Assembly (NCBI GenBank): GCA_946406435.1
Contig: CAMJKP010000019.1
Coordinates: 1 to 52,959, forward strand
Source of the DNA: an uncultured Prevotellaceae bacterium
Lineage (GTDB): Bacteria > Bacteroidota > Bacteroidia > Bacteroidales > Bacteroidaceae
DNA length: 52,959 bases
Direction of reading: 5' to 3'
Shown here piece after piece: positions 1 through 52,959 of the stretch; within the stretch, counting starts at the first letter, position 1; the number at the start of each line of letters is the position of its first letter. The translations under genes were made by a program, and so were the position numbers. The notes under the pieces are model-generated. The model did not search any database. It saw only the letters and a program-made list of their open reading frames with translations, and was not told the DNA's origin.

Positions 1-174
1 GCTATGTGCCTGACGGATTATATCGTTTTTGAGGCTATGGGGGTGATTCTTCATCGTGACAAGACTCTTGCCTCGGGCGACGACTGCTGTCATTACTACA
101 TGACGAGACCCGGCTCAGAGGCGGAAAGACGATGGCAGGAGGAACATCCGGAAGGGACGAGAGTGATAAAGTGA
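1..174 (+). CDS. L-2-amino-thiazoline-4-carboxylic acid hydrolase-like protein, C-terminal fragment
   Basis: An open frame runs from the window edge to a TGA at 172-174 and gives 57 residues; the start lies outside the window. The segment LCLTDYIVFEAMG followed by HRDKTLASGDDCCHYY resembles the C-terminal end of the ATC hydrolase-like family, where a Gly-Asp-x-Cys stretch closes the domain. Members hydrolyse a cyclic thiazoline or are of unknown substrate. The methyltransferase gene begins 87 bases downstream on the same strand, so the two may be co-transcribed. The assignment rests on a short fragment and is tentative. Confidence 0.5.
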   Translation, partial: AMCLTDYIVFEAMGVILHRDKTLASGDDCCHYYMTRPGSEAERRWQEEHPEGTRVIK

Positions 175-261
175 AAAATGAAAAAGTAAAGAGTAAAAAA
201 TATATCCATCCCCTTCGCTCTCCGCTCTATGGGGAGGAAACTTGTAATTCTAATAAATGAA

Positions 262-1047
262 ATGAATATGTTGAAACCTGATTATGGGAACTGGATTCCC
301 AAAAAGTTATTGGCGCTGCTATATTCTGCGTGCCTTGCAAGTGCAGTTCTCTTGTGCGTTGCTGTCAATTGTGAATGGTGGCTACCTCTTGCTGTATTCT
401 TTGCCGTATTTTTATGCGTTTCTTTGTTCTTTGCCTGCTATATGACGGTGTTCTATCGTGCCTTCTCATTCAGCGGTGGCGGAATGATGGGTAAGGTACA
501 CGAGTATGTTGCGCAACACCTGTCGTGGACTGGCAATGGCAGACTGCTTGACGTGGGATGCGGAGCAGGTGCTCTTACCATACGTTGTGCCAAGCGATTT
601 CCACAGGCGGAGTGTACAGGCGTAGACTACTGGGGATTCAAGTGGGACTACAATCAAAGCATGTGCCGACATAATGCAGAGGCAGAAAACGTAAATGAGA
701 GATGCAAGTTCATGCACGGAGATGCCAATCATCTCGAATTTGAAGATGAGAGTCTTGATGCTATTGTAAGTAACTTCGTGTATCATGAGGTGAATGATGG
801 AAGGAGCAAAGAGGAACTGTTGCGCGAGACATTACGTGTATTGAAGAAAGGTGGCTGTTTCGCGCTTCAGGATCTGTTCGGGCAAAAGTCGGTATATGGC
901 GACTTCCGGCAGATTGTGGAACGTTTGGGAAAAGATGTGGTCTCCGAGATACACTATGCTGATTCGTGCAAGGAAATACCAATTCCTAAATGGATGCAGA
1001 TACCAGGAATGTTGACAGGAGTTGGCATCATATATGGGAAAAAGTGA
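262..1047 (+). CDS. Membrane-anchored class I SAM-dependent methyltransferase
   Basis: The protein has two hydrophobic segments near the N terminus (about residues 17-37 and 42-62), then a Rossmann methyltransferase domain. Motif I is LLDVGCGAGALTIRCAKRFP, followed by the acidic residue of VDYWG; DANHLEFEDESLDAIVSNFV is the usual motif II/III region and VLKKGGCFALQDLF the post-III strand. Methyl acceptor unknown. The open frame extends back to an ATG at 229, but that part overlaps a G/C-rich repeat-like stretch, so ATG 262 (MNMLKPDYG) is preferred; ATG 268 is also possible. It lies between the ATC-hydrolase-like gene and the FMN protein gene on the same strand. The domain call is firm; start and role are not. 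Confidence 0.8.
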   Translation: MNMLKPDYGNWIPKKLLALLYSACLASAVLLCVAVNCEWWLPLAVFFAVFLCVSLFFACYMTVFYRAFSFSGGGMMGKVHEYVAQHLSWTGNGRLLDVGCGAGALTIRCAKRFPQAECTGVDYWGFKWDYNQSMCRHNAEAENVNERCKFMHGDANHLEFEDESLDAIVSNFVYHEVNDGRSKEELLRETLRVLKKGGCFALQDLFGQKSVYGDFRQIVERLGKDVVSEIHYADSCKEIPIPKWMQIPGMLTGVGIIYGKK

Positions 1048-1176
1048 TGCCCGATAGTAAATGATTAACACAAGATCTTCCGCGAATGTTTCGAGAAATC
1101 TTAATTTGAGAACATACAACTTGGAACGGATGGAAGATTTGTGTATTTTAAGTTTCAGTTCAGGAATAATAAAAGT

Positions 1177-1569
1177 ATGAAAAGAATGATTTCACTTTAT
1201 GCAGCAATGCTGCTTACGGTTGCTTCTTATGCAGATGATGTAATGACGAAGCAGTCGGACGGAACGTATGTAGTAAACACCACGACACTATGTCAGGCAC
1301 GTGGCTATCAGTCAACAACACCAGTAGAGGTGTATATCAAATCCGGTAAGGTGGTGAAGATTGTTCCTTTGAAGAATACCGAGACACCGGGGTATTTCAA
1401 GAAGGCAGTAAAGGGTTTGCTCGGTCTGTTTGAAGGACTGAAGATTGCCAAGGCACAAGAGCTGACCGAGATTGCCAAGGTTGACGGATGCACAGGTGCC
1501 ACGATGAGTACCAAGGCTCTCCAACAGAACATCAAAGCAGCGTTGGAGTATTATAAGAAGAAGCATTAG
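1177..1569 (+). CDS. Exported FMN-binding domain protein
   Basis: This is a 130-residue protein with a cleavable signal peptide (MKRMISLYAAMLLTVASYA). The mature part is one FMN-binding domain of the RnfG/NqrC type, ending in DGCTGATMST (residues 103-112). In this family ApbE attaches FMN through a phosphoester to the last Thr of the S/TGAT motif, here Thr109. It also has PLKNTETPGYF, closely matched by PLENTETPEFF in the next protein, which suggests duplication of the domain. ATG 1177 is chosen over the in-frame ATG at 1141 because it begins the signal peptide. The likely role is periplasmic one-electron carrier, passing electrons to or from the membrane protein encoded 72 bases downstream. 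No ApbE gene is in the window. Confidence 0.85.
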   Translation: MKRMISLYAAMLLTVASYADDVMTKQSDGTYVVNTTTLCQARGYQSTTPVEVYIKSGKVVKIVPLKNTETPGYFKKAVKGLLGLFEGLKIAKAQELTEIAKVDGCTGATMSTKALQQNIKAALEYYKKKH

Positions 1570-1622
1570 ACCCCGTCCCGCCCTTCGGGCACCCTTCCCC
1601 GTGGAGGGGCAGGGAGGCGCAT
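1570..1622 (+). repeat. G/C-rich hairpin repeat between the two FMN genes
   Basis: The gap contains a hairpin-forming G/C-rich stretch (CCCGCCCTTCGGGCACCC, then CCCCGTGGAGGGGCAGGG). It belongs to the C-rich/G-rich repeats that follow many genes here (5283, 5391, 6880, 27740, 28032, 30600, 36217). A further copy lies inside the next gene, at about 1677-1720. Confidence 0.6.
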
Positions 1623-1641
1623 TGCAACTCTACGAACATCA

Positions 1642-2763
1642 ATGAAATTTAGACTATCCCAAATCATCGAATCGGCTCCCTCCCTACGGGGGAGGGCGGG
1701 GGGAGAGGCCGTAGGGCTCGCCATTCTCAGGCTTCTTACTATCCTCCTCATCCTTCTTGCCATTGCTGCACGTCGTGATATGCAGGTGGTGGGATATAGC
1801 TTTGAACAGAAGGAGATGGTGGCTGACACCATGACTGTTGCGGCAGATACGATGGTGATTCACACGGCTCTTCTTGCCGATGATGTGTTCGGATACGCAG
1901 GGACAACCCCATTAGACATATACATATTGAATGATACGGTGGTGAAGGTCGTTCCGCTTGAGAACACCGAGACACCTGAGTTCTTTGCAGAGGCTGTCGG
2001 GATAGCGAATTCTTGGAATGGTAAGAAGGTGAGCGAAGCCTATACCATGCCTGTGGATGCGGTAAGCGGTGCCACACTATCCTCAAATGCGATAATAGAG
2101 AATGCACGTCGGGGCTTTGCATACGCCTCGAAACATAGTGGGCAGGGTACATCTATAGACTTGTCGGTGAAGTTAGTGGTGACATTGCTCGTGCTACTCG
2201 CTGGCATGATATTGCCGATTTTCTTCCGTGCGAAGAAGATGCGAACCGCCATACTGGTGCTGGATGTTGTTGTGCTCGGACTTTGGAGCGGCACCTTCAT
2301 CAGCTACTCGATGCTTGTGGGAATAGCATCTAATGGTCTTTCCCTGACATCCGCTGCTTCCCTGATTCCTATCCTACTCCTCATCGTTGCCTTTATCTAT
2401 CCACTATTTGGGAAGAAGGCTCACTACTGCACACATATCTGTCCGTTTGGAGCGGCTCAGGAACTTGCAAACCGCGTTCCTTGCAAGAATGTGAGACTTG
2501 GTGCAAAGACTATCAAAGCGCTTACTGAGATGCGCAGAATCCTTTGGTGGATTCTCACTCTTCTGATGCTTCTGGGAGTATGCTTTGAGTGGATGGATTA
2601 TGAGCTTTTCATAGCATTCATTTTCAGCTCTGCAAAGAATATTATTATTGTCTTTGCCATAATAACGCTGATTTTATCAGTTTTCACACCACGGCCTTAC
2701 TGCCGTTTCGTGTGTCCGACTGGTTATCTTTTGAAATTATCGTTTCCTCACAAAAGAAAATAA
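1642..2763 (+). CDS. Membrane FMN-binding / 4Fe-4S (NosR/NapH-like) electron-transfer protein
   Basis: This 373-residue protein combines an extracytoplasmic FMN domain with a polytopic iron-sulfur domain. A TM segment (about 27-43) leads into an FMN domain with DAVSGATLSS (139-148; flavinylation expected at Thr145). TM helices follow at about 175-195, 203-225, 240-256, 301-315 and 332-350. The two cluster-type motifs are CTHICPFGAAQE (Cys263, Cys267) and CRFVCPTGYLL (Cys354, Cys358), as in the NapH/NosR membrane core. It stops 15 residues after the second motif, so the C-terminal ferredoxin domain of NapH is absent. Residues about 12-24 are encoded by a G/C-rich repeat. Probable role: moving electrons between the quinone pool and periplasmic flavin. 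Ends an apparent operon, with a terminator at 2858. Confidence 0.8.
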   Translation: MKFRLSQIIESAPSLRGRAGGEAVGLAILRLLTILLILLAIAARRDMQVVGYSFEQKEMVADTMTVAADTMVIHTALLADDVFGYAGTTPLDIYILNDTVVKVVPLENTETPEFFAEAVGIANSWNGKKVSEAYTMPVDAVSGATLSSNAIIENARRGFAYASKHSGQGTSIDLSVKLVVTLLVLLAGMILPIFFRAKKMRTAILVLDVVVLGLWSGTFISYSMLVGIASNGLSLTSAASLIPILLLIVAFIYPLFGKKAHYCTHICPFGAAQELANRVPCKNVRLGAKTIKALTEMRRILWWILTLLMLLGVCFEWMDYELFIAFIFSSAKNIIIVFAIITLILSVFTPRPYCRFVCPTGYLLKLSFPHKRK

Positions 2764-2857
2764 ATTATACAAAGAAGATATTGTTAGTATCCATTTCAAA
2801 GATTTGTGTTTACCATGAAATAATTGAGTATCAAACAAATGATCTACGTCAAGAGAA

Positions 2858-2887
2858 ACGAGTGCAAGTGATTGTACTCGTTTTTTT
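2858..2887 (+). terminator. Intrinsic terminator after the FMN/Fe-S gene
   Basis: A 10-bp stem (ACGAGTGCAA pairing TTGTACTCGT with one G-T pair) around a GTGA loop is followed by seven T residues. It lies about 95 bases after the stop at 2763. Nothing else coding is seen in 2764-3025. Confidence 0.85.
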
Positions 2888-3025
2888 ATGCTTACGAACA
2901 AACGAAACTCACATAAATTATTAGTTGCAGGGAAACGGCCAAAAAGTGATACCAAGTAGTAAGTATTGGTCATACCAAGTTATAAGTATTTTGATATTTC
3001 AAGGTAAAATTTCATTAAAAAATAT

Positions 3026-3057
3026 TTTGTAACTTTTCCAAAAAGGTATAATTTTGC
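3026..3057 (+). promoter_or_regulatory. Bacteroidota-type promoter of the TonB receptor gene
   Basis: TTTG at 3026-3029 and TAATTTTG at 3049-3056, followed by C, are separated by 19 bases, matching the TTTG / TAnnTTTG sigma-ABfr consensus. Transcription should begin near 3063, giving a leader of about 185 nt that contains the structured element at 3058-3150. Confidence 0.7.
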
Positions 3058-3150
3058 ACTCGTCAATTGAAACGGGCACCGCTCTACGAGTGACAAGCCC
3101 TATTGACTTCATGCGAGGTTGCAAAGCAACGTTGTCATTCGAAAATCGGA
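3058..3150 (+). promoter_or_regulatory. Structured leader element, copy 1
   Basis: Immediately downstream of the promoter is a sequence with a hairpin CGCTC-TAC-GAGTG inside an outer GGGC/GCCC pairing, then a second hairpin GTTGC-AAA-GCAAC and a closing GTCATTCGAAAATCGG. Related copies, also right after promoters, are at 15910-16010 and 35210-35275. Stem bases differ between copies but pairing is retained, suggesting a functional RNA structure. Function unknown; it is in the leader of the TonB receptor gene. Confidence 0.55.
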
Positions 3151-3243
3151 AGCCCCCTCCGTCCCCCCCCCCGAGGGGGAGCTTTATAGATAGTATTATT
3201 AGTATATAGAACCCTCCCCCTCGGAGGAGAAGAAGGGGGGCAT
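3151..3243. repeat. G/C-rich repeat flanking the TonB receptor gene, copy A
   Basis: C-rich and G-rich arms (CCCCCTCCGTCC and GGAGAAGAAGGGGGG) surround an AT-rich centre (TTTATAGATAGTATTATTAG). The same arrangement occurs at 5390-5478, just after the gene, in the same orientation. Confidence 0.75.
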
Positions 3244-3248
3244 TTAAT

Positions 3249-5282
3249 ATGGATAACAAAAAATATATTTCATTACTCGCGATGCTTGTATCGGTTGCGG
3301 CAAATGGTCAGACCAATAGCAGAAACGACAGCACGCAGGTAAACTCGAAAGAAGCAAAGCTGAAGGAAGTAACCATAACCTCACGAAAACCAGGAACGAT
3401 GAGATTAAGTGGGGCAGAAAACGGAATCTGTATAACAGGTACGGAACTGAAGAAAGCCGCCTGTTGTAATCTGGGTGAGAGTTTCACCACTAATCCGTCG
3501 GTTGACGTGGCATACGCGGATGCAGCCACAGGAGCAAAGCAAATAAAACTGCTAGGTCTCTCTGGAAGCTACGTGCAGATGATGGCTGACAACATACCAA
3601 ACTACCGAGGTCTTGCTGCTCCCTACTCATTAGGATATGTGCCTGGCACATGGATGAGCGGTATACAGGTAAGCAAGGGAGCTAGTTCGGTGAAGAACGG
3701 ATACGAGAGCATTACAGGACAGATAAACGTAGGATTCCTCGATTGCAAGGGTATAGACCGCGTTGATGCACAGCTATATGCTAACAACGACCAGCGAATA
3801 GAGGCTAATGCCGATGCAAGCGTTCACCTTAGCGAAGGACTCTCCACCGGACTGCTGCTTCATTATGAGGACCGTTTGAAGGATATGGACGACAACGACG
3901 ACGGCTTCATGGATGATCCTAACGTGCGGCAGTATAATCTGATGAACCGTTGGGCATACGTCAGCAAGCACTATCTCATGCACGCTATGGTGTCGGGCTT
4001 GAAAGAGAACAGAAACGGTGGTCAGATGTCACATGGCAATAATCTCCCGTTAGCCCACGCCAATCATCCTTACCTCATAAGCACCGAGACCGACCGCTAC
4101 GAGATGCATCTGAAAAATGCCTATCTGGTGGGTAACGAGCATAACACCAATATCGCTCTCATGCTTCACGGCAGTTTCCACCGTCAGGATTCGGAATACG
4201 GCTTAAAGCAGTACGATGCAATACAACGTACAGCATACGCCTCGCTGATATTTGAGCATGACTTTGACGAGCACCACTCGCTATCAAGCGGATTGAGCTA
4301 CGTGCGCGACTATTACAATCAACAACTATATGGGGTAAGCTCTATAAACTGTGGTACAGAATCGGAGAATGTCAGCGGAGCATACGCCCAATATACGCTC
4401 AACCTTGACAAGAAGCTGATTGCGATGGTAGGTTTGAGAGCCGACATATCTTCAGAATATGACGGTTTCGTAACTCCAAGGACTCACATCAAATGGGCAC
4501 CCAACAAGAATATTGCCCTGAGAGTATCGGCAGGCAAGGGCTATCGCAACTGTCATGCTTTGGCAGAGAACAACTACTTGCTTACAAGCGGACGCACTCT
4601 TCATATAGAGAACGACCTAAAACAGGAAGAGGCATGGAACTATGGAGTATCAGGAATGTTGCGATTCCCAATCTTCGGAAGAGGTGTGACGCTGAATGCC
4701 GAATACTACCGCACTCAGTTTGACGAGCAGGTGGTTATCGACTACGACAGCAATCCTAGCGCTATCTCAATCCACAATCTGAATGGCGGAAAGAGCTACT
4801 CCAACACGTTTCAGGTGGATGCGACCTGCATGGTGTTCGAAGGTATGACCATCACGGCAGCCTACCGTCTCAACGATGTTAAGTGCACATTCGGCAATGC
4901 TGGACTTCTTGAGAAGCCGCTCACAAGCAAGTACAAGGGACTTATCTCCGCAAGCTATAAGACTCCACTCGCACTCTGGCAGTTTGATGCCACCTTACAG
5001 TTCAACGGTGGAGGACGAATCCCTGCCCACTATGATGCGGACAACTTCATCAACGAAAGCCGTTTCCACTCCTACGAGCAGCTACAGGCTCAGATAACCC
5101 GTGAATTCAGACACTTCTCCGTTTACGTAGGTGCAGAGAACATAACGGCATTCCGTCAGAAGAATCCGCTTATTAATGCGGAGAATCCATGGGATAGCAG
5201 CTTCGACCCAACCCTCGTCTGGGGACCAGTCAAAGGACGTATGTTCTATGTAGGGGTGAGGGTGAATTTTGAGAAGATATAA
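3249..5282 (+). CDS. TonB-dependent outer-membrane receptor (metal-linked)
   Basis: This 677-residue protein begins with a signal peptide (MDNKKYISLLAMLVSVAANGQ) and a TonB-box-like KEVTITSRK at about 39-47. A plug domain follows (about 50-165, with GLSGSYVQMMADNIPNYRG and VSKGASSVKNGYESITGQINV) and then a beta-barrel to the C terminus (YVGVRVNFEKI). It is short for a SusC protein and lacks the carboxypeptidase-regulatory N-terminal domain, so it belongs with siderophore/metal/cofactor receptors. The two genes that follow encode exported HMA proteins, which points to a metal ion or metal complex as substrate; this is inference. Expression is from the promoter at 3026. Near-identical G/C-rich repeats flank the gene on both sides. 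Confidence 0.85.
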   Translation: MDNKKYISLLAMLVSVAANGQTNSRNDSTQVNSKEAKLKEVTITSRKPGTMRLSGAENGICITGTELKKAACCNLGESFTTNPSVDVAYADAATGAKQIKLLGLSGSYVQMMADNIPNYRGLAAPYSLGYVPGTWMSGIQVSKGASSVKNGYESITGQINVGFLDCKGIDRVDAQLYANNDQRIEANADASVHLSEGLSTGLLLHYEDRLKDMDDNDDGFMDDPNVRQYNLMNRWAYVSKHYLMHAMVSGLKENRNGGQMSHGNNLPLAHANHPYLISTETDRYEMHLKNAYLVGNEHNTNIALMLHGSFHRQDSEYGLKQYDAIQRTAYASLIFEHDFDEHHSLSSGLSYVRDYYNQQLYGVSSINCGTESENVSGAYAQYTLNLDKKLIAMVGLRADISSEYDGFVTPRTHIKWAPNKNIALRVSAGKGYRNCHALAENNYLLTSGRTLHIENDLKQEEAWNYGVSGMLRFPIFGRGVTLNAEYYRTQFDEQVVIDYDSNPSAISIHNLNGGKSYSNTFQVDATCMVFEGMTITAAYRLNDVKCTFGNAGLLEKPLTSKYKGLISASYKTPLALWQFDATLQFNGGGRIPAHYDADNFINESRFHSYEQLQAQITREFRHFSVYVGAENITAFRQKNPLINAENPWDSSFDPTLVWGPVKGRMFYVGVRVNFEKI

Positions 5283-5375
5283 ATGCCCCCTTTCCTGTCC
5301 TTACCACATACTCGGAGATACTCAATCTCCGACTTCCCTTCCCGTAGAGGGGCAAGGAGATAGTATTTCCAATAA
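5283..5375. repeat. Palindrome-cored repeat (type CACATACTC...GACTT), copy 1
   Basis: Core at 5305-5335. Conserved flanks CACATACT and GACTTCCC enclose a 7-bp stem CGGAGAT / ATCTCCG. The same 31-bp core is at 6897-6927; versions with a different stem (CCGATGTT / AACATCGG) are at 5955-5985 and inside nspC at 51447-51477. The outer part is a C-rich/G-rich pair ending in TAGTATTTCCAAT. Confidence 0.75.
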
Positions 5376-5389
5376 AAGAGAACAACAAA

Positions 5390-5478
5390 AGCCCCCTCCA
5401 TCCCCCCGAGGGGGGAGCTTTATAGATAGTATTATTAGTATATAGAACCCTCCCACTCGGGGGAGAAGGAGGGGGCAT
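5390..5478. repeat. G/C-rich repeat flanking the TonB receptor gene, copy B
   Basis: Second copy of the 3151-3243 element, same orientation, with the same AT-rich centre. A shorter hairpin, CCTTCCCTTTGGGAAGG, follows at about 5489-5505 and recurs at about 7041-7058 ahead of the SusC gene. Confidence 0.75.
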
Positions 5479-5519
5479 CTATCAAACATCCTTCCCTTTG
5501 GGAAGGCTTGGTTAAGCTT

Positions 5520-5846
5520 ATGAAAAAATTCATCTCAATAGCTGCTATGACATTAGCAACTATGACATTGGCAGCAAAGGACATCAAGACAGTAGTAGTC
5601 ACCACAACACCGATAATGTATTGTGAGAACTGCGAGAACAGAGTTAAGAACGGTATGCGCTTCGTCAAGGGTGTGAAGAAAATCGAGACAAGCGTACCAG
5701 ATCAGACAGTAACGATAACCTACGATGCTGACAAAAACAGCGAAGAGGCTATCATCAAGTCATTTGACAAGATTGGCTACAAGGCTGAAAAAGTAGAAAA
5801 GGAGAAGACCCACCCCCTTCCCCCTCCCATAAAGGGAGGGGAGTAA
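5520..5846 (+). CDS. Exported heavy-metal-associated (HMA) domain protein
   Basis: This 108-residue protein has a signal peptide (about 1-19) and one ferredoxin-like HMA domain. Its metal-binding motif is MYCENCENRV (Cys35, Cys38), and the usual second-half features are present (DQTVTITYDADKNSEEAIIKSF). The family binds Cu(I), Zn(II), Hg(II) or similar soft metals through the two cysteines. CENC rather than CGGC/CxAC leaves the metal open. The last 13 or so residues (THPLPPPIKGGE) are encoded by a C-rich/G-rich repeat, so the reading frame runs into the repeat before stopping. ATG 5520 is chosen over 5508. It sits between the TonB receptor and the three-domain HMA gene on the same strand; a periplasmic metal-relay role is inferred. 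Confidence 0.85.
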   Translation: MKKFISIAAMTLATMTLAAKDIKTVVVTTTPIMYCENCENRVKNGMRFVKGVKKIETSVPDQTVTITYDADKNSEEAIIKSFDKIGYKAEKVEKEKTHPLPPPIKGGE

Positions 5847-5934
5847 TTACAACTATTCCGACAAGAAGGTGAATCCTATAAAACGATAATTAATAAAAAA
5901 TGTCCAAATAAACCCTCAAGATAGAAATACTATC

Positions 5935-6007
5935 TACTCCCCTCCCTTTATGGGAAGTCCGATGTTGATAACATCGGAGTATGTGTCAGGGGCAAGGGGG
6001 TGGGTCT
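5935..6007. repeat. Palindrome-cored repeat, copy 2 (inverted orientation)
   Basis: Core at 5955-5985 has stem CCGATGTT / AACATCGG and is the exact reverse complement of the 31-bp core inside nspC at 51447-51477. The flanking arms (ACTCCCCTCCCTTTATGGG and GGGGCAAGGGGGTGGGTC) match, inverted, the G/C-rich tail of the preceding gene. No gene is seen in 5847-6139; another C/G-rich hairpin is near 6085-6112. Confidence 0.75.
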
Positions 6008-6139
6008 GGAAGAAATTCAACCATTTTATTTTTCAATCATATTTAGTAACCAAGCTCCCTTTAGGCGAATAAAGGTATATCGCATCCCTCCCTTATGGGG
6101 GGATAGGGGGGGCTTATTAACCTCAAATTTTAAGTCATT

Positions 6140-6874
6140 ATGAGAAAAGTATTAGTTATGCTGGCAATGATTGCCGCTGTTTCAGGAAACGCATTCGCAC
6201 AGTCTGCAACCTATCAGGTACGCCTTGAGCAGATGCATTGTGGTGGTTGTTCAGGCAGAGTAAAGCAGGCTCTCACAGCTGTTGATGGTGTTCAGGAAGT
6301 AAAGACAGACCTTGAGAAGAGAATCGCTACAATCAGCTACGATGCAAGCAAGACTAGCGGTGACAAGCTTCTCTCTCTTCTGAAGACAACAACTAAGTTC
6401 ACAGAAGCATACGCTTACAATCCTGACGAGGTTATCGAGCGTAAAGCTATCTTCCGTGCAGGTCAGATTCGCTGTGGCGGTTGTGCTTCAAAGATCAAGA
6501 AGAGCATTGGCGAGGTAGCTGGTGTGCAGAATGTAGATGTTGACGTAGATAAGAAGCTCGTCACAATTCAGTATGACGCTAACAAGGTTAGTAAGAAGGA
6601 AATCGTTGACGACTTCAAGAAGGCAGGCTATTTCGTAACTGCTGGCTACACCAACGATATTGTTAAGTATGCAAGCTACACAGTAGAGACCGCCAAGGGT
6701 CGTGCAGCTCAAGATGCAATCGCAAAGCTGAACGAGGTTAAGGGTATTCTCGATGTTAATATCAACCCAGAGAATGGCTACACAGCTATCAGCTACAACA
6801 CCCGCGTTATTGCTGATGATTCAGCCCTTGCCAAGGCTATTGAGACTGCTGGATATAAGGCGCAGACGAATTAA
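6140..6874 (+). CDS. Exported protein with two HMA domains plus a degenerate third
   Basis: This 244-residue protein has a signal peptide (to about residue 20, AFA-QSA). Domain 1 (about 23-90) carries MHCGGCSGRV (Cys34, Cys37). Domain 2 (about 101-170) carries IRCGGCASKI (Cys112, Cys115). Domain 3 (about 176-242) has the same beta-alpha-beta pattern (YTVETAKGRAAQDAIAKL ... NGYTAISYN) but TAKGRA replaces the metal site, so it should not bind metal through cysteines. Tandem HMA domains occur in P-type ATPase N termini and mercury proteins; a free exported version suggests a periplasmic metal carrier or sequestering protein. It follows the single-domain HMA gene and precedes a SusC/SusD pair. 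Confidence 0.85.
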   Translation: MRKVLVMLAMIAAVSGNAFAQSATYQVRLEQMHCGGCSGRVKQALTAVDGVQEVKTDLEKRIATISYDASKTSGDKLLSLLKTTTKFTEAYAYNPDEVIERKAIFRAGQIRCGGCASKIKKSIGEVAGVQNVDVDVDKKLVTIQYDANKVSKKEIVDDFKKAGYFVTAGYTNDIVKYASYTVETAKGRAAQDAIAKLNEVKGILDVNINPENGYTAISYNTRVIADDSALAKAIETAGYKAQTN

Positions 6875-6967
6875 GCACCCCCTTTCCCGCCCTTACCACA
6901 TACTCGGAGATACTCAATCTCCGACTTCCCTTTCCCCATGAATGGGGAAGGGAATAGTATTTTCAAT
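6875..6967. repeat. Palindrome-cored repeat, copy 3
   Basis: Core 6897-6927 is identical to 5305-5335 over 31 bases, with the same outer C-rich arms and TAGTATTTTCAAT end. Like copy 1 it begins immediately after a stop codon, so it may act as a 3'-end stem-loop. Confidence 0.75.
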
Positions 6968-7078
6968 TCAAGATAACTTTTTTTACTTTATACGAGTCTT
7001 CCTAAAAGGAAAAGGCATATACGCTCTTTGTGTATAAAACATCCTTCCTTTTGGGAAGGCTTGGTTAGGCTTCTTTAT

Positions 7079-10000
7079 ATGGTATTCATAAATTATATCA
7101 ACAGGCATTTGCCTGCTGTAAGGATTGTATTTGCCATAGCCCTACTCGTAATATCGGCACAATATGCTGGAGCACAGAATATTAAGGGCTATGTACTGGA
7201 TAAGAATGGTGACGGTATAATTGGTGCTACCGTCGTAGTAAAGGGAACTACAATTGGTCAGGCAACTGACGTAGAGGGAGATTTTGAATTTTCACTTCCA
7301 GAAAACACTAAGTTCCCTGTTTCTCTCGAAGTTTCATACATCGGACATGAGAGCAAGAACATCGTTGTGCGTAATGCCAACGAGGCTAAAAAGGAAATAA
7401 TCGTTACACTATATGAGGAAAAGAACCAGCTCAACGACGTGGTTGTCATTGGCTATGGTCATTCATCAAAGAAGAACCTTGTAGGCTCTGTTGCAAAGGT
7501 TGATGGCGATGATATTGTTATGCAGACAAAGGATGCGCCTCTCGTGGGAATGCAGGGTAAGGCTGCTGGTGTCTATATCGAGCAGGCTACAGGTGTGCCT
7601 GGCGGTGGTGCTTCTACCATAAATATTCGTGGTAAGAACTCTCTAACATCAGGTACTACCCCACTCTACATCGTTGATGGCGTTCCTTACAATGGTGCTA
7701 AGGAGAGTTACGTTGGCTATACCTCTACTGGTGCATTAGGTCTCCCTAACGTGCTTGCCCTCATAAACCCTAACGATATTGAGTCTATTGAGATTCTGAA
7801 AGATGCCGATGCTACTGCAATCTACGGAACACGTGGTGCCAACGGCGTGGTAATCATCACAACCAAGCAAGGCAAGGCAGGCAAGGTGAAGGTTGATGTG
7901 AGTCTTAGTGCCTCATACTCTAAGGTCACTAAGCGTCTCGACTTCCTCAACACCGAGGAATATCTCGACCTCAGACGCAAGGCGGTTCAGGCTGACCTTG
8001 ACAGAGGCGATATAAAAGAGAGCGACCTTAACGAGAGGAAATATCCTGACCTCTACCTCTTCGACCAAACAGCCGACTACAACTGGCAGGACAAGATGAT
8101 TGGCAACACAGCTCCTGCCTACGATGCTAACGTCAAGATTTCTGGAGGTAATCAGAACACCTCATTCCTCGTAAGTGGCGGTCTGTATAGTGCCTCAACT
8201 ACTATCATCAGCGAAGACAAATATCGCAGATGGAATGGTAAGATGTCACTCCAGCACCACTCTCTTGATAAGCGTTTCAACATGAACGGCTCAGTATCAC
8301 TCATGGGCCTTGACATGGATTCTGACGGAGCAGGATCACTCTACAACAATTACAACACCGCTCCTAACACTCCTATGTTTGATGAGGATGGCAACACATA
8401 CTATATCCCAGGCAACAGCGAATGGGACTCTCCTCTTTCCTCTCTCAACGCTATGGGCAAAAACCGCGCTTTCAACGTTGTGGGTGCTCTCGACCTGAGC
8501 TATAGTATTATCAAGAATCTCACGGCGAAGGTGAATATTGGTTATACCTACAGTAACAGCAATATGCACTTGGAATATAAGCGTTACTACTATAACCCAT
8601 ATAAGAAGAATCAGACCAACATAGGCTATTTCGTCAACAGTAATACAAACTCTATCAACATAGAGCCTCAGCTCTCGTATAAGCTCAGCATAGGTAAGGC
8701 ACACGCTAATCTGCTTGCCGGTGCTACTTTCTATCGTACAGCCGACCATAGCATTTATCTGCAAGAACGTGAGTTCCCAAGCGATGCCTTCCTCGGAAAT
8801 GCCTCTGCTGCCCCTACTATCAGCAGTCACCAGAATCCTTCACACGAGACTCGTACCGCGTCAGTCTTCGGACGTATTCAGACCGACTGGGACAACCGCT
8901 ACCTGCTCAACTTGGTGCTACGTCGTGACGGCTCTTCACGCTTTGCCACAGATCATCAATGGGGTACTTTCTACTCAGTAGGCGGCGCATGGATTTTCTC
9001 TGATGAGAAATTCATAAAGAATACCATTGGCAGCTGGTTTACTCATGGTAAGCTTCGCTCAAGCTATGGTGTTACGGGTAATGACAAGATTGACGATTAT
9101 TCGTATATGACGAAATACAGCACTTGCACATATCCATACGAGGGTAACGTGGGACTCTACGTTAATCAGTTGGGCAACGAGACCTTGAAGTGGGAAGAGA
9201 CGAGCAAGTTCGACATCGGACTTGAGCTTGGTTTCCTTACTGACCGAATAGTGTTCAACACATCTTTCTACAACAACCGCAGCACCAACCTCCTTAACAA
9301 TGGGTACCTGCCAAGCCAGAGCGGTTTCTCATCAATGAAGAGTAATCTGGATGCAGCAGTTGATAACAGAGGCTGGGAATTTGAACTCAACACCGTGAAC
9401 ATCAAGACGAATGATTTCTCATGGACAACCAACTTCAACATCTCTTTCCCAAAGAATAAACTTGTGAGGTATGAGAACCTTGAGAGTAGTGCTGACCGCA
9501 CGAAATACACCATAGGCAAGTCTATCAATCAGGTGCGTATGTATAAATACACAGGTGTAGATAACCAGACAGGTCTTCCAACCGTGGAGGATGTGAATGG
9601 TGACGGCGTTATCAACTCTAACGATGACTACCAGTATCTCGGAACCAGAGACCCTAAGTTCTATGGTGGTTTCAACAACACGTTCACCTACCGCAACCTC
9701 TCGCTCGACGTGAATTTCTATTTCCGCAATCGTCAGTTCCAGTATGGCTACCTCTACTATTACTATAACCCGATTGGCTGGTCGAATAACGTGACTCACG
9801 AGATGGCAGAAAACTATTGGACCACTCCGGGACAGGATGCTAAATATCCGGCTCTTACCACTACGACAAAGAGCGAAGTGTATCAGAAATATTATTACCA
9901 CCTCGGATATTCCGACTTTGCATTCAGCTCAGGTTCATACATCCGTTTGCAGAACATCACTCTGTCGTATTCATGTCCTGAGAGCATCACAGGCAAGCTT

Positions 10001-10138
10001 GGCATCAGCAGTTTGCGTGTTTATCTCCAGGCAAAGAACCTAAAAGTATGGACTAACTACGACTCCTACGACCCGGAAATCGGTCAGGGCGTGCCTTTGG
10101 CAAGGGAGATTGTCATCGGACTTAATATGTCATTCTGA
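7079..10138 (+). CDS. SusC/RagA-family TonB-linked outer-membrane transporter
   Basis: This 1019-residue protein has a signal peptide ending AQYAGA-QN, an N-terminal carboxypeptidase-regulatory-like domain (NIKGYVLDKNGDGIIGATV ... VSYIGHESK, about 40-120), the SusC TonB-box-like LNDVVVIGYGHSSKK, a plug domain (NIRGKNSLTSGTTPLYIVDG ... IEILKDADATAIYGTRGANG) and a large beta-barrel. SusC proteins import glycans, peptides or other large solutes together with their SusD lid. ATG 7079 is preferred: the open frame upstream to 7028 is translated from a short hairpin repeat (CCTTCCTTTTGGGAAGG). The SusD partner starts 327 bases downstream. Position after two HMA genes hints at a metal-related cargo, but the sequence does not show it. 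Confidence 0.93.
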   Translation: MVFINYINRHLPAVRIVFAIALLVISAQYAGAQNIKGYVLDKNGDGIIGATVVVKGTTIGQATDVEGDFEFSLPENTKFPVSLEVSYIGHESKNIVVRNANEAKKEIIVTLYEEKNQLNDVVVIGYGHSSKKNLVGSVAKVDGDDIVMQTKDAPLVGMQGKAAGVYIEQATGVPGGGASTINIRGKNSLTSGTTPLYIVDGVPYNGAKESYVGYTSTGALGLPNVLALINPNDIESIEILKDADATAIYGTRGANGVVIITTKQGKAGKVKVDVSLSASYSKVTKRLDFLNTEEYLDLRRKAVQADLDRGDIKESDLNERKYPDLYLFDQTADYNWQDKMIGNTAPAYDANVKISGGNQNTSFLVSGGLYSASTTIISEDKYRRWNGKMSLQHHSLDKRFNMNGSVSLMGLDMDSDGAGSLYNNYNTAPNTPMFDEDGNTYYIPGNSEWDSPLSSLNAMGKNRAFNVVGALDLSYSIIKNLTAKVNIGYTYSNSNMHLEYKRYYYNPYKKNQTNIGYFVNSNTNSINIEPQLSYKLSIGKAHANLLAGATFYRTADHSIYLQEREFPSDAFLGNASAAPTISSHQNPSHETRTASVFGRIQTDWDNRYLLNLVLRRDGSSRFATDHQWGTFYSVGGAWIFSDEKFIKNTIGSWFTHGKLRSSYGVTGNDKIDDYSYMTKYSTCTYPYEGNVGLYVNQLGNETLKWEETSKFDIGLELGFLTDRIVFNTSFYNNRSTNLLNNGYLPSQSGFSSMKSNLDAAVDNRGWEFELNTVNIKTNDFSWTTNFNISFPKNKLVRYENLESSADRTKYTIGKSINQVRMYKYTGVDNQTGLPTVEDVNGDGVINSNDDYQYLGTRDPKFYGGFNNTFTYRNLSLDVNFYFRNRQFQYGYLYYYYNPIGWSNNVTHEMAENYWTTPGQDAKYPALTTTTKSEVYQKYYYHLGYSDFAFSSGSYIRLQNITLSYSCPESITGKLGISSLRVYLQAKNLKVWTNYDSYDPEIGQGVPLAREIVIGLNMSF

Positions 10139-10139
10139 T

Positions 10140-10460
10140 GAGATTAAGATATTAAGAGATTAAGAGATTAAGAGATTAAGATATTAAGACTTGCTTTAGC
10201 TTGTTGAGCTTTAGCGAAAAAAATTAAAAGATTAAAATCTTTGCGACTTAGCGACTTCGCGTTCAAAAAAAAATAATAACGCAAAGACGCAGAGACACAG
10301 AGATTTATAAATTAAGAGATTAAGACTTGCTTTAGCTTGTTGAGCTTTAGCGAAAAAAATTAAAAGATTAAAATCTTTGCGACTTAGCGACTTCGCGTTC
10401 AAAAAAAAATAATAACGCAAAGACGCAGAGACACAGAGATTTATAAATTAAGAGATTAAG
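10140..10460. repeat. Tandem octamer tract and 136-bp tandem duplication between susC and susD
   Basis: From 10140 to 10188 the unit AGAGATTA/AGATATTA repeats several times. Two adjacent 136-bp copies follow (10189-10324 and 10325-10460), apparently identical. Each contains ACTTGCTTTAGCTTGTTGAG (a dispersed motif of this window) and an inverted pair CTTTGCG ... CGCAAAG. No promoter or gene is evident; the tract ends 5 bases before the SusD start codon. Confidence 0.85.
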
Positions 10461-10465
10461 ATATT

Positions 10466-11902
10466 ATGAAGTTTAAAACAAAAATACTATATAAAATACT
10501 CCCTCCCTTGGGGAGGGCTGGGATAGGTCTTACCTTGTTGTGCTTCTCCTCTTGCAACGAGATTCTTGAGATTGACCCACCGACCGATGCTCTTATTGCA
10601 GAGGATGTGTATGGCAACGTAACAAACATAAAGACCGCATACACAGGACTGTACTCGTATCACGTTCACATGAATGCTACGTATTATCAGTATCTCGAAC
10701 AGTATTTCCATTTCATGTCCGATGAACTGAAGTCGGATAATACTGCCAGCTTTGGTATATATTTCGAGAACACTTATACCCCAAACACAAGTCTTTATGG
10801 CAATATCTGGGATCAGCTCTATGCCTCCGTCTATAAGATGAACGACTTCATAGAGCACGTAGAGGCAACATCCCTTCTCAGCGAGGAGACACAGAAAGAG
10901 TATATAGCCGTGGCTAAATGGTTCAGGGCTTACGACTACTTCCTGCTCTCAAACCTCTACGGCGACGTGCCTCTCGTCCTCAAAAGCTCTATCGCAGAGT
11001 CAACGAAAGTTGGACGTACAAAGATATCTGAGATTAACGAGGCTATCACCAACGACCTTCTCTATGCCGAACAGGCTCTCGCCAACTCTGAAGAGACGAA
11101 GAAGAACGTGCGCACAAGACTATCCACAGCTGCTGCACAGGCATTACTCGCCCGTCACTATCTCTACACCGGGCAATGGCAGAATGCAGCCGACGTGGCT
11201 ACCAAGCTCATCGACGGCGGAGCATATTCTCTTGAGGCTGACGTGAACAAGGTGTTCCTTTCATCAAGCAAGGAGGTGATTTTCGGCTTCGACATGGACG
11301 GCTTTAGCGGAACAGGCACCTATCAGGGCTACACGCGCACAGGCTGGCTCTTCATCCCTTCCTCAACGGCAAATGCCACCTACTACCTCACAGACGAACT
11401 CGCCCAAGCCATTACAAGCGACTCCCTCGATGCACGCATCAACTGGCTTGGCTATCAGGTAATAAGCGAGAAGAAGAGATACTACCCTTACAAGTACAAG
11501 AACAACAGCAACGCCACGGCAGCCAACTACGAGCTTCAGGTGCAGTTCCGACTTGCCGAGCAGTATCTCATCCGTGCAGAGGCACGTGCCCACCTCAACG
11601 ACATAGAGGGCGCTCTTGCTGACATCAACGCCATCCGCTCACGTGCCAAGGTAGAGCCAGTAGAGGCGACCACCACAGCCGAGGTCCTCACACTCGTAGA
11701 GGAAGAGCGTCGTAAGGAACTCTTCGTCGAGGGACAGGCACACCGATGGTTCGACCTCAAGCGCACCTCAAGAGCCGATGCCGTATATAGCAAGCTCGAC
11801 TACAAGAAGTGGGAAAGCCATAAGATCCTCCTCCCAATCCCAGAGACTCAGATACTCCGCAACCTTGCTCTCACGCAGAATCCGGGGTATGATAAGAAGT
11901 GA
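10466..11902 (+). CDS. SusD/RagB-family outer-membrane lipoprotein
   Basis: This 478-residue protein has a lipoprotein signal peptide (LLCFSSC-NEI) and the SusD fold: an early LEIDPPTDALIAEDVYGN region, TPR-like helices (AKWFRAYDYFLLSNLYGDVPLVL) and the C-terminal signature LVEEERRKELFVEGQAHRWFDLKR. It caps the SusC barrel at the cell surface and binds cargo. Residues 11-22 (ILPPLGRAGIGL) of the signal peptide are encoded by a dispersed G/C-rich repeat; a match without a gene is at 28032-28066. The SusC gene lies upstream beyond the tandem duplication. Confidence 0.92.
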   Translation: MKFKTKILYKILPPLGRAGIGLTLLCFSSCNEILEIDPPTDALIAEDVYGNVTNIKTAYTGLYSYHVHMNATYYQYLEQYFHFMSDELKSDNTASFGIYFENTYTPNTSLYGNIWDQLYASVYKMNDFIEHVEATSLLSEETQKEYIAVAKWFRAYDYFLLSNLYGDVPLVLKSSIAESTKVGRTKISEINEAITNDLLYAEQALANSEETKKNVRTRLSTAAAQALLARHYLYTGQWQNAADVATKLIDGGAYSLEADVNKVFLSSSKEVIFGFDMDGFSGTGTYQGYTRTGWLFIPSSTANATYYLTDELAQAITSDSLDARINWLGYQVISEKKRYYPYKYKNNSNATAANYELQVQFRLAEQYLIRAEARAHLNDIEGALADINAIRSRAKVEPVEATTTAEVLTLVEEERRKELFVEGQAHRWFDLKRTSRADAVYSKLDYKKWESHKILLPIPETQILRNLALTQNPGYDKK

Positions 11903-12029
11903 TATTTTGTGTAAAGTTCCCAAAAGAGTAAAGTAGAAAGAATAAAGATTAATGTAAATAGTAGCCTTCACCTCAAATACTATCTACATTCCACTTTACT
12001 CTTTACACTTTACTCTTTACCCAAAGAAT

Positions 12030-12887
12030 ATGAAAAAGAAAGATTATTTTAAACTCTGGCTTCTCTCATTTGCCACTTGGGGATGCCTTATACCGTTAAG
12101 AGGCTATTATGTAGGCCTTTATGGAGCTACAATTATTCTCACCATAGCATTCGCATTACTAACATGGTGGGCTATGAAAAAATACGCTCCAAAGGCAGGC
12201 TTTTGGCGAGTGCTAATCCCCTTGCTTGCCCCTTGGCTGTTTGTAGAGTTGGCATCTGACCTAATAAAGTTTATATTCATAAGAGAAGACTTTTATGATT
12301 CCTTGTTCTCAATGCCCTCTTCCGTAATGCCACCATTTGCCGTTATCACGATAGCCATTTTCTATCATTATCGCAAGAAATGGCTTTTTGCTATACTTGG
12401 TACGCTATGCGTGTTTGGAGTGACGGAGGGGCATAAGCAATGGGTTGAATGGATAAGATATGGCGACTATCCAACTCTCTCTGTCAATCTTGCCGACTGC
12501 GAGGTGACTGACAGCACGCACACGTTCAAGCTTTCTGAGGTAGATGCAGAATACCTCGTACTGGATGTATGGTCAAGTGGTTGTGGATATTGTATCAGGG
12601 AGTTGCCAGAGATTCAGGAGTTACACGATGAATACAAAGACAGTAATATAGAGGTTGTATCCCTGTTCGCCTGCTATCGTAAAGGAGAGACTTTCAACGA
12701 TGGCTACGAAATCATGAAAGAAAGGGACTGCAACTTCCCTCTGTTTGCCGTCGTAGAAAAGGACGACCCGATACTGACACGTTGCGAGATAAGCCGTTAT
12801 CCGCGTGTCCTCATACTCGACAAGAACCGTACCGTCATTTTCAACGGCAGTCTTGAATTTGCCAAGCGCAAAATGAAAAGGCTCTAA
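12030..12887 (+). CDS. Membrane-anchored TlpA-type thioredoxin
   Basis: This 285-residue protein has four or five hydrophobic segments in its first 135 residues, then a thioredoxin domain (about 150-280) placed outside the inner membrane. The active site is DVWSSGCGYCIRELPEI (Cys185, Cys188), followed by the TlpA-type insertion and the cis-Pro strand SRYPRVLILDKN. TlpA/ResA-like proteins reduce disulfides in exported proteins, for example cytochrome c or metal-binding sites. The polytopic N terminus is unusual, since most family members have one anchor or a signal peptide. It lies 127 bases after susD on the same strand; a role in keeping HMA cysteines reduced is possible but inferred. Confidence 0.82.
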   Translation: MKKKDYFKLWLLSFATWGCLIPLRGYYVGLYGATIILTIAFALLTWWAMKKYAPKAGFWRVLIPLLAPWLFVELASDLIKFIFIREDFYDSLFSMPSSVMPPFAVITIAIFYHYRKKWLFAILGTLCVFGVTEGHKQWVEWIRYGDYPTLSVNLADCEVTDSTHTFKLSEVDAEYLVLDVWSSGCGYCIRELPEIQELHDEYKDSNIEVVSLFACYRKGETFNDGYEIMKERDCNFPLFAVVEKDDPILTRCEISRYPRVLILDKNRTVIFNGSLEFAKRKMKRL

Positions 12888-12922
12888 ATTCCCCCTTTAT
12901 ATCTATGCTCTTCTTTCGAAGA

Positions 12923-13014
12923 TACTCCATCGCTACTCCATCGTTACTCCATCGTTAGTCCATCGTTTCGATGGAGAAGCGATGGACATGCGATGGAGAT
13001 GCGATGGAGATGCT
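12923..13014. repeat. Long palindrome of repeated CTCCATCG / CGATGGAG units
   Basis: Four copies of an 11-base unit (ACTCCATCGTT type) are followed at once by four inverted copies (CGATGGAGATG type), giving about 45-base arms with no spacer. It lies between the thioredoxin gene and the next outer-membrane protein gene. It could form a very long hairpin or cruciform; function unknown. Confidence 0.75.
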
Positions 13015-13082
13015 TAGGAGGAAGAGCGATCCTAAAGACTTGTTTCTTGACATTCCTGACTTATCTATAATGTAACAATAAA

Positions 13083-15275
13083 ATGATAAAAATACACGTG
13101 AGTAAATATAAAGCATTTGCAATATGTGCTTCTTTCCTGTGTCTGACATTACAACACTTGCAGGCATATACTCCCAAAAGTAGTGAATATAGCAGCCTTG
13201 ACTCTATTGCAAAGAGCAAGGCGGATTCCCAATCTATAGCGCCAAAGGATTCAGTATGGAAGGAAAAGAAGCTCAAGGAGGTTATCGTCAAAGGCAGTAA
13301 CGTGACACATTATCCAGACAAGGATGTGTGGAAAATTACCGATGAGATGCGAAAGAACACCTTCGACAGCTATGACATATTGAAAAAGATACCGGGGATG
13401 TTCTATGATGAGATTCTTAATACTTTGTCATACAATGGTTTGAATAAGATTCTGATTCTGAAAGATGGCAGGAAGAAAGGAAATGACCATATCGGGCATT
13501 TGGCTAACATACGCTTTGATAATGTGGAAATCTACCACTCTCCTACAGGCAGATATTCTGACTATGAAATTGTCATAAACTTTATAACTCAGAAAGACTG
13601 GTTGGGATATGATGTGAACACCTCCGTGACTGGAAATAAGACTCCTGCCACAGATAACGACAAACTGAATACCAGCCTTGCATACGATTTTACACATCCC
13701 AAATACGATGTGGCTATGGCATATTCGTACAAGCATCTTGGTACGGAACTACAGGAGCAGACCATACTCAAAGAGAACGGAGAACTGAATTACATTTCGC
13801 CATCTGACAGATTCAATGAGCGGAACACCCGAAACAACAGTCACAATGCGTGGGTTGATATGGACTATAAACTGAACAAGAAGCACGTGTTGTCAGTAAA
13901 GTATAGTGCAACGTGGACAGGCGAGCGTAACTCTACATTAGGAACTATGGAAAAACTGGTAAACTCTACTAACGTGCAATCGCTCGTAGAAAGACTAACT
14001 GATAGCGATATGGATTCAAAACAGAGCCTTATATCCGTATTCTATAGAGGTAATATCGGCAAATGGGACATAACATCAGATGTCACAGTTGATATTTACA
14101 AGCAAAACCAACTATATGGTTATATTGAGGAAAACTACAAACTGCAAACTACCGATTACAATTTTGACACAATGAATCGTAGTGACAGAAATGCGTTTAG
14201 GTTTACGGCTGATGCTGTGCGTAAATTCGGAAAGAAGCAAAACGTGAATTTAGGCTATGAAGGCTATTGGAGAAACTATAAGACTCGTCAGGACAACAAC
14301 AAAGAAACAGCGGAAAATGATTTTTCAAAGAACAGATTCTATGGTACTTGGAAAAATAACGTCACAAAAGCACTCTATTTGGAATTTGGATTAGATGCAG
14401 AGATTCAGAATAACCAGTCATACGGTATGTTTCATCGCAATGTTTCGCAATTCCTTTGGGGCGGCAACTCTGAGTTATATTGGCGTATCAATCCAAAGAT
14501 GAAACTATGGATTCTCTACGGAAATGTAACCACCTACCCTACTTTGCTGCAAAGGAACGCCTTGCCGAGCACTACTGATGCCCAGACTTTCACAATGGGA
14601 AACCCAGATCTGAAATCAGATATGAAACACCGCTTTTTTACAAATTTCAGCTATGGACCTGTTAGTTTCTCGGCAACATACAAATACTCTCCTAACAGCA
14701 TAGAGAGCGTATATAAACACATTGACGGAAAGACATGCTATACCTACGATAACGTCAAATACTATACATATTCTCTTTCTGCGCAGGTTGACAAGGAGTT
14801 TAAGATCGGCATTGGTAAGCTAAGAGGAAGGATTATCTGCTCTTATGCAGGAAACGGTTATAATATGCCAGAAGAGAATTTCCGCACAGATTACATTCAC
14901 GGCTCAATGCTATGCAATTACAGCATAAAGCAAACAATGTTCCAAATACAGTACATTCAGAGTAGCTATAAAGAAGCCATTCCGAACGGTTACGCCAAAA
15001 GAGGTAACAACTATTGGCTATTTACAATAGCCCAAGATTTTATGAACAGAAGGCTCAGAATGCACCTATCATGGATTCCGCCTCTCCGTGTAGGGGTTAA
15101 CAGGTATGGCTGGAATGAAGTGAACACTCCTTTTTATTACTCTTACAATAGTACAGACGACTTTAGGACTATGAAGAATCAGATTTCAATATACGTCATG
15201 TATCGCTTTGCCAAAGGACGCAAGGTAAGGAAAATAAGTCATTCACAATTCAGCGACCATGAAGTAAACGACTGA
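13083..15275 (+). CDS. TonB-receptor-like outer-membrane beta-barrel protein
   Basis: This 730-residue protein has a signal peptide (to about residue 29, LQA-YTP), a KLKEVIVKGSNV TonB-box/plug start, and a plug-like segment with YDILKKIPGMFYDEILNTLSYNG and NVEIYHSPTGRYSDYEIVINFIT. The rest is rich in alternating beta-barrel strands. It resembles the outer-membrane beta-barrel family (OMP_b-brl_3 type) in which the plug is reduced and the C-terminal barrel dominates. No carboxypeptidase-regulatory domain is visible. Substrate unknown. It stands alone after the metal-linked SusCD/thioredoxin genes, separated by the 12923-13014 palindrome, and may be independently expressed. Confidence 0.8.
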   Translation: MIKIHVSKYKAFAICASFLCLTLQHLQAYTPKSSEYSSLDSIAKSKADSQSIAPKDSVWKEKKLKEVIVKGSNVTHYPDKDVWKITDEMRKNTFDSYDILKKIPGMFYDEILNTLSYNGLNKILILKDGRKKGNDHIGHLANIRFDNVEIYHSPTGRYSDYEIVINFITQKDWLGYDVNTSVTGNKTPATDNDKLNTSLAYDFTHPKYDVAMAYSYKHLGTELQEQTILKENGELNYISPSDRFNERNTRNNSHNAWVDMDYKLNKKHVLSVKYSATWTGERNSTLGTMEKLVNSTNVQSLVERLTDSDMDSKQSLISVFYRGNIGKWDITSDVTVDIYKQNQLYGYIEENYKLQTTDYNFDTMNRSDRNAFRFTADAVRKFGKKQNVNLGYEGYWRNYKTRQDNNKETAENDFSKNRFYGTWKNNVTKALYLEFGLDAEIQNNQSYGMFHRNVSQFLWGGNSELYWRINPKMKLWILYGNVTTYPTLLQRNALPSTTDAQTFTMGNPDLKSDMKHRFFTNFSYGPVSFSATYKYSPNSIESVYKHIDGKTCYTYDNVKYYTYSLSAQVDKEFKIGIGKLRGRIICSYAGNGYNMPEENFRTDYIHGSMLCNYSIKQTMFQIQYIQSSYKEAIPNGYAKRGNNYWLFTIAQDFMNRRLRMHLSWIPPLRVGVNRYGWNEVNTPFYYSYNSTDDFRTMKNQISIYVMYRFAKGRKVRKISHSQFSDHEVND

Positions 15276-15362
15276 TAGAGAAAGAATTTCGATAAGCATA
15301 CATACACATAAAAAGCAACAAAGTCAAGATCCAGCTGTGAAGCTCGTCTTGACAAAAAATTT

Positions 15363-15528
15363 CCAAAAAAATCCCCCCGCAGCCTTCACAGGGTACGGGG
15401 GGTATATTCATTGTAAGTATAACCTAATAACTTCCCATAAATCTTCACAGACAATGGGTAATGTAACTAAAACTTTTTAAATATCAACCTGCATAAGCAG
15501 GATTATCAATGAAAAACAAATTCAATTC
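15363..15528 (-). ncRNA. Candidate small RNA, orphan, about 165 nt
   Basis: No reading frame fits, but the - strand has a consensus promoter (15535-15566) and, 130-165 bases downstream, a strong terminator: stem CCCCCCG/CGGGGGG at 15373-15402 followed by a T run. Read 5' to 3', the transcript forms CCTGC-TTAT-GCAGG, then CCCAT-(loop)-ATGGG, then the terminator hairpin. The loops of the last two hairpins share the octamer CTGTGAAG. I cannot match it to a named RNA: the ends do not pair as in 6S RNA, and SRP, RNase P and tmRNA signatures are absent. Confidence 0.65.
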
Positions 15529-15534
15529 TTGCTG

Positions 15535-15566
15535 CAAAGATAAGGTTTATTTCCGTAATATCCAAA
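15535..15566 (-). promoter_or_regulatory. Promoter of the candidate small RNA
   Basis: On the - strand, TTTG (15566-15563) and TATCTTTG (15542-15535) are exactly 20 bases apart. About 25 bases including the -7 box and spacer (15534-15558) are identical to the AraC-gene promoter at 20232-20256. Confidence 0.75.
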
Positions 15567-15603
15567 CATTTTTACAAAAAATCTATTAAACATCTCTGCA
15601 ACC

Positions 15604-15735
15604 CTTTGCAATAAAGAGCCCCTCAGTTCCCCTGTGTAGGGGGAAGAGAGATTAGGGGTTAGAGGTTAGAGATGAGAGATTAGAGGTTAGAGATTAGGGG
15701 TTAGAGGTTAGGGATTAGGGGTTAGAGTTAGAGAT
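15604..15735. repeat. C/G-rich hairpin followed by degenerate GGTTAGA heptamer array
   Basis: CCCCTCAGTTCCCCTGTGTAGGGGGAAG is followed by about ten degenerate units of GGTTAGA / GATTAGG up to 15735. Related mixtures occur at 30605-30700, 36217-36270 and 37790-37825. On the + strand the tract is G-rich. No gene is seen. Confidence 0.7.
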
Positions 15736-15878
15736 GAAGGAATGAAAAATTAAAGTCGCAAAGGCGGGCTGTAAGCCCAACAAGCTCATAGCCCAGTGAA
15801 TGCCCCTGGTACACAGAAGTTGGGGCGCTATGATGAGTACATACTCCCTAACCTGAATAAAATCATAATTTTTGGGTA

Positions 15879-15910
15879 TTGCGGGGGTCGATTTTTCTCC
15901 ATAACTTTGC
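15879..15910 (+). promoter_or_regulatory. Promoter ahead of structured leader copy 2
   Basis: TTG at 15879-15881 and TAACTTTG at 15902-15909, then C, with a 20-base spacer. Expected start is near 15916. Confidence 0.6.
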
Positions 15911-16189
15911 ACTCGGAAATCAGAGACGTCCACCGCTCTGCGAGCGACGTTGACTATTTCTTTCGTGCGAGGTTGCAAAGCAACGTTGTCACTCGGAAAA
16001 TCGAAGACCGTGCGCCAGCCTTTTGGGCTGACATGTACTTTTTTTTCGCAAAAGCTCAACAAGCTAAAGCAAGTGTCTTCGTGCGCAAGTGCAATCAAAA
16101 ATGGAATATTATATGATAACGCATTACATACATAAGAATTTCGTGGCTACGGCTATTTGGACTCATGCTTGCATGAGTCCATTTTTTTT
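15910..16189 (+). ncRNA. Terminated leader or stand-alone RNA with structured element copy 2
   Basis: A transcript from the promoter above would contain the best copy of the structured element (15910-16010): outer pairing GACGT/ACGTT, inner hairpin CGCTC-TGC-GAGCG, then GTTGC-AAA-GCAAC. It would end at a near-perfect terminator (16159-16189). No convincing reading frame lies inside. The TetR gene begins 93 bases after the terminator, so it is either an independent RNA of about 270 nt or an attenuated leader of TetR. Confidence 0.5.
16159..16189 (+). terminator. Intrinsic terminator upstream of the TetR gene
   Basis: A perfect 10-bp stem GGACTCATGC / GCATGAGTCC with a TT loop is followed by A and eight T residues. 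No coding gene ends nearby on the + strand. Confidence 0.88.
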
Positions 16190-16281
16190 GAGAACAAATT
16201 GGAATAATGTTCTTTTTTGAAATCAAGAGATTAAGGGATTAAAAAGATTAAATAGATTAAAACATATAATTAATAAAAGGC

Positions 16282-16905
16282 ATGCAGATTAAAAAGGATT
16301 ATACGCGCGAGGAGATTGTGGTGGCGGCAAAGAGAGAGTTCCTGAAGAACGGCTTTGCCAAGGCTTCCATGCGAGAGATTGCCAAACATTCTGGTATCGG
16401 ACTGAGCAACATCTACAACTATTTCAAGAGTAAGGATGAGATTTTCCGTTGTATCGTAGCTCCACTGATCATGAAGATGAAGGAAATGCTTTTAGAGCAT
16501 CATAGCGTGACGTATCACGAGGAGTTCCTGAAATATGCAAGTGGCGAGAGCGACGGTATGATGACAGAACATGTGCAGAAGTATATGGAACTGATCAGCC
16601 ATTATCGCGATGAGCTGGAACTGATACTCTTCAAGGCGCAGGGGTCGTCGCTTGAGAACTTCATCGACGACTATACCGATATGTGTACGAAGCAGGTCCT
16701 GACTTTCATGGATGGTTTCAGCAAGAAATACCCAAGCTACAGTACGGTTAAGTCCACGTTCACCTATCACGTACATACGGTGTGGATGTTCAGTTTCATG
16801 TCGGAGATTGTCAAGCATAAACTCTCGCCAAAAGAGATTGAGAATGTCATAGAAGACTATATCCATTTTGAATATATAGGATGGAGAGAAATGATGAGGA
16901 AATAA
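16282..16905 (+). CDS. TetR/AcrR-family transcriptional regulator
   Basis: This 207-residue protein has an N-terminal helix-turn-helix domain typical of TetR: YTREEIVVAAKREFLKNGFAKASMREIAKHSG (about 6-37), then IGLSNIYNYFKSKDEIF (recognition helix and the conserved YNYFKSK). The remainder is an alpha-helical ligand/dimer domain. It would act as a repressor released by a small ligand. Target genes are not evident: the flanks are about 1 kb of non-coding repeats on each side, so it may act only on itself or elsewhere. ATG 16282 starts the HTH domain at the normal distance. Confidence 0.9.
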   Translation: MQIKKDYTREEIVVAAKREFLKNGFAKASMREIAKHSGIGLSNIYNYFKSKDEIFRCIVAPLIMKMKEMLLEHHSVTYHEEFLKYASGESDGMMTEHVQKYMELISHYRDELELILFKAQGSSLENFIDDYTDMCTKQVLTFMDGFSKKYPSYSTVKSTFTYHVHTVWMFSFMSEIVKHKLSPKEIENVIEDYIHFEYIGWREMMRK

Positions 16906-17250
16906 CCCACATTTACTATTTACGGATTTACTATGTACTATTACCACAAATCAATAGTCGCATGGTAAATAGTAAATTCAGGGAAATAGTAAATAACCTC
17001 AGTTCGACGAATTAAAACTATGTTGTTTTAGCAGCAAGCTGCTGTTGACGGAACAAAAATTTTTAGAAAATTACCAGAAAATTTAAATTTTCTGGGTTAA
17101 ATTTTCTGGTCATCGTGAAGAACTTGCTTTAGCTTGATGAGCCTTAGCGAATAATTTTCTGTAAAACCAAGCAACAAAGTTTCGTTTATTAAAGAATTTT
17201 GAATTATTCGCAAGGCTCATCAAGCTACGCAAGTCGTCGAACTCACGTTA
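16906..17250. repeat. Repeat-rich non-coding stretch with inverted repeats
   Basis: Inverted pairs of TTTACTATTTAC / GTAAATAGTAAA occur at about 16910-16995. A GCAGC/GCTGC hairpin is near 17030-17044, and a perfect 22-base palindrome centred on AATTTAAATT lies at 17074-17095. The dispersed motif ACTTGCTTTAGCTTGATGAG is at about 17126, with its inverted form at 17208-17233. No gene is seen. Confidence 0.65.
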
Positions 17251-17254
17251 AATT

Positions 17255-17640
17255 ATATTCAGTAAATTGCCTGGAAGGCAACACTATGAGTAACCGAGGC
17301 GCATACTCGACGAAGGAGAGGATGCCCTCGGATAGGAAACAATCGCCATCCTTACCAGCCTGGAAGGCTGTACCTGATCGGCTTTGATACATGAACTTTC
17401 ACAATGTACTGCCCTCCAGGCAGTATTAGGATTATGGAGGTTTATCCCCCGCACATCCTCGCTTCACTCGTATGTACGGGGTTACTCATAGTACTGTCTT
17501 CCAGACATTTCTTTACCTGCAGGCCTCAGTAAAATTTCAATTTCCCCAGCAGCGTATGCCGCGTGTAATTTACTGACTGTAATTTACTTTCTCAACCCTC
17601 ACCGACGCAAGTCGGGGTTAGACCTTATGTGCCGCATCTT
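17255..17640. repeat. REP-like complex repeat (GCCTGGAAGGC ... CTCCAGGCAG type)
   Basis: Several short stems of the kind seen in Bacteroidota REP clusters: GCCTGGAAGGC, GAGTAACCGAGGCGC, GCCTGGAAGGCTG, CTGCCCTCCAGGCAG. It ends with CACCGACGCAAGTCGGGGTT. The block at about 17533-17568 (TTTCCCCAGCAG ... GTGTAATTTACTG) returns inverted at about 22143-22178, and the final CACCGAYGCAAGTCGGGGTT returns at about 22266-22285. Related repeats elsewhere are mobilised by REP-associated tyrosine transposases; none is in this window. Confidence 0.65.
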
Positions 17641-17756
17641 CGCGCATTTTCCCATTGTAAAAATGTACGGAAAATTGTACGTTTGTTGCAATCCGTATTG
17701 TGGATTTGTAAAAATTGTTTCATTTACAATTATCGTATATTTTTTTTTGAAAAAAA

Positions 17757-17789
17757 TTTGGTAAAAAAGGCGGAAATACATAATTTTGC
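17757..17789 (+). promoter_or_regulatory. Promoter of the BspA-like gene
   Basis: TTTG 17757-17760 and TAATTTTG 17781-17788, then C, with a 20-base spacer. The leader is about 125 nt. Confidence 0.75.
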
Positions 17790-17921
17790 AATTGAAGAAA
17801 CGCTAATAGCTGAGAAAATTACCATGATAATGCTTTAAAAATGCAACTAATTTAAACAGGGGAAAAGCTCAGCTTATATAAATAAGAAACAAGGAATCAA
17901 CATTCTAAAAGGAAATAGAGT

Positions 17922-18572
17922 ATGAAACGTTTTATTTCAATCATATTGGTGACTTTGCTAACCGTAGTTTCAGCATTTGCAAACATTGCGGAAGGTGTAT
18001 CTGGAGACTGCAACTGGGTTATTGACAACGACGGTAACCTGACAATCTTCTCAGAAAGTGACGATATAGCCGACCTCGGAACATGGGTAGGTGATTCTGC
18101 TCCTTGGAGCAACTACAGGGATTCTATCATCACAGTAGCATTTTCTTCTGCAGTCAATGCCAAGACATGCGCCTGCATGTTCAAGGGTTGCACAAACCTG
18201 AATGCGGTGTATCTCGACAACTTCTATACTAATGAGGTTACAGATATGAGCTACATGTTTGCCGACTGCACTTCACTTGAGGTTATTGAGTTCAACATGG
18301 CAATGTCAGCACAGGATGAAATGTTCAACCAGTCTCGCGACAATTTCCTTACCGGTAGCGTAACGAACATGGCAAGTATGTTCGAGGGTTGCAAGTCATT
18401 GCACTCTTTCTACCTTCAGAATCTTGATATTCATAGCGTGACGAATTTCAGCGATATGTTTGCCGGCTGTTCTTCTCTTGAGAACATGAACATCACAGAA
18501 AACAAGAACGCTAACAGTTCATCACTCACCGCTATCAACGACATCGAAAACGACATCGACGACATCGAATAA
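17922..18572 (+). CDS. Small BspA-like (DUF285) surface-type protein
   Basis: This 216-residue protein has a signal peptide (MKRFISIILVTLLTVVSAFA). Repeats of the DUF285/BspA type follow: the line VTDMSYMFADCTSLEVIEF recurs as VTNMASMFEGCKSLHSFYL and VTNFSDMFAGCSSLENMNI, with a divergent earlier copy (AKTCACMFKGCTNLNAVYL). These leucine-rich-like repeats occur in secreted adhesins. The protein ends in an acidic tail (IENDIDDIE) without a visible sorting domain, so it is either secreted and free or a shortened paralogue. It is monocistronic, with its own promoter (17757) and terminator (18630). Confidence 0.85.
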   Translation: MKRFISIILVTLLTVVSAFANIAEGVSGDCNWVIDNDGNLTIFSESDDIADLGTWVGDSAPWSNYRDSIITVAFSSAVNAKTCACMFKGCTNLNAVYLDNFYTNEVTDMSYMFADCTSLEVIEFNMAMSAQDEMFNQSRDNFLTGSVTNMASMFEGCKSLHSFYLQNLDIHSVTNFSDMFAGCSSLENMNITENKNANSSSLTAINDIENDIDDIE

Positions 18573-18629
18573 GGCATCAGCTATGGTGAAATAAGGATAA
18601 TTTTCAAGTAAAAGACGGATATTACAAAG

Positions 18630-18672
18630 CTCTCAGGGTGGCTCGATCATGATGCACTCTGAGAGTTTTTTT
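18630..18672 (+). terminator. Terminator of the BspA-like gene
   Basis: CTCTCAGGGTG pairs with GCACTCTGAGAG (bulged) and is followed by seven T residues, about 60 bases after the stop. Confidence 0.85.
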
Positions 18673-18688
18673 ATAAACATTAAAAATA

Positions 18689-18852
18689 TATCAAGAATTA
18701 GAGAATTAGAGAAATTGAATTAATGCGAAAGAGAGAATTTTTGCTACTTGCGTAGCATTGGGAATGGGCGTGATTGCAGGAGCGTAAGCGACCTTTCTCA
18801 AATTCTTATAAATTCAAAGAAAAGAAATTCTCTAATTCTCAAATTCTTGATA
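18689..18852. repeat. Fold-back element with 29-base imperfect terminal inverted repeats
   Basis: Arms at 18689-18717 (TATCAAGAATTAGAGAATTA...) and 18824-18852 are near-perfect inverted copies. The interior has no reading frame and includes GGAGCGTAAGCGACC, also seen at about 29337-29350 and 29457-29470. It resembles a small non-autonomous element. Confidence 0.65.
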
Positions 18853-18912
18853 AAAATAAAAAAGATTGGTAAGATTGGGAACTTTACTTGTTAAGCCTTA
18901 GCGAAAAATAGA

Positions 18913-18942
18913 ACTGCCCCATTTTTGTAAAAATGAGGCAGT
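18913..18942 (-). terminator. Terminator of the cupin gene
   Basis: On the - strand, ACTGCCTCATTTTT pairs with AAAAATGGGGCAGT, followed by a T-rich tail. It lies about 30 bases after the cupin stop. The same palindrome could work on the + strand less well. Confidence 0.75.
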
Positions 18943-18974
18943 CTCTATATGTTTCTACTCTCGGTATCTGAATA

Positions 18975-19358
18975 TCAGCAGAGGGCGGGCATGAACTTGG
19001 CAAAGAGATAAAGCCCTTCGTTGCCAGCTATTACTTCGTGCTCTATTTTTGCTGGCATTATTGATATTACGCCTGGTGCGTAGTCAATAGATTTGCCGTT
19101 GTTAATACAGATTCCGCTACCGGCTACAACCTCGTGCGTTTCGAGTTGCGTTTCATGAGTGTGCAACCCGATTTTGCAGTTTGGCGCAATTCTTACCAGA
19201 TGATAGCTGAAAAGACCACCGCTATCCTTTGCTGTTACAATGTGTTTCAGAGCCACGCCCTCGAATGTTGGGTGCTCGTTCCATTTCAGACTATTGAAAT
19301 CTACCACTCTTTCGGGCAAAGCCAGTTGCCCTTTGTCAAACTTTTCAAAAATTTCCAT
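18975..19358 (-). CDS. Single-domain cupin protein
   Basis: This 127-residue protein is one cupin barrel. Motif 1 is GLHTHETQLETHEVVAGSG (about 63-81), with His and Glu positions suited to a metal. Motif 2 is around APGVISIMPAKIEHEVIAG (about 93-111, with His). Small stand-alone cupins bind sugars, amino acids or metals or act as sensors; the ligand is not predictable. It is encoded downstream of the AraC-type regulator (80-base gap) in the same direction. A possible separate -7 box (TAATTTTG) is at 19396-19389, so it may be expressed alone or with the regulator. Confidence 0.8.
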   Translation of the reverse strand: MEIFEKFDKGQLALPERVVDFNSLKWNEHPTFEGVALKHIVTAKDSGGLFSYHLVRIAPNCKIGLHTHETQLETHEVVAGSGICINNGKSIDYAPGVISIMPAKIEHEVIAGNEGLYLFAKFMPALC

Positions 19359-19437
19359 TTTGTGTAACTGTTTAATGATTTAACGCTGCAAAATTACGAA
19401 AATGGAAAGTATTATGCTTGTATAAAATTGCTGATTT

Positions 19438-20172
19438 TCAGATGTCGCGTATTTTTCTCTGATATTCCGACGGCGAGATGCCCACAATCTTCTTGAAACA
19501 CCTGTCGAAATGGCTCGAATCGTAGAAACCGTTGTCTAAGGCGGCATCAATCAGCCGACCGCCAAGGGCAAGATCCTTCTGCGCATTTCGCACTCTTACC
19601 TGAATCATTAACTGATGAGGCGTCAGTCCGATTTTCGACTTGAACTTCCTGATTAAGTGATATTTGCTTATGTAAACATCTTCCGAAAGCTGGTCGAGCA
19701 AGTATATATCTGATGATTTCTGAGCAATCTTGTCAGCAACCCTCTGAATGTCTTCTGACAATTTGTAACGCTCGTCGCCTATACTTTCCGCAATCAGTCC
19801 GATGGCGTCGGTCAGCTCCGAATTGATTCTGTTATCAAAACCGTTTTCTGCCGCGATCTCATCGAATTTTGCACTTACTTTCTGGCTAATTTCGTTGGCA
19901 GACTCAGAATAAAACCATTCTTTGTTTATGCAGAGTGACAGAATCTGCGTATCTGCTTCCACCTTAACAGAATGAGGCATATACGGACGCACGATGAATG
20001 TATCGTCTTTCTTTAGAATTACGCTTACATTATTGTATAAGAGCAATGCCTCGCCCTTTGTGATGAATGAAATCACATAATGCTCGGTATGGTTATGCAG
20101 ACCGAAATCTTTTGTAATATCCTCAGTTACAACAAATTCAAAACTTCTATCTTCAGAAATGAAATATTGCAT
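19438..20172 (-). CDS. AraC-family transcriptional regulator with N-terminal cupin sensor
   Basis: This 244-residue protein has an N-terminal AraC-type cupin (about 1-95, with HNHTEHYVISFITKGEALLLYN and the FIVRPYMPHSV turn). A helical linker leads to a C-terminal double helix-turn-helix (about 155-243): LDQLSEDVYISKYHLIRKFKSKIGLTPHQLMIQVRV and DAALDNGFYDSSHFDRCFKKIVGISPSEYQ. It should bind a small ligand through the cupin and activate transcription, most simply of the downstream cupin gene. A consensus promoter lies 60 bases upstream (20233-20263). Confidence 0.92.
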   Translation of the reverse strand: MQYFISEDRSFEFVVTEDITKDFGLHNHTEHYVISFITKGEALLLYNNVSVILKKDDTFIVRPYMPHSVKVEADTQILSLCINKEWFYSESANEISQKVSAKFDEIAAENGFDNRINSELTDAIGLIAESIGDERYKLSEDIQRVADKIAQKSSDIYLLDQLSEDVYISKYHLIRKFKSKIGLTPHQLMIQVRVRNAQKDLALGGRLIDAALDNGFYDSSHFDRCFKKIVGISPSEYQRKIRDI

Positions 20173-20232
20173 AAAAATGACAGCAGGTAAGATTATAAAT
20201 TCTCCTTTGACTCGGCACAGGTTTCACAGGCG

Positions 20233-20263
20233 CAAAGATAAGGTTTATTTCCGTAACCTCCAA
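20233..20263 (-). promoter_or_regulatory. Promoter of the AraC-type regulator gene
   Basis: On the - strand, TTG (20263-20261) and TATCTTTG (20240-20233) are 20 bases apart. The -7 box and spacer are shared with the small-RNA promoter at 15535-15566. Confidence 0.75.
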
Positions 20264-20333
20264 CATTTTTCACAAAAACATAAAGAAATATCCCCGCAAA
20301 ACAATACACAAATATAAAAAATAAAAATTTTAC

Positions 20334-20365
20334 TTGTGATTATTGATTGTTTTTGCTAATTTTGC
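20334..20365 (+). promoter_or_regulatory. Promoter of the PQQ-like propeller gene
   Basis: TTG 20334-20336 and TAATTTTG 20357-20364, then C, with a 20-base spacer; leader about 35 nt. It is divergent to the AraC promoter, with about 70 bases between the two -33 boxes. Confidence 0.75.
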
Positions 20366-20405
20366 AACCAATTAATTTAGATTCAAATCGTATCAACATA
20401 AAAAA

Positions 20406-22025
20406 ATGAAGCGAACGTCCATACTTACGGTATCTCTTGCATTCGTCCTGAATTCTGTCTTTGCACAGACAACAGACAATCCGCACGCTGGCAAAATAAC
20501 TGTCAGCAACGAACCTCTCAACTTCCCTACACAGGTCATCGATACTCCCGAGGATCTGATAGGAATAGGTGTAAACGACAACGACGAATACATATCATTC
20601 AACAACATTGACCCCAAGACCAAGAATCTTCTCTACAAGAAATTAGAATACACCGTATATCACCTCCCAGATATGCAAAAAGTGTTCTACAAGAAATACG
20701 AACGCGGCCGTTACTTCTACCTCCTTTCCGGTTCACGTCCCAATCTCCTTCGTTTTGACTCAAACAATGCAGTCCGTTTGGACCTAAACACTGGAAAAAA
20801 AATCTGGAGCACAAGGGGGCGATTCGTCCGAATCCTCAATGACAATATCATTATGCACTCAGGGGGTATCGGCTCAAGTATCGATGTACTATCCTTAGAA
20901 ACAGGCAAGAAGCAGTGGAGCTTCAAGATGGGAATGACTCAGGGCATAAGCAACAACTACACAATAGACGAGAACAGCGATTTCATGGTTGCAAACGACC
21001 TGTGCCGCATCAACTGGGCTACTGGAGAACTGAAACAACTGGAATCAAAGACCACCATAACCGACAAAGGCACTCTCATCGGAGGAATACTCAGCGGTGT
21101 GTATTATGGTCCGCGAGGTGCATCAATGGGAACTCTTGTCGGCTCACGCAACTACTATCAACCAGTGGAATATGCAAAGTTAGAGGAAGAATCCGAACGC
21201 CCATTCAATCGTTCACTCTTCATGTACCCTGAACATACCCAAATCAGCGGACTCACCTCTGGCATCGCACGCCGCGACGGCCGCAACTACTATGCCGACC
21301 GCAACTCCATACGCTGTTTCGACGATGACATGAACGAACTGTGGAATACTCCCCTTCAAGTCAAGGCAACACGCTCCGACGTATTCCTCAGAGGCGACAC
21401 CGTATATATGATAAACCTCGCAATGGGCATGTACGGCTCAAGAGGCATGAGTCCAAGAGAACACCCATACGTGGCAGCATTCAGCGCAACAGACGGTCAC
21501 CAGCTATTCCTCAAGGAATGGGATAAGGAAAAGAAAAGACCTATCACGGCCTCTACCATCATCGACGGCAAACTCCATATGCTATCCCAGACCCGTGAGG
21601 TTATCTTCGACCTCGCCACGCAACAGGTGGATGTTGCCGAAGTTGATACTACCGAGGGCGGAGGATATATCAAATACGCACTCACCGACTATCTCTTTAA
21701 GCGCGACAAAACCGATGGTTCTTTTACTGCCGTCAACGTATCAAGCGACTCACGTCCCGTACTCACCACCAGCGGTTTCCTCGTTGACATCAAGCCTGCC
21801 AAGCCCGAGTTCATCTCATCCAAGCGCAACACTTTCTACTGCATCGGTCACACCAAAGATTACGCCCTGCTGCGTGGAGGCATAGATTACGAGGAACTTT
21901 GGTTCATAAAAAATGGCAAGGCAACGTTGCTCAGCAAGGAAGTGGATATGATACTGAAGAGAAAAAATAAGCTCTACATGGCTACTAAAGACAACAAGCT
22001 CAGCATCATCACGATTGAGCCGTAA
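20406..22025 (+). CDS. Exported PQQ-like beta-propeller repeat protein
   Basis: This 539-residue protein has a signal peptide (MKRTSILTVSLAFVLNSVFA). Repeated blade motifs resemble PQQ-enzyme propellers: LDLNTGKKIWSTRGRF, LSLETGKKQWSFK, INWATGELKQLE and FSATDGHQLFLKEWDKE. The catalytic residues of PQQ dehydrogenases are not evident, so it is more likely a binding or scaffold propeller like BamB. It has its own promoter and no partner genes on the + strand; the AraC regulator is divergent. I do not recognise a specific function. Confidence 0.7.
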   Translation: MKRTSILTVSLAFVLNSVFAQTTDNPHAGKITVSNEPLNFPTQVIDTPEDLIGIGVNDNDEYISFNNIDPKTKNLLYKKLEYTVYHLPDMQKVFYKKYERGRYFYLLSGSRPNLLRFDSNNAVRLDLNTGKKIWSTRGRFVRILNDNIIMHSGGIGSSIDVLSLETGKKQWSFKMGMTQGISNNYTIDENSDFMVANDLCRINWATGELKQLESKTTITDKGTLIGGILSGVYYGPRGASMGTLVGSRNYYQPVEYAKLEEESERPFNRSLFMYPEHTQISGLTSGIARRDGRNYYADRNSIRCFDDDMNELWNTPLQVKATRSDVFLRGDTVYMINLAMGMYGSRGMSPREHPYVAAFSATDGHQLFLKEWDKEKKRPITASTIIDGKLHMLSQTREVIFDLATQQVDVAEVDTTEGGGYIKYALTDYLFKRDKTDGSFTAVNVSSDSRPVLTTSGFLVDIKPAKPEFISSKRNTFYCIGHTKDYALLRGGIDYEELWFIKNGKATLLSKEVDMILKRKNKLYMATKDNKLSIITIEP

Positions 22026-22110
22026 CAAAGAATAAAGCCGTCACCCTTAATGGATGGCGGGCTTCCCGTTTATACAGCTACATGCAAATGGGGCGCTTGC
22101 GCAGAAGGTG

Positions 22111-22310
22111 GGGTGGAAAGTAAATTAGAAGAAAATTATGGTCAGTAAATTACACGCGGCATCCGCCGCTGGGGAAATTAAGAACTCGGAAAAATAATTT
22201 TAAAAATTATAATTTACTGGTCTTAATTTACTGGTTTCATTTACTCCCCATTTACTTTCCACCCTCACCGATGCAAGTCGGGGTTAGGCCTTAGAGGCCA
22301 CCGCAGAGGG
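22111..22310. repeat. Complex repeat with terminal inverted repeats (GGGTGGAAAGTAAAT)
   Basis: Arms at 22111-22125 and 22250-22264 are inverted copies. The interior carries AGTAAATTACACGCGGC and CCGCTGGGGAAATT, found inverted at 17533-17568. The following CACCGATGCAAGTCGGGGTT is shared with the same element. It occupies most of the 397-base gap before the C10 protease gene. Confidence 0.65.
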
Positions 22311-22345
22311 CTACCGGACAATATTAAAAATTTTTTAACAATATA

Positions 22346-22378
22346 TTTGCGCATATAAAATAAAATCATTATTTTTGC
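22346..22378 (+). promoter_or_regulatory. Promoter of the C10 protease gene
   Basis: TTTG 22346-22349 and TATTTTTG 22370-22377, then C, with exactly 20 bases between. The leader is about 40 nt. Confidence 0.78.
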
Positions 22379-22422
22379 AATCGATTAATTTTAAATATTC
22401 ACATTCTCAAAACTAAGACCTA

Positions 22423-24516
22423 ATGTACGCAAAACTGACTTTAAGCGCCATAGCATTATTTATGGCTTGTAAGACGTTCGCAGTTCAACTGACTCCCGAG
22501 GAGGCGTTGGCTCGTATGCACACAACAAATAGCCAGGCAAAGGGGTTTGCAACCGACAAATCATCCTTGCAACTGACCTACACATCAACTTTCAATGGGA
22601 ACAACACCTATTATGTTTTCAACAAAAGCAATGAGGAAGGCTACCTAATCCTTAGTGCCGATGATTGCATGCCTGCCGTGCTTGGTGTGGTTGAAGGCAA
22701 TAGCTTCGATTACGACAAGCTGCCCGATAACATGAAGTGGTGGCTAAGTCAGTATGATGTTTCAATATCCAACTATTCAGCCAAAGGCAAGAAATACGTA
22801 TCATCATCAACAGCAAAGAGGGACATCGAACCATTGCTCGGCGATATACAATGGAATCAATGGGCTCCATACAATATGCTATGTCCGACCATAGAAGACA
22901 AGGAAACCCCTACTGGCTGTGTCGCAACGGCAATGGCACAGGTTATGGGAATGTATCAATGGCCAAAGAGAGGCTATGGCAAGAATGAATACTTCATATC
23001 CGACAATGTCTGTGATGAGGAGGGCTACATTCTTGAGTGGAGAAATGCAACTATCGCAAGCGACTTCACCAAAAGTAAATACAAATGGGAATTGATAGCA
23101 GCACCTCGTCATTATGTGGATGAACAAGAAGAAGCGAAACTTGCTATCGCACAACTCATGTATGACTGCGGAGTTGCCACCAATATGACATACGCTCCTA
23201 ATGGCTCAGGAACAGAATTAACCTATGCTGTTAATGCACTTGTCAAAAACTTCTGTTATGACAAGGATATTCGTTTGGAATACCGTAAATTCTATGATGA
23301 TGACGTATGGGAGAATATGGTGTATGACAATCTCAGCCAGGGAATGCCATTAGTCTGTTCAGGTTCAGAGAATTTTTTTGAAGCTCATTCATACGTTTGC
23401 GATGGCTATCGGGCGGACGGCAATCTTTTCCATTTCAACTGGGGATGGGGAGGATACAATGACGGCTACTTCCTTCTCTCTGCAAATGATGGATCATTGT
23501 ATGAGGTATGTACATATAAAGGAGGTCAGCAAGCCATTTTCAATATGAAACCATCAGCCTCACCTTATGTAGAAGGGTCAGAAGGAGAATTCCCGTTACT
23601 TGTCTATAAGTCATGCGATTTTTATGTAAGTAATGAGGATCGAAGTGAAGCTAAGAAATCAGATGTAATAACAAGAGACATAAACGCTTCAGCACATGGT
23701 GGGAATTTCGACTTGATATACCCCGGATATGTTGCCCACGAATATTCCATCGGCTATAAATTCAAGAACGAGTCCAATGAGTACATTATACCGTTTACGT
23801 ATCTGTTTATGTATCAACATGAAACACAACCATTCACAAACATCTGGTCGGATTATGGTTTCAATTATGAGGAAATACTCAAGAATGGCAAATATACCGT
23901 CACATACGTATATAAAGACATCACAGCGGGCAACACCGAATGGAATGATGCAATATACCAGCCAGGTGTTACCAAGACTGTAGTTGAGGTTACTGGCACC
24001 GAACCATGCTGCTGCGTCGTCGGGGAACCTGAAGTGCTGTACGATGGCAAGCCAGTTACTGATGACGAATTACACCGCGTTCCGAATGTGAATGAAATCA
24101 CCGTAAAATTTAAGCTCAAGGTCTTAGCGCCGCTAAAGGACAACAAAATTACGCTAACTCTCGGTAAGTACGAGGACCCTCATGAGTCAAAATCATTAAA
24201 ACTCACTAATACTGCGGTCGGTGCCGTTAAGACTTTCGAAGAAAAATTCTCCGTCAAGGATTTTGAAGAAAAAAGCACTATTTATCTCGATTTCCTTCAA
24301 GAGAATAAAAATGAATGTATCAACCTGCCTTATTCAAGAACTAAACGAATACAACTCTACATCATTGATGATAACTCTACAGGCATAGAAACCATTACTC
24401 AGACAGAGGAAAAGGCAGCCTCAGAAACCATCTATGACATCTACGGCCGCAAGGTGAGCACCACGAATCGCGGTGGCTTGTATATCAAGAACGGCAAAAA
24501 GTTTATCGCTAAGTAA
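22423..24516 (+). CDS. C10-family (streptopain-like) cysteine protease with sorting tail
   Basis: This 697-residue secreted protein comprises a signal peptide (about 1-20), a Spi-type inhibitory prodomain (about 21-130, with YVFNKSNEEGYLILSADDCMPAVLG) and the C10 catalytic domain. The nucleophile lies in ETPTGCVATAMAQVMG (Cys166) and the catalytic His in EAHSYVCDGY (His322), followed by FHFNWGWGGYNDGYFLLS. Next is a region of beta-sandwich character (about 390-650). The C terminus, IYDIYGRKVSTTNRGGLYIKNG, resembles the type A C-terminal sorting tail used by the type IX secretion system. Relatives include streptopain, prtT and interpain A of Prevotella intermedia. A pro-region makes autoprocessing likely. 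Its promoter is at 22346. Confidence 0.9.
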   Translation: MYAKLTLSAIALFMACKTFAVQLTPEEALARMHTTNSQAKGFATDKSSLQLTYTSTFNGNNTYYVFNKSNEEGYLILSADDCMPAVLGVVEGNSFDYDKLPDNMKWWLSQYDVSISNYSAKGKKYVSSSTAKRDIEPLLGDIQWNQWAPYNMLCPTIEDKETPTGCVATAMAQVMGMYQWPKRGYGKNEYFISDNVCDEEGYILEWRNATIASDFTKSKYKWELIAAPRHYVDEQEEAKLAIAQLMYDCGVATNMTYAPNGSGTELTYAVNALVKNFCYDKDIRLEYRKFYDDDVWENMVYDNLSQGMPLVCSGSENFFEAHSYVCDGYRADGNLFHFNWGWGGYNDGYFLLSANDGSLYEVCTYKGGQQAIFNMKPSASPYVEGSEGEFPLLVYKSCDFYVSNEDRSEAKKSDVITRDINASAHGGNFDLIYPGYVAHEYSIGYKFKNESNEYIIPFTYLFMYQHETQPFTNIWSDYGFNYEEILKNGKYTVTYVYKDITAGNTEWNDAIYQPGVTKTVVEVTGTEPCCCVVGEPEVLYDGKPVTDDELHRVPNVNEITVKFKLKVLAPLKDNKITLTLGKYEDPHESKSLKLTNTAVGAVKTFEEKFSVKDFEEKSTIYLDFLQENKNECINLPYSRTKRIQLYIIDDNSTGIETITQTEEKAASETIYDIYGRKVSTTNRGGLYIKNGKKFIAK

Positions 24517-24544
24517 AACAATTAATGATTATCCGCATCATGCT

Positions 24545-24745
24545 GACATACGCCCTGAAAGGGCAAGATTTGCACTTAGCATAGGGCAACGCCCTATGTA
24601 TAAGGTGGTTAGTTTGTTCGCCCTGTAAGGGCAAAAGCTCTAAAAACAAATGCTTTTGCCCCTTCAGGGCGAAATTACCAACCAACCTCCACCTAGGGCG
24701 ATGCCCTAGGCTATGTGCTTTTGCCCCTACGGGGCGCTATCGGGT
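24545..24745. repeat. REP-like repeat cluster (GCCCTGAAAGGGC / GCCCTACGGGGC)
   Basis: Alternating short palindromes CGCCCTGAAAGGGCAAG, AGGGCAACGCCCTATG, CGCCCTGTAAGGGCAAAAG, GCCCCTTCAGGGCG, TAGGGCGATGCCCTAGG and GCCCCTACGGGGCGC form a mirrored array. This is a widespread Bacteroidota repeat class, probably moved by REP-associated tyrosine transposases. Confidence 0.75.
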
Positions 24746-24750
24746 ATATG

Positions 24751-24800
24751 CTGATAATTATATACTTATAAAAAGCTGATAATTATATACTTATAAAAAA
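24751..24800. repeat. Two tandem 25-base AT-rich repeats
   Basis: CTGATAATTATATACTTATA plus five bases occurs twice in tandem, ending 11 bases before the GTG start of the next gene. It could affect promoter or translation-start spacing. Confidence 0.8.
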
Positions 24801-24811
24801 TAAATAATAAG

Positions 24812-26301
24812 GTGAAAACAAGACGATTAATAAGCATCTGCGTATGCATGATTTGGGCTATATTTGCATCAGCTTATGATTTTTCAGAGAAAAATGAAGA
24901 TGGTGTAATGCTCTATTACACAGATGTTGAAGAAGGATTCTGTGAAGTGGCACAAAGTCCAGCCCCCTACAAAGGTAAAGTCGTGATTCCTCCAACCGCT
25001 AATGGGCGCATAGTAGCCGGTATCGGTTATAACGCATTTAAACATCAAACCCAAATGGAATCAATAGTCTTACCTAATACTATGGTATATATTGGAGCTC
25101 TGGCCTTCGAAGAGTGTTATGATTTAAAATCAGTAGATCTCGGCAATGTTATGCTCATTGGTGAAATGGCATTTTGTAGCTGTTTCAGTTTAAAGGATTT
25201 AAAAATCCCAGAGTCATTGGTATACTGTGGATATGACGCATTCTCTGGTTGTGATATAGATCATCCTCTATACAATTCACATTATTTCCTGTATTTTCCC
25301 CAAAATTATGCCACTACTTATTCAATACCAGAAGGTATTGAGACAATTGGGGTATCAGCTTTTTCGTTGACTCGGATTGAGAATGTCACCTTTCCAAAAA
25401 GTTTAAAGAGGATTGAGGAACATGCTTTTGACGGTAGTAACTTGAAATCATTAAATCTGCCATCATCATTAACGACTATAGGACAGAATGCCTTCTGTCA
25501 ATGTTATGACCTAACAACATCAATTACTATTCCATCATCTGTTACAGAGATGGGAGAGTATATCTTTGAATCATCAGGTATTACAGCATGTGACTTTCAG
25601 AATAAATTCGAGAAACTTCCGAATGGAACTTTTTCATCATGTTATTCTCTGAGGAAGGTTCATCTGCCTGATGAGTTGAAAATTATAGGTGAGTACGCAT
25701 TTTCCGGTGATGAAAAGTTGAGAACATTCAACTTGCCAGAGCATCTTGACAGCATTGGCCGCTACGCTTTCTATTCCTGTAAGTCAATAAAAAAATCACC
25801 GTACCAGAGGGTGTAAAAAGATTAGAGGAACTAACCTTTTGTGAATGTGAAGGATTGAAGTCAATCACTTTACCCAGCACTCTGGAATATATAGGTGCAT
25901 GGGCAATAATGAGTTGTCCTTTACTTGAGAGCATCACCTTACCTGAGAGTCTGTCATATATTGAGGTATCAGCCCTCGGTCATAATAAGGCTCTTAAAGA
26001 TGTTTATGTATCGTGGAAGGAACCTATTACAGAAATTGATGATCCTTTCGACAATTCATTCTCTTCACCCGGTGAACCCTATCCAGCCACTCTTCATGTA
26101 CCAAATGGAACCAAACATTTGTATGAACAAGCCCCTGTGTGGAAGAATTTCCAAAATATTGTCGAAGATATCTCCACAGATATCCCAACCTACTATACAG
26201 AGACGAAACCAGAAAAGGTGTTCTCTAATGGTAAGGTTATGATAAGAAAGAATAACGAATTCTATGATGCTTCAAGCGGAATCAAAATAATGCATAAATA
26301 A
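24812..26301 (+). pseudogene. BspA-like leucine-rich-repeat surface protein, frameshifted at an A7 run
   Basis: Two reading frames make one protein. The first (GTG 24812 to 25816) has a signal peptide (CVCMIWAIFASA) and LRR_5-type repeats such as LPNTMVYIGALAFEECYDLKSVDL and LPSSLTTIGQNAFCQCYDLT. After a run of seven A (25789-25795) it goes out of frame and stops. The -1 frame continues the repeats (ITVPEGVKRLEELTFCECEGLKSITLP) through 26301. Joined, the product is about 496 residues, ending in a tail-like NGKVMIRKNNEFYDASSGIKIM. The zero frame reads A AAA AAA, a classic -1 slippery heptamer. It may be a broken gene, phase-variable, decoded by slippage, or a base missed in assembly. Start at GTG is the only fit to the signal peptide. 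Confidence 0.8.
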
Positions 26302-26444
26302 ATCACCTGTCTTGAAGATATTTTTAAACGCAGAGACGCGGAGTCGCTAAACCAATTGAAAATTGATAATTGATAATTGACATTTTAACTTAGCGTCTTC
26401 GCGTCTTCGCGTTTAATCAATTAATCTCTTAATTTCTTAATATC

Positions 26445-26543
26445 TTAATACCCCATACAACTGGTCACTCCGAGGGTTGTCGCTATGGCGGTAAGAATAG
26501 CCGCCAAAGTCTGAAGAATGAATTTCCAAGTTTCGTTTTTCAT
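26445..26543 (-). CDS. Smalltalk protein
   Basis: This 32-residue product begins MKNETWKFILQTLAAILTAI and ends TLGVTSCMGY, matching the tiny smalltalk protein of Bacteroidales: a short polar start, one hydrophobic helix and a Cys near the end. In other Bacteroidales it sits next to HU-like DNA-binding and amidase genes, often beside VirE/DUF3987 genes. Here it follows a DUF6266-like gene by 257 bases in the same direction. Function unknown; a membrane-inserted peptide is likely, and a lipoprotein-like SC near the C terminus is notable. Confidence 0.85.
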   Translation of the reverse strand: MKNETWKFILQTLAAILTAIATTLGVTSCMGY

Positions 26544-26671
26544 AAGTCCAATTAACAATTAATAATTAAAAACTTGCTTTAGCTTGATGAGCTTCAGCGA
26601 AGAACTTGCGCAGCTTGGTGAGCTTGCGAACAATTAACATGCCTATCGCAAATGAGTTGCTTTCGCTTTTT

Positions 26672-26779
26672 AACTGACAAAAATTACCAATCTGCGCAAT
26701 CTTATTCCATCAGTTAAAATCTTATCAAAAATAATCTTTTTGGTGAAAGATTGGTAAGATTGGTAATTATTGTCAGTTT
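26672..26779. repeat. Inverted repeat between smalltalk and DUF6266-like genes
   Basis: Outer arms AACTGACAA ... AATTACCAATCT (26672-26693) and AGATTGGTAATTATTGTCAGTT (26757-26778) pair almost fully. The interior repeats ATTGGTAAGATTGG. Transcription of the - strand would place a large stem-loop between the two genes. Confidence 0.7.
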
Positions 26780-26800
26780 AGCACCGCAAGGTGCGTAAGG

Positions 26801-27715
26801 TTAGAGACCACCGCCTCCACCTTCGTCACCGCTTCCGCTTTCGCCACCTGAAACTGGAGCGTTAGCGTTGCCATCAGGCACGAGGAAGGATTCGATGCCA
26901 GAGCCGTAGCTGCTCTTTGAGAGGGTGTAGGCATTTTCGCCCTGATAGTCAGCCTCCTTCGTGTTGGCTACAAGAAGGTCCTGAGAAGAGACGAGGGTCT
27001 TGCCGTCTGCCTTGCGGGTGTGTACCCAAGTGTAGGCGCAATCGCCATCGCTGCCTGAGTGGCCGAGGTTGCCATCAACAGCCTTGAAGCCTGTAGAACC
27101 GCCTGTAACGTCGGTCAGAAGGTCCTCATTTGCTGCATCGAGAATCACCTTTGCTGCGCTGAACTGACAGTAAGGAATCTCGGTGTTCGCGTTGACAAGC
27201 TGCTTGACGAGGAAGAACGAAATCTGATCGCCATACTTGTAGTCGGGGTTGTTGTTCACGACTGCTGCGGAGAAATCGGCAACGGTGGTGTTTGCACCAA
27301 TGCTGAGACCACCCAGACGAATGTCTGTCTTGCCGTTCTGACCAGAGCCTGTGACCACGATTGCAGGGAGCGAGCCCTGTGAAATCTGATAGGCAGTAGC
27401 GATGCAAGCACCACCTGCAACAGCCTGTTTGGTGAGGTAGATAGGCGTGCGCTGCATGTTCACCTTGACGAACATATTGTAGTCCGAGAGGTTCTTAGGC
27501 TTGTTCTCAAAGCCATAGTTGAGCAGCGGACGGATGCCTTTGTACATCGCGATGATGTTGCCCCACTTTGTGCGAGTCTGCATCTGCGCATTGGTGCGAG
27601 GGTTGCGGATGTGCGTCACCTTCTCGCTGATAACAGTCTGGCCGTTAAGGCTCTTGAATGTAAGGTTGCCGGCTGAGCCTGAAATCTTACTGATAATACC
27701 TGAAAGTTTTCCCAT
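26801..27715 (-). CDS. DUF6266-like protein
   Basis: This 304-residue protein starts MGKLSGIISKISGSAGNLTF and contains IRNPRTNAQMQTRTKWGNIIAMYKGIRPLLNYGF and NMFVKVNM. It resembles the DUF6266 pattern of a glycine-rich start, an NP-rT-nAQ block and an aromatic segment, but only tentatively. The middle is beta-rich. The C terminus ends in a low-complexity Gly/Ser/Glu tail (SGGESGSGDEGGGGGL). No signal peptide is visible. ATG 27715 is chosen over the upstream frame to 27760, whose extension is translated from a repeat. It lies upstream of smalltalk and is divergent from the DUF5675 gene across the 26-bp inverted repeat. Function unknown. Confidence 0.7.
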   Translation of the reverse strand: MGKLSGIISKISGSAGNLTFKSLNGQTVISEKVTHIRNPRTNAQMQTRTKWGNIIAMYKGIRPLLNYGFENKPKNLSDYNMFVKVNMQRTPIYLTKQAVAGGACIATAYQISQGSLPAIVVTGSGQNGKTDIRLGGLSIGANTTVADFSAAVVNNNPDYKYGDQISFFLVKQLVNANTEIPYCQFSAAKVILDAANEDLLTDVTGGSTGFKAVDGNLGHSGSDGDCAYTWVHTRKADGKTLVSSQDLLVANTKEADYQGENAYTLSKSSYGSGIESFLVPDGNANAPVSGGESGSGDEGGGGGL

Positions 27716-28196
27716 AAAAAAAAGTTTTAAGCCACAGCCCCTTTCTTGTCCTTCGGACATCCTTTGCCTTCCTCCTTCGGAACGGCGATCTCTTCGACAT
27801 TCCCCGCCCGGGGCAAGGAGGAAGTTACCTTTGAACGCTGAAGGGGAGCGTGTGGGTAGTTAGTAATTAGTTAATGAATTTGTTAGAAAATTGTTAATAA
27901 TGAAATTTGTTAGTAATAGTATTCCCATTCGATTGCTCAACAGCCTGCAGTACCATTTTTGCAACTTGTAGGGAACGGACTTGAAACGGACTTGTAGCGA
28001 ACCTGTAACGGTTTAGCTTCCTATCTACCAACTCCCTCCCTTGGGGAGGGTTGGGGTGGGTCTTTCCGTTTTCCATTTGCAAAGTTACTACGATTCCCCG
28101 AGAGCATTGAGGGCATTTTCGGATTTCTTTTGTTAAAAAACATTAAAACTGTATAACTCACTAATGTTCAGCGTGTTGCGTCAGAAATCAAATAAA
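27716..28196. other. Non-coding interval with G/C-rich repeats
   Basis: It holds a C/G-rich repeat (about 27735-27850), the CTCCCTCCCTTGGGGAGGG repeat at 28032-28066 (the same unit that encodes part of the SusD signal peptide), and a possible - strand -7 box (TAACTTTG, 28087-28080). No gene is seen. Confidence 0.5.
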
Positions 28197-28197
28197 A

Positions 28198-28374
28198 GTA
28201 CACATAGTACACATATTCCACATATATTTTACAGACACCCTATATCCCCTTCCCCCTCACTTTTACTTCAATAATAATATATATTATAAAATAATATATA
28301 TTATTATTGGGAAGAAGAGCGTGTGTTAGAGGGTGTGTATGTAGAAAATGTGGAATATGTGTACTATGTGTACC
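28198..28374. repeat. 26-base perfect inverted repeat flanking an AT-rich palindrome
   Basis: The left arm at 28198-28223 (GTACACATAGTACACATATT...) is the exact reverse complement of 28349-28374. The centre holds a perfect AT-only palindrome with 18-base arms (28270-28287 and 28291-28308) around AAA. A degenerate third copy of the arm lies after the DUF5675 gene at 28926-28970. It sits between divergent genes, so it may be an operator, a replication/primase site or a recombination site. Confidence 0.85.
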
Positions 28375-28459
28375 TATGGGGTGTCTCTAAAAATTATTGT
28401 ACTATTGTACCATTGTACCGAAAAGGCTCTCGCAAGAAATTTGAAACTGAAAAAATCAG

Positions 28460-28885
28460 TTGAAAAGCAAAAACACGGGAGAATATTTGGAGGTATGCTA
28501 CGAGGATAATCCCTTGCAATGTGTGTATGTCTACGACACGTTAGAGCCTACATTTCGCGATTTGCAGAAAGTGAAAAAGGTGAAAGGCAAGACCGCGATT
28601 CCTTGCGGGGAGTACGACGTAAGATACAGGATGAGTATGAAATTCAATCAGAACATGCCATACCTTGAGGACGTTCCGAATTTCAAAGGGATAATGATCC
28701 ACACAGGCAATAATCCGAAGGACACACAGGGGTGTATTCTGGTGGGTGTGAATCCGAGAGGCAGTAACGGAATTGTAATGCCTCGTCTTGTCTCTTCGCG
28801 AGATTCATTCAATCGGATAAACGACTTGATTTACAAGGCGGTAAAAAGCGAAGAGGGTGTGAAAGTGATAATTATGAATGTATAG
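28460..28885 (+). CDS. DUF5675-family protein
   Basis: This 141-residue protein starts at TTG 28460; the frame is open only from 28451, so no ATG is available upstream. It contains CVYVYDTLEP, KVKGKTAIPCGEYDVRY, NFKGIMIHTGNNPKDTQGCILVG and a C-terminal helix plus VKVIIMNV. The IHxGN...DTxGC block is characteristic of DUF5675, a small enzyme-like family often encoded with phage or phage-like genes and suspected to act on peptidoglycan. The conserved His and Cys are present. The N terminus is shorter than in relatives. It is transcribed away from the DUF6266/smalltalk pair and followed by a strong terminator. Confidence 0.8.
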   Translation: MKSKNTGEYLEVCYEDNPLQCVYVYDTLEPTFRDLQKVKKVKGKTAIPCGEYDVRYRMSMKFNQNMPYLEDVPNFKGIMIHTGNNPKDTQGCILVGVNPRGSNGIVMPRLVSSRDSFNRINDLIYKAVKSEEGVKVIIMNV

Positions 28886-28891
28886 ACAGAG

Positions 28892-28923
28892 AGGCTTTCG
28901 CTATGATAGCGAGAGCCTTTTTT
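28892..28923 (+). terminator. Terminator of the DUF5675 gene
   Basis: A 12-bp stem AGGCTTTCGCTA / TAGCGAGAGCCT with a three-base loop is followed by six T residues, 7 bases after the stop. Confidence 0.92.
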
Positions 28924-28925
28924 GG

Positions 28926-28975
28926 GTACATATAGTACACATAATACACATATTTTTTACAGACACCCCATATTT
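28926..28975. repeat. Third copy of the GTACACATAGTACACATA repeat
   Basis: GTACATATAGTACACATAAT and the following ACACATATTTTTTACAGACACCCC parallel the left arm at 28198 and its right flank, in direct orientation. Two copies therefore bracket the DUF5675 gene. Confidence 0.75.
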
Positions 28976-28984
28976 GAATTGTTC

Positions 28985-29100
28985 GCTAAGGCTCACCAAG
29001 CTACGCAAGTTCTTCGCTGAAGCTCATCAAGCTAAAGCAAGTGACAATTGATAATTTTTCGTAAAGGCTCAACAAGCTAACAGCAAGTAAAAATTATTTC
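28985..29100. repeat. Cluster of dispersed TTCGC-GCTCA-CAAGCTA-GCAAGT motifs
   Basis: Three copies of the unit written TTCGCTAAGGCTCACCAAGC, TTCGCTGAAGCTCATCAAGC and TTCGTAAAGGCTCAACAAGC. Inverted or direct copies are at about 10190, 10326, 16048, 17126, 17208, 18890, 26573 and 30737. Confidence 0.7.
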
Positions 29101-29159
29101 AAACGCTAAGACACAGAGACACGGAGAATAATTATAATTTGAACACAGAAGACACGAAA

Positions 29160-29558
29160 ATAACGGAATGCGCACCTTGCGGTGCTTGAAATTAATGCGG
29201 TATTAATGTGTTATTAATGCGATATTATATGTCTCACTCCGTGAGGAAACATTAATGACCACAAATTTCACGTTAATTTCGCATTAATTTTATTACTTTC
29301 AACCACAGATATTCGGGATCTTAGGGATATTTATCACGAGCGTAAGCGACATAATCCCTTTAATCTGTGGTTAAAAATAAAAACTCTGCGCCTTCGCGTC
29401 TCTGCGTTCTGGAAAAAACAACCACAGATATTCGGGATTTTAGGGATTTCAATCACGAGCGTAAGCGAGATTATCCCTTTAATCTGTTGTATCTGTGGTT
29501 AAAAATAAAATCTCTGCGCCTTCGCGTCTTTGCGTTATAAATACTGAGGGCGGAGGCA
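29160..29558. repeat. Direct repeats with ACCACAGAT fold-back and GCAAAGACGCAGAG-type repeats
   Basis: Tandem ATTAATGCGGT-like units and their inversion occur at 29195-29287. Two direct copies of about 110 bases (29301-29408 and 29420-29536) each have AACCACAGAT ... ATCTGTGGTT arms around ACGAGCGTAAGCGA, followed by CTCTGCGCCTTCGCGTCT. No gene is seen in 28886-29758. Confidence 0.75.
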
Positions 29559-29559
29559 A

Positions 29560-29601
29560 GTGAAAATAAAAAAGCCTCATCTCGTTGAAAGATGGGGCTT
29601 T
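29560..29601 (-). terminator. Possible terminator for the 29759-30091 gene
   Basis: On the - strand, AAAGCCCCATC pairs with GATGAGGCTTT, then a T-rich run. It is about 160 bases after the stop codon; the interval holds repeats of GCTTGCAAGACGAATAACG. Confidence 0.65.
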
Positions 29602-29758
29602 ACGGTTTAGACGTAATTCTTAACCAAATATAAAACAAATAAACACTTGCGATATAAATAAAGACTTGCGAGACGAATAACGCTTGCAATGTTTAATAAA
29701 AGCGCTTGCAAGACGAATAACGCTTGGTAATAATAACGTTTGTGGTATAAACCGCGCG

Positions 29759-30091
29759 TTAGAGAGTTACGATGCTGATGTATTTGTCGTAGGCTGCTCT
29801 GCTGGCTGATACGTATTCCTTCATTGCGAGAAGGGTTTCCTTGAACTCCTGCTCGGAGATGAAGTCGATGTCATCGGTCTCTTCTTCCATCCACTCGAAT
29901 TCTATGTCTTCCTCGTAGAATGTGAGGTGGTCTTCTGTAATGCCATACTCGATGGCTTTCATCGTGTTGACCCATCCCTGATCGTCATCATAATGCCTTA
30001 CAGAAGTATTGCAATCAGCAATACCGATTACGATGTCTCTTGCATCCTGTCCCTGTAACAAGGCTGCTTTCTTATAGTATATTTTATCCAT
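29759..30091 (-). CDS. Small acidic hypothetical protein
   Basis: This 110-residue soluble protein is strongly acidic in its second half (FYEEDIEFEWMEEETDDIDF). It starts MDKIYYKKAALLQGQDARDI and has no signal peptide or membrane segment. I do not recognise a family. It is supported as a real gene by a consensus promoter at 30156-30186 and a terminator downstream. The only neighbours are repeats and, divergently, the cobalamin riboswitch locus. DNA-mimic or immunity-type roles are sometimes filled by such acidic proteins, but nothing here shows one. Confidence 0.65.
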   Translation of the reverse strand: MDKIYYKKAALLQGQDARDIVIGIADCNTSVRHYDDDQGWVNTMKAIEYGITEDHLTFYEEDIEFEWMEEETDDIDFISEQEFKETLLAMKEYVSASRAAYDKYISIVTL

Positions 30092-30155
30092 ACCTTTTAA
30101 TAAAAATGAATGTTGCCGATGATGCTTTGCGGTATCAAGGGCGCAAATTCCGTCG

Positions 30156-30186
30156 CAAAATTACTAAATTCTTACCTAATCCGCAA
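30156..30186 (-). promoter_or_regulatory. Promoter of the small acidic protein gene
   Basis: On the - strand, TTG (30186-30184) and TAATTTTG (30163-30156) are 20 bases apart. The leader is about 60 nt. Confidence 0.72.
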
Positions 30187-30421
30187 CTTTTACGGCGTTT
30201 ATTTTGAATTTTATTCGACCATTTCTCGCCAAGGCAATAATCAAGCAAGCTTGCCATTGCTCTTTTGGCTTATCGAAATGGTTCCTTATTCCTCGTTTTT
30301 AACAGCCTTTGCTTGGGTGGCACGATTGGTTCTGACAGGAAATGCGATTGTAATGACGGCTATTGAGGGTGTTTTTTGAAAATAATCCATTAATCTGTGC
30401 TGATATTTGGAAAAATATAGT

Positions 30422-30430
30422 TAACTTTGC
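30422..30430 (+). promoter_or_regulatory. -7 box upstream of the cobalamin riboswitch
   Basis: TAACTTTGC fits TAnnTTTG; a good TTTG at the expected distance is not seen. Transcription would start about 40 bases before the riboswitch core. Confidence 0.5.
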
Positions 30431-30439
30431 AATCGCTTG

Positions 30440-30985
30440 ACGGTAATCTGTTTCGGCATTCTGCGCTTATGACTTGGGCGGGTGTCGGGACGTGATGCAA
30501 GGGAACTCCGATGTAAGTTCGGGACTGTACCTGCAGCTGTAATCCTCACGTCTTCCTTATGGAAGATAAAAGACTGGGAAGGATGCCACTGTTAAAGACC
30601 CCATAGACCCCCTTAATCCCCCTGCATAGGGGGAGAGGTTCGGATTATGAGGTTAGAGTGGAGGGGTTAGAGGTTAGAGAAAAAGGGTTAGAGGTCTTAA
30701 ACAATTGAAAATTGAGAATTGAGAATTGAAAATTTTTCGCAAGCCCAACAAGCTAAAGCAAGTGAAAATTATTTTTTTAATATCTTAATTTCAAAAGCGT
30801 TCCGACACTAACCACTAACCGCTAAACCCTAACCTAAGAGAAAAGACGGGAAGGCTCCTAAGTCTGGGGAGAGTCAGAAGACCTGCCGTAGAAGTCTTGT
30901 GGAGGTTGTGCGTCCCAGGAACAGGGCGGAGACCTCGGCCGAGTGCCAGAAGAGTGTATGCTGCGATAGGCATACGCTGGGGTTG
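30440..30985 (+). ncRNA. Cobalamin (B12) riboswitch with an expanded loop
   Basis: Core elements in order: GGCGGGTGTC (30477), AAGGGAACTCCGATG and GTTCGGGACTGTACCTGCAG (the conserved GGGAA / ACTG / CTGCAGCTG core), TGCCACTG (30584), GGGAAGGCTCC (30848) and the B12-box region GAGTCAGAAGACCTGCC (30871-30887). GGCGGGT pairs with ACCTGCC as expected. The segment between CCACTG and GGGAAGG is normally a short loop but here is about 250 nt of dispersed repeats. Downstream a hairpin GTATGC/GCATAC (about 30957-30976) may belong to the expression platform. It controls the TonB receptor that follows. Confidence 0.9.
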
Positions 30986-31044
30986 TGTGGTGCTTTCTGC
31001 GCAAGACTCTTTACGGTTCATTACGCTTGCCGTTTTGCAGAATA

Positions 31045-33258
31045 ATGAACAGAAATTATACTAAGCGCTGGGTTATGCACCGTATCATTTTCATCTCTCT
31101 TGTTTCATTTTTCTTGCCATCGCTTTGCTGCGGAACTACTCTGCAGCCCGACTCTGTCGTGGCAAGGAAACAGAAGGAGAAGCAGACGGAGATATACAAG
31201 CAGAAGGAGCTTGAGGATGTGAATATCGTGGGTAAGGACCGCACTCAGAGGCTGCGTGAGGGGGCTTTCAGCGTGAATGCCATCAACGTGGGCGATAAGG
31301 CTAATTCCATCAACGATATCACGGATATCATCAACCGTACGGCTGGTGTCAAGGTGCGCACTCAGGGCGGTTTGGGCTCGGAATTCGACCTTAGCGTGAA
31401 TGGCCTTTCGGGTAACTCGATATGCTATTTCATAGACGGAGTGCCGCTTGAGACAAAGGGTGCGGGGATGAAGTTTTCTGATATCCCGATAAACCTTATT
31501 CAGCGTGTTGAGATATACAAGGGCGTGGTGCCGTCATCGTTCGGAATTGATGCCCTTGGAGGTGCTGTGAATATAGTTACCCGCAAAGAGCAGAGCCCCT
31601 ATCTCGACGCGTCTTACAGCATCGGCTCATTCGGTACGCATCAGCTGAATGTCAATGGGCAGTATGTGTTTCCGAAGTCGAAACTGATACTCCGACCAGT
31701 TGTTGCGTACAACCATTCGAAGAACAACTACACGATGAAGGAAGTGGAGGTGTGGGATGAGTCGCAGCGCAAGTACGTACCTACGGAGCGAAAGCGTTTT
31801 CACGACGGCTACACCTCGTTTCTCGGGCAGTTGGAGGCAGGATTTATGAACGTGCCGTGGGCAGATGCCGCCTTTGTCACGCTGTCTTATTCGCAGATGC
31901 AGAAGGAGTTGCAGACGGGAGCCACGCAGAGCCGCGTGTATGGTATGGCGGAGCGCGAGAGTAAGGCTTGGAACGTGGCCGTGAGGTATGCCAAACGCAA
32001 TTTCATCTTGCCAAAGCTCGACGTGAAGCTGTCGGCTTCGCACACATGGGACAACTCGATAACCACAGATACGTGCTTTAGGAAATACGACTGGAACGGC
32101 AACTATATAAAGTCGTCGCGTAATGAGATAACCTCTCGCGAGCGGTCACGGAGGCACTATGGCCGTCCGTTGACAAACGTTCTGCTGAATCTCGGCTACA
32201 CGTTCAACGACCATCATCAGTTGGATTTCAACTACTCGATGAACCGCATAGGCAACGACCAATGGGATGACGTGTCGGAGGTGTTCATTCCCTCGAACGA
32301 TGTTCTGGCAAAGCATATCCTCGCCCTTACATATAATCAGTTGCTCGTGGATGACAGGATGAAGAACACGTTCTTCGTGAAGGACTACGTGAACCACCTG
32401 AGCGTGGAGCAGACCTATATACCCTCTGTCACCAATTCGAGTGATGTGATGGGCAGCAATACCAATAGCTATCTGGGTGCAGGTGCCGCGGTGAGTTTCG
32501 AGATATGGAGGGCGCTGGGCGTTAAGATGTCATACGAGCGTAGTGTCAGACTGCCTCTGTCGCGTGAGTTGCTCGGTAATGCCTCAACCATCTACCCTAA
32601 CCTCGCACTCCGACCAGAGGAGAGCAACAACTGGAATGCGGGTATCTATGGCACCATAGGACTTGGCACGGAGCATAGGCTTGAATATGACGTGAACGGT
32701 TTCATTCGCGATGTGGACAACTACATCCAGCCTACCATTTCGGAAAAGGAGGGTATGATACAATACGGTAATCTTGCTGCAATATACGTGAAGGGTTTTG
32801 AGACCGAGCTGCGATATATCTGGAACAGGCGGATGCACGTGACGGGAAACATAAGCTGGCAGGATGCGCGTGACCGTATGCAACTGAAATCGGACGGCAA
32901 GCCTTCTGCCACATACGACAATAGAGTGCCTAACCGTCCGTGGCTCTATGCCAACCTGAACCTCGACTACGAGTTTCATAACATCCTCTCGAAGACAGAC
33001 CGCCTGACGCTGGCTATGGGCTATCAATGGGTGCATTGGTATTTCCTCACGTGGGAGGCTTACGGCTATGCAGAGACGAAGGCGCGAATACCGCGTCAGA
33101 ATATCTTTGACGCAACAGCGACCTATTCCTTTAAGGACGGGCGCTATAACATCACGCTCGGGTGCAACAACCTGTTCGACCATCTGGCATACGACAACTA
33201 CAAGCTTCAGAAGCCTGGCAGGTATGTGTATGCAAAGTTCAGATTATTCCTACAATAA
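31045..33258 (+). CDS. BtuB-like TonB-dependent receptor, probably for corrinoids
   Basis: This protein of about 737 residues has a signal peptide (MHRIIFISLVSFFLPSLCCG), an LEDVNIVGKDRTQRLREGAFSVNAINV TonB-box/plug start, the plug signature INRTAGVKVRTQGGLGSEFDLSVNGLSGN ... IEIYKGVVPSSFGIDALGGAVNIVT, and a 22-strand-type barrel ending NLFDHLAYDNYKLQKPGRYVYAKFRLFLQ. The preceding cobalamin riboswitch is strong evidence that it imports vitamin B12 or other corrinoids. Start choice is ATG 31045, or 31075 directly at the signal peptide. The next two genes are co-directional with gaps of 28 and 61 bases and are likely surface accessories. Confidence 0.88.
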   Translation: MNRNYTKRWVMHRIIFISLVSFFLPSLCCGTTLQPDSVVARKQKEKQTEIYKQKELEDVNIVGKDRTQRLREGAFSVNAINVGDKANSINDITDIINRTAGVKVRTQGGLGSEFDLSVNGLSGNSICYFIDGVPLETKGAGMKFSDIPINLIQRVEIYKGVVPSSFGIDALGGAVNIVTRKEQSPYLDASYSIGSFGTHQLNVNGQYVFPKSKLILRPVVAYNHSKNNYTMKEVEVWDESQRKYVPTERKRFHDGYTSFLGQLEAGFMNVPWADAAFVTLSYSQMQKELQTGATQSRVYGMAERESKAWNVAVRYAKRNFILPKLDVKLSASHTWDNSITTDTCFRKYDWNGNYIKSSRNEITSRERSRRHYGRPLTNVLLNLGYTFNDHHQLDFNYSMNRIGNDQWDDVSEVFIPSNDVLAKHILALTYNQLLVDDRMKNTFFVKDYVNHLSVEQTYIPSVTNSSDVMGSNTNSYLGAGAAVSFEIWRALGVKMSYERSVRLPLSRELLGNASTIYPNLALRPEESNNWNAGIYGTIGLGTEHRLEYDVNGFIRDVDNYIQPTISEKEGMIQYGNLAAIYVKGFETELRYIWNRRMHVTGNISWQDARDRMQLKSDGKPSATYDNRVPNRPWLYANLNLDYEFHNILSKTDRLTLAMGYQWVHWYFLTWEAYGYAETKARIPRQNIFDATATYSFKDGRYNITLGCNNLFDHLAYDNYKLQKPGRYVYAKFRLFLQ

Positions 33259-33286
33259 AAATCATAATTCTAACTACACAAAGCTC

Positions 33287-33688
33287 ATGAAAAAACTATT
33301 ACTCTCAGTCATGGCTATGCTATGCGTGGTCATGGCAAAGGCAGACGAAACGGCCGCTAACGCCATACTGGTGTGGGTGGACGGTGCATCTACCTGCTAC
33401 CAGCTCGAAAGTATGCCACAGGTGACATACGATAACGGGGCTGCGGTACTTACGCTTCAGGGCAAGTCAACCCCTGAGCTTACGCTTCCGCTCGAAGGCG
33501 GGGCGCAGTTGGAGATAACCTACGGCGTGTATAAGGAGACTACGGCAATTGAGGAAATTGAGGTTGCCACTCCACAGGATGCCAAGAGCGACAAGGTTCG
33601 CCGCGTGGGTAAGTATATCTCTGGCGGAAAGCTCATTATCGTTCGCGACGGGCATCAGTATGATGTCAGCGGAAAGTTAATCAAGTAG
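33287..33688 (+). CDS. Small exported protein with C-terminal sorting-like tail
   Basis: This 133-residue protein has a signal peptide (MKKLLLSVMAMLCVVMAKA). The mature part is beta-rich (AILVWVDGASTCYQLESMPQV ... LPLEGGAQLEITYGVY). The end, ISGGKLIIVRDGHQYDVSGKLIK, looks like the short C-terminal tail of many exported Prevotella proteins. I do not recognise the family. It is the second gene after the cobalamin riboswitch, so it may help capture corrinoids at the surface. ATG 33287 is chosen because the longer frame from 33068 overlaps the receptor gene. Confidence 0.75.
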   Translation: MKKLLLSVMAMLCVVMAKADETAANAILVWVDGASTCYQLESMPQVTYDNGAAVLTLQGKSTPELTLPLEGGAQLEITYGVYKETTAIEEIEVATPQDAKSDKVRRVGKYISGGKLIIVRDGHQYDVSGKLIK

Positions 33689-33749
33689 GTGATGACAAGT
33701 ACGATTTTCTCATCATCAAGTAAGTATCACATTTAATTAGACAACAAGA

Positions 33750-35069
33750 ATGAAAAAGATATTATTTTCAATAGCAGCACTTTTGGCAAGTGCAAGCATC
33801 AGCGCACAGACAGTACAGCTCTTCAAGGGCGAGACATTGGTAAAGGAATACACTCAGGACGAGGTTGACCGCGTAGTGTTCAAGGAGGCTCAGGAAATCA
33901 TTAATCCTATCGACGAGTCAAAGTATCACTATGACCTCTACCTCACCGTGGGCAAGCATGGTGGTATGAGTTCGAAGAACACCACATTGGTGCGCAGTAT
34001 CGATGGCTTGGATGCAAGTAAGGGCGTTATCACCATTACAGGCGTTGGCACAGAGCTTGGCGAATACACCATGGAGTCAATATCAAAGGACGGATACTAC
34101 TATCAGATTCCATCAAGCGCCGACCGCTATACCAAGTATCAGATTAAGGACAACGCGGTTAAGGTTGTTCAGGAGCAGCCTTTCGTTGAGAACACCTTCA
34201 AGCCACGTAACTACGCTCACGCATGGCTCAACGACAATACGCTTATCCTTATGTCATCTGACGGCGACAACAAGAAGGTGATTTGGACAAAGCTCAATAC
34301 CGACGATATGACTATCCTTGCCGAGGGTTCTCTTGACCTTCCTATCGACGAGAGCTTCAGCACCATCACCACATCAGGACTCCTTGCATATCGCGCAGCT
34401 GACAACAAGCTGTTCTACACATACCACAGCAAGACCGTAGTGGGCAAGAAGTCAACAAGTGCGAAGAAATTCCACCTCGTGGCAATCAATGCAGCTGACA
34501 TGACCGTAGAGGCTAATAACCTCAGTTTCGAGGATGCTGAGGAGGCTGGTAGCGCCTATGGTGAGCTGATGCAGAACTTCACCATGTTCGACAAGGCTGG
34601 CAACCTCTATTTCGCTGCATTCCAGACTGTTGGTGAGGTTGAGCAGGGCCGTCTCTATCGCATCAAGCCAGGTGAGTTGAACTTCGACCCAACATACAAC
34701 GGCTTCACAAATACCGACGGTAAGCTGCTCACCGTGCAGTATATCGGCAATGGCAAGGCATTCGTTTACAGCCGTACCGACTCTGAGGGAACAGCAATCG
34801 ACAGCTACTCTCATTACTATTCAGTAATCGATCTGAAGAACTGCACAAGCACACGCCTCACCTACAATGGCAAGCAGCTTCCATACAGCGGTGGCCGTTT
34901 CTCTCAGCGCTCTGTAGTGGTTAATGGTAAGGTGTACTTCGGCATCAACGCCAAGGACGAGACAAACTCTCAGATTTACATCTACGATGCCCTCACAGGC
35001 GAGGTGACAAAGGGTGCCGAGGTTGACGGTTCGCATTTCTTCGATATGATTCGCGTCATAAAGAACTAA
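33750..35069 (+). CDS. DUF4374-like exported beta-propeller protein
   Basis: This 439-residue protein has a signal peptide (MKKILFSIAALLASASISA) with no lipobox Cys. The short N-terminal LFKGETLVKEYTQDEVDRVVFKE block seen in other Prevotella exported proteins follows, then a propeller-like region (YDLYLTVGKHGGMSSKNTTLVRSID ... AHAWLNDNTLILMSSDGDNKKVIWTKLN). It resembles DUF4374, a family of surface propellers encoded beside TonB receptors; XusB of Bacteroides is a relative that binds a siderophore. By position under a B12 riboswitch, a corrinoid-capturing lid or scavenger, analogous in role to BtuG, is inferred. A terminator follows at 35092. Confidence 0.7.
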   Translation: MKKILFSIAALLASASISAQTVQLFKGETLVKEYTQDEVDRVVFKEAQEIINPIDESKYHYDLYLTVGKHGGMSSKNTTLVRSIDGLDASKGVITITGVGTELGEYTMESISKDGYYYQIPSSADRYTKYQIKDNAVKVVQEQPFVENTFKPRNYAHAWLNDNTLILMSSDGDNKKVIWTKLNTDDMTILAEGSLDLPIDESFSTITTSGLLAYRAADNKLFYTYHSKTVVGKKSTSAKKFHLVAINAADMTVEANNLSFEDAEEAGSAYGELMQNFTMFDKAGNLYFAAFQTVGEVEQGRLYRIKPGELNFDPTYNGFTNTDGKLLTVQYIGNGKAFVYSRTDSEGTAIDSYSHYYSVIDLKNCTSTRLTYNGKQLPYSGGRFSQRSVVVNGKVYFGINAKDETNSQIYIYDALTGEVTKGAEVDGSHFFDMIRVIKN

Positions 35070-35091
35070 ATTTAGGACAAATAGCATAAGC

Positions 35092-35126
35092 AAGGGGCTG
35101 TCTCAATATTGCGAGGCAGCCCTTTT
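35092..35126 (+). terminator. Terminator ending the B12-linked operon
   Basis: AAGGGGCTG pairs with CAGCCCTTTT around a loop of about 16 bases (which itself pairs CTC/GAG), ending in a T run, 23 bases after the stop. Confidence 0.85.
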
Positions 35127-35178
35127 CGTTTGTTTTTCAAGTCTGATGTGAATTTTTCGGAAAAAATTGCAAAGATGA

Positions 35179-35210
35179 TTGGTTATTGAATTTATTTTTC
35201 GTATATTTGC
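35179..35210 (+). promoter_or_regulatory. Promoter of the double-VOC gene
   Basis: TTG 35179-35181 and TATATTTG 35202-35209, then C, with a 20-base spacer. Confidence 0.72.
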
Positions 35211-35275
35211 ATTCAAAAATCAGAGACGTCCACCGGCTTACAGCCGACGTTGACTATTTTTGTCATGCGAATAAT
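35210..35275 (+). promoter_or_regulatory. Structured leader element, copy 3
   Basis: AAATCAGAGACGTCCACCGG starts the element as in copy 2, but the hairpin is CGGCT-TAC-AGCCG instead of CGCTC-TGC-GAGCG, with the outer GACGT/ACGTT pairing kept. The second hairpin (GTTGC/GCAAC) is missing. It is in the leader of the double-VOC gene. Confidence 0.55.
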
Positions 35276-35363
35276 ATTTGCAACTGATTACAGGAGAATC
35301 GTTTGAATGAATATCAAAAGTGTTAAGGTAGATATATTATAACTGACATAAACAATTTAATTT

Positions 35364-36215
35364 ATGATTAAAGACATTGCTCATATTGCCTTGAATCCGT
35401 TGGATATGGACAAGACTGTAGCGTATTTTGACAACGTTTTCGGTTGGAAGAAAGTGTTCGAGCTGCATAAGGAGAATGGCGATCCGTGGATTGTGTATCT
35501 GAAGATTTGCAAGGGACATTTCCTTGAGCTTTTCTACGACGGAAAGAATGACCGCGACTATGCTTTCGACTTCAAGAAAACGGGATATAACCACCTCTGC
35601 GTTACGGTTGGCGACATCCGTAAGACGTTGCAGGAGATTTACGAGAAGGGTTATATCGACTCTCCTGAGCCTGAGATTGAGAAGAGCGGATGCAAGAACC
35701 TTTGGCTCTATGACCCTGATGGCAACGGCATTGAATTACAGGAATATACGCCTGAATCGGTGCAGATGCAGAGTAACGAGGCGCCTTACAAATTCGGCCG
35801 TGAGGGGTATGTAGGAATTGGTCATGCGTGCTTTGTATGCAAGGATATTGAGGCTTCGCTTGATTTCTATTGTAACAAACTGGGAATGAAGCTCGTAGGC
35901 ATACAGAACGATGACGATGGCAAGCCTTGGCTGCATTATGTGAGGATGGCTGACGGGGTGTATCTGGAGCTGATTCCGAATGGCGAGGGCGAGAATCCGA
36001 ATAAGGGTTGGAACTCACGCGGTTTCCAGCATCTGTGTCTTGAAACCGACGATTTGTTAGCCGATGTGGAGCGTCTGCGTGGCATTGGCGTAGAGATTGA
36101 CCAAGAACCGAAGACTTCATCGGACAAGAACTGGCAGGCTTGGATTCATGACCCTGACGGAAACAAAGTGGAACTGATGATGATTGCCCCAGATTCGCCT
36201 CAGGCGAAAGCGTAA
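35364..36215 (+). CDS. Two-domain VOC (glyoxalase/dioxygenase-fold) protein
   Basis: This 283-residue cytosolic protein is made of two VOC modules in tandem. Domain 1 (about 3-130) has IAHIAL, FLELFYDG, YNHLCVTV and NGIELQEY, giving His, Glu, His and Glu ligand candidates. Domain 2 (about 148-278) has IGHACFVC, YLELIPNG, FQHLCLET and NKVELMMI, again a full His/Glu set. Both halves could therefore bind metal, unlike many fused glyoxalases with one dead site. Possible activities are glyoxalase I, epimerase or ring-cleaving dioxygenase; not resolved. The next gene encodes a one-domain VOC lipoprotein, co-directional. Own promoter at 35179 with structured leader copy 3. Confidence 0.82.
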   Translation: MIKDIAHIALNPLDMDKTVAYFDNVFGWKKVFELHKENGDPWIVYLKICKGHFLELFYDGKNDRDYAFDFKKTGYNHLCVTVGDIRKTLQEIYEKGYIDSPEPEIEKSGCKNLWLYDPDGNGIELQEYTPESVQMQSNEAPYKFGREGYVGIGHACFVCKDIEASLDFYCNKLGMKLVGIQNDDDGKPWLHYVRMADGVYLELIPNGEGENPNKGWNSRGFQHLCLETDDLLADVERLRGIGVEIDQEPKTSSDKNWQAWIHDPDGNKVELMMIAPDSPQAKA

Positions 36216-36317
36216 GACCCCCTCAGTCCCCCTGCGTAGGGGGAGAGGTTAGGGGGGAGAGGTTAGAGTAAAGAGTAAAGAATAAAGAATAAAGAATAAT
36301 GACTAAATGAATAAGAA

Positions 36318-36962
36318 ATGAAAAAGAAGATTTTACTTTCGGGCGTGACGGCTATCATGATGATGGCTTCATGTACTTCAAACGCTCCACAGACAAAGGA
36401 GACGGCAGAGGCTGTTAAGGACTCGCTGCAAATTACGAATCCTGACCTTTGGGCAGCACAGAACCATAAACTGGAGTTGAAGCCTGACCGTGGTGTGATG
36501 GCTAATCCGTTGGAACTGAAGAAGTTCATTCAGATAGCCATTATAGTGGAGGATATAGAAGTTACTGCCCGCGAATGGGCACAGATTCTTAATGTTCCTG
36601 TGCCAGAGATAAGGGTGCATCAGACGGTTGATACGACCGACCCGAACCTGATGTACTATGGCAAGAATTATAAATATGGGTTGAAACTTGCGTCTATCAT
36701 GGCTCCGCAGGGATTCATCATTGAGTTGCACCAGATTTTAGACGATAATCCGAGCACCTATAACGAGTTCATAAAAGAGCACGGCTATGGTGTGCATCAT
36801 CTTGGCTTTGCCGTTGGCGACCGTCGTGATGCTGTGGTGAACGAATTGATAGATCGTGGCTATCAGAAACGTATAGAGCATATCTATCCAACTGGTAGTT
36901 GGACGATTATAGATAGTGAGCAGTCGCTTGGCGTGAATCTGAATATCAAGCCCGCGATGTAG
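36318..36962 (+). CDS. VOC-fold lipoprotein
   Basis: This 214-residue protein has a lipobox signal peptide (IMMMASC-TSN), so it is membrane-anchored outside the cytoplasm. The mature part is one VOC-like unit with two halves: FIQIAIIVEDIEVTAREWAQIL ... GFIIELHQIL and YGVHHLGFAVGDRRDAVVNELIDRGY ... LGVNLNIK. The arrangement resembles methylmalonyl-CoA epimerase-type proteins, but the first half lacks the usual His (QIAII) and the last strand lacks the usual Glu, so an active metal site is doubtful. An exported VOC protein is uncommon. It follows the double-VOC gene by 102 bases. Confidence 0.78.
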   Translation: MKKKILLSGVTAIMMMASCTSNAPQTKETAEAVKDSLQITNPDLWAAQNHKLELKPDRGVMANPLELKKFIQIAIIVEDIEVTAREWAQILNVPVPEIRVHQTVDTTDPNLMYYGKNYKYGLKLASIMAPQGFIIELHQILDDNPSTYNEFIKEHGYGVHHLGFAVGDRRDAVVNELIDRGYQKRIEHIYPTGSWTIIDSEQSLGVNLNIKPAM

Positions 36963-36977
36963 TTTTTCTGAAAGAAA

Positions 36978-37781
36978 TTATTCGGTTTTACTATCAATTA
37001 CGGTAATCTCATGGATGGTGAGATTACCGTTTTCGTCTATGGTAATCGGTGCTGAGAAATCGGGCATATCGTCATAAAGAAGCGCAAGTCCGGTGGTGAA
37101 CTTAACGCCAGGAACGAAGACAAGTTTAGGCTCGTCGCCACTAAGATCATAGGAAATCTGTTCACCTATCCACATAGGGCTCTCATCATCGAATCCGCCC
37201 ATATCAGTAATAGTGTTAGTGACTGTCTTCAACACTTTGTCTTTATCATAAATAGTCACATTCTCACCATCAATAGTATATCTTATGCGCTGGAGCAGTT
37301 CCTGTTGCACAGCATAGGGATTAATCTCATTTTTGATATAAGCCTTGCCATCCTCTTGAAAACGGATTTGATAGAGCTTTTCAACATTGACACCAGTACC
37401 TGACATAGCACAGCTTGTCAGCCAGAGATCACCTGTCTTGGCATTATACTTTGCCTGTGGCTGACGAGTGTTGATAATGTTGAGGAAATTGGTTGATACA
37501 GCACCTTTTGTCACAACGAAGCCGAAGCCTTCGGATGGTGTCTGATCAATCTCGTCGATAGAAAAAACAGCGACATTTGAAGCAGTATCGCTCATAACTT
37601 CATGATTATGAAGCTTTAACGCATTATCCATTGCTTTCTGGACATCGGCAGGGATGGAATCAGTCAGCAAAGGTGCATCCAATGTACCAGCCATTGGTTT
37701 TGTATCAATTGTAGTACTCTTACAGCTTGCCATCATAAGGCAAATGGCAAGGAATGAAATAAGGGGTTTAAGGGTATTCAT
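36978..37781 (-). CDS. Lipoprotein, tentatively DUF4738-like
   Basis: This 267-residue lipoprotein (ICLMMASC-KST) continues with VAVFSIDEIDQTPSEGFGFVVTKGAVSTNFLNI and LWLTSCAMSGTGVNVEKLYQIRF. The overall pattern recalls DUF4738 lipoproteins of Prevotella, but I hold this loosely. It is the last gene of the - strand SusCD cluster, 98 bases after the TolB-like gene, and convergent with the VOC lipoprotein gene (15 bases between stops). The gap upstream holds GGTTAGAGG-type repeats. A hairpin at 37000-37030 lies within its 3' coding end. Confidence 0.65.
   Translation of the reverse strand: MNTLKPLISFLAICLMMASCKSTTIDTKPMAGTLDAPLLTDSIPADVQKAMDNALKLHNHEVMSDTASNVAVFSIDEIDQTPSEGFGFVVTKGAVSTNFLNIINTRQPQAKYNAKTGDLWLTSCAMSGTGVNVEKLYQIRFQEDGKAYIKNEINPYAVQQELLQRIRYTIDGENVTIYDKDKVLKTVTNTITDMGGFDDESPMWIGEQISYDLSGDEPKLVFVPGVKFTTGLALLYDDMPDFSAPITIDENGNLTIHEITVIDSKTE
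37000..37034 (+). terminator. Possible + strand terminator inside the convergent gene
   Basis: A perfect 11-bp stem ACGGTAATCTC / GAGATTACCGT with a nine-base loop and a short T run lies about 37 bases after the VOC lipoprotein stop, within the last codons of the opposing lipoprotein gene. The T run is weak. Confidence 0.5.
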
Positions 37782-37879
37782 TTTTTTATTGGGTTAGGAG
37801 GTTAGAGGGTTATCAGGTTTGGAGGTTATCAGGTCGTTCGCATCATGACCTTAAAACCTAAAAACCTTAGAACCTGTAT

Positions 37880-39355
37880 TTACTTACTACGCACACCTAT
37901 TTTCTGGCGAGACTCATCGTTTATGATTTGACTGGCCTCATGACCGTCGAAATCTGTCGGAGCAATGATGAAATCGGGCACGTTGAATGAAAGGAAACGC
38001 TCACGATAGAAACGGCGAGGGTTACGCTGTGGCAGCATAAACGCCTTGCTGACATTGCCCTTTGCATCGACATGACAGAAATAAGGGCGTGTGAAGAGTC
38101 CATCGTCACGACGGGAGCTAAGCACCAGCCAACGTGAGTTTGTACTCCAGTTATGGAACGATTCCGTATCTTTTGAATTAGCCTTGGTCATAGGGCTACT
38201 CTCGCCTGTGGAGAGGTCGAGGAGATAGAGGTCGGCCTCGTGATGCCAGATGCTGAACTGCCCATAGTCAGAGAGCGTGTAGCAAAGGAAACGTCCGTCA
38301 TAAGAAGGACGAGGGAAAGATACCGACTTATTCTGAGCCTCAACATTTATGATAGTGTCTATACGGTTGCCGAAATCACCCGTTTCAGGATTAAAATCGA
38401 TACGGCAGAGGTTGTATCGGATAGAATCAAGGCTGTGACTACCTTCTGGGAGTGCTTTGGCGGCACAGAAATAGAGCGAACGGCCATCGGCAGAGAAAAC
38501 GGGGTAGGTCTCATAGACAGACTCCTGCTTGAGAAGCGGAGAAAGTATCAGCTCATTCTTGTTGACATCATAGACCTGAAGGTCGGAAGCTTCATCAAAC
38601 ACCTCAACACGGTTGCTGTCGGCAGCATGGAATAGCTGCTTCGTGGAATTGGTTGAATAAGCGACATATCGGCCAGAAGGATGCCAGTAAGGATATACGC
38701 ATAAGCCGAGCGTCTGGTCGGTCTTGGTATCATAAGCGGCCATAGGACCGTTGTTCTGACACAGTAATGTAGCACCATGTTCTCCACGAATATGAAGGCT
38801 CATATCAGCAGGATTGCCACGATTGAAGCTATGGCAGTTGACGCAACCCTCGAACTGGGTATTCTCAATCAGCGGACGCTCATCGAATGATGAGAGGTCG
38901 CGCTCATAGATGCCCATTTTACTCCACACCTCGTAACCTGGCTCAATAAGACGGTAGCAGATTCCGTAATCGATACTATCAGGGCTGACATATATCGAGA
39001 AAGGGTTGTACGTGTGCCAGCCATCTTCATACTTGGCTGAAACGGTAACAGAGAGGGAGTCGCCACGATTCTTGTCAAGCAGTTCTTGCCAGTCGTCGAT
39101 ATCGAAATCTACTGATTCCTCGCCCTGGCTGTGCAGGGTATTTCCGTTGCGGTCAGTAATGACAGCATCAACAAGCAGAAACGTCTCGTCATCCATGCCA
39201 AAATTGAGAGGTGCAATATTGACTGGAATGGTGACGCCGAGGTAGTCGGGGTAGATATGTGGATGATTCTTCTCCTGCTTTGCATCGCTGACCGTCTCAG
39301 TTGTGCAGGCGGTTAGCAATAGAACGGAGAGAAGTGAGAAAAATATCTTTTTCAT
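37880..39355 (-). CDS. TolB-like beta-propeller lipoprotein with CxxCH motif (first of two paralogues)
   Basis: This 491-residue lipoprotein (VLLLTAC, Cys17) has an N-terminal beta domain containing IYPDYLGVTIPVNIAPLNF (34-52). CVNCHSF (Cys171, Cys174, His175) follows, then WD40-like/TolB blades (YPYWHPSGRYVAYSTNS, YPVFSADGRSLYFC, FPRPSYDGRFLCY, WSTNSRWLVLSSRRDDGLFTRPYF). CxxCH is the covalent haem c attachment motif; relatives are sometimes annotated as TolB-like or cytochrome c biogenesis proteins, but haem binding is not established. Its ATG overlaps the stop of the DUF6057 gene (TAATG), implying translational coupling. A likely partner is that membrane protein. It is paralogous to the 40865-42373 product. 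Confidence 0.82.
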   Translation of the reverse strand: MKKIFFSLLSVLLLTACTTETVSDAKQEKNHPHIYPDYLGVTIPVNIAPLNFGMDDETFLLVDAVITDRNGNTLHSQGEESVDFDIDDWQELLDKNRGDSLSVTVSAKYEDGWHTYNPFSIYVSPDSIDYGICYRLIEPGYEVWSKMGIYERDLSSFDERPLIENTQFEGCVNCHSFNRGNPADMSLHIRGEHGATLLCQNNGPMAAYDTKTDQTLGLCVYPYWHPSGRYVAYSTNSTKQLFHAADSNRVEVFDEASDLQVYDVNKNELILSPLLKQESVYETYPVFSADGRSLYFCAAKALPEGSHSLDSIRYNLCRIDFNPETGDFGNRIDTIINVEAQNKSVSFPRPSYDGRFLCYTLSDYGQFSIWHHEADLYLLDLSTGESSPMTKANSKDTESFHNWSTNSRWLVLSSRRDDGLFTRPYFCHVDAKGNVSKAFMLPQRNPRRFYRERFLSFNVPDFIIAPTDFDGHEASQIINDESRQKIGVRSK

Positions 39356-40839
39356 TACTTTTTGGTTGTCTGAACGAATTTGGCATAGCGGTCGCGGTCG
39401 CCAGTAAGCATATAGTAGGCAATCAGGTATTCGTATGCCAGACGATTATCCCTGTTCTTATAATAAAGGCTTTCGAGCATCTCGGGAGTCACATGGTCGC
39501 TGAAGTAAAAGTCGTCGTTGTATGCGCACTTACGGAGATGTCCGTATTCAGGATGATTGGCTATCGCCTTTTCATCGCCCAAGAGAGATATTGTCTCGTT
39601 TGCCCAATCGCTATAGAAGAGGGTTTTCTGAAGGGCAGAGAGATATTTGCGAGCCACTTCATAATCGCCGTTTATGAGGTTTGTCTGTGCCAAGCGCTTG
39701 TAGCATCGGGCACTTTTCTGGAAGTCAAGAATTGCCTCCTGAGCCTCGAAAACCGTTCGCTGGGCAACATTTATCATGCCCAACTGATAGAAAGCCTCGG
39801 CGGTAGGCAGAGGACTGGTAGCATCACGATCAACATCAGGCAGAAGACCAGCGATACCGTTCTGACGGTATTCTCCTCCATGCTCAGCGAGCATACCACG
39901 CATCGCCAAGGCAAGATTCTGTACCGTAACTCCAATCTGGTTGTTTGGCTTCTCTTCGTTGATAGTCTCAATTATGCGGTTCCATTGCTGGTGACGCGCC
40001 ATGAAGTCATATCCCATCACCTTCTCAGCCTTGAAATTTGCATTTTTCCAGACGAAACACCCCATACAAACAGCCACAATCACAAAGGAAATTAGAGTTG
40101 ATGGGATGGAGGATGGAGTAAATAGTTTTGGGATGCTCATTAAGAGCGCAAGGAAGAATATTGACAGAGCCGCAATCCAAAGCAGAGTTGGGAATTCCGT
40201 TGGATAGCGATGGTAATGTATGCCATACCATAAGTGGCTGGCTGGTACTGAGATATAATATGCCAATATCACGAGCATTATAGCCAACAGTACGAATACG
40301 CCATAATACCATTTCTGGGACTTAAAGCGCAGAGCCTGTAAAAGAAAGAAAATGATGCAGATAGGACCTGCCATCCAATAAAGAACAGGAATAGCGACAA
40401 CGAGCAGAACATCTCGTAACCTACCAGATGTTTTATCAAAGCCCCATGAAGCGAGAAGGGTTATTAATACTGCCCATACACCACCTAACAATGCATTCTC
40501 ATCAAGTAAGAAGAGCATAAGCAGACATGAAGGTACATAGCTCAGACCATAGAAGCGTCCCAAGTTGACTAAATGGAGAGTCAGAAGCTGAATTATTGAG
40601 AGCAGAAGTCCGATGATAAATGCCCCACCCCACGCATACAGGAAGAACTGAGTGCAGAAACGTCCCAATAGGTCGGATATACCACCTGGCAGCTTTACTA
40701 TATCCCAAACATAATTACTGTCGAAGAGGAAAAGCTGGAACTGCTCCTGATAATGAAGATGATGCGGATATGCCAATCCGAAGAAGAGGATAACCGCAAC
40801 ACCGAAAATGAGATTATAAATATAATGAATATTCTTCAT
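39355..40839 (-). CDS. DUF6057-like polytopic membrane protein (second of two)
   Basis: This 494-residue protein has about ten hydrophobic segments (residues 1-280, beginning MKNIHYIYNLIFGVAVILFFGL). A helical, TPR-like extramembrane domain follows, with ARHQQWNRIIETINEEKPNNQIG, CYKRLAQTNLINGDYEVARKYLSALQKT and YEYLIAYYMLTGDRDRYAKFVQ. This layout fits DUF6057. No catalytic residues are apparent. ATG 40839 is chosen over 40896, whose extension overlaps the upstream gene's stop region. Its stop overlaps the start of the TolB-like gene, so the two products are probably made in step and may form a complex in which the TPR domain meets the propeller. Confidence 0.78.
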   Translation of the reverse strand: MKNIHYIYNLIFGVAVILFFGLAYPHHLHYQEQFQLFLFDSNYVWDIVKLPGGISDLLGRFCTQFFLYAWGGAFIIGLLLSIIQLLTLHLVNLGRFYGLSYVPSCLLMLFLLDENALLGGVWAVLITLLASWGFDKTSGRLRDVLLVVAIPVLYWMAGPICIIFFLLQALRFKSQKWYYGVFVLLAIMLVILAYYISVPASHLWYGIHYHRYPTEFPTLLWIAALSIFFLALLMSIPKLFTPSSIPSTLISFVIVAVCMGCFVWKNANFKAEKVMGYDFMARHQQWNRIIETINEEKPNNQIGVTVQNLALAMRGMLAEHGGEYRQNGIAGLLPDVDRDATSPLPTAEAFYQLGMINVAQRTVFEAQEAILDFQKSARCYKRLAQTNLINGDYEVARKYLSALQKTLFYSDWANETISLLGDEKAIANHPEYGHLRKCAYNDDFYFSDHVTPEMLESLYYKNRDNRLAYEYLIAYYMLTGDRDRYAKFVQTTKK

Positions 40840-40864
40840 TAAAATAGCAGGAAGAAAGAGATTA

Positions 40865-42373
40865 TTATTTATCAAACACCTTGCTGAACTCGTCAACGCT
40901 GATCTTGACAGGCTCTACCATAAACTCCGGACGGTTGTAACACTTCAGACGGAAAGAATTATGCTCAGGATCTTCCTGAGGAAGGAGGAATGCCTTTTCT
41001 ACCTTACCGTTCTTGAAATATGAGAAATACAGACGGCTGAAGTTACCATCACCACGACGACTTGAACACATAATCCAGCGTCCGTTGCTTGACCATGTAG
41101 GATAACTATCAGCAAAACCGTTACTATTCAGTCCTGTTAGGTCAATGGCAGTTGAATCCTTGACCAATGGCAGAGTCTTTCCTTCAAGTGGCAAACATAC
41201 GATATCGCCATCTCTATGCCTGATATGGAAACAACCATACTGTCCTTCTGCAAATAGAATATAACGTCCATCAGGACTGATACGTGGCAATGTAACACTC
41301 CGATCCTTCGATGCGGCATCATATACAAGTTCCTCTTCACCGAACTTGTGGGTTGCAAGATCAAACGAACGTCTGTACATGTTGTACTGCACCTTCTTAT
41401 AAGTGGTTCTGATATCCTTGTCGCGCATCTCTTCAGGAAGTGGAACAGACTTACAGTAATAGAGATACTTACCATCAGGTGACCATGTAGGATACACCTC
41501 CAAAAGATCTGGATCAGCACTTACTACGCTCACTGAATCTGTTGTAACATCATAGAGTATCAGGTCACTTGCAAGATCATAAACCTCAAGTTTATTAGGG
41601 TTTGATGTATGGAATGCCTGACGAGTTTGGTTTGTTGAGAATGCTATTATCTTGGCAGTAGGATGCCAAGAAGGATATACGCCCGATGATATGGTATAAT
41701 CTCGTTTCAAATTTACTCTCGAAACCTTTCCATCATTCACAATGACAGTACCACTATTTGACAGGCGCACATGGAAGATCATATTGTCCGTCTTATAGTT
41801 CTGGTAGCTATGGCAGTTAATACACTGACCAATCTTTCTGTCATTACTTGTAATCTCATTATTGAAGATCTGCGACTCTTCAAAATTAGTGACATTGCGC
41901 TGTGCAATCTCCATATAACTCCATGCCACATAAGTTGGATCGATGAGTCGGTATGAAACATAGTCATCGATAGGCTCTTCAGCAACACGAATCTCAAAAG
42001 AACTGTACGCCAGCCAATTACCATCTTTCTTTCCCCAGACCTCAACCTTCATGCTCTTGCCTTTTGAAGCCTCGAGCATATCGTGCCACTCATCTTCAGG
42101 AATCTGTACCTTGACACCACTACCGTAAGTCTGCTGCTTGCCATCAGGCATGGTAAAGCGTGCCACACACTCCTCGAATTCTGAAGCAGGAAGCATAAAG
42201 TTAAGCGGAGCAATATTGCAAGGTACGGTCACATTGCAATAATCCGGATATATTGCTGGCAGATTCTTAGTCTCCTTACTTGAAGAAGGGATATCTGGAT
42301 GAGACTGACATGCAGTCAATAACAATATAGCAACTGATAGCAGCTGTAAATATATGTTGAAATATCGTTTCAT
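40865..42373 (-). CDS. TolB-like beta-propeller lipoprotein with CxxCH motif (second paralogue)
   Basis: This 502-residue lipoprotein (LLLTAC, Cys22) shares the layout of the 37880-39355 product: IYPDYCNVTVPCNIAPLNF at 41-59, CINCHSY (Cys184, Cys187, His188), blades YPSWHPTAKIIAFSTNQ, YPTWSPDGKYLYYC and LPRISPDGRYILF, and the ending WSSNGRWIMCSSRRGDGNFSRLYFSYF. Conservation of CxxCH in both diverged copies argues that it is functional. It follows the first DUF6057 gene by 35 bases, repeating the gene order membrane protein then propeller. Candidate roles are haem/redox partner, metal site or structural disulfide. Confidence 0.82.
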   Translation of the reverse strand: MKRYFNIYLQLLSVAILLLTACQSHPDIPSSSKETKNLPAIYPDYCNVTVPCNIAPLNFMLPASEFEECVARFTMPDGKQQTYGSGVKVQIPEDEWHDMLEASKGKSMKVEVWGKKDGNWLAYSSFEIRVAEEPIDDYVSYRLIDPTYVAWSYMEIAQRNVTNFEESQIFNNEITSNDRKIGQCINCHSYQNYKTDNMIFHVRLSNSGTVIVNDGKVSRVNLKRDYTISSGVYPSWHPTAKIIAFSTNQTRQAFHTSNPNKLEVYDLASDLILYDVTTDSVSVVSADPDLLEVYPTWSPDGKYLYYCKSVPLPEEMRDKDIRTTYKKVQYNMYRRSFDLATHKFGEEELVYDAASKDRSVTLPRISPDGRYILFAEGQYGCFHIRHRDGDIVCLPLEGKTLPLVKDSTAIDLTGLNSNGFADSYPTWSSNGRWIMCSSRRGDGNFSRLYFSYFKNGKVEKAFLLPQEDPEHNSFRLKCYNRPEFMVEPVKISVDEFSKVFDK

Positions 42374-42408
42374 TATTATACTAAATAGTGAGAATATTCA
42401 GAATTGAC

Positions 42409-44148
42409 CTAAAGGAATTTTCTTGCGAAGATGTTATAAAACCAATATGTGTCGCCAAACTCGCTTCGCATTTTCTCCGCAGTTGTCTCTCTATCCAAAC
42501 CACTATTCACGTGGTTTTCAAGGATTGTCCAGAATTTCTTGTAACGGTCATAAGTCACTTGTCCTACAGGCAACATGACACGTTTTTCTTCTGGAGCCTT
42601 CTCCATATACATAATGTATGCTTCTTGGGCATGAAGAGGGAATTCTTCACCTTGGTGACATTTAAGGAAACTACGAAGTGATTTCCAGAATCGGCGAGAG
42701 TCACAACGCATCATAGAATAGAACAATGCCTGTTCAGAAGCCAGCTTGCTGTCCGATTCCGTCCAGAGACTGATGGAATTCATGATGTATCTATCACTAT
42801 TCTCTACACCTGTGAGTTCATCAGAATAGCATTTCTGCAACTCGCGAACCTTCTTAGAGACAGGAGATGGTTTCCAATCTGCATAATATGGATGCCCATG
42901 AATTAATTTCGTAAAGCGCTCAACAAGTTCCTTTTCTCCATTAGCATAGGCAGAACGGCAAAGCATCCTAAGATAGAATGGCGAGAATCCTGCTTGCTCA
43001 GCACACTCAAAGGTAAGACGGAATCCTTCATTTATCATACCATAGTTATAATATGAAACTGATGACGCAATCTCAAGGAAACTGATATGAACAGAATCAG
43101 GATTATAGATAGGAATGAAATCATTACCCATCTTAAACGAACGGTCAAGGATTCCACCTTCATTCATCAAGGCTACGTTCTTAAGCATAAGCATTGAGAT
43201 TGTAGGCTTTGAAGTCTCCGAATAAATCTCTAATACCTCCTTCCAGTTATCTGCTTCAGCAGAACGAGCCATACGCATCTCATTGATGTAGTTCTTATCC
43301 TGATACATAAGTGACCAAGTGAAGGCAATGCCTGCTATCACACACAATACAGGAACAAACCATTTATCAAGATAGCGAGAAAGAGTTACATACAGTATTG
43401 AAAGTACACCTATTATCCAAAATGGGATAGAGAGGTAATCACTCTTATCAGATGCTGTCTCAAATTTAGGCAGACCTGCAAAAATAACATCATCAAACTT
43501 TATATTTGAATAAAGAAGAGCACGCCATACAACAGCTGCAGAAACAACAAGAAGCAAACCAAGAAACTCTCGCCATGTAAGTTTGTCTGACAATGCCAGA
43601 CATAGAATGAAAAGTAAGGCAAACCAACCAAGTATAGGATATAGGCAGAAACCTAAGATATACCAGAAAACATGCCATTTACGTGATGTAGAACGAGCTC
43701 CCCACAACAAAGTAAGCATCAAAAGGTAACCTACTGACTGCGAGAACCAGTATCCTCGGATCATAAATTCGTATATCCAATATCCCAGATCAACCAATGA
43801 TGTGAGAAGACAGGCTATAGGCAGAAGCATTAGTGCAAAGGCACTCCCCTTCAAGCGGAAAGCCTTTATACCAACAAAGAATATGAGCGCCCATATAGCC
43901 ACCAGCAGACTTGCACCAACAAAAGGCTTATAAAGGAATTGAGTTAACCAAGCTGCTACATACTGTATCAATCCAAAAGGCTTCATCATCAAAGTGCTGA
44001 AAAATGAAGATCCGATAAGGAATTCAGAACGATCTTGTGCAGTATAGAGTACTACCCTATTGATATACAACACGTATATAGCAAATAGGAAAAAAATCAG
44101 AAGACTTACGAAGAGCAGTGACTTGCTTACAATACTTTTTGTATTCAT
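42409..44148 (-). CDS. DUF6057-like polytopic membrane protein (first of two)
   Basis: This 579-residue protein has about ten TM segments (residues 1-290, from MNTKSIVSKSLLFVSLLIFFLF) and a long helical domain with TPR-like spacing (NWKEVLEIYSETSKPTISMLMLKNVAL ... YYNYGMINEGFRLTFECAEQAG ... YLRMLCRSAYANGEKELVERF). It is longer than its paralogue at 39355-40839. ATG 44148 is chosen over an upstream start because the interval to 44193 is a terminator hairpin. It starts the second half of the cluster, just after that hairpin. Confidence 0.78.
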   Translation of the reverse strand: MNTKSIVSKSLLFVSLLIFFLFAIYVLYINRVVLYTAQDRSEFLIGSSFFSTLMMKPFGLIQYVAAWLTQFLYKPFVGASLLVAIWALIFFVGIKAFRLKGSAFALMLLPIACLLTSLVDLGYWIYEFMIRGYWFSQSVGYLLMLTLLWGARSTSRKWHVFWYILGFCLYPILGWFALLFILCLALSDKLTWREFLGLLLVVSAAVVWRALLYSNIKFDDVIFAGLPKFETASDKSDYLSIPFWIIGVLSILYVTLSRYLDKWFVPVLCVIAGIAFTWSLMYQDKNYINEMRMARSAEADNWKEVLEIYSETSKPTISMLMLKNVALMNEGGILDRSFKMGNDFIPIYNPDSVHISFLEIASSVSYYNYGMINEGFRLTFECAEQAGFSPFYLRMLCRSAYANGEKELVERFTKLIHGHPYYADWKPSPVSKKVRELQKCYSDELTGVENSDRYIMNSISLWTESDSKLASEQALFYSMMRCDSRRFWKSLRSFLKCHQGEEFPLHAQEAYIMYMEKAPEEKRVMLPVGQVTYDRYKKFWTILENHVNSGLDRETTAEKMRSEFGDTYWFYNIFARKFL

Positions 44149-44156
44149 CTTTATAC

Positions 44157-44190
44157 TATAAAAAGGCTGGCTCATTTGACTGAGCCAGCC
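44157..44190 (-). terminator. Intra-operon terminator or attenuator
   Basis: A perfect 10-bp stem GGCTGGCTCA / TGAGCCAGCC with a six-base loop is followed on the - strand by five T residues. It lies 30 bases after the surface lipoprotein gene and 9 bases before the DUF6057 start, so read-through would set the expression ratio. Confidence 0.82.
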
Positions 44191-44219
44191 CAATTTTAAT
44201 TTATATTACCCAAGGAGTA

Positions 44220-45008
44220 TTATTCCTCGTAGTAAACATTGTGGATAGTACAGCTACCAGAAGTAATCATAAGGTCAAGATCCTTACCACCAGCACCCTG
44301 AGCACAATCATTATAGATAGCATCTGTGAGTGGGAGCTCCCACTGACCGTTAGTGAACTTAACGTCCTTATTATCATCATAACGAGCAGACCACCAACCA
44401 TTCATGATACGACCAGCACAATCGTCTGTAGCATCTGTAATGTCGAAGATAAGAGTCTTTTTGCCCTTATAAACATCATCCTTAATGAATGGGAAATGCT
44501 TACCCTCATTAGCACTGAAACGCATTTCTGCAGCGTCCCAAGCAGCAGGTGAGAAAGGCTCACCCTCAAAACCAATCAAATGATGATGAGGATTGTTTGG
44601 ATCTGGCTTACCATAGATATAGTAACGCTCAAGCTCCTGAGTAATAACATCACAAGAAACAGGGAAATCTGAAGTAACAACTGTACCATCAGCACAGAGA
44701 CCTGTGAGAGTTACAGTGTAACTACCAATTTTCAACTTTTTCCATGCATAATTACCAAACATATCCTTACCAGCAACATCAGGCTTACTGTTATCGGTAA
44801 TAGTCCACTTAGCATTAACAGGAGCTGAAGTTGAACAGGAAATTACATTACCATTATTTCCGTTCGCGTCCTTTTCAACCGTTACAGTTGACATAGACTT
44901 AAGCTCATCAGCTGTGATATGATCACCCAAACTAAAATCCTCAGATACAGGATCACAAGCTACGAGCGAGCATATTACTGTGGCAAGTGCAAATAATATC
45001 TTTTTCAT
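44220..45008 (-). CDS. Surface lipoprotein, SusE/SGBP-like position
   Basis: This 262-residue lipoprotein (ICSLVAC-DPV) has an N-terminal Ig/PKD-like domain (about 50-125: VISCSTSAPVNAKWTITDNS ... YTVTLTGLCADGTVV). A C-terminal beta domain (about 130-262) has YIYGKPDPNNPHHHLIGFEGE and TLIFDITDATDDCAGRIMNGWW and ends SGSCTIHNVYYEE. Domain order and position directly after SusD fit surface cargo-binding lipoproteins of SusCD loci. Ligand unknown. It is 21 bases downstream of susD; the next gene is beyond a terminator-like hairpin. Confidence 0.78.
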   Translation of the reverse strand: MKKILFALATVICSLVACDPVSEDFSLGDHITADELKSMSTVTVEKDANGNNGNVISCSTSAPVNAKWTITDNSKPDVAGKDMFGNYAWKKLKIGSYTVTLTGLCADGTVVTSDFPVSCDVITQELERYYIYGKPDPNNPHHHLIGFEGEPFSPAAWDAAEMRFSANEGKHFPFIKDDVYKGKKTLIFDITDATDDCAGRIMNGWWSARYDDNKDVKFTNGQWELPLTDAIYNDCAQGAGGKDLDLMITSGSCTIHNVYYEE

Positions 45009-45029
45009 AATAATATACTTGTTTTAATA

Positions 45030-46952
45030 TTAGTAAAGTGTCTTATATACGGCTTCTGTGTTAGAAGGCTCCCAACCTGGGTTCTGCTCAAGCTTACCAT
45101 TCATAAGAGTAATCTGAGACTGTGGCTTAGCCAAGAAACCATTTGTATCCTCATAACGCTTTGTCCAAGAACATGTCATGTGCTTCATAGCGCGCTGGTT
45201 AGGACCATTACAATACATCATCTTACCCTCCTGAGCCTGAAGAGCCTTTGAAGCATAACCACCCTTAGTGTCCTTACCAGTCCAACGACGCATATCATTG
45301 AAACGGAGTCCCTCAAATGCAAACTCCCAACGACGCTCGTCCTGAACTGCCTTCAAAGAATATGGAGTCTCAGGAACACCTGCACGCTTCTGAACCTCGT
45401 TCATGTACTTAGCATCACCTGTGAGCTCTGTGAGCATGAGGAGAATGTCAGAATAACGCATGAGGTAGAAGTCCTCAAAGTGGCTACCCTGAAGGGCATT
45501 GTCACCGAGAGTATTTGTCCAACCTTCTGGAGCTGCTGTGTACCACCAAGAGCGGTCACCAGTCTCCTTATCAGTAGTAACACCATTATACTTCTTAACA
45601 CCAAAGCCTGATGCCTCACAGCAGTCCTTTACGAATTCGTAGTCAATCTCCTTGTTTGCTGTAATACCATCAATCAAAGAACCGAGCTTACGGATGTCCT
45701 TATACTGCTTTGTCGCATCACCACCAGCTCTTTCAGCATTTGTCCAGTCATCCCAGATGTTACAAGATGGAGTACCCTGTCCCCAACCCTGAGTGAATGG
45801 GTATGTGAAGTTACGGTCACCATTATGACCATTCACACGGAGTGCCCAGAAACAAGAGAGATAGTTACAGTACATACGGTCTTGAGAGTAAGGACCAGCA
45901 TCACCAGTAATACCCCAACGTGAAGCATTAAGGAACTGAACCTGGAATACCTCCTCAGGGTTACCGTTACCATTACCTGGCATGTCAAAACAATCCTCCA
46001 AAGCCATATCAGCAATGAAATCATACTTATGACCCTGACGTACACCGTTGATCACGTCCTGAGTCTCCTGCCAAACATAGCTGTTAGAATACTGCCAGAG
46101 TGAACGATAGTCCTTAAGAAGCTTATAACCGCCATTAGAAACGATGTCCTTAAGACCATTTATAACATCATCTTTAGAAAGAGAACCTCCGTCACAACCT
46201 TCCTGCGCAATAAGAGTCACTGGCTCAACAGAACCTGTAGCAAGTTCACCTACATGCTTGTAGAAGCCAGCCCAGAACATATATGCACGAGCAAGGAAAC
46301 CTGCAGCAACATACTTGTTAGCATGACCATCACCAGCAGCAGCCTTATCACCCATAAGATTCATACCAGATACGAAGTCTGAGAAAATATGTGGATAAAT
46401 AACTGCCTCGGCATCAGCCTGCTGCTCCATTTCAGGAGTGATAAGAGTAGATGTAATCAAAGGAACATCACCATAGAGCTGAGTGAGCCAGAGATTATAG
46501 AGACCACGCATGAAATAAGCCTCACCAAGAAGCTGATTACGCTTAGTGTTGTTGCCCTTCCAATCTACGTTATCAATAGTCTCAATCATGTTGTTTGCAC
46601 GGTTGATACCACCATAGAGAAGAATGAATGGAGTCTCATATTGGTTTTCATCCATACGGACAAGATGATGAAGAGACTTAACCTTATTATCCTGAAGACC
46701 ACCAGAGCCATAGCAGTTGTCAGACATAACTTCCCACCACCACCAAATATTCATATTATCTGCATCACCACCACCCATAGTGTTCATGATACTGTATGTA
46801 GCAGTATTAAGTGCTTCTACATCAGCAATTTTACCAGGGAAAGTGGCCTGGGTTGCGTCAGTAACACGTGGATCGGTATCCAACATGTCTTCGCAAGATG
46901 TAAGCACTGCTGCAGAGAAAAGAGCAAGTGCTGATACTATATATTTTTTCAT
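45030..46952 (-). CDS. SusD/RagB-family outer-membrane lipoprotein
   Basis: This 640-residue lipoprotein (AAVLTSC-EDM) has the SusD start (MLDTDPRVTDATQATFPGKIADVEALNTATYSIMN), the helical TPR core (LLGEAYFMRGLYNLWLTQLYGDVPLITSTL) and the C-terminal signature LKAVQDERRWEFAFEGLRFNDMRRW. It is longer than the SusD at 10466, with a bigger cargo-facing insertion (about 240-480) rich in aromatic residues. It pairs with the SusC encoded 31 bases upstream. Confidence 0.93.
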   Translation of the reverse strand: MKKYIVSALALFSAAVLTSCEDMLDTDPRVTDATQATFPGKIADVEALNTATYSIMNTMGGGDADNMNIWWWWEVMSDNCYGSGGLQDNKVKSLHHLVRMDENQYETPFILLYGGINRANNMIETIDNVDWKGNNTKRNQLLGEAYFMRGLYNLWLTQLYGDVPLITSTLITPEMEQQADAEAVIYPHIFSDFVSGMNLMGDKAAAGDGHANKYVAAGFLARAYMFWAGFYKHVGELATGSVEPVTLIAQEGCDGGSLSKDDVINGLKDIVSNGGYKLLKDYRSLWQYSNSYVWQETQDVINGVRQGHKYDFIADMALEDCFDMPGNGNGNPEEVFQVQFLNASRWGITGDAGPYSQDRMYCNYLSCFWALRVNGHNGDRNFTYPFTQGWGQGTPSCNIWDDWTNAERAGGDATKQYKDIRKLGSLIDGITANKEIDYEFVKDCCEASGFGVKKYNGVTTDKETGDRSWWYTAAPEGWTNTLGDNALQGSHFEDFYLMRYSDILLMLTELTGDAKYMNEVQKRAGVPETPYSLKAVQDERRWEFAFEGLRFNDMRRWTGKDTKGGYASKALQAQEGKMMYCNGPNQRAMKHMTCSWTKRYEDTNGFLAKPQSQITLMNGKLEQNPGWEPSNTEAVYKTLY

Positions 46953-46983
46953 ATTTATAATATTGTCAATTAGAAATTGTCAA

Positions 46984-49900
46984 TTAGAACTTAATACTTG
47001 CACCTACGAGGAATGTACGAGCTGGTGGGTAGAGACCGAGGTCAATACCTGATGCCCACTTATCTGCACCACCTGCTGAACCAACCTCAGGATCGAGGCC
47101 TGTATAACCAGTGAATGTGTAGAGGTTCTGAGCCTGAACATAGAAACGAAGCTGCTGCAATGGGCAAGACTTCCAGATATTCTTAAAGTCATAACCGAGA
47201 GTAACAGTCTTGATCTTGAAGTAGTCAGCATCCTCCATATAACGTGTAGATACCCAAACAGTGTTAGGATGACCCTGATCCATGATACGTGGATACTCGT
47301 TTGAAGTACCTTCACCATGCCAACGGTTGAAGATAGAAGTATCATAGTTCTGATAAGGAGCATCACCGAATGAACGGTAAGAACGCATAATCTGCATACC
47401 GAATGCACCAGCACCGTTTACAGCGAAGTCAAAGCCCTTCCAAGAGAAACCGAGGTTTACACCAAGAGTGACGTCTGGGTTAGGATTACCAATCTCATGC
47501 TTATCTGAGTTAGGACCATCACTATATTCGATCTTACCATCACCATTAAAGTCGTCCCAAATTGGGTCACCAGGCATTGCGTTATCGAGAACACCCTGAC
47601 CAGCTGCACGAGCTGCATCAATCTGTGCCTGATTCTGCCAGATACCGCTGTAAGACATACCACGGAAGTAACCGATTGGCTTACCTACCTCAGCACGATA
47701 GATGTAGTCAGTACCCTGAGAGAGAACAGAAGGTGTACCATTGATGTAACCATTCTCGTTAGCGATACGTGTTACCTCATTCTTATTTGTAGCAACATTT
47801 ACACCTACGTTGTACTTGAAGTCACTACCAATCTGATCATTCCAAGTGAGAGCAAGCTCGACACCTGTGTTCTCAACGTCACCACCATTGATGTATGCAG
47901 GGTTAGTACCCTGAATAGCAATACGTGGACCTACAACGAGCCAGTCCTTTGTGGTCTTCTTATACCAGTCGAAGTTTACACCGAGACGACTGCCAAGGAA
48001 GCGAGCATCGAAACCAAGGTCAATCTGCTCAGAAGTTTCCCAAGTAACATCTGGGTTAGGCACGATGTCAGCATAAGCACCAGTATTAGGAGTACCAGAG
48101 ATAGAAGACTCCATGCTGCTGTTGAACTTATAACCGCTATCACCATTAGAACCTGACATTCTGATTGTAGCAAGGCCCTGATACTTCTTGATTCGGTTGT
48201 TACCGTTCTGACCCCAAGATGCACGAATCTTAAAGTAGTCCATCCAAGACTTTGTACTTTCCATGAAATTTTCCTCAGACACTACCCAACCTGCAGATAC
48301 TGATGGGAATGTACCCCAACGATGACCTCTTTCAAAGACTGAAGAACCGTCAGTACGAAGAATTACAGTTGCCATATACTTCTCATTGTAGTCCCAGTTG
48401 ATACGGCCGAAGAAAGAAGCAAGATACTCTTCATCGTCAGGATTAGCAGAAAGAGTAGCATGTGCAAGGTCTGTGGTGAAGTTCTTGAGCCAAGCAGAAT
48501 TCCAGTCCCTCAAAGTAGCCTTCTGCTGATCATCACCAACAGTATTTGAGCCACTGAGATTTGCACTATATGCAGTACTCTGGAAAGACTGACCAACCAA
48601 TGCATTAAACGTGTTCTGACCAAGCTTGAAGTCATAAGAGATAGTATTTTCAACAGAGAAGTTTGAGTTGAAATAAGCACTCTGGTTTACACTGTAAGTT
48701 GTCACTGCATTCTGGAGATCTGGCACACGTGGAGTACCGAAGTTACGATATGTACCTGAGTTCCAACCGTAGTTGAACTGAGAACGCCACTTCAAGCCCT
48801 TAATAGGCTGAACTACCAAGAATGCAGTAGCACTTACGTTGAGGTTACGGCTCTCTGCCAAAGAGTTCCAACCACCCTTTGTGATGTTCTCCCATGGATT
48901 AGAGAACCAGAATTTATTCCAGCCACCTTCGTTAGGTATATAGTTTGTACCATCCTCATTGAACTGAGGTATGAGTGGGTTAGTCTGGAGAAGTGAGTGG
49001 ATATAGCTCCAGTACATACCTTCCTCAGCGAGGTCATGGCTCTTGTTGTAACCGAGAGAGAAGTTCTGACCGATTGTAATAGCATCGAAGTCCTTAGCCT
49101 TAAGGAGAACATGGTCACTGTTAAGGCGGATTGTATGACGCTGATAGTAAGAAGCCTGATCACCACCCATGATACCTTCGTTATCAGTATAGGTATAAGA
49201 CATAGCGAACTTAGACTTGTCTGAACCACCAGTCAATGTTACAGAATGATTCTGCTGAGGAGCATTCTCATTCATGAAAGCACCCCACCAGTCAGTACCT
49301 TCCCAACCAGCAGCAACCTTATCAAGGATGTCCTGAGGAACGTAACCATTATAGTCAAACTTCTTACCAGTTGTATTGAAGGTGAACTCATCAATAATTG
49401 CCAGGTACTGCTGAGCATTGAGGAGCTGTGGACGCTTGTAGCTGTTTGACCAACCCATAGATCCATTATAAGAAAGTTCAACCTTACCTTCCTTACCCTG
49501 TCTTGTTGTAACAAGGATAACGCCGTTAGCAGCACGAGAACCATAGATAGCTGCAGAAGCAGCATCCTTAAGTACGTCGATACTCTCAATATCGTTAGGG
49601 TTGATACCATCAATATTATCAGCGACTACGCCATCAACAACATAGAGAGGCTTTGAATCACCGATAGTACCGACACCACGGATAGCAACCTTAAAGCCCT
49701 TACCTGGCTGTGAAGATGACTGAGTGATCTGCACACCTGGAGATGAAGATGCCATAGCCTCCAACGCATTTGTTGTATTGAGCTTAGCAATCTCATCACC
49801 CTTTACCTGTACAGTAGCACCAGTAACGAGTTTCTTCTTCTGGGTACCATAACCCACAACAACTACATCATTAAGGGTTGTGTTGTCTTCCATGAGCACA

Positions 49901-50193
49901 ACGTCAACAGAATTCTCACCTCTCAGACGTATCTGCTTTGTCAGATAACCAACATAGCTAATACTAAGGATAGAACCTGATGGCGCATCAATTGAATACT
50001 GTCCCTTGCTGTCTGTAACAGTACCACCTCTAGCGCCTAACACCTTTACAGTTGCTCCGATGATAGCTTCGCCATTCTGGTCTCTTACGATACCTTTTAC
50101 AGTCTGTGCTTGAGCGAGGACTGCAAAGAAGCAAAGGACGGAAAGGAGGAGAAGTTTTCTGCTCCAAGTTCCCAACTTTTCAAGTTTTCGCAT
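46984..50193 (-). CDS. SusC/RagA-family TonB-linked outer-membrane transporter
   Basis: This 1069-residue protein has a signal peptide (VLCFFAVLAQA-QTV), a carboxypeptidase-regulatory-like domain (TVKGIVRDQNGEAIIGATVKV ... LSISYVGYLTK), LNDVVVVGYGTQKKK, a plug (FKVAIRGVGTIGDSKPLYVVDGV ... IDVLKDAASAAIYGSRAANGVILVTT) and a barrel ending RTFLVGASIKF. First gene of the - strand cluster. SusCD pairs without linked CAZymes can import peptides (RagAB of Porphyromonas gingivalis is one), which is the simplest guess here. Its promoter lies at 50265-50296. Confidence 0.94.
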   Translation of the reverse strand: MRKLEKLGTWSRKLLLLSVLCFFAVLAQAQTVKGIVRDQNGEAIIGATVKVLGARGGTVTDSKGQYSIDAPSGSILSISYVGYLTKQIRLRGENSVDVVLMEDNTTLNDVVVVGYGTQKKKLVTGATVQVKGDEIAKLNTTNALEAMASSSPGVQITQSSSQPGKGFKVAIRGVGTIGDSKPLYVVDGVVADNIDGINPNDIESIDVLKDAASAAIYGSRAANGVILVTTRQGKEGKVELSYNGSMGWSNSYKRPQLLNAQQYLAIIDEFTFNTTGKKFDYNGYVPQDILDKVAAGWEGTDWWGAFMNENAPQQNHSVTLTGGSDKSKFAMSYTYTDNEGIMGGDQASYYQRHTIRLNSDHVLLKAKDFDAITIGQNFSLGYNKSHDLAEEGMYWSYIHSLLQTNPLIPQFNEDGTNYIPNEGGWNKFWFSNPWENITKGGWNSLAESRNLNVSATAFLVVQPIKGLKWRSQFNYGWNSGTYRNFGTPRVPDLQNAVTTYSVNQSAYFNSNFSVENTISYDFKLGQNTFNALVGQSFQSTAYSANLSGSNTVGDDQQKATLRDWNSAWLKNFTTDLAHATLSANPDDEEYLASFFGRINWDYNEKYMATVILRTDGSSVFERGHRWGTFPSVSAGWVVSEENFMESTKSWMDYFKIRASWGQNGNNRIKKYQGLATIRMSGSNGDSGYKFNSSMESSISGTPNTGAYADIVPNPDVTWETSEQIDLGFDARFLGSRLGVNFDWYKKTTKDWLVVGPRIAIQGTNPAYINGGDVENTGVELALTWNDQIGSDFKYNVGVNVATNKNEVTRIANENGYINGTPSVLSQGTDYIYRAEVGKPIGYFRGMSYSGIWQNQAQIDAARAAGQGVLDNAMPGDPIWDDFNGDGKIEYSDGPNSDKHEIGNPNPDVTLGVNLGFSWKGFDFAVNGAGAFGMQIMRSYRSFGDAPYQNYDTSIFNRWHGEGTSNEYPRIMDQGHPNTVWVSTRYMEDADYFKIKTVTLGYDFKNIWKSCPLQQLRFYVQAQNLYTFTGYTGLDPEVGSAGGADKWASGIDLGLYPPARTFLVGASIKF

Positions 50194-50264
50194 TTTTCGA
50201 TAAGTTTAAGTTAATAATTTGTTTTTTTTAATTTTACTTAGGTTGATCTACTAAAAACTGGATA

Positions 50265-50296
50265 CAAAAGTACTATTTTAATATATTTTACACAAA
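50265..50296 (-). promoter_or_regulatory. Promoter of the SusC-led cluster
   Basis: On the - strand, TTTG (50296-50293) and TACTTTTG (50272-50265) are exactly 20 bases apart. The leader is about 65 nt. It is probably the main promoter for all seven or eight genes down to 36978. Confidence 0.8.
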
Positions 50297-50950
50297 TTTA
50301 GCCGTTACATATACAACAACAATTTGTTACATTTTTTCATTTACAACACCCTAAATTTACGAAACGCGCGTTTTTTTTGGAATTTTGACACATACACATT
50401 TGTTACATTTGTCTTTTAAATATCTTCCAACAACCTAGCATTCAATATTTTAAAAAATACGCACTTGGCATGTAACACAAGTTCAAACGAATCAATATTA
50501 ATTTCCGATGTATCTTAGGACAAAACCGAGCAAAATTAACAATTTTGAACATAAAACTGATAAAAAGTGAATATTTAACACTTCAACAGAGCGCTACATT
50601 TGGTGTTTGGACTAACGCTCAAAGCACTATCTTGTTCATGTTTTTTTATCCACAATCTTCAAATTCATCCAAAAGCACCAACTTTTTGACTTTTCCGCCG
50701 CGTGAGAATCGAATATTTTCAAGCAGCCTTACAATTGGTCGGGAATATTAAATTCTCAGGAAGGAGATTTCAAGAGTTTTTTGACTCATATTTCCAATAT
50801 TCCAAACATCTATCGTCAAGGAGTATCTTATCGTTATAGCCAAGCTCTAAGAATATACGAAGCGAAAAGGAAACGGATTTATTTGTTTATATGGAAATTC
50901 ATCGACTCACCTTATATTAAAAGTATAACGACGTATTCTTTCCCAAACAA
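50297..50950. other. AT-rich non-coding region upstream of the SusC promoter
   Basis: About 650 bases without a convincing gene. Two short + strand frames (50545-50751 and 50781-50966) lack start signals and recognisable content. No sigma/anti-sigma or hybrid two-component regulator accompanies the cluster here, so regulation of SusC must come from elsewhere or from this AT-rich stretch. Confidence 0.5.
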
Positions 50951-50990
50951 AAAAGAAAAAGCGTAAGTCCTAAAAAAGACCTACGCTTTT
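50951..50990 (-). terminator. Terminator of tRNA-His
   Basis: On the - strand, AAAGCGTAGGTC pairs with GACTTACGCTTT and is followed by TTCTTTTTTG, directly downstream of the tRNA 3' end. Confidence 0.82.
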
Positions 50991-50993
50991 AAG

Positions 50994-51068
50994 GGTGGAG
51001 GGTGGGGCTCGAACCCACGACATTCAGAACCACAATCTGACGCTCTAACCAACTGAACTACATCCACC
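50994..51068 (-). tRNA. tRNA-His (anticodon GTG)
   Basis: The reverse strand folds as a 75-base tRNA. Acceptor strand GTGGATG has an extra G at -1 (paired to discriminator C), the hallmark of tRNA-His. The D-arm is GTTCAGTTGGTTAGAGC, anticodon stem TCAGA/TCTGA with loop TTGTGGT (anticodon GTG), T-arm GTGGGTTCGAGCCCCAC and 3' acceptor CCTCCAC. One acceptor pair (T6-C) is mismatched. CCA is not encoded. Confidence 0.95.
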
Positions 51069-51186
51069 ATTTGGTTATATTTGCCATTGATTTCTCAATT
51101 GCGAGTGCAAAGGTAGTAATTATTTTTGAAACAAAAGAATGATACAATGAAAAAATCATTCTTATTTCCATGCGGATTGATTTATA

Positions 51187-52452
51187 TCAATCCATTCTAT
51201 CTCGATAATCCTCATAGGAATACTCACGTAGGGTTACAAGCTCGTTATCCTCACGCAAAAGACAGATTGCAGGATGACTTATACCATTGAAGGTACATGT
51301 CTTTACAGTGGTGTAATGAAGCATATCCTCAAAAATGATGGTCTCACCTATCTGAAGCTCGTGATCAAAACGCCACGCTGACATCCAGTCGCCAGAGAGA
51401 CAGCTGTTACCGCCGAGACGGTAGAGGAAGGAACTGCGGCCTCTTGCACATACTCCGATGTTATCAACATCGGACTTTCCCTCACCCTTCTCCGTAGGAA
51501 GGGAGCCGCTAACGCCACCAATGTAGTCACCCTCTAAACGATCCAAAGCATTCTCTATAGTTTCTGCCCCACGAACAGCAGGATGATAAGGCATTTCAAG
51601 GCAGTCAGGCATGTGGCAAGTGAAGCTGACATCAAGAATAGCCGTACGAATGCCGTGATTCTCTACTATATCAACAACATGAGAGACTAAAGGACCAGTC
51701 TGCCAACCAAAGGCAGAACCTGGTTCAAGAATGACCTTGAGGTTTGGATAACGCTTACGGAAATCAGTAAGGATAGAGACAAGTAGCTCAACATCATAAT
51801 CAGCACGGGTCATAAGATGTCCGCCGCCGAAGTTTATCCATTCTAACTGCGGAAACCACTTACTGAACTTTTCCTCTATATGTACGAGAGTGCGTTGGAA
51901 GACGTCAGAACCGCTCTCACAATGACAATGGCAATGAAAGCCCGTTATATCCTCAGGAAGCGTCTCAGGAAGGTCTTCTGCAAGAACGCCAAAACGCGTT
52001 CCAGGAGCACAAGGGTTATAAATATCAGTACCCACCTCGGAATACTCAGGATTTACACGTACACCAAGCTTTATAGCCGAATTAGCAGCCTTTGCCCGAT
52101 TATGATAGCGCTCATACTGCGAAAGCGAGTTGAATGTGAGATGACTCGACATCCGCGCAATATCATCAATCTCATAGTCCGTATATGCAGGAGAGAATGT
52201 ATGCGCAGGTGCGCCAAACTCCTCATACGCCAAGCGAGCCTCAGAAAGACTTGAAGCCGTAGTACTTGATATATACTCACGGAAGATCGGGAAGGTCTTC
52301 CAAAGGGCATACGCCTTGAATGCAAGGATTATCTCAACACCTGAGCGCTCAGCCACATCACGAATGAGGGCAAGGTTTCTGCGCAAACGCTTCTCCTCCA
52401 GCACGTATGCCGGATGAGTAAGTTCCTCGTATGTTTCAGGATTAACTTTCAT
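51187..52452 (-). CDS. nspC: Carboxynorspermidine decarboxylase
   Basis: This 421-residue PLP-dependent enzyme of the alanine-racemase-like fold III group decarboxylates carboxynorspermidine/carboxyspermidine in the alternative polyamine pathway. The PLP lysine lies in ILAFKAYALWKTF (Lys46), with HCHCHCESG (173-181), INFGGGH (206-212), LEPGSAFGW (242-250), the TCHMPDCLEMPYHP block (278-291) and GGNSCLSGDW (347-356). It is about 40 residues longer than typical family members. Much of the excess (about 317-339, SLPTEKGEGKSDVDNIGVCA and following) is encoded by an in-frame palindromic repeat. The first-step partner (carboxynorspermidine dehydrogenase) is not in the window. The gap to the upstream phosphorylase gene holds a repeat hairpin. 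Confidence 0.95.
   Translation of the reverse strand: MKVNPETYEELTHPAYVLEEKRLRRNLALIRDVAERSGVEIILAFKAYALWKTFPIFREYISSTTASSLSEARLAYEEFGAPAHTFSPAYTDYEIDDIARMSSHLTFNSLSQYERYHNRAKAANSAIKLGVRVNPEYSEVGTDIYNPCAPGTRFGVLAEDLPETLPEDITGFHCHCHCESGSDVFQRTLVHIEEKFSKWFPQLEWINFGGGHLMTRADYDVELLVSILTDFRKRYPNLKVILEPGSAFGWQTGPLVSHVVDIVENHGIRTAILDVSFTCHMPDCLEMPYHPAVRGAETIENALDRLEGDYIGGVSGSLPTEKGEGKSDVDNIGVCARGRSSFLYRLGGNSCLSGDWMSAWRFDHELQIGETIIFEDMLHYTTVKTCTFNGISHPAICLLREDNELVTLREYSYEDYRDRMD
51440..51506 (-). repeat. Palindrome-cored repeat inside nspC
   Basis: The core 51447-51477 is the exact reverse complement of 5955-5985 over 31 bases, with flanking CCCTTCTCCGTAGGAAGGG. It is in frame and adds about 23 codons between the MPDCLEMPYHP and GGNSCLSGDW motifs, a stretch that is short in relatives. 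Confidence 0.88.
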
Positions 52453-52463
52453 TAATTATAATA

Positions 52464-52568
52464 AGGAGCACAAGGAGTTCAAGGAGTACAAGACGAATGT
52501 ATTAGCGATAATGCCGACAAAGAGAAAGAACTATCGTCTTGCACTCCTTGTACTCCTTATACTCCTAA
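52464..52568. repeat. Inverted array of AAGGAGTAC-type nonamers
   Basis: Left half: AGGAGCACA AGGAGTTCA AGGAGTACAAGACGA (spaces mark units). The right half is the inverted series TCGTCTTGCACTCCTTG and TACTCCTTATACTCCT, separated by about 35 bases. It fills the gap between nspC and the phosphorylase gene and could form a long stem-loop in their RNA. Confidence 0.78.
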
Positions 52569-52575
52569 AAAAATA

Positions 52576-52959
52576 TTACAGTTTGATTGCAGCCTCAAGG
52601 GCTACGGTCATCATATTCTTAAAAGAGTTCTGACGCTCGTCAGAAGTCAGTTCACGCTGGCTTACGAATGAATCGCTGATAGTAAGCAGACAAGCGGCAT
52701 TCTTGCCAAGGACATTGGCATTATGGAAGAGTGCGAAAGCCTCCATTTCTACGCAGTCGCACTTTGTACGTGCATGTATATCCTGCCATGACTCCTTAGT
52801 ATAGAACACGTCAGAGGAATGAACACGCGCAAGTTTGCATTCAATATCAGCATCCTTTGCAGCCTGAATAATAACATCATTCACACTCTTGCTCGGAATG
52901 ATTGTATCCTTATCATATCCGCTCAAGGTCTTGGCAAACGAAGACTCGCTATAAGCCTC
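52576..52959 (-). CDS. deoD: DeoD-type purine nucleoside phosphorylase, C-terminal part
   Basis: The frame runs off the window's right edge (EAYSESSFAKTLSGYDKDT at the edge), leaving about 127 C-terminal residues. The family signature CVEMEAFALFHNANVLGKNAA is present; the Met-Glu of VEMEA binds the ribose. LLTISDSFVSQRELT holds the catalytic Asp region (ISD). DeoD enzymes phosphorolyse purine nucleosides to base and ribose-1-phosphate. Phe-Ala replaces the Ala-Ala of VEMEAA seen in many members. It is co-directional with nspC, with a repeat hairpin between them. Confidence 0.88.
   Translation of the reverse strand, partial: EAYSESSFAKTLSGYDKDTIIPSKSVNDVIIQAAKDADIECKLARVHSSDVFYTKESWQDIHARTKCDCVEMEAFALFHNANVLGKNAACLLTISDSFVSQRELTSDERQNSFKNMMTVALEAAIKL

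What the first reader, a model, noticed from the sequence alone, without database searches (positions are those of the whole stretch)
37880..50193. SusCD locus with duplicated DUF6057-membrane-protein / CxxCH-propeller-lipoprotein pairs and no degradative enzyme
The - strand cluster reads SusC, SusD, surface lipoprotein, then (DUF6057, TolB-like CxxCH lipoprotein) twice, then a lipoprotein. Gaps are 21-98 bases, with a TAATG overlap inside the second pair. Both propellers keep CVNCH/CINCH at equivalent positions and the block IYPDY-x2-VT-x-P-x-NIAPLNF, although the rest has diverged. Conserved CxxCH suggests haem c or another metal/redox site beside a polytopic membrane protein with a TPR-like domain. 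I know of no defined function for this arrangement. A simple model: SusCD imports a cargo (perhaps a peptide or haem-like molecule) that the propeller/DUF6057 complexes process, sense or pass across the inner membrane.
Basis: partly seen in the sequence, partly recalled or inferred. Interest (0 to 1): 0.78.

Follow-up and report, generated by a model that had tools for sequence, protein, structure and literature searches.

The report
Glycan importer with paired periplasmic propellers
A likely gut or rumen bacterium carries a nutrient-importer gene cluster with two copies of a widespread, unstudied protein pair, predicted to join an inner-membrane anchor to a periplasmic propeller whose invariant CxxCH motif likely binds a haem; it matters because about half of the sampled pairs sit beside such importers and their job is not known.

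Summary
A - strand cluster encodes SusC, SusD, a lipoprotein, then DUF6057/propeller twice; the seven genes recur together in 33 of 47 orthologous loci. DUF6057 and the CxxCH propeller (PROP) form a unit: strong matches to both mark the same 150 of 201 family genomes; PROP follows 71 of 80 sampled DUF6057 genes directly, and 76 of 76 PROPs there keep CxxCH. Partners diversify together. The two window pairs belong to old, separate lineages, so they are no local duplication. Predicted: PROP is a TolB-like propeller; DUF6057 is a polytopic protein with a TPR domain that charge bias places in the periplasm. PROP mostly lacks the acidic surface-export signal of SusD and LipA, so both partners probably meet in the periplasm. 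SusC is closest to dextran and levan SusCs, and some orthologous loci adjoin hemicellulose-type enzymes. Haem c is plausible (maturation gene in 138 of 150 PROP+ against 35 of 51 PROP- genomes) but unproven: the model puts CxxCH in a beta strand, and one near-complete genome lacks maturation genes yet keeps CxNCH. The role is inferred; the held paper library does not name DUF6057.

The parts
46984..50193 (-). SusC-type TonB-dependent outer-membrane transporter, 1069 aa
   Evidence: TIGR04056 855.4 bits; nearest solved chains 8aa4 (dextran utilisome) and 5t3r, whose sequence is shared with levan entry 8a9y
45030..46952 (-). SusD-type lipoprotein, 640 aa, acidic export-type signal CEDMLDTD, predicted surface-exposed
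   Evidence: PF07980 and PF14322; signal
44220..45008 (-). LipA, lipoprotein of 262 aa with acidic export-type signal CDPVSED, predicted surface-exposed; present in 43 of 47 orthologous loci
42409..44148 (-). DUF6057 protein a, 579 aa; my reading of the model is 9 TM segments, then a periplasmic TPR domain
   Evidence: PF19529 9.7e-58; AlphaFold2 mean pLDDT 93.2; charge bias
40865..42373 (-). PropA, TolB-like propeller lipoprotein with CINCH at residues 184-188
39355..40839 (-). DUF6057 protein b, 494 aa
   Evidence: PF19529 1.6e-140
37880..39355 (-). PropB, propeller lipoprotein with CVNCH; its start overlaps the stop of DUF6057 b (TAATG)
36978..37781 (-). LipB, lipoprotein after a 98-base gap; probably not part of the conserved unit
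   Evidence: no family above cut-off; no match in the 80 loci
50994..51067 (-). tRNA gene upstream of the cluster, context only
   Evidence: RF00005, 58.5 bits

Best explanation
The cluster encodes a SusC-SusD outer-membrane importer, likely for hemicellulose-type oligosaccharides, plus two members of a conserved two-protein module in which a predicted periplasm-facing TolB-like propeller lipoprotein likely docks on the predicted periplasmic TPR domain of its own inner-membrane DUF6057 partner and likely carries a covalent haem c at its invariant CxNCH motif. Shown here: the gene order, the DUF6057-PROP pairing, the partners' joint diversification, the invariant CxNCH and a second invariant histidine, the scarcity of the acidic export signal on PROP, and the charge pattern of DUF6057. 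Predicted: both folds and the shared compartment. Inferred only: docking, the haem, the cargo class and the role. The role I commit to is a cargo-specific periplasmic handling station: sugar delivered by SusC would be held on the propeller next to the DUF6057 anchor, where the cofactor makes or reads a redox change before the sugar moves on. Different SusCD importers sit beside different pairs, which fits cargo specificity.
For: All seven genes in 33 of 47 orthologous loci. DUF6057 below E 1e-20 and PROP below E 1e-100 mark the same 150 of 201 genomes (my transcription), and DUF6057 over its cut-off and full-length PROP mark the same 3 of 296 phylum-wide genomes. PROP is the very next gene on the same strand for 71 of 80 DUF6057 ORFs, within the next two for 74; 76 of 76 such PROPs over 350 aa have CxxCH. 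Distance matrices of 188 adjacent pairs correlate at 0.955, best of 500 permutations 0.052; swapping partners inside 54 multi-pair loci (110 pairs) gives at most 0.36 against 0.973. PROP is TolB-like. Loops I assigned to the cytoplasm hold 18.6-30.6 K+R per 100, periplasmic loops 4.3-6.6, which leaves the TPR domain (11.0) outside the cytoplasm. Two or more acidic residues after the lipobox Cys: SusD 41 of 45, LipA 43 of 47, PropA 0 of 46, PropB 5 of 78, PropC 0 of 31; such motifs mark surface lipoproteins in Bacteroides (PMC6222051, passages). CcsA-type gene over cut-off in 138 of 150 PROP+ and 35 of 51 PROP- genomes, Fisher p 1e-4; own genome has a fused ResB-CcsA gene. Glycan side; in 98 flanking ORFs scanned, of 103 eligible, GH43 in 7, GH3 in 5, GH10 in 2, GH97 in 2, GH115 in 1, GH127 in 1, esterase in 6, hybrid-regulator propeller in 4 (minimum counts, since only the 25 commonest families of each scan were shown).
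Against: The model places CxxCH inside strand 183-190, where Cys184 and Cys187 would face opposite ways; haem c or one shared metal needs a bulge there. G333 (99% complete) keeps CxNCH in its four propellers but shows no CcsA, ResB or CcsBA; eight less complete PROP+ genomes (69-87%) gave no CcsBA match either. The maturation-gene association is confounded by ancestry. At its curated cut-off DUF6057 is called in 177 of 201 genomes, 27 more than hold PROP; I set these weak hits aside without reading them all. Joint diversification can come from linkage alone. About half the DUF6057 genes have no SusC/SusD-like gene within seven genes, so the module cannot depend on SusCD. Most flanking ORFs matched none of the glycan families. 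No redox, sensing or transport activity was tested. PropA and PropC loci were fetched with patterns that include CxNCHS; only one search is free of that, and I picked its loci from listed, high-scoring DUF6057 hits.
Confidence: 0.35

Rival explanations
1. CxxCH binds a metal ion (zinc, copper or manganese) or is structural, and PROP is a metal-dependent periplasmic enzyme acting on imported oligosaccharide, as some propeller lyases are.
Against: Strand geometry in the model also argues against one metal holding both cysteines; no enzyme family above cut-off; the fold matches are to propellers of many functions.
Confidence: 0.3
2. DUF6057 is a GT-C-type transferase with a periplasmic TPR domain, in layout like the TMTC proteins (recalled), and PROP is its acceptor or adaptor; the pair modifies envelope proteins or glycans.
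Confidence: 0.15
3. PROP and DUF6057 are a TolB-like mechanical bridge between inner and outer membrane that couples to SusC, without cofactor chemistry.
For: PROP is closest in fold to TolB; DUF6057 is a membrane protein with a predicted periplasmic arm.
Against: TolB model scores 32.0 and 27.6 bits against a cut-off of 343.15; pairs occur without SusCD; does not explain invariant CxNCH.
Confidence: 0.12

Closest known systems
SusCD glycan-uptake systems and utilisomes (levan, dextran; PMC7618045, passages seen)
   Same: SusC and SusD in tandem, with an acidic-signal lipoprotein; SusC nearest to 8AA4, the dextran utilisome SusC
   Different: No glycoside hydrolase among the eight cluster proteins; two DUF6057-PROP pairs with predicted periplasmic orientation are added
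TolB of the Tol-Pal system
   Different: Lipoprotein with CxNCH in its first blade (my blade reading), far below the TolB family score, no Tol-Pal family among the ten neighbouring proteins scanned
DUF6057 (PF19529)
   Same: Both membrane proteins are clear members
   Different: Pfam gives the family no function and the held paper library does not mention it
Propeller enzymes with haem or metal (hydrazine synthase alpha 5c2v, cytochrome cd1, thiocyanate dehydrogenase)
   Different: From recall, the haems of hydrazine synthase lie outside its propeller; no sequence match to these at E 0.001
BtuG, propeller surface lipoprotein for B12 (PMC10404256, passages seen)
   Same: Propeller lipoprotein working with a TonB-dependent transporter
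   Different: BtuG is described as a surface lipoprotein; PROP mostly lacks the export signal and has a membrane-protein partner gene

Membership tests
SusCD nutrient-uptake locus | adjacent SusC and SusD genes | tested here: met
SusCD nutrient-uptake locus | degradative enzyme in the same cluster (usual in polysaccharide loci, not in all SusCD loci) | tested here: not met
   none of the eight cluster proteins; some orthologous loci have GH43, GH3, GH10 or esterase neighbours
DUF6057 (PF19529) | score above the curated cut-off of 29.8 bits | tested here: met
   470.1 and 196.8 bits
c-type cytochrome | CxxCH motif in an exported protein | tested here: met
   lipobox signal and CxNCH
c-type cytochrome | cytochrome c maturation genes in the genome | tested here: met
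   own fused ResB-CcsA gene; G333 is an exception elsewhere
c-type cytochrome | known cytochrome c domain | tested here: not met
   no cytochrome c family match in Pfam or NCBIfam
c-type cytochrome | both cysteines able to face one haem | tested here: inconclusive
c-type cytochrome | covalent haem present | not testable with these tools
   needs haem stain or mass spectrometry
TolB | TolB family score | tested here: not met
   32.0 and 27.6 bits against 343.15
GT-C glycosyltransferase | GT-C fold | tested here: inconclusive
GT-C glycosyltransferase | conserved acidic residue in the first periplasmic loop | tested here: not met
   none reaches 60% of 58 sequences at the columns of the window protein
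S9 peptidase | Peptidase_S9 catalytic domain | tested here: not met
   absent from both propellers

The most novel reading that the evidence does not exclude
PROP is the first haem c carried in a blade of a TolB-like propeller, and with DUF6057, a GT-C-like membrane protein with a periplasmic TPR arm, it forms a cargo-specific redox station that gut Bacteroidota have multiplied and attached to their glycan importers.
Probability: 0.28. Interest if true: 0.85.

Novelty: new variant of a known kind. Interest (0 to 1): 0.62.

Why it matters
Glycan uptake by Bacteroidota is usually described (from recall) as surface enzymes, SusCD and inner-membrane transporters. A pair found in 150 of 201 sampled genomes of this family, with up to nine DUF6057 matches per genome, an invariant cofactor-type motif, and SusCD nearby in about half the sampled loci, suggests a periplasmic step that has not been described in the papers I could search. 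If it carries haem c, it would be a new class of c-type haemoprotein in gut bacteria.

Tried and rejected
Recent tandem duplication of the pairs: rejected, PropA groups with PropC (local support 1.0, midpoint root) and excludes PropB; the DUF6057 tree agrees. Surface glycan-binding role for PROP: disfavoured by the missing acidic signal. Defence system: no PADLOC match for the two pairs. Peptidase role: S9 peptidases neighbour some pairs but PROP has no S9 catalytic domain. Among the 50 VIA rows shown, Pmt1, two ArnT entries and STT3B aligned over the transmembrane part; Foldseek also listed neurotensin receptors at E 0.1 and above with TM-scores near 0.15, and a profile search gave a neuropeptide receptor at E 0.011, all taken as chance. 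No sequence relative with a solved structure was found beyond weak PD40-type matches. Rfam gave only a tRNA above its cut-off in 50100-51300. Papers: DUF6057 gave no paper; PD40-containing protein with cytochrome, Bacteroides and SusC gave none; PD40 with SusC held 120 papers, and the 12 listed were unrelated; the Prevotella propeller search gave one paper on another subject, listing only; the B. thetaiotaomicron mucin locus paper PMC11992087 does not mention propeller, DUF6057 or PD40 in its main text (passages).

Choices and drops: DUF6057 matches of E 1e-3 to 1e-19 in 29 genomes were not counted as the family because those genomes lack PROP; I set this cut after seeing both tables, and 27 of these 29 pass the curated cut-off by the tally. 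Genomes that the outputs did not list (2, 6 and 14) were placed by elimination. G484 has no printed genus: one search counted it in genus g2 (maturation gene in 5 of 5 PROP+ and 2 of 7 PROP- genomes, p 0.028); without it the contrast is 5 of 5 against 2 of 6 and is weaker. Of 60 loci, 59 gave DUF6057 ORFs; in L249 a long antisense ORF hid the genes. Of the 80 ORFs one lay at an edge and five had no PROP within two genes on the same strand. Signal counts used unique N-termini with a lipobox match: 45 of 60 SusD, 47 of 47 LipA, 46 of 59 PropA, 78 of 107 PropB, 31 of 33 PropC ORFs. Of 576 relatives only the best 80 loci were returned. Of the 12 PROP+ genomes without a CcsA over cut-off, G306, G393 and G438 have ResB.
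Full report
The cluster. The finding is real. On the - strand the window encodes SusC, SusD, a lipoprotein (LipA), DUF6057 a, propeller A, DUF6057 b, propeller B and a last lipoprotein. The stop of DUF6057 b and the start of propeller B overlap as TAATG. None of the eight proteins matches an enzyme family above its cut-off. A tRNA gene lies upstream. Of the 80 best related loci returned by a scan with the propeller alignment (576 relatives found), 47 hold a propeller A at least 66% identical with its DUF6057; of these SusC is present in 43, SusD in 44, LipA in 43, DUF6057 b in 41, propeller B in 37, and all seven in 33. Some of these records are short contigs, so misses need not be losses. The last lipoprotein had no match there. 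The named records are Prevotella and other Bacteroidales, many from rumen or gut.

The pair is the unit. DUF6057 below E 1e-20 and the propeller family (PROP) below E 1e-100 mark the same 150 of 201 genomes sampled from the window's family; 51 have neither (transcription mine, unlisted genomes by elimination). The cut is mine: at the curated cut-off DUF6057 is called in 177 of 201, and the 27 extra genomes with weak matches hold no PROP. Across 296 genomes of the phylum both occur in the same 3. I then took 60 loci around DUF6057 hits, picked from the listed rows and so not selected for CxxCH. They hold 80 DUF6057 ORFs. PROP is the very next gene on the same strand for 71 and within the next two for 74; 76 of 76 PROPs over 350 residues carry CxxCH; a SusC- or SusD-like gene lies within seven genes of 41 of 80. 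In the earlier set 123 of 123 full-length PROPs carry CxxCH, but propellers A and C there were fetched by patterns that include it. Pairwise distances of 188 adjacent pairs correlate at 0.955 (best of 500 permutations 0.052). When partners are swapped inside 54 loci with more than one pair (110 pairs), the correlation falls from 0.973 to a mean of 0.20 and at most 0.36. Linkage alone could also give this. Window pairs A and B fall in different old lineages, A together with the third pair of this genome, which sits beside a purL-like gene without SusCD (the purL label is recalled).

The CxxCH motif. C184, N186, C187, H188 and H201 are invariant in 42 aligned PROPs; M198 is kept in 37. By my reading of the blade repeats the motif replaces the YPxWHP strand of the next blade. 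A CcsA-type gene exceeds its cut-off in 138 of 150 PROP+ and 35 of 51 PROP- genomes. In genomes at least 95% complete the numbers are 51 of 53 and 25 of 33; one of the two misses, G306, has ResB near a contig's listed fragment. The other, G333, shows no CcsA, ResB or CcsBA, yet its four propellers keep CxNCH. Eight less complete PROP+ genomes gave no CcsBA match either. This genome has its own ResB-CcsA fusion, beside an imelysin and a di-haem oxidoreductase, so those genes do not need PROP as their reason. The model places the motif in a beta strand, which argues against haem c and against one metal on both cysteines alike, unless the strand is bulged. I hold haem c at a little under even odds.

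Cargo and role. SusC is nearest to 8AA4 (dextran) and the levan entries, ahead of RagA and BT_2264. Of 98 flanking ORFs scanned from the 47 loci (103 eligible: over 250 residues, within three genes), GH43 is found in 7, GH3 in 5, GH10 in 2, GH97 in 2, GH115 in 1, GH127 in 1, esterases in 6 and hybrid-regulator propellers in 4 (minimum counts, as the outputs show 25 of 66 and 25 of 54 families). Most flanking ORFs matched none of these. Plant hemicellulose is therefore the likeliest cargo for this SusCD type, by inference. Other DUF6057-PROP pairs sit with other SusC- and SusD-like genes, with S9 peptidases or alone, in several loci with a small DUF4369 lipoprotein. I propose a cargo-specific periplasmic handling station with a redox cofactor; this step is inference.

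Known or new. The locus is a SusCD uptake locus with an added module. DUF6057 is not named in the held paper library, and searches for PD40 proteins with SusC or for Prevotella propellers gave nothing relevant in what was listed. That covers open-licence PubMed Central papers only.

Noticed in passing
window 50994-51067 (-): A tRNA gene lies upstream of the SusC gene; tRNA genes are common landing sites for mobile DNA (recalled).
   Followed up: no
L007 8123-11714: Third DUF6057-propeller pair of this genome, beside purL-like and ammonium-transporter-like genes (labels recalled), without SusCD.
   Followed up: partly
L166 928-9300: Run of genes with an imelysin, a di-haem oxidoreductase, a lipoprotein with one CxxCH and a fused ResB-CcsA protein.
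   Followed up: partly
L085 11494-15225 and L239 5744 onward: Some DUF6057 genes are followed by a DPPIV-like S9 peptidase rather than a CxxCH propeller, which may be a second kind of partner.
   Followed up: partly
L142 11087-11653, L152 8418-8984, L153 11550-12218: Small DUF4369 proteins recur near DUF6057 in several loci, a possible further component not seen in the window cluster.
   Followed up: partly
L008 9151-10434: A 427-residue protein gives weak DUF6057 hits (33 and 30.1 bits) and lies near genes that resemble methylmalonyl-CoA mutase (label recalled); weak hits in other genomes may be its kin.
   Followed up: no
window 22423-24516 (+): C10 peptidase with a Spi-type inhibitor domain.
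   Followed up: no
L081: A Bacteroidales-type pair in a MAG labelled Roseburia, probably contamination or a wrong label.
   Followed up: no
L252 and L255: Propeller and DUF6057 neighbours on opposite strands, against the usual order.
   Followed up: no
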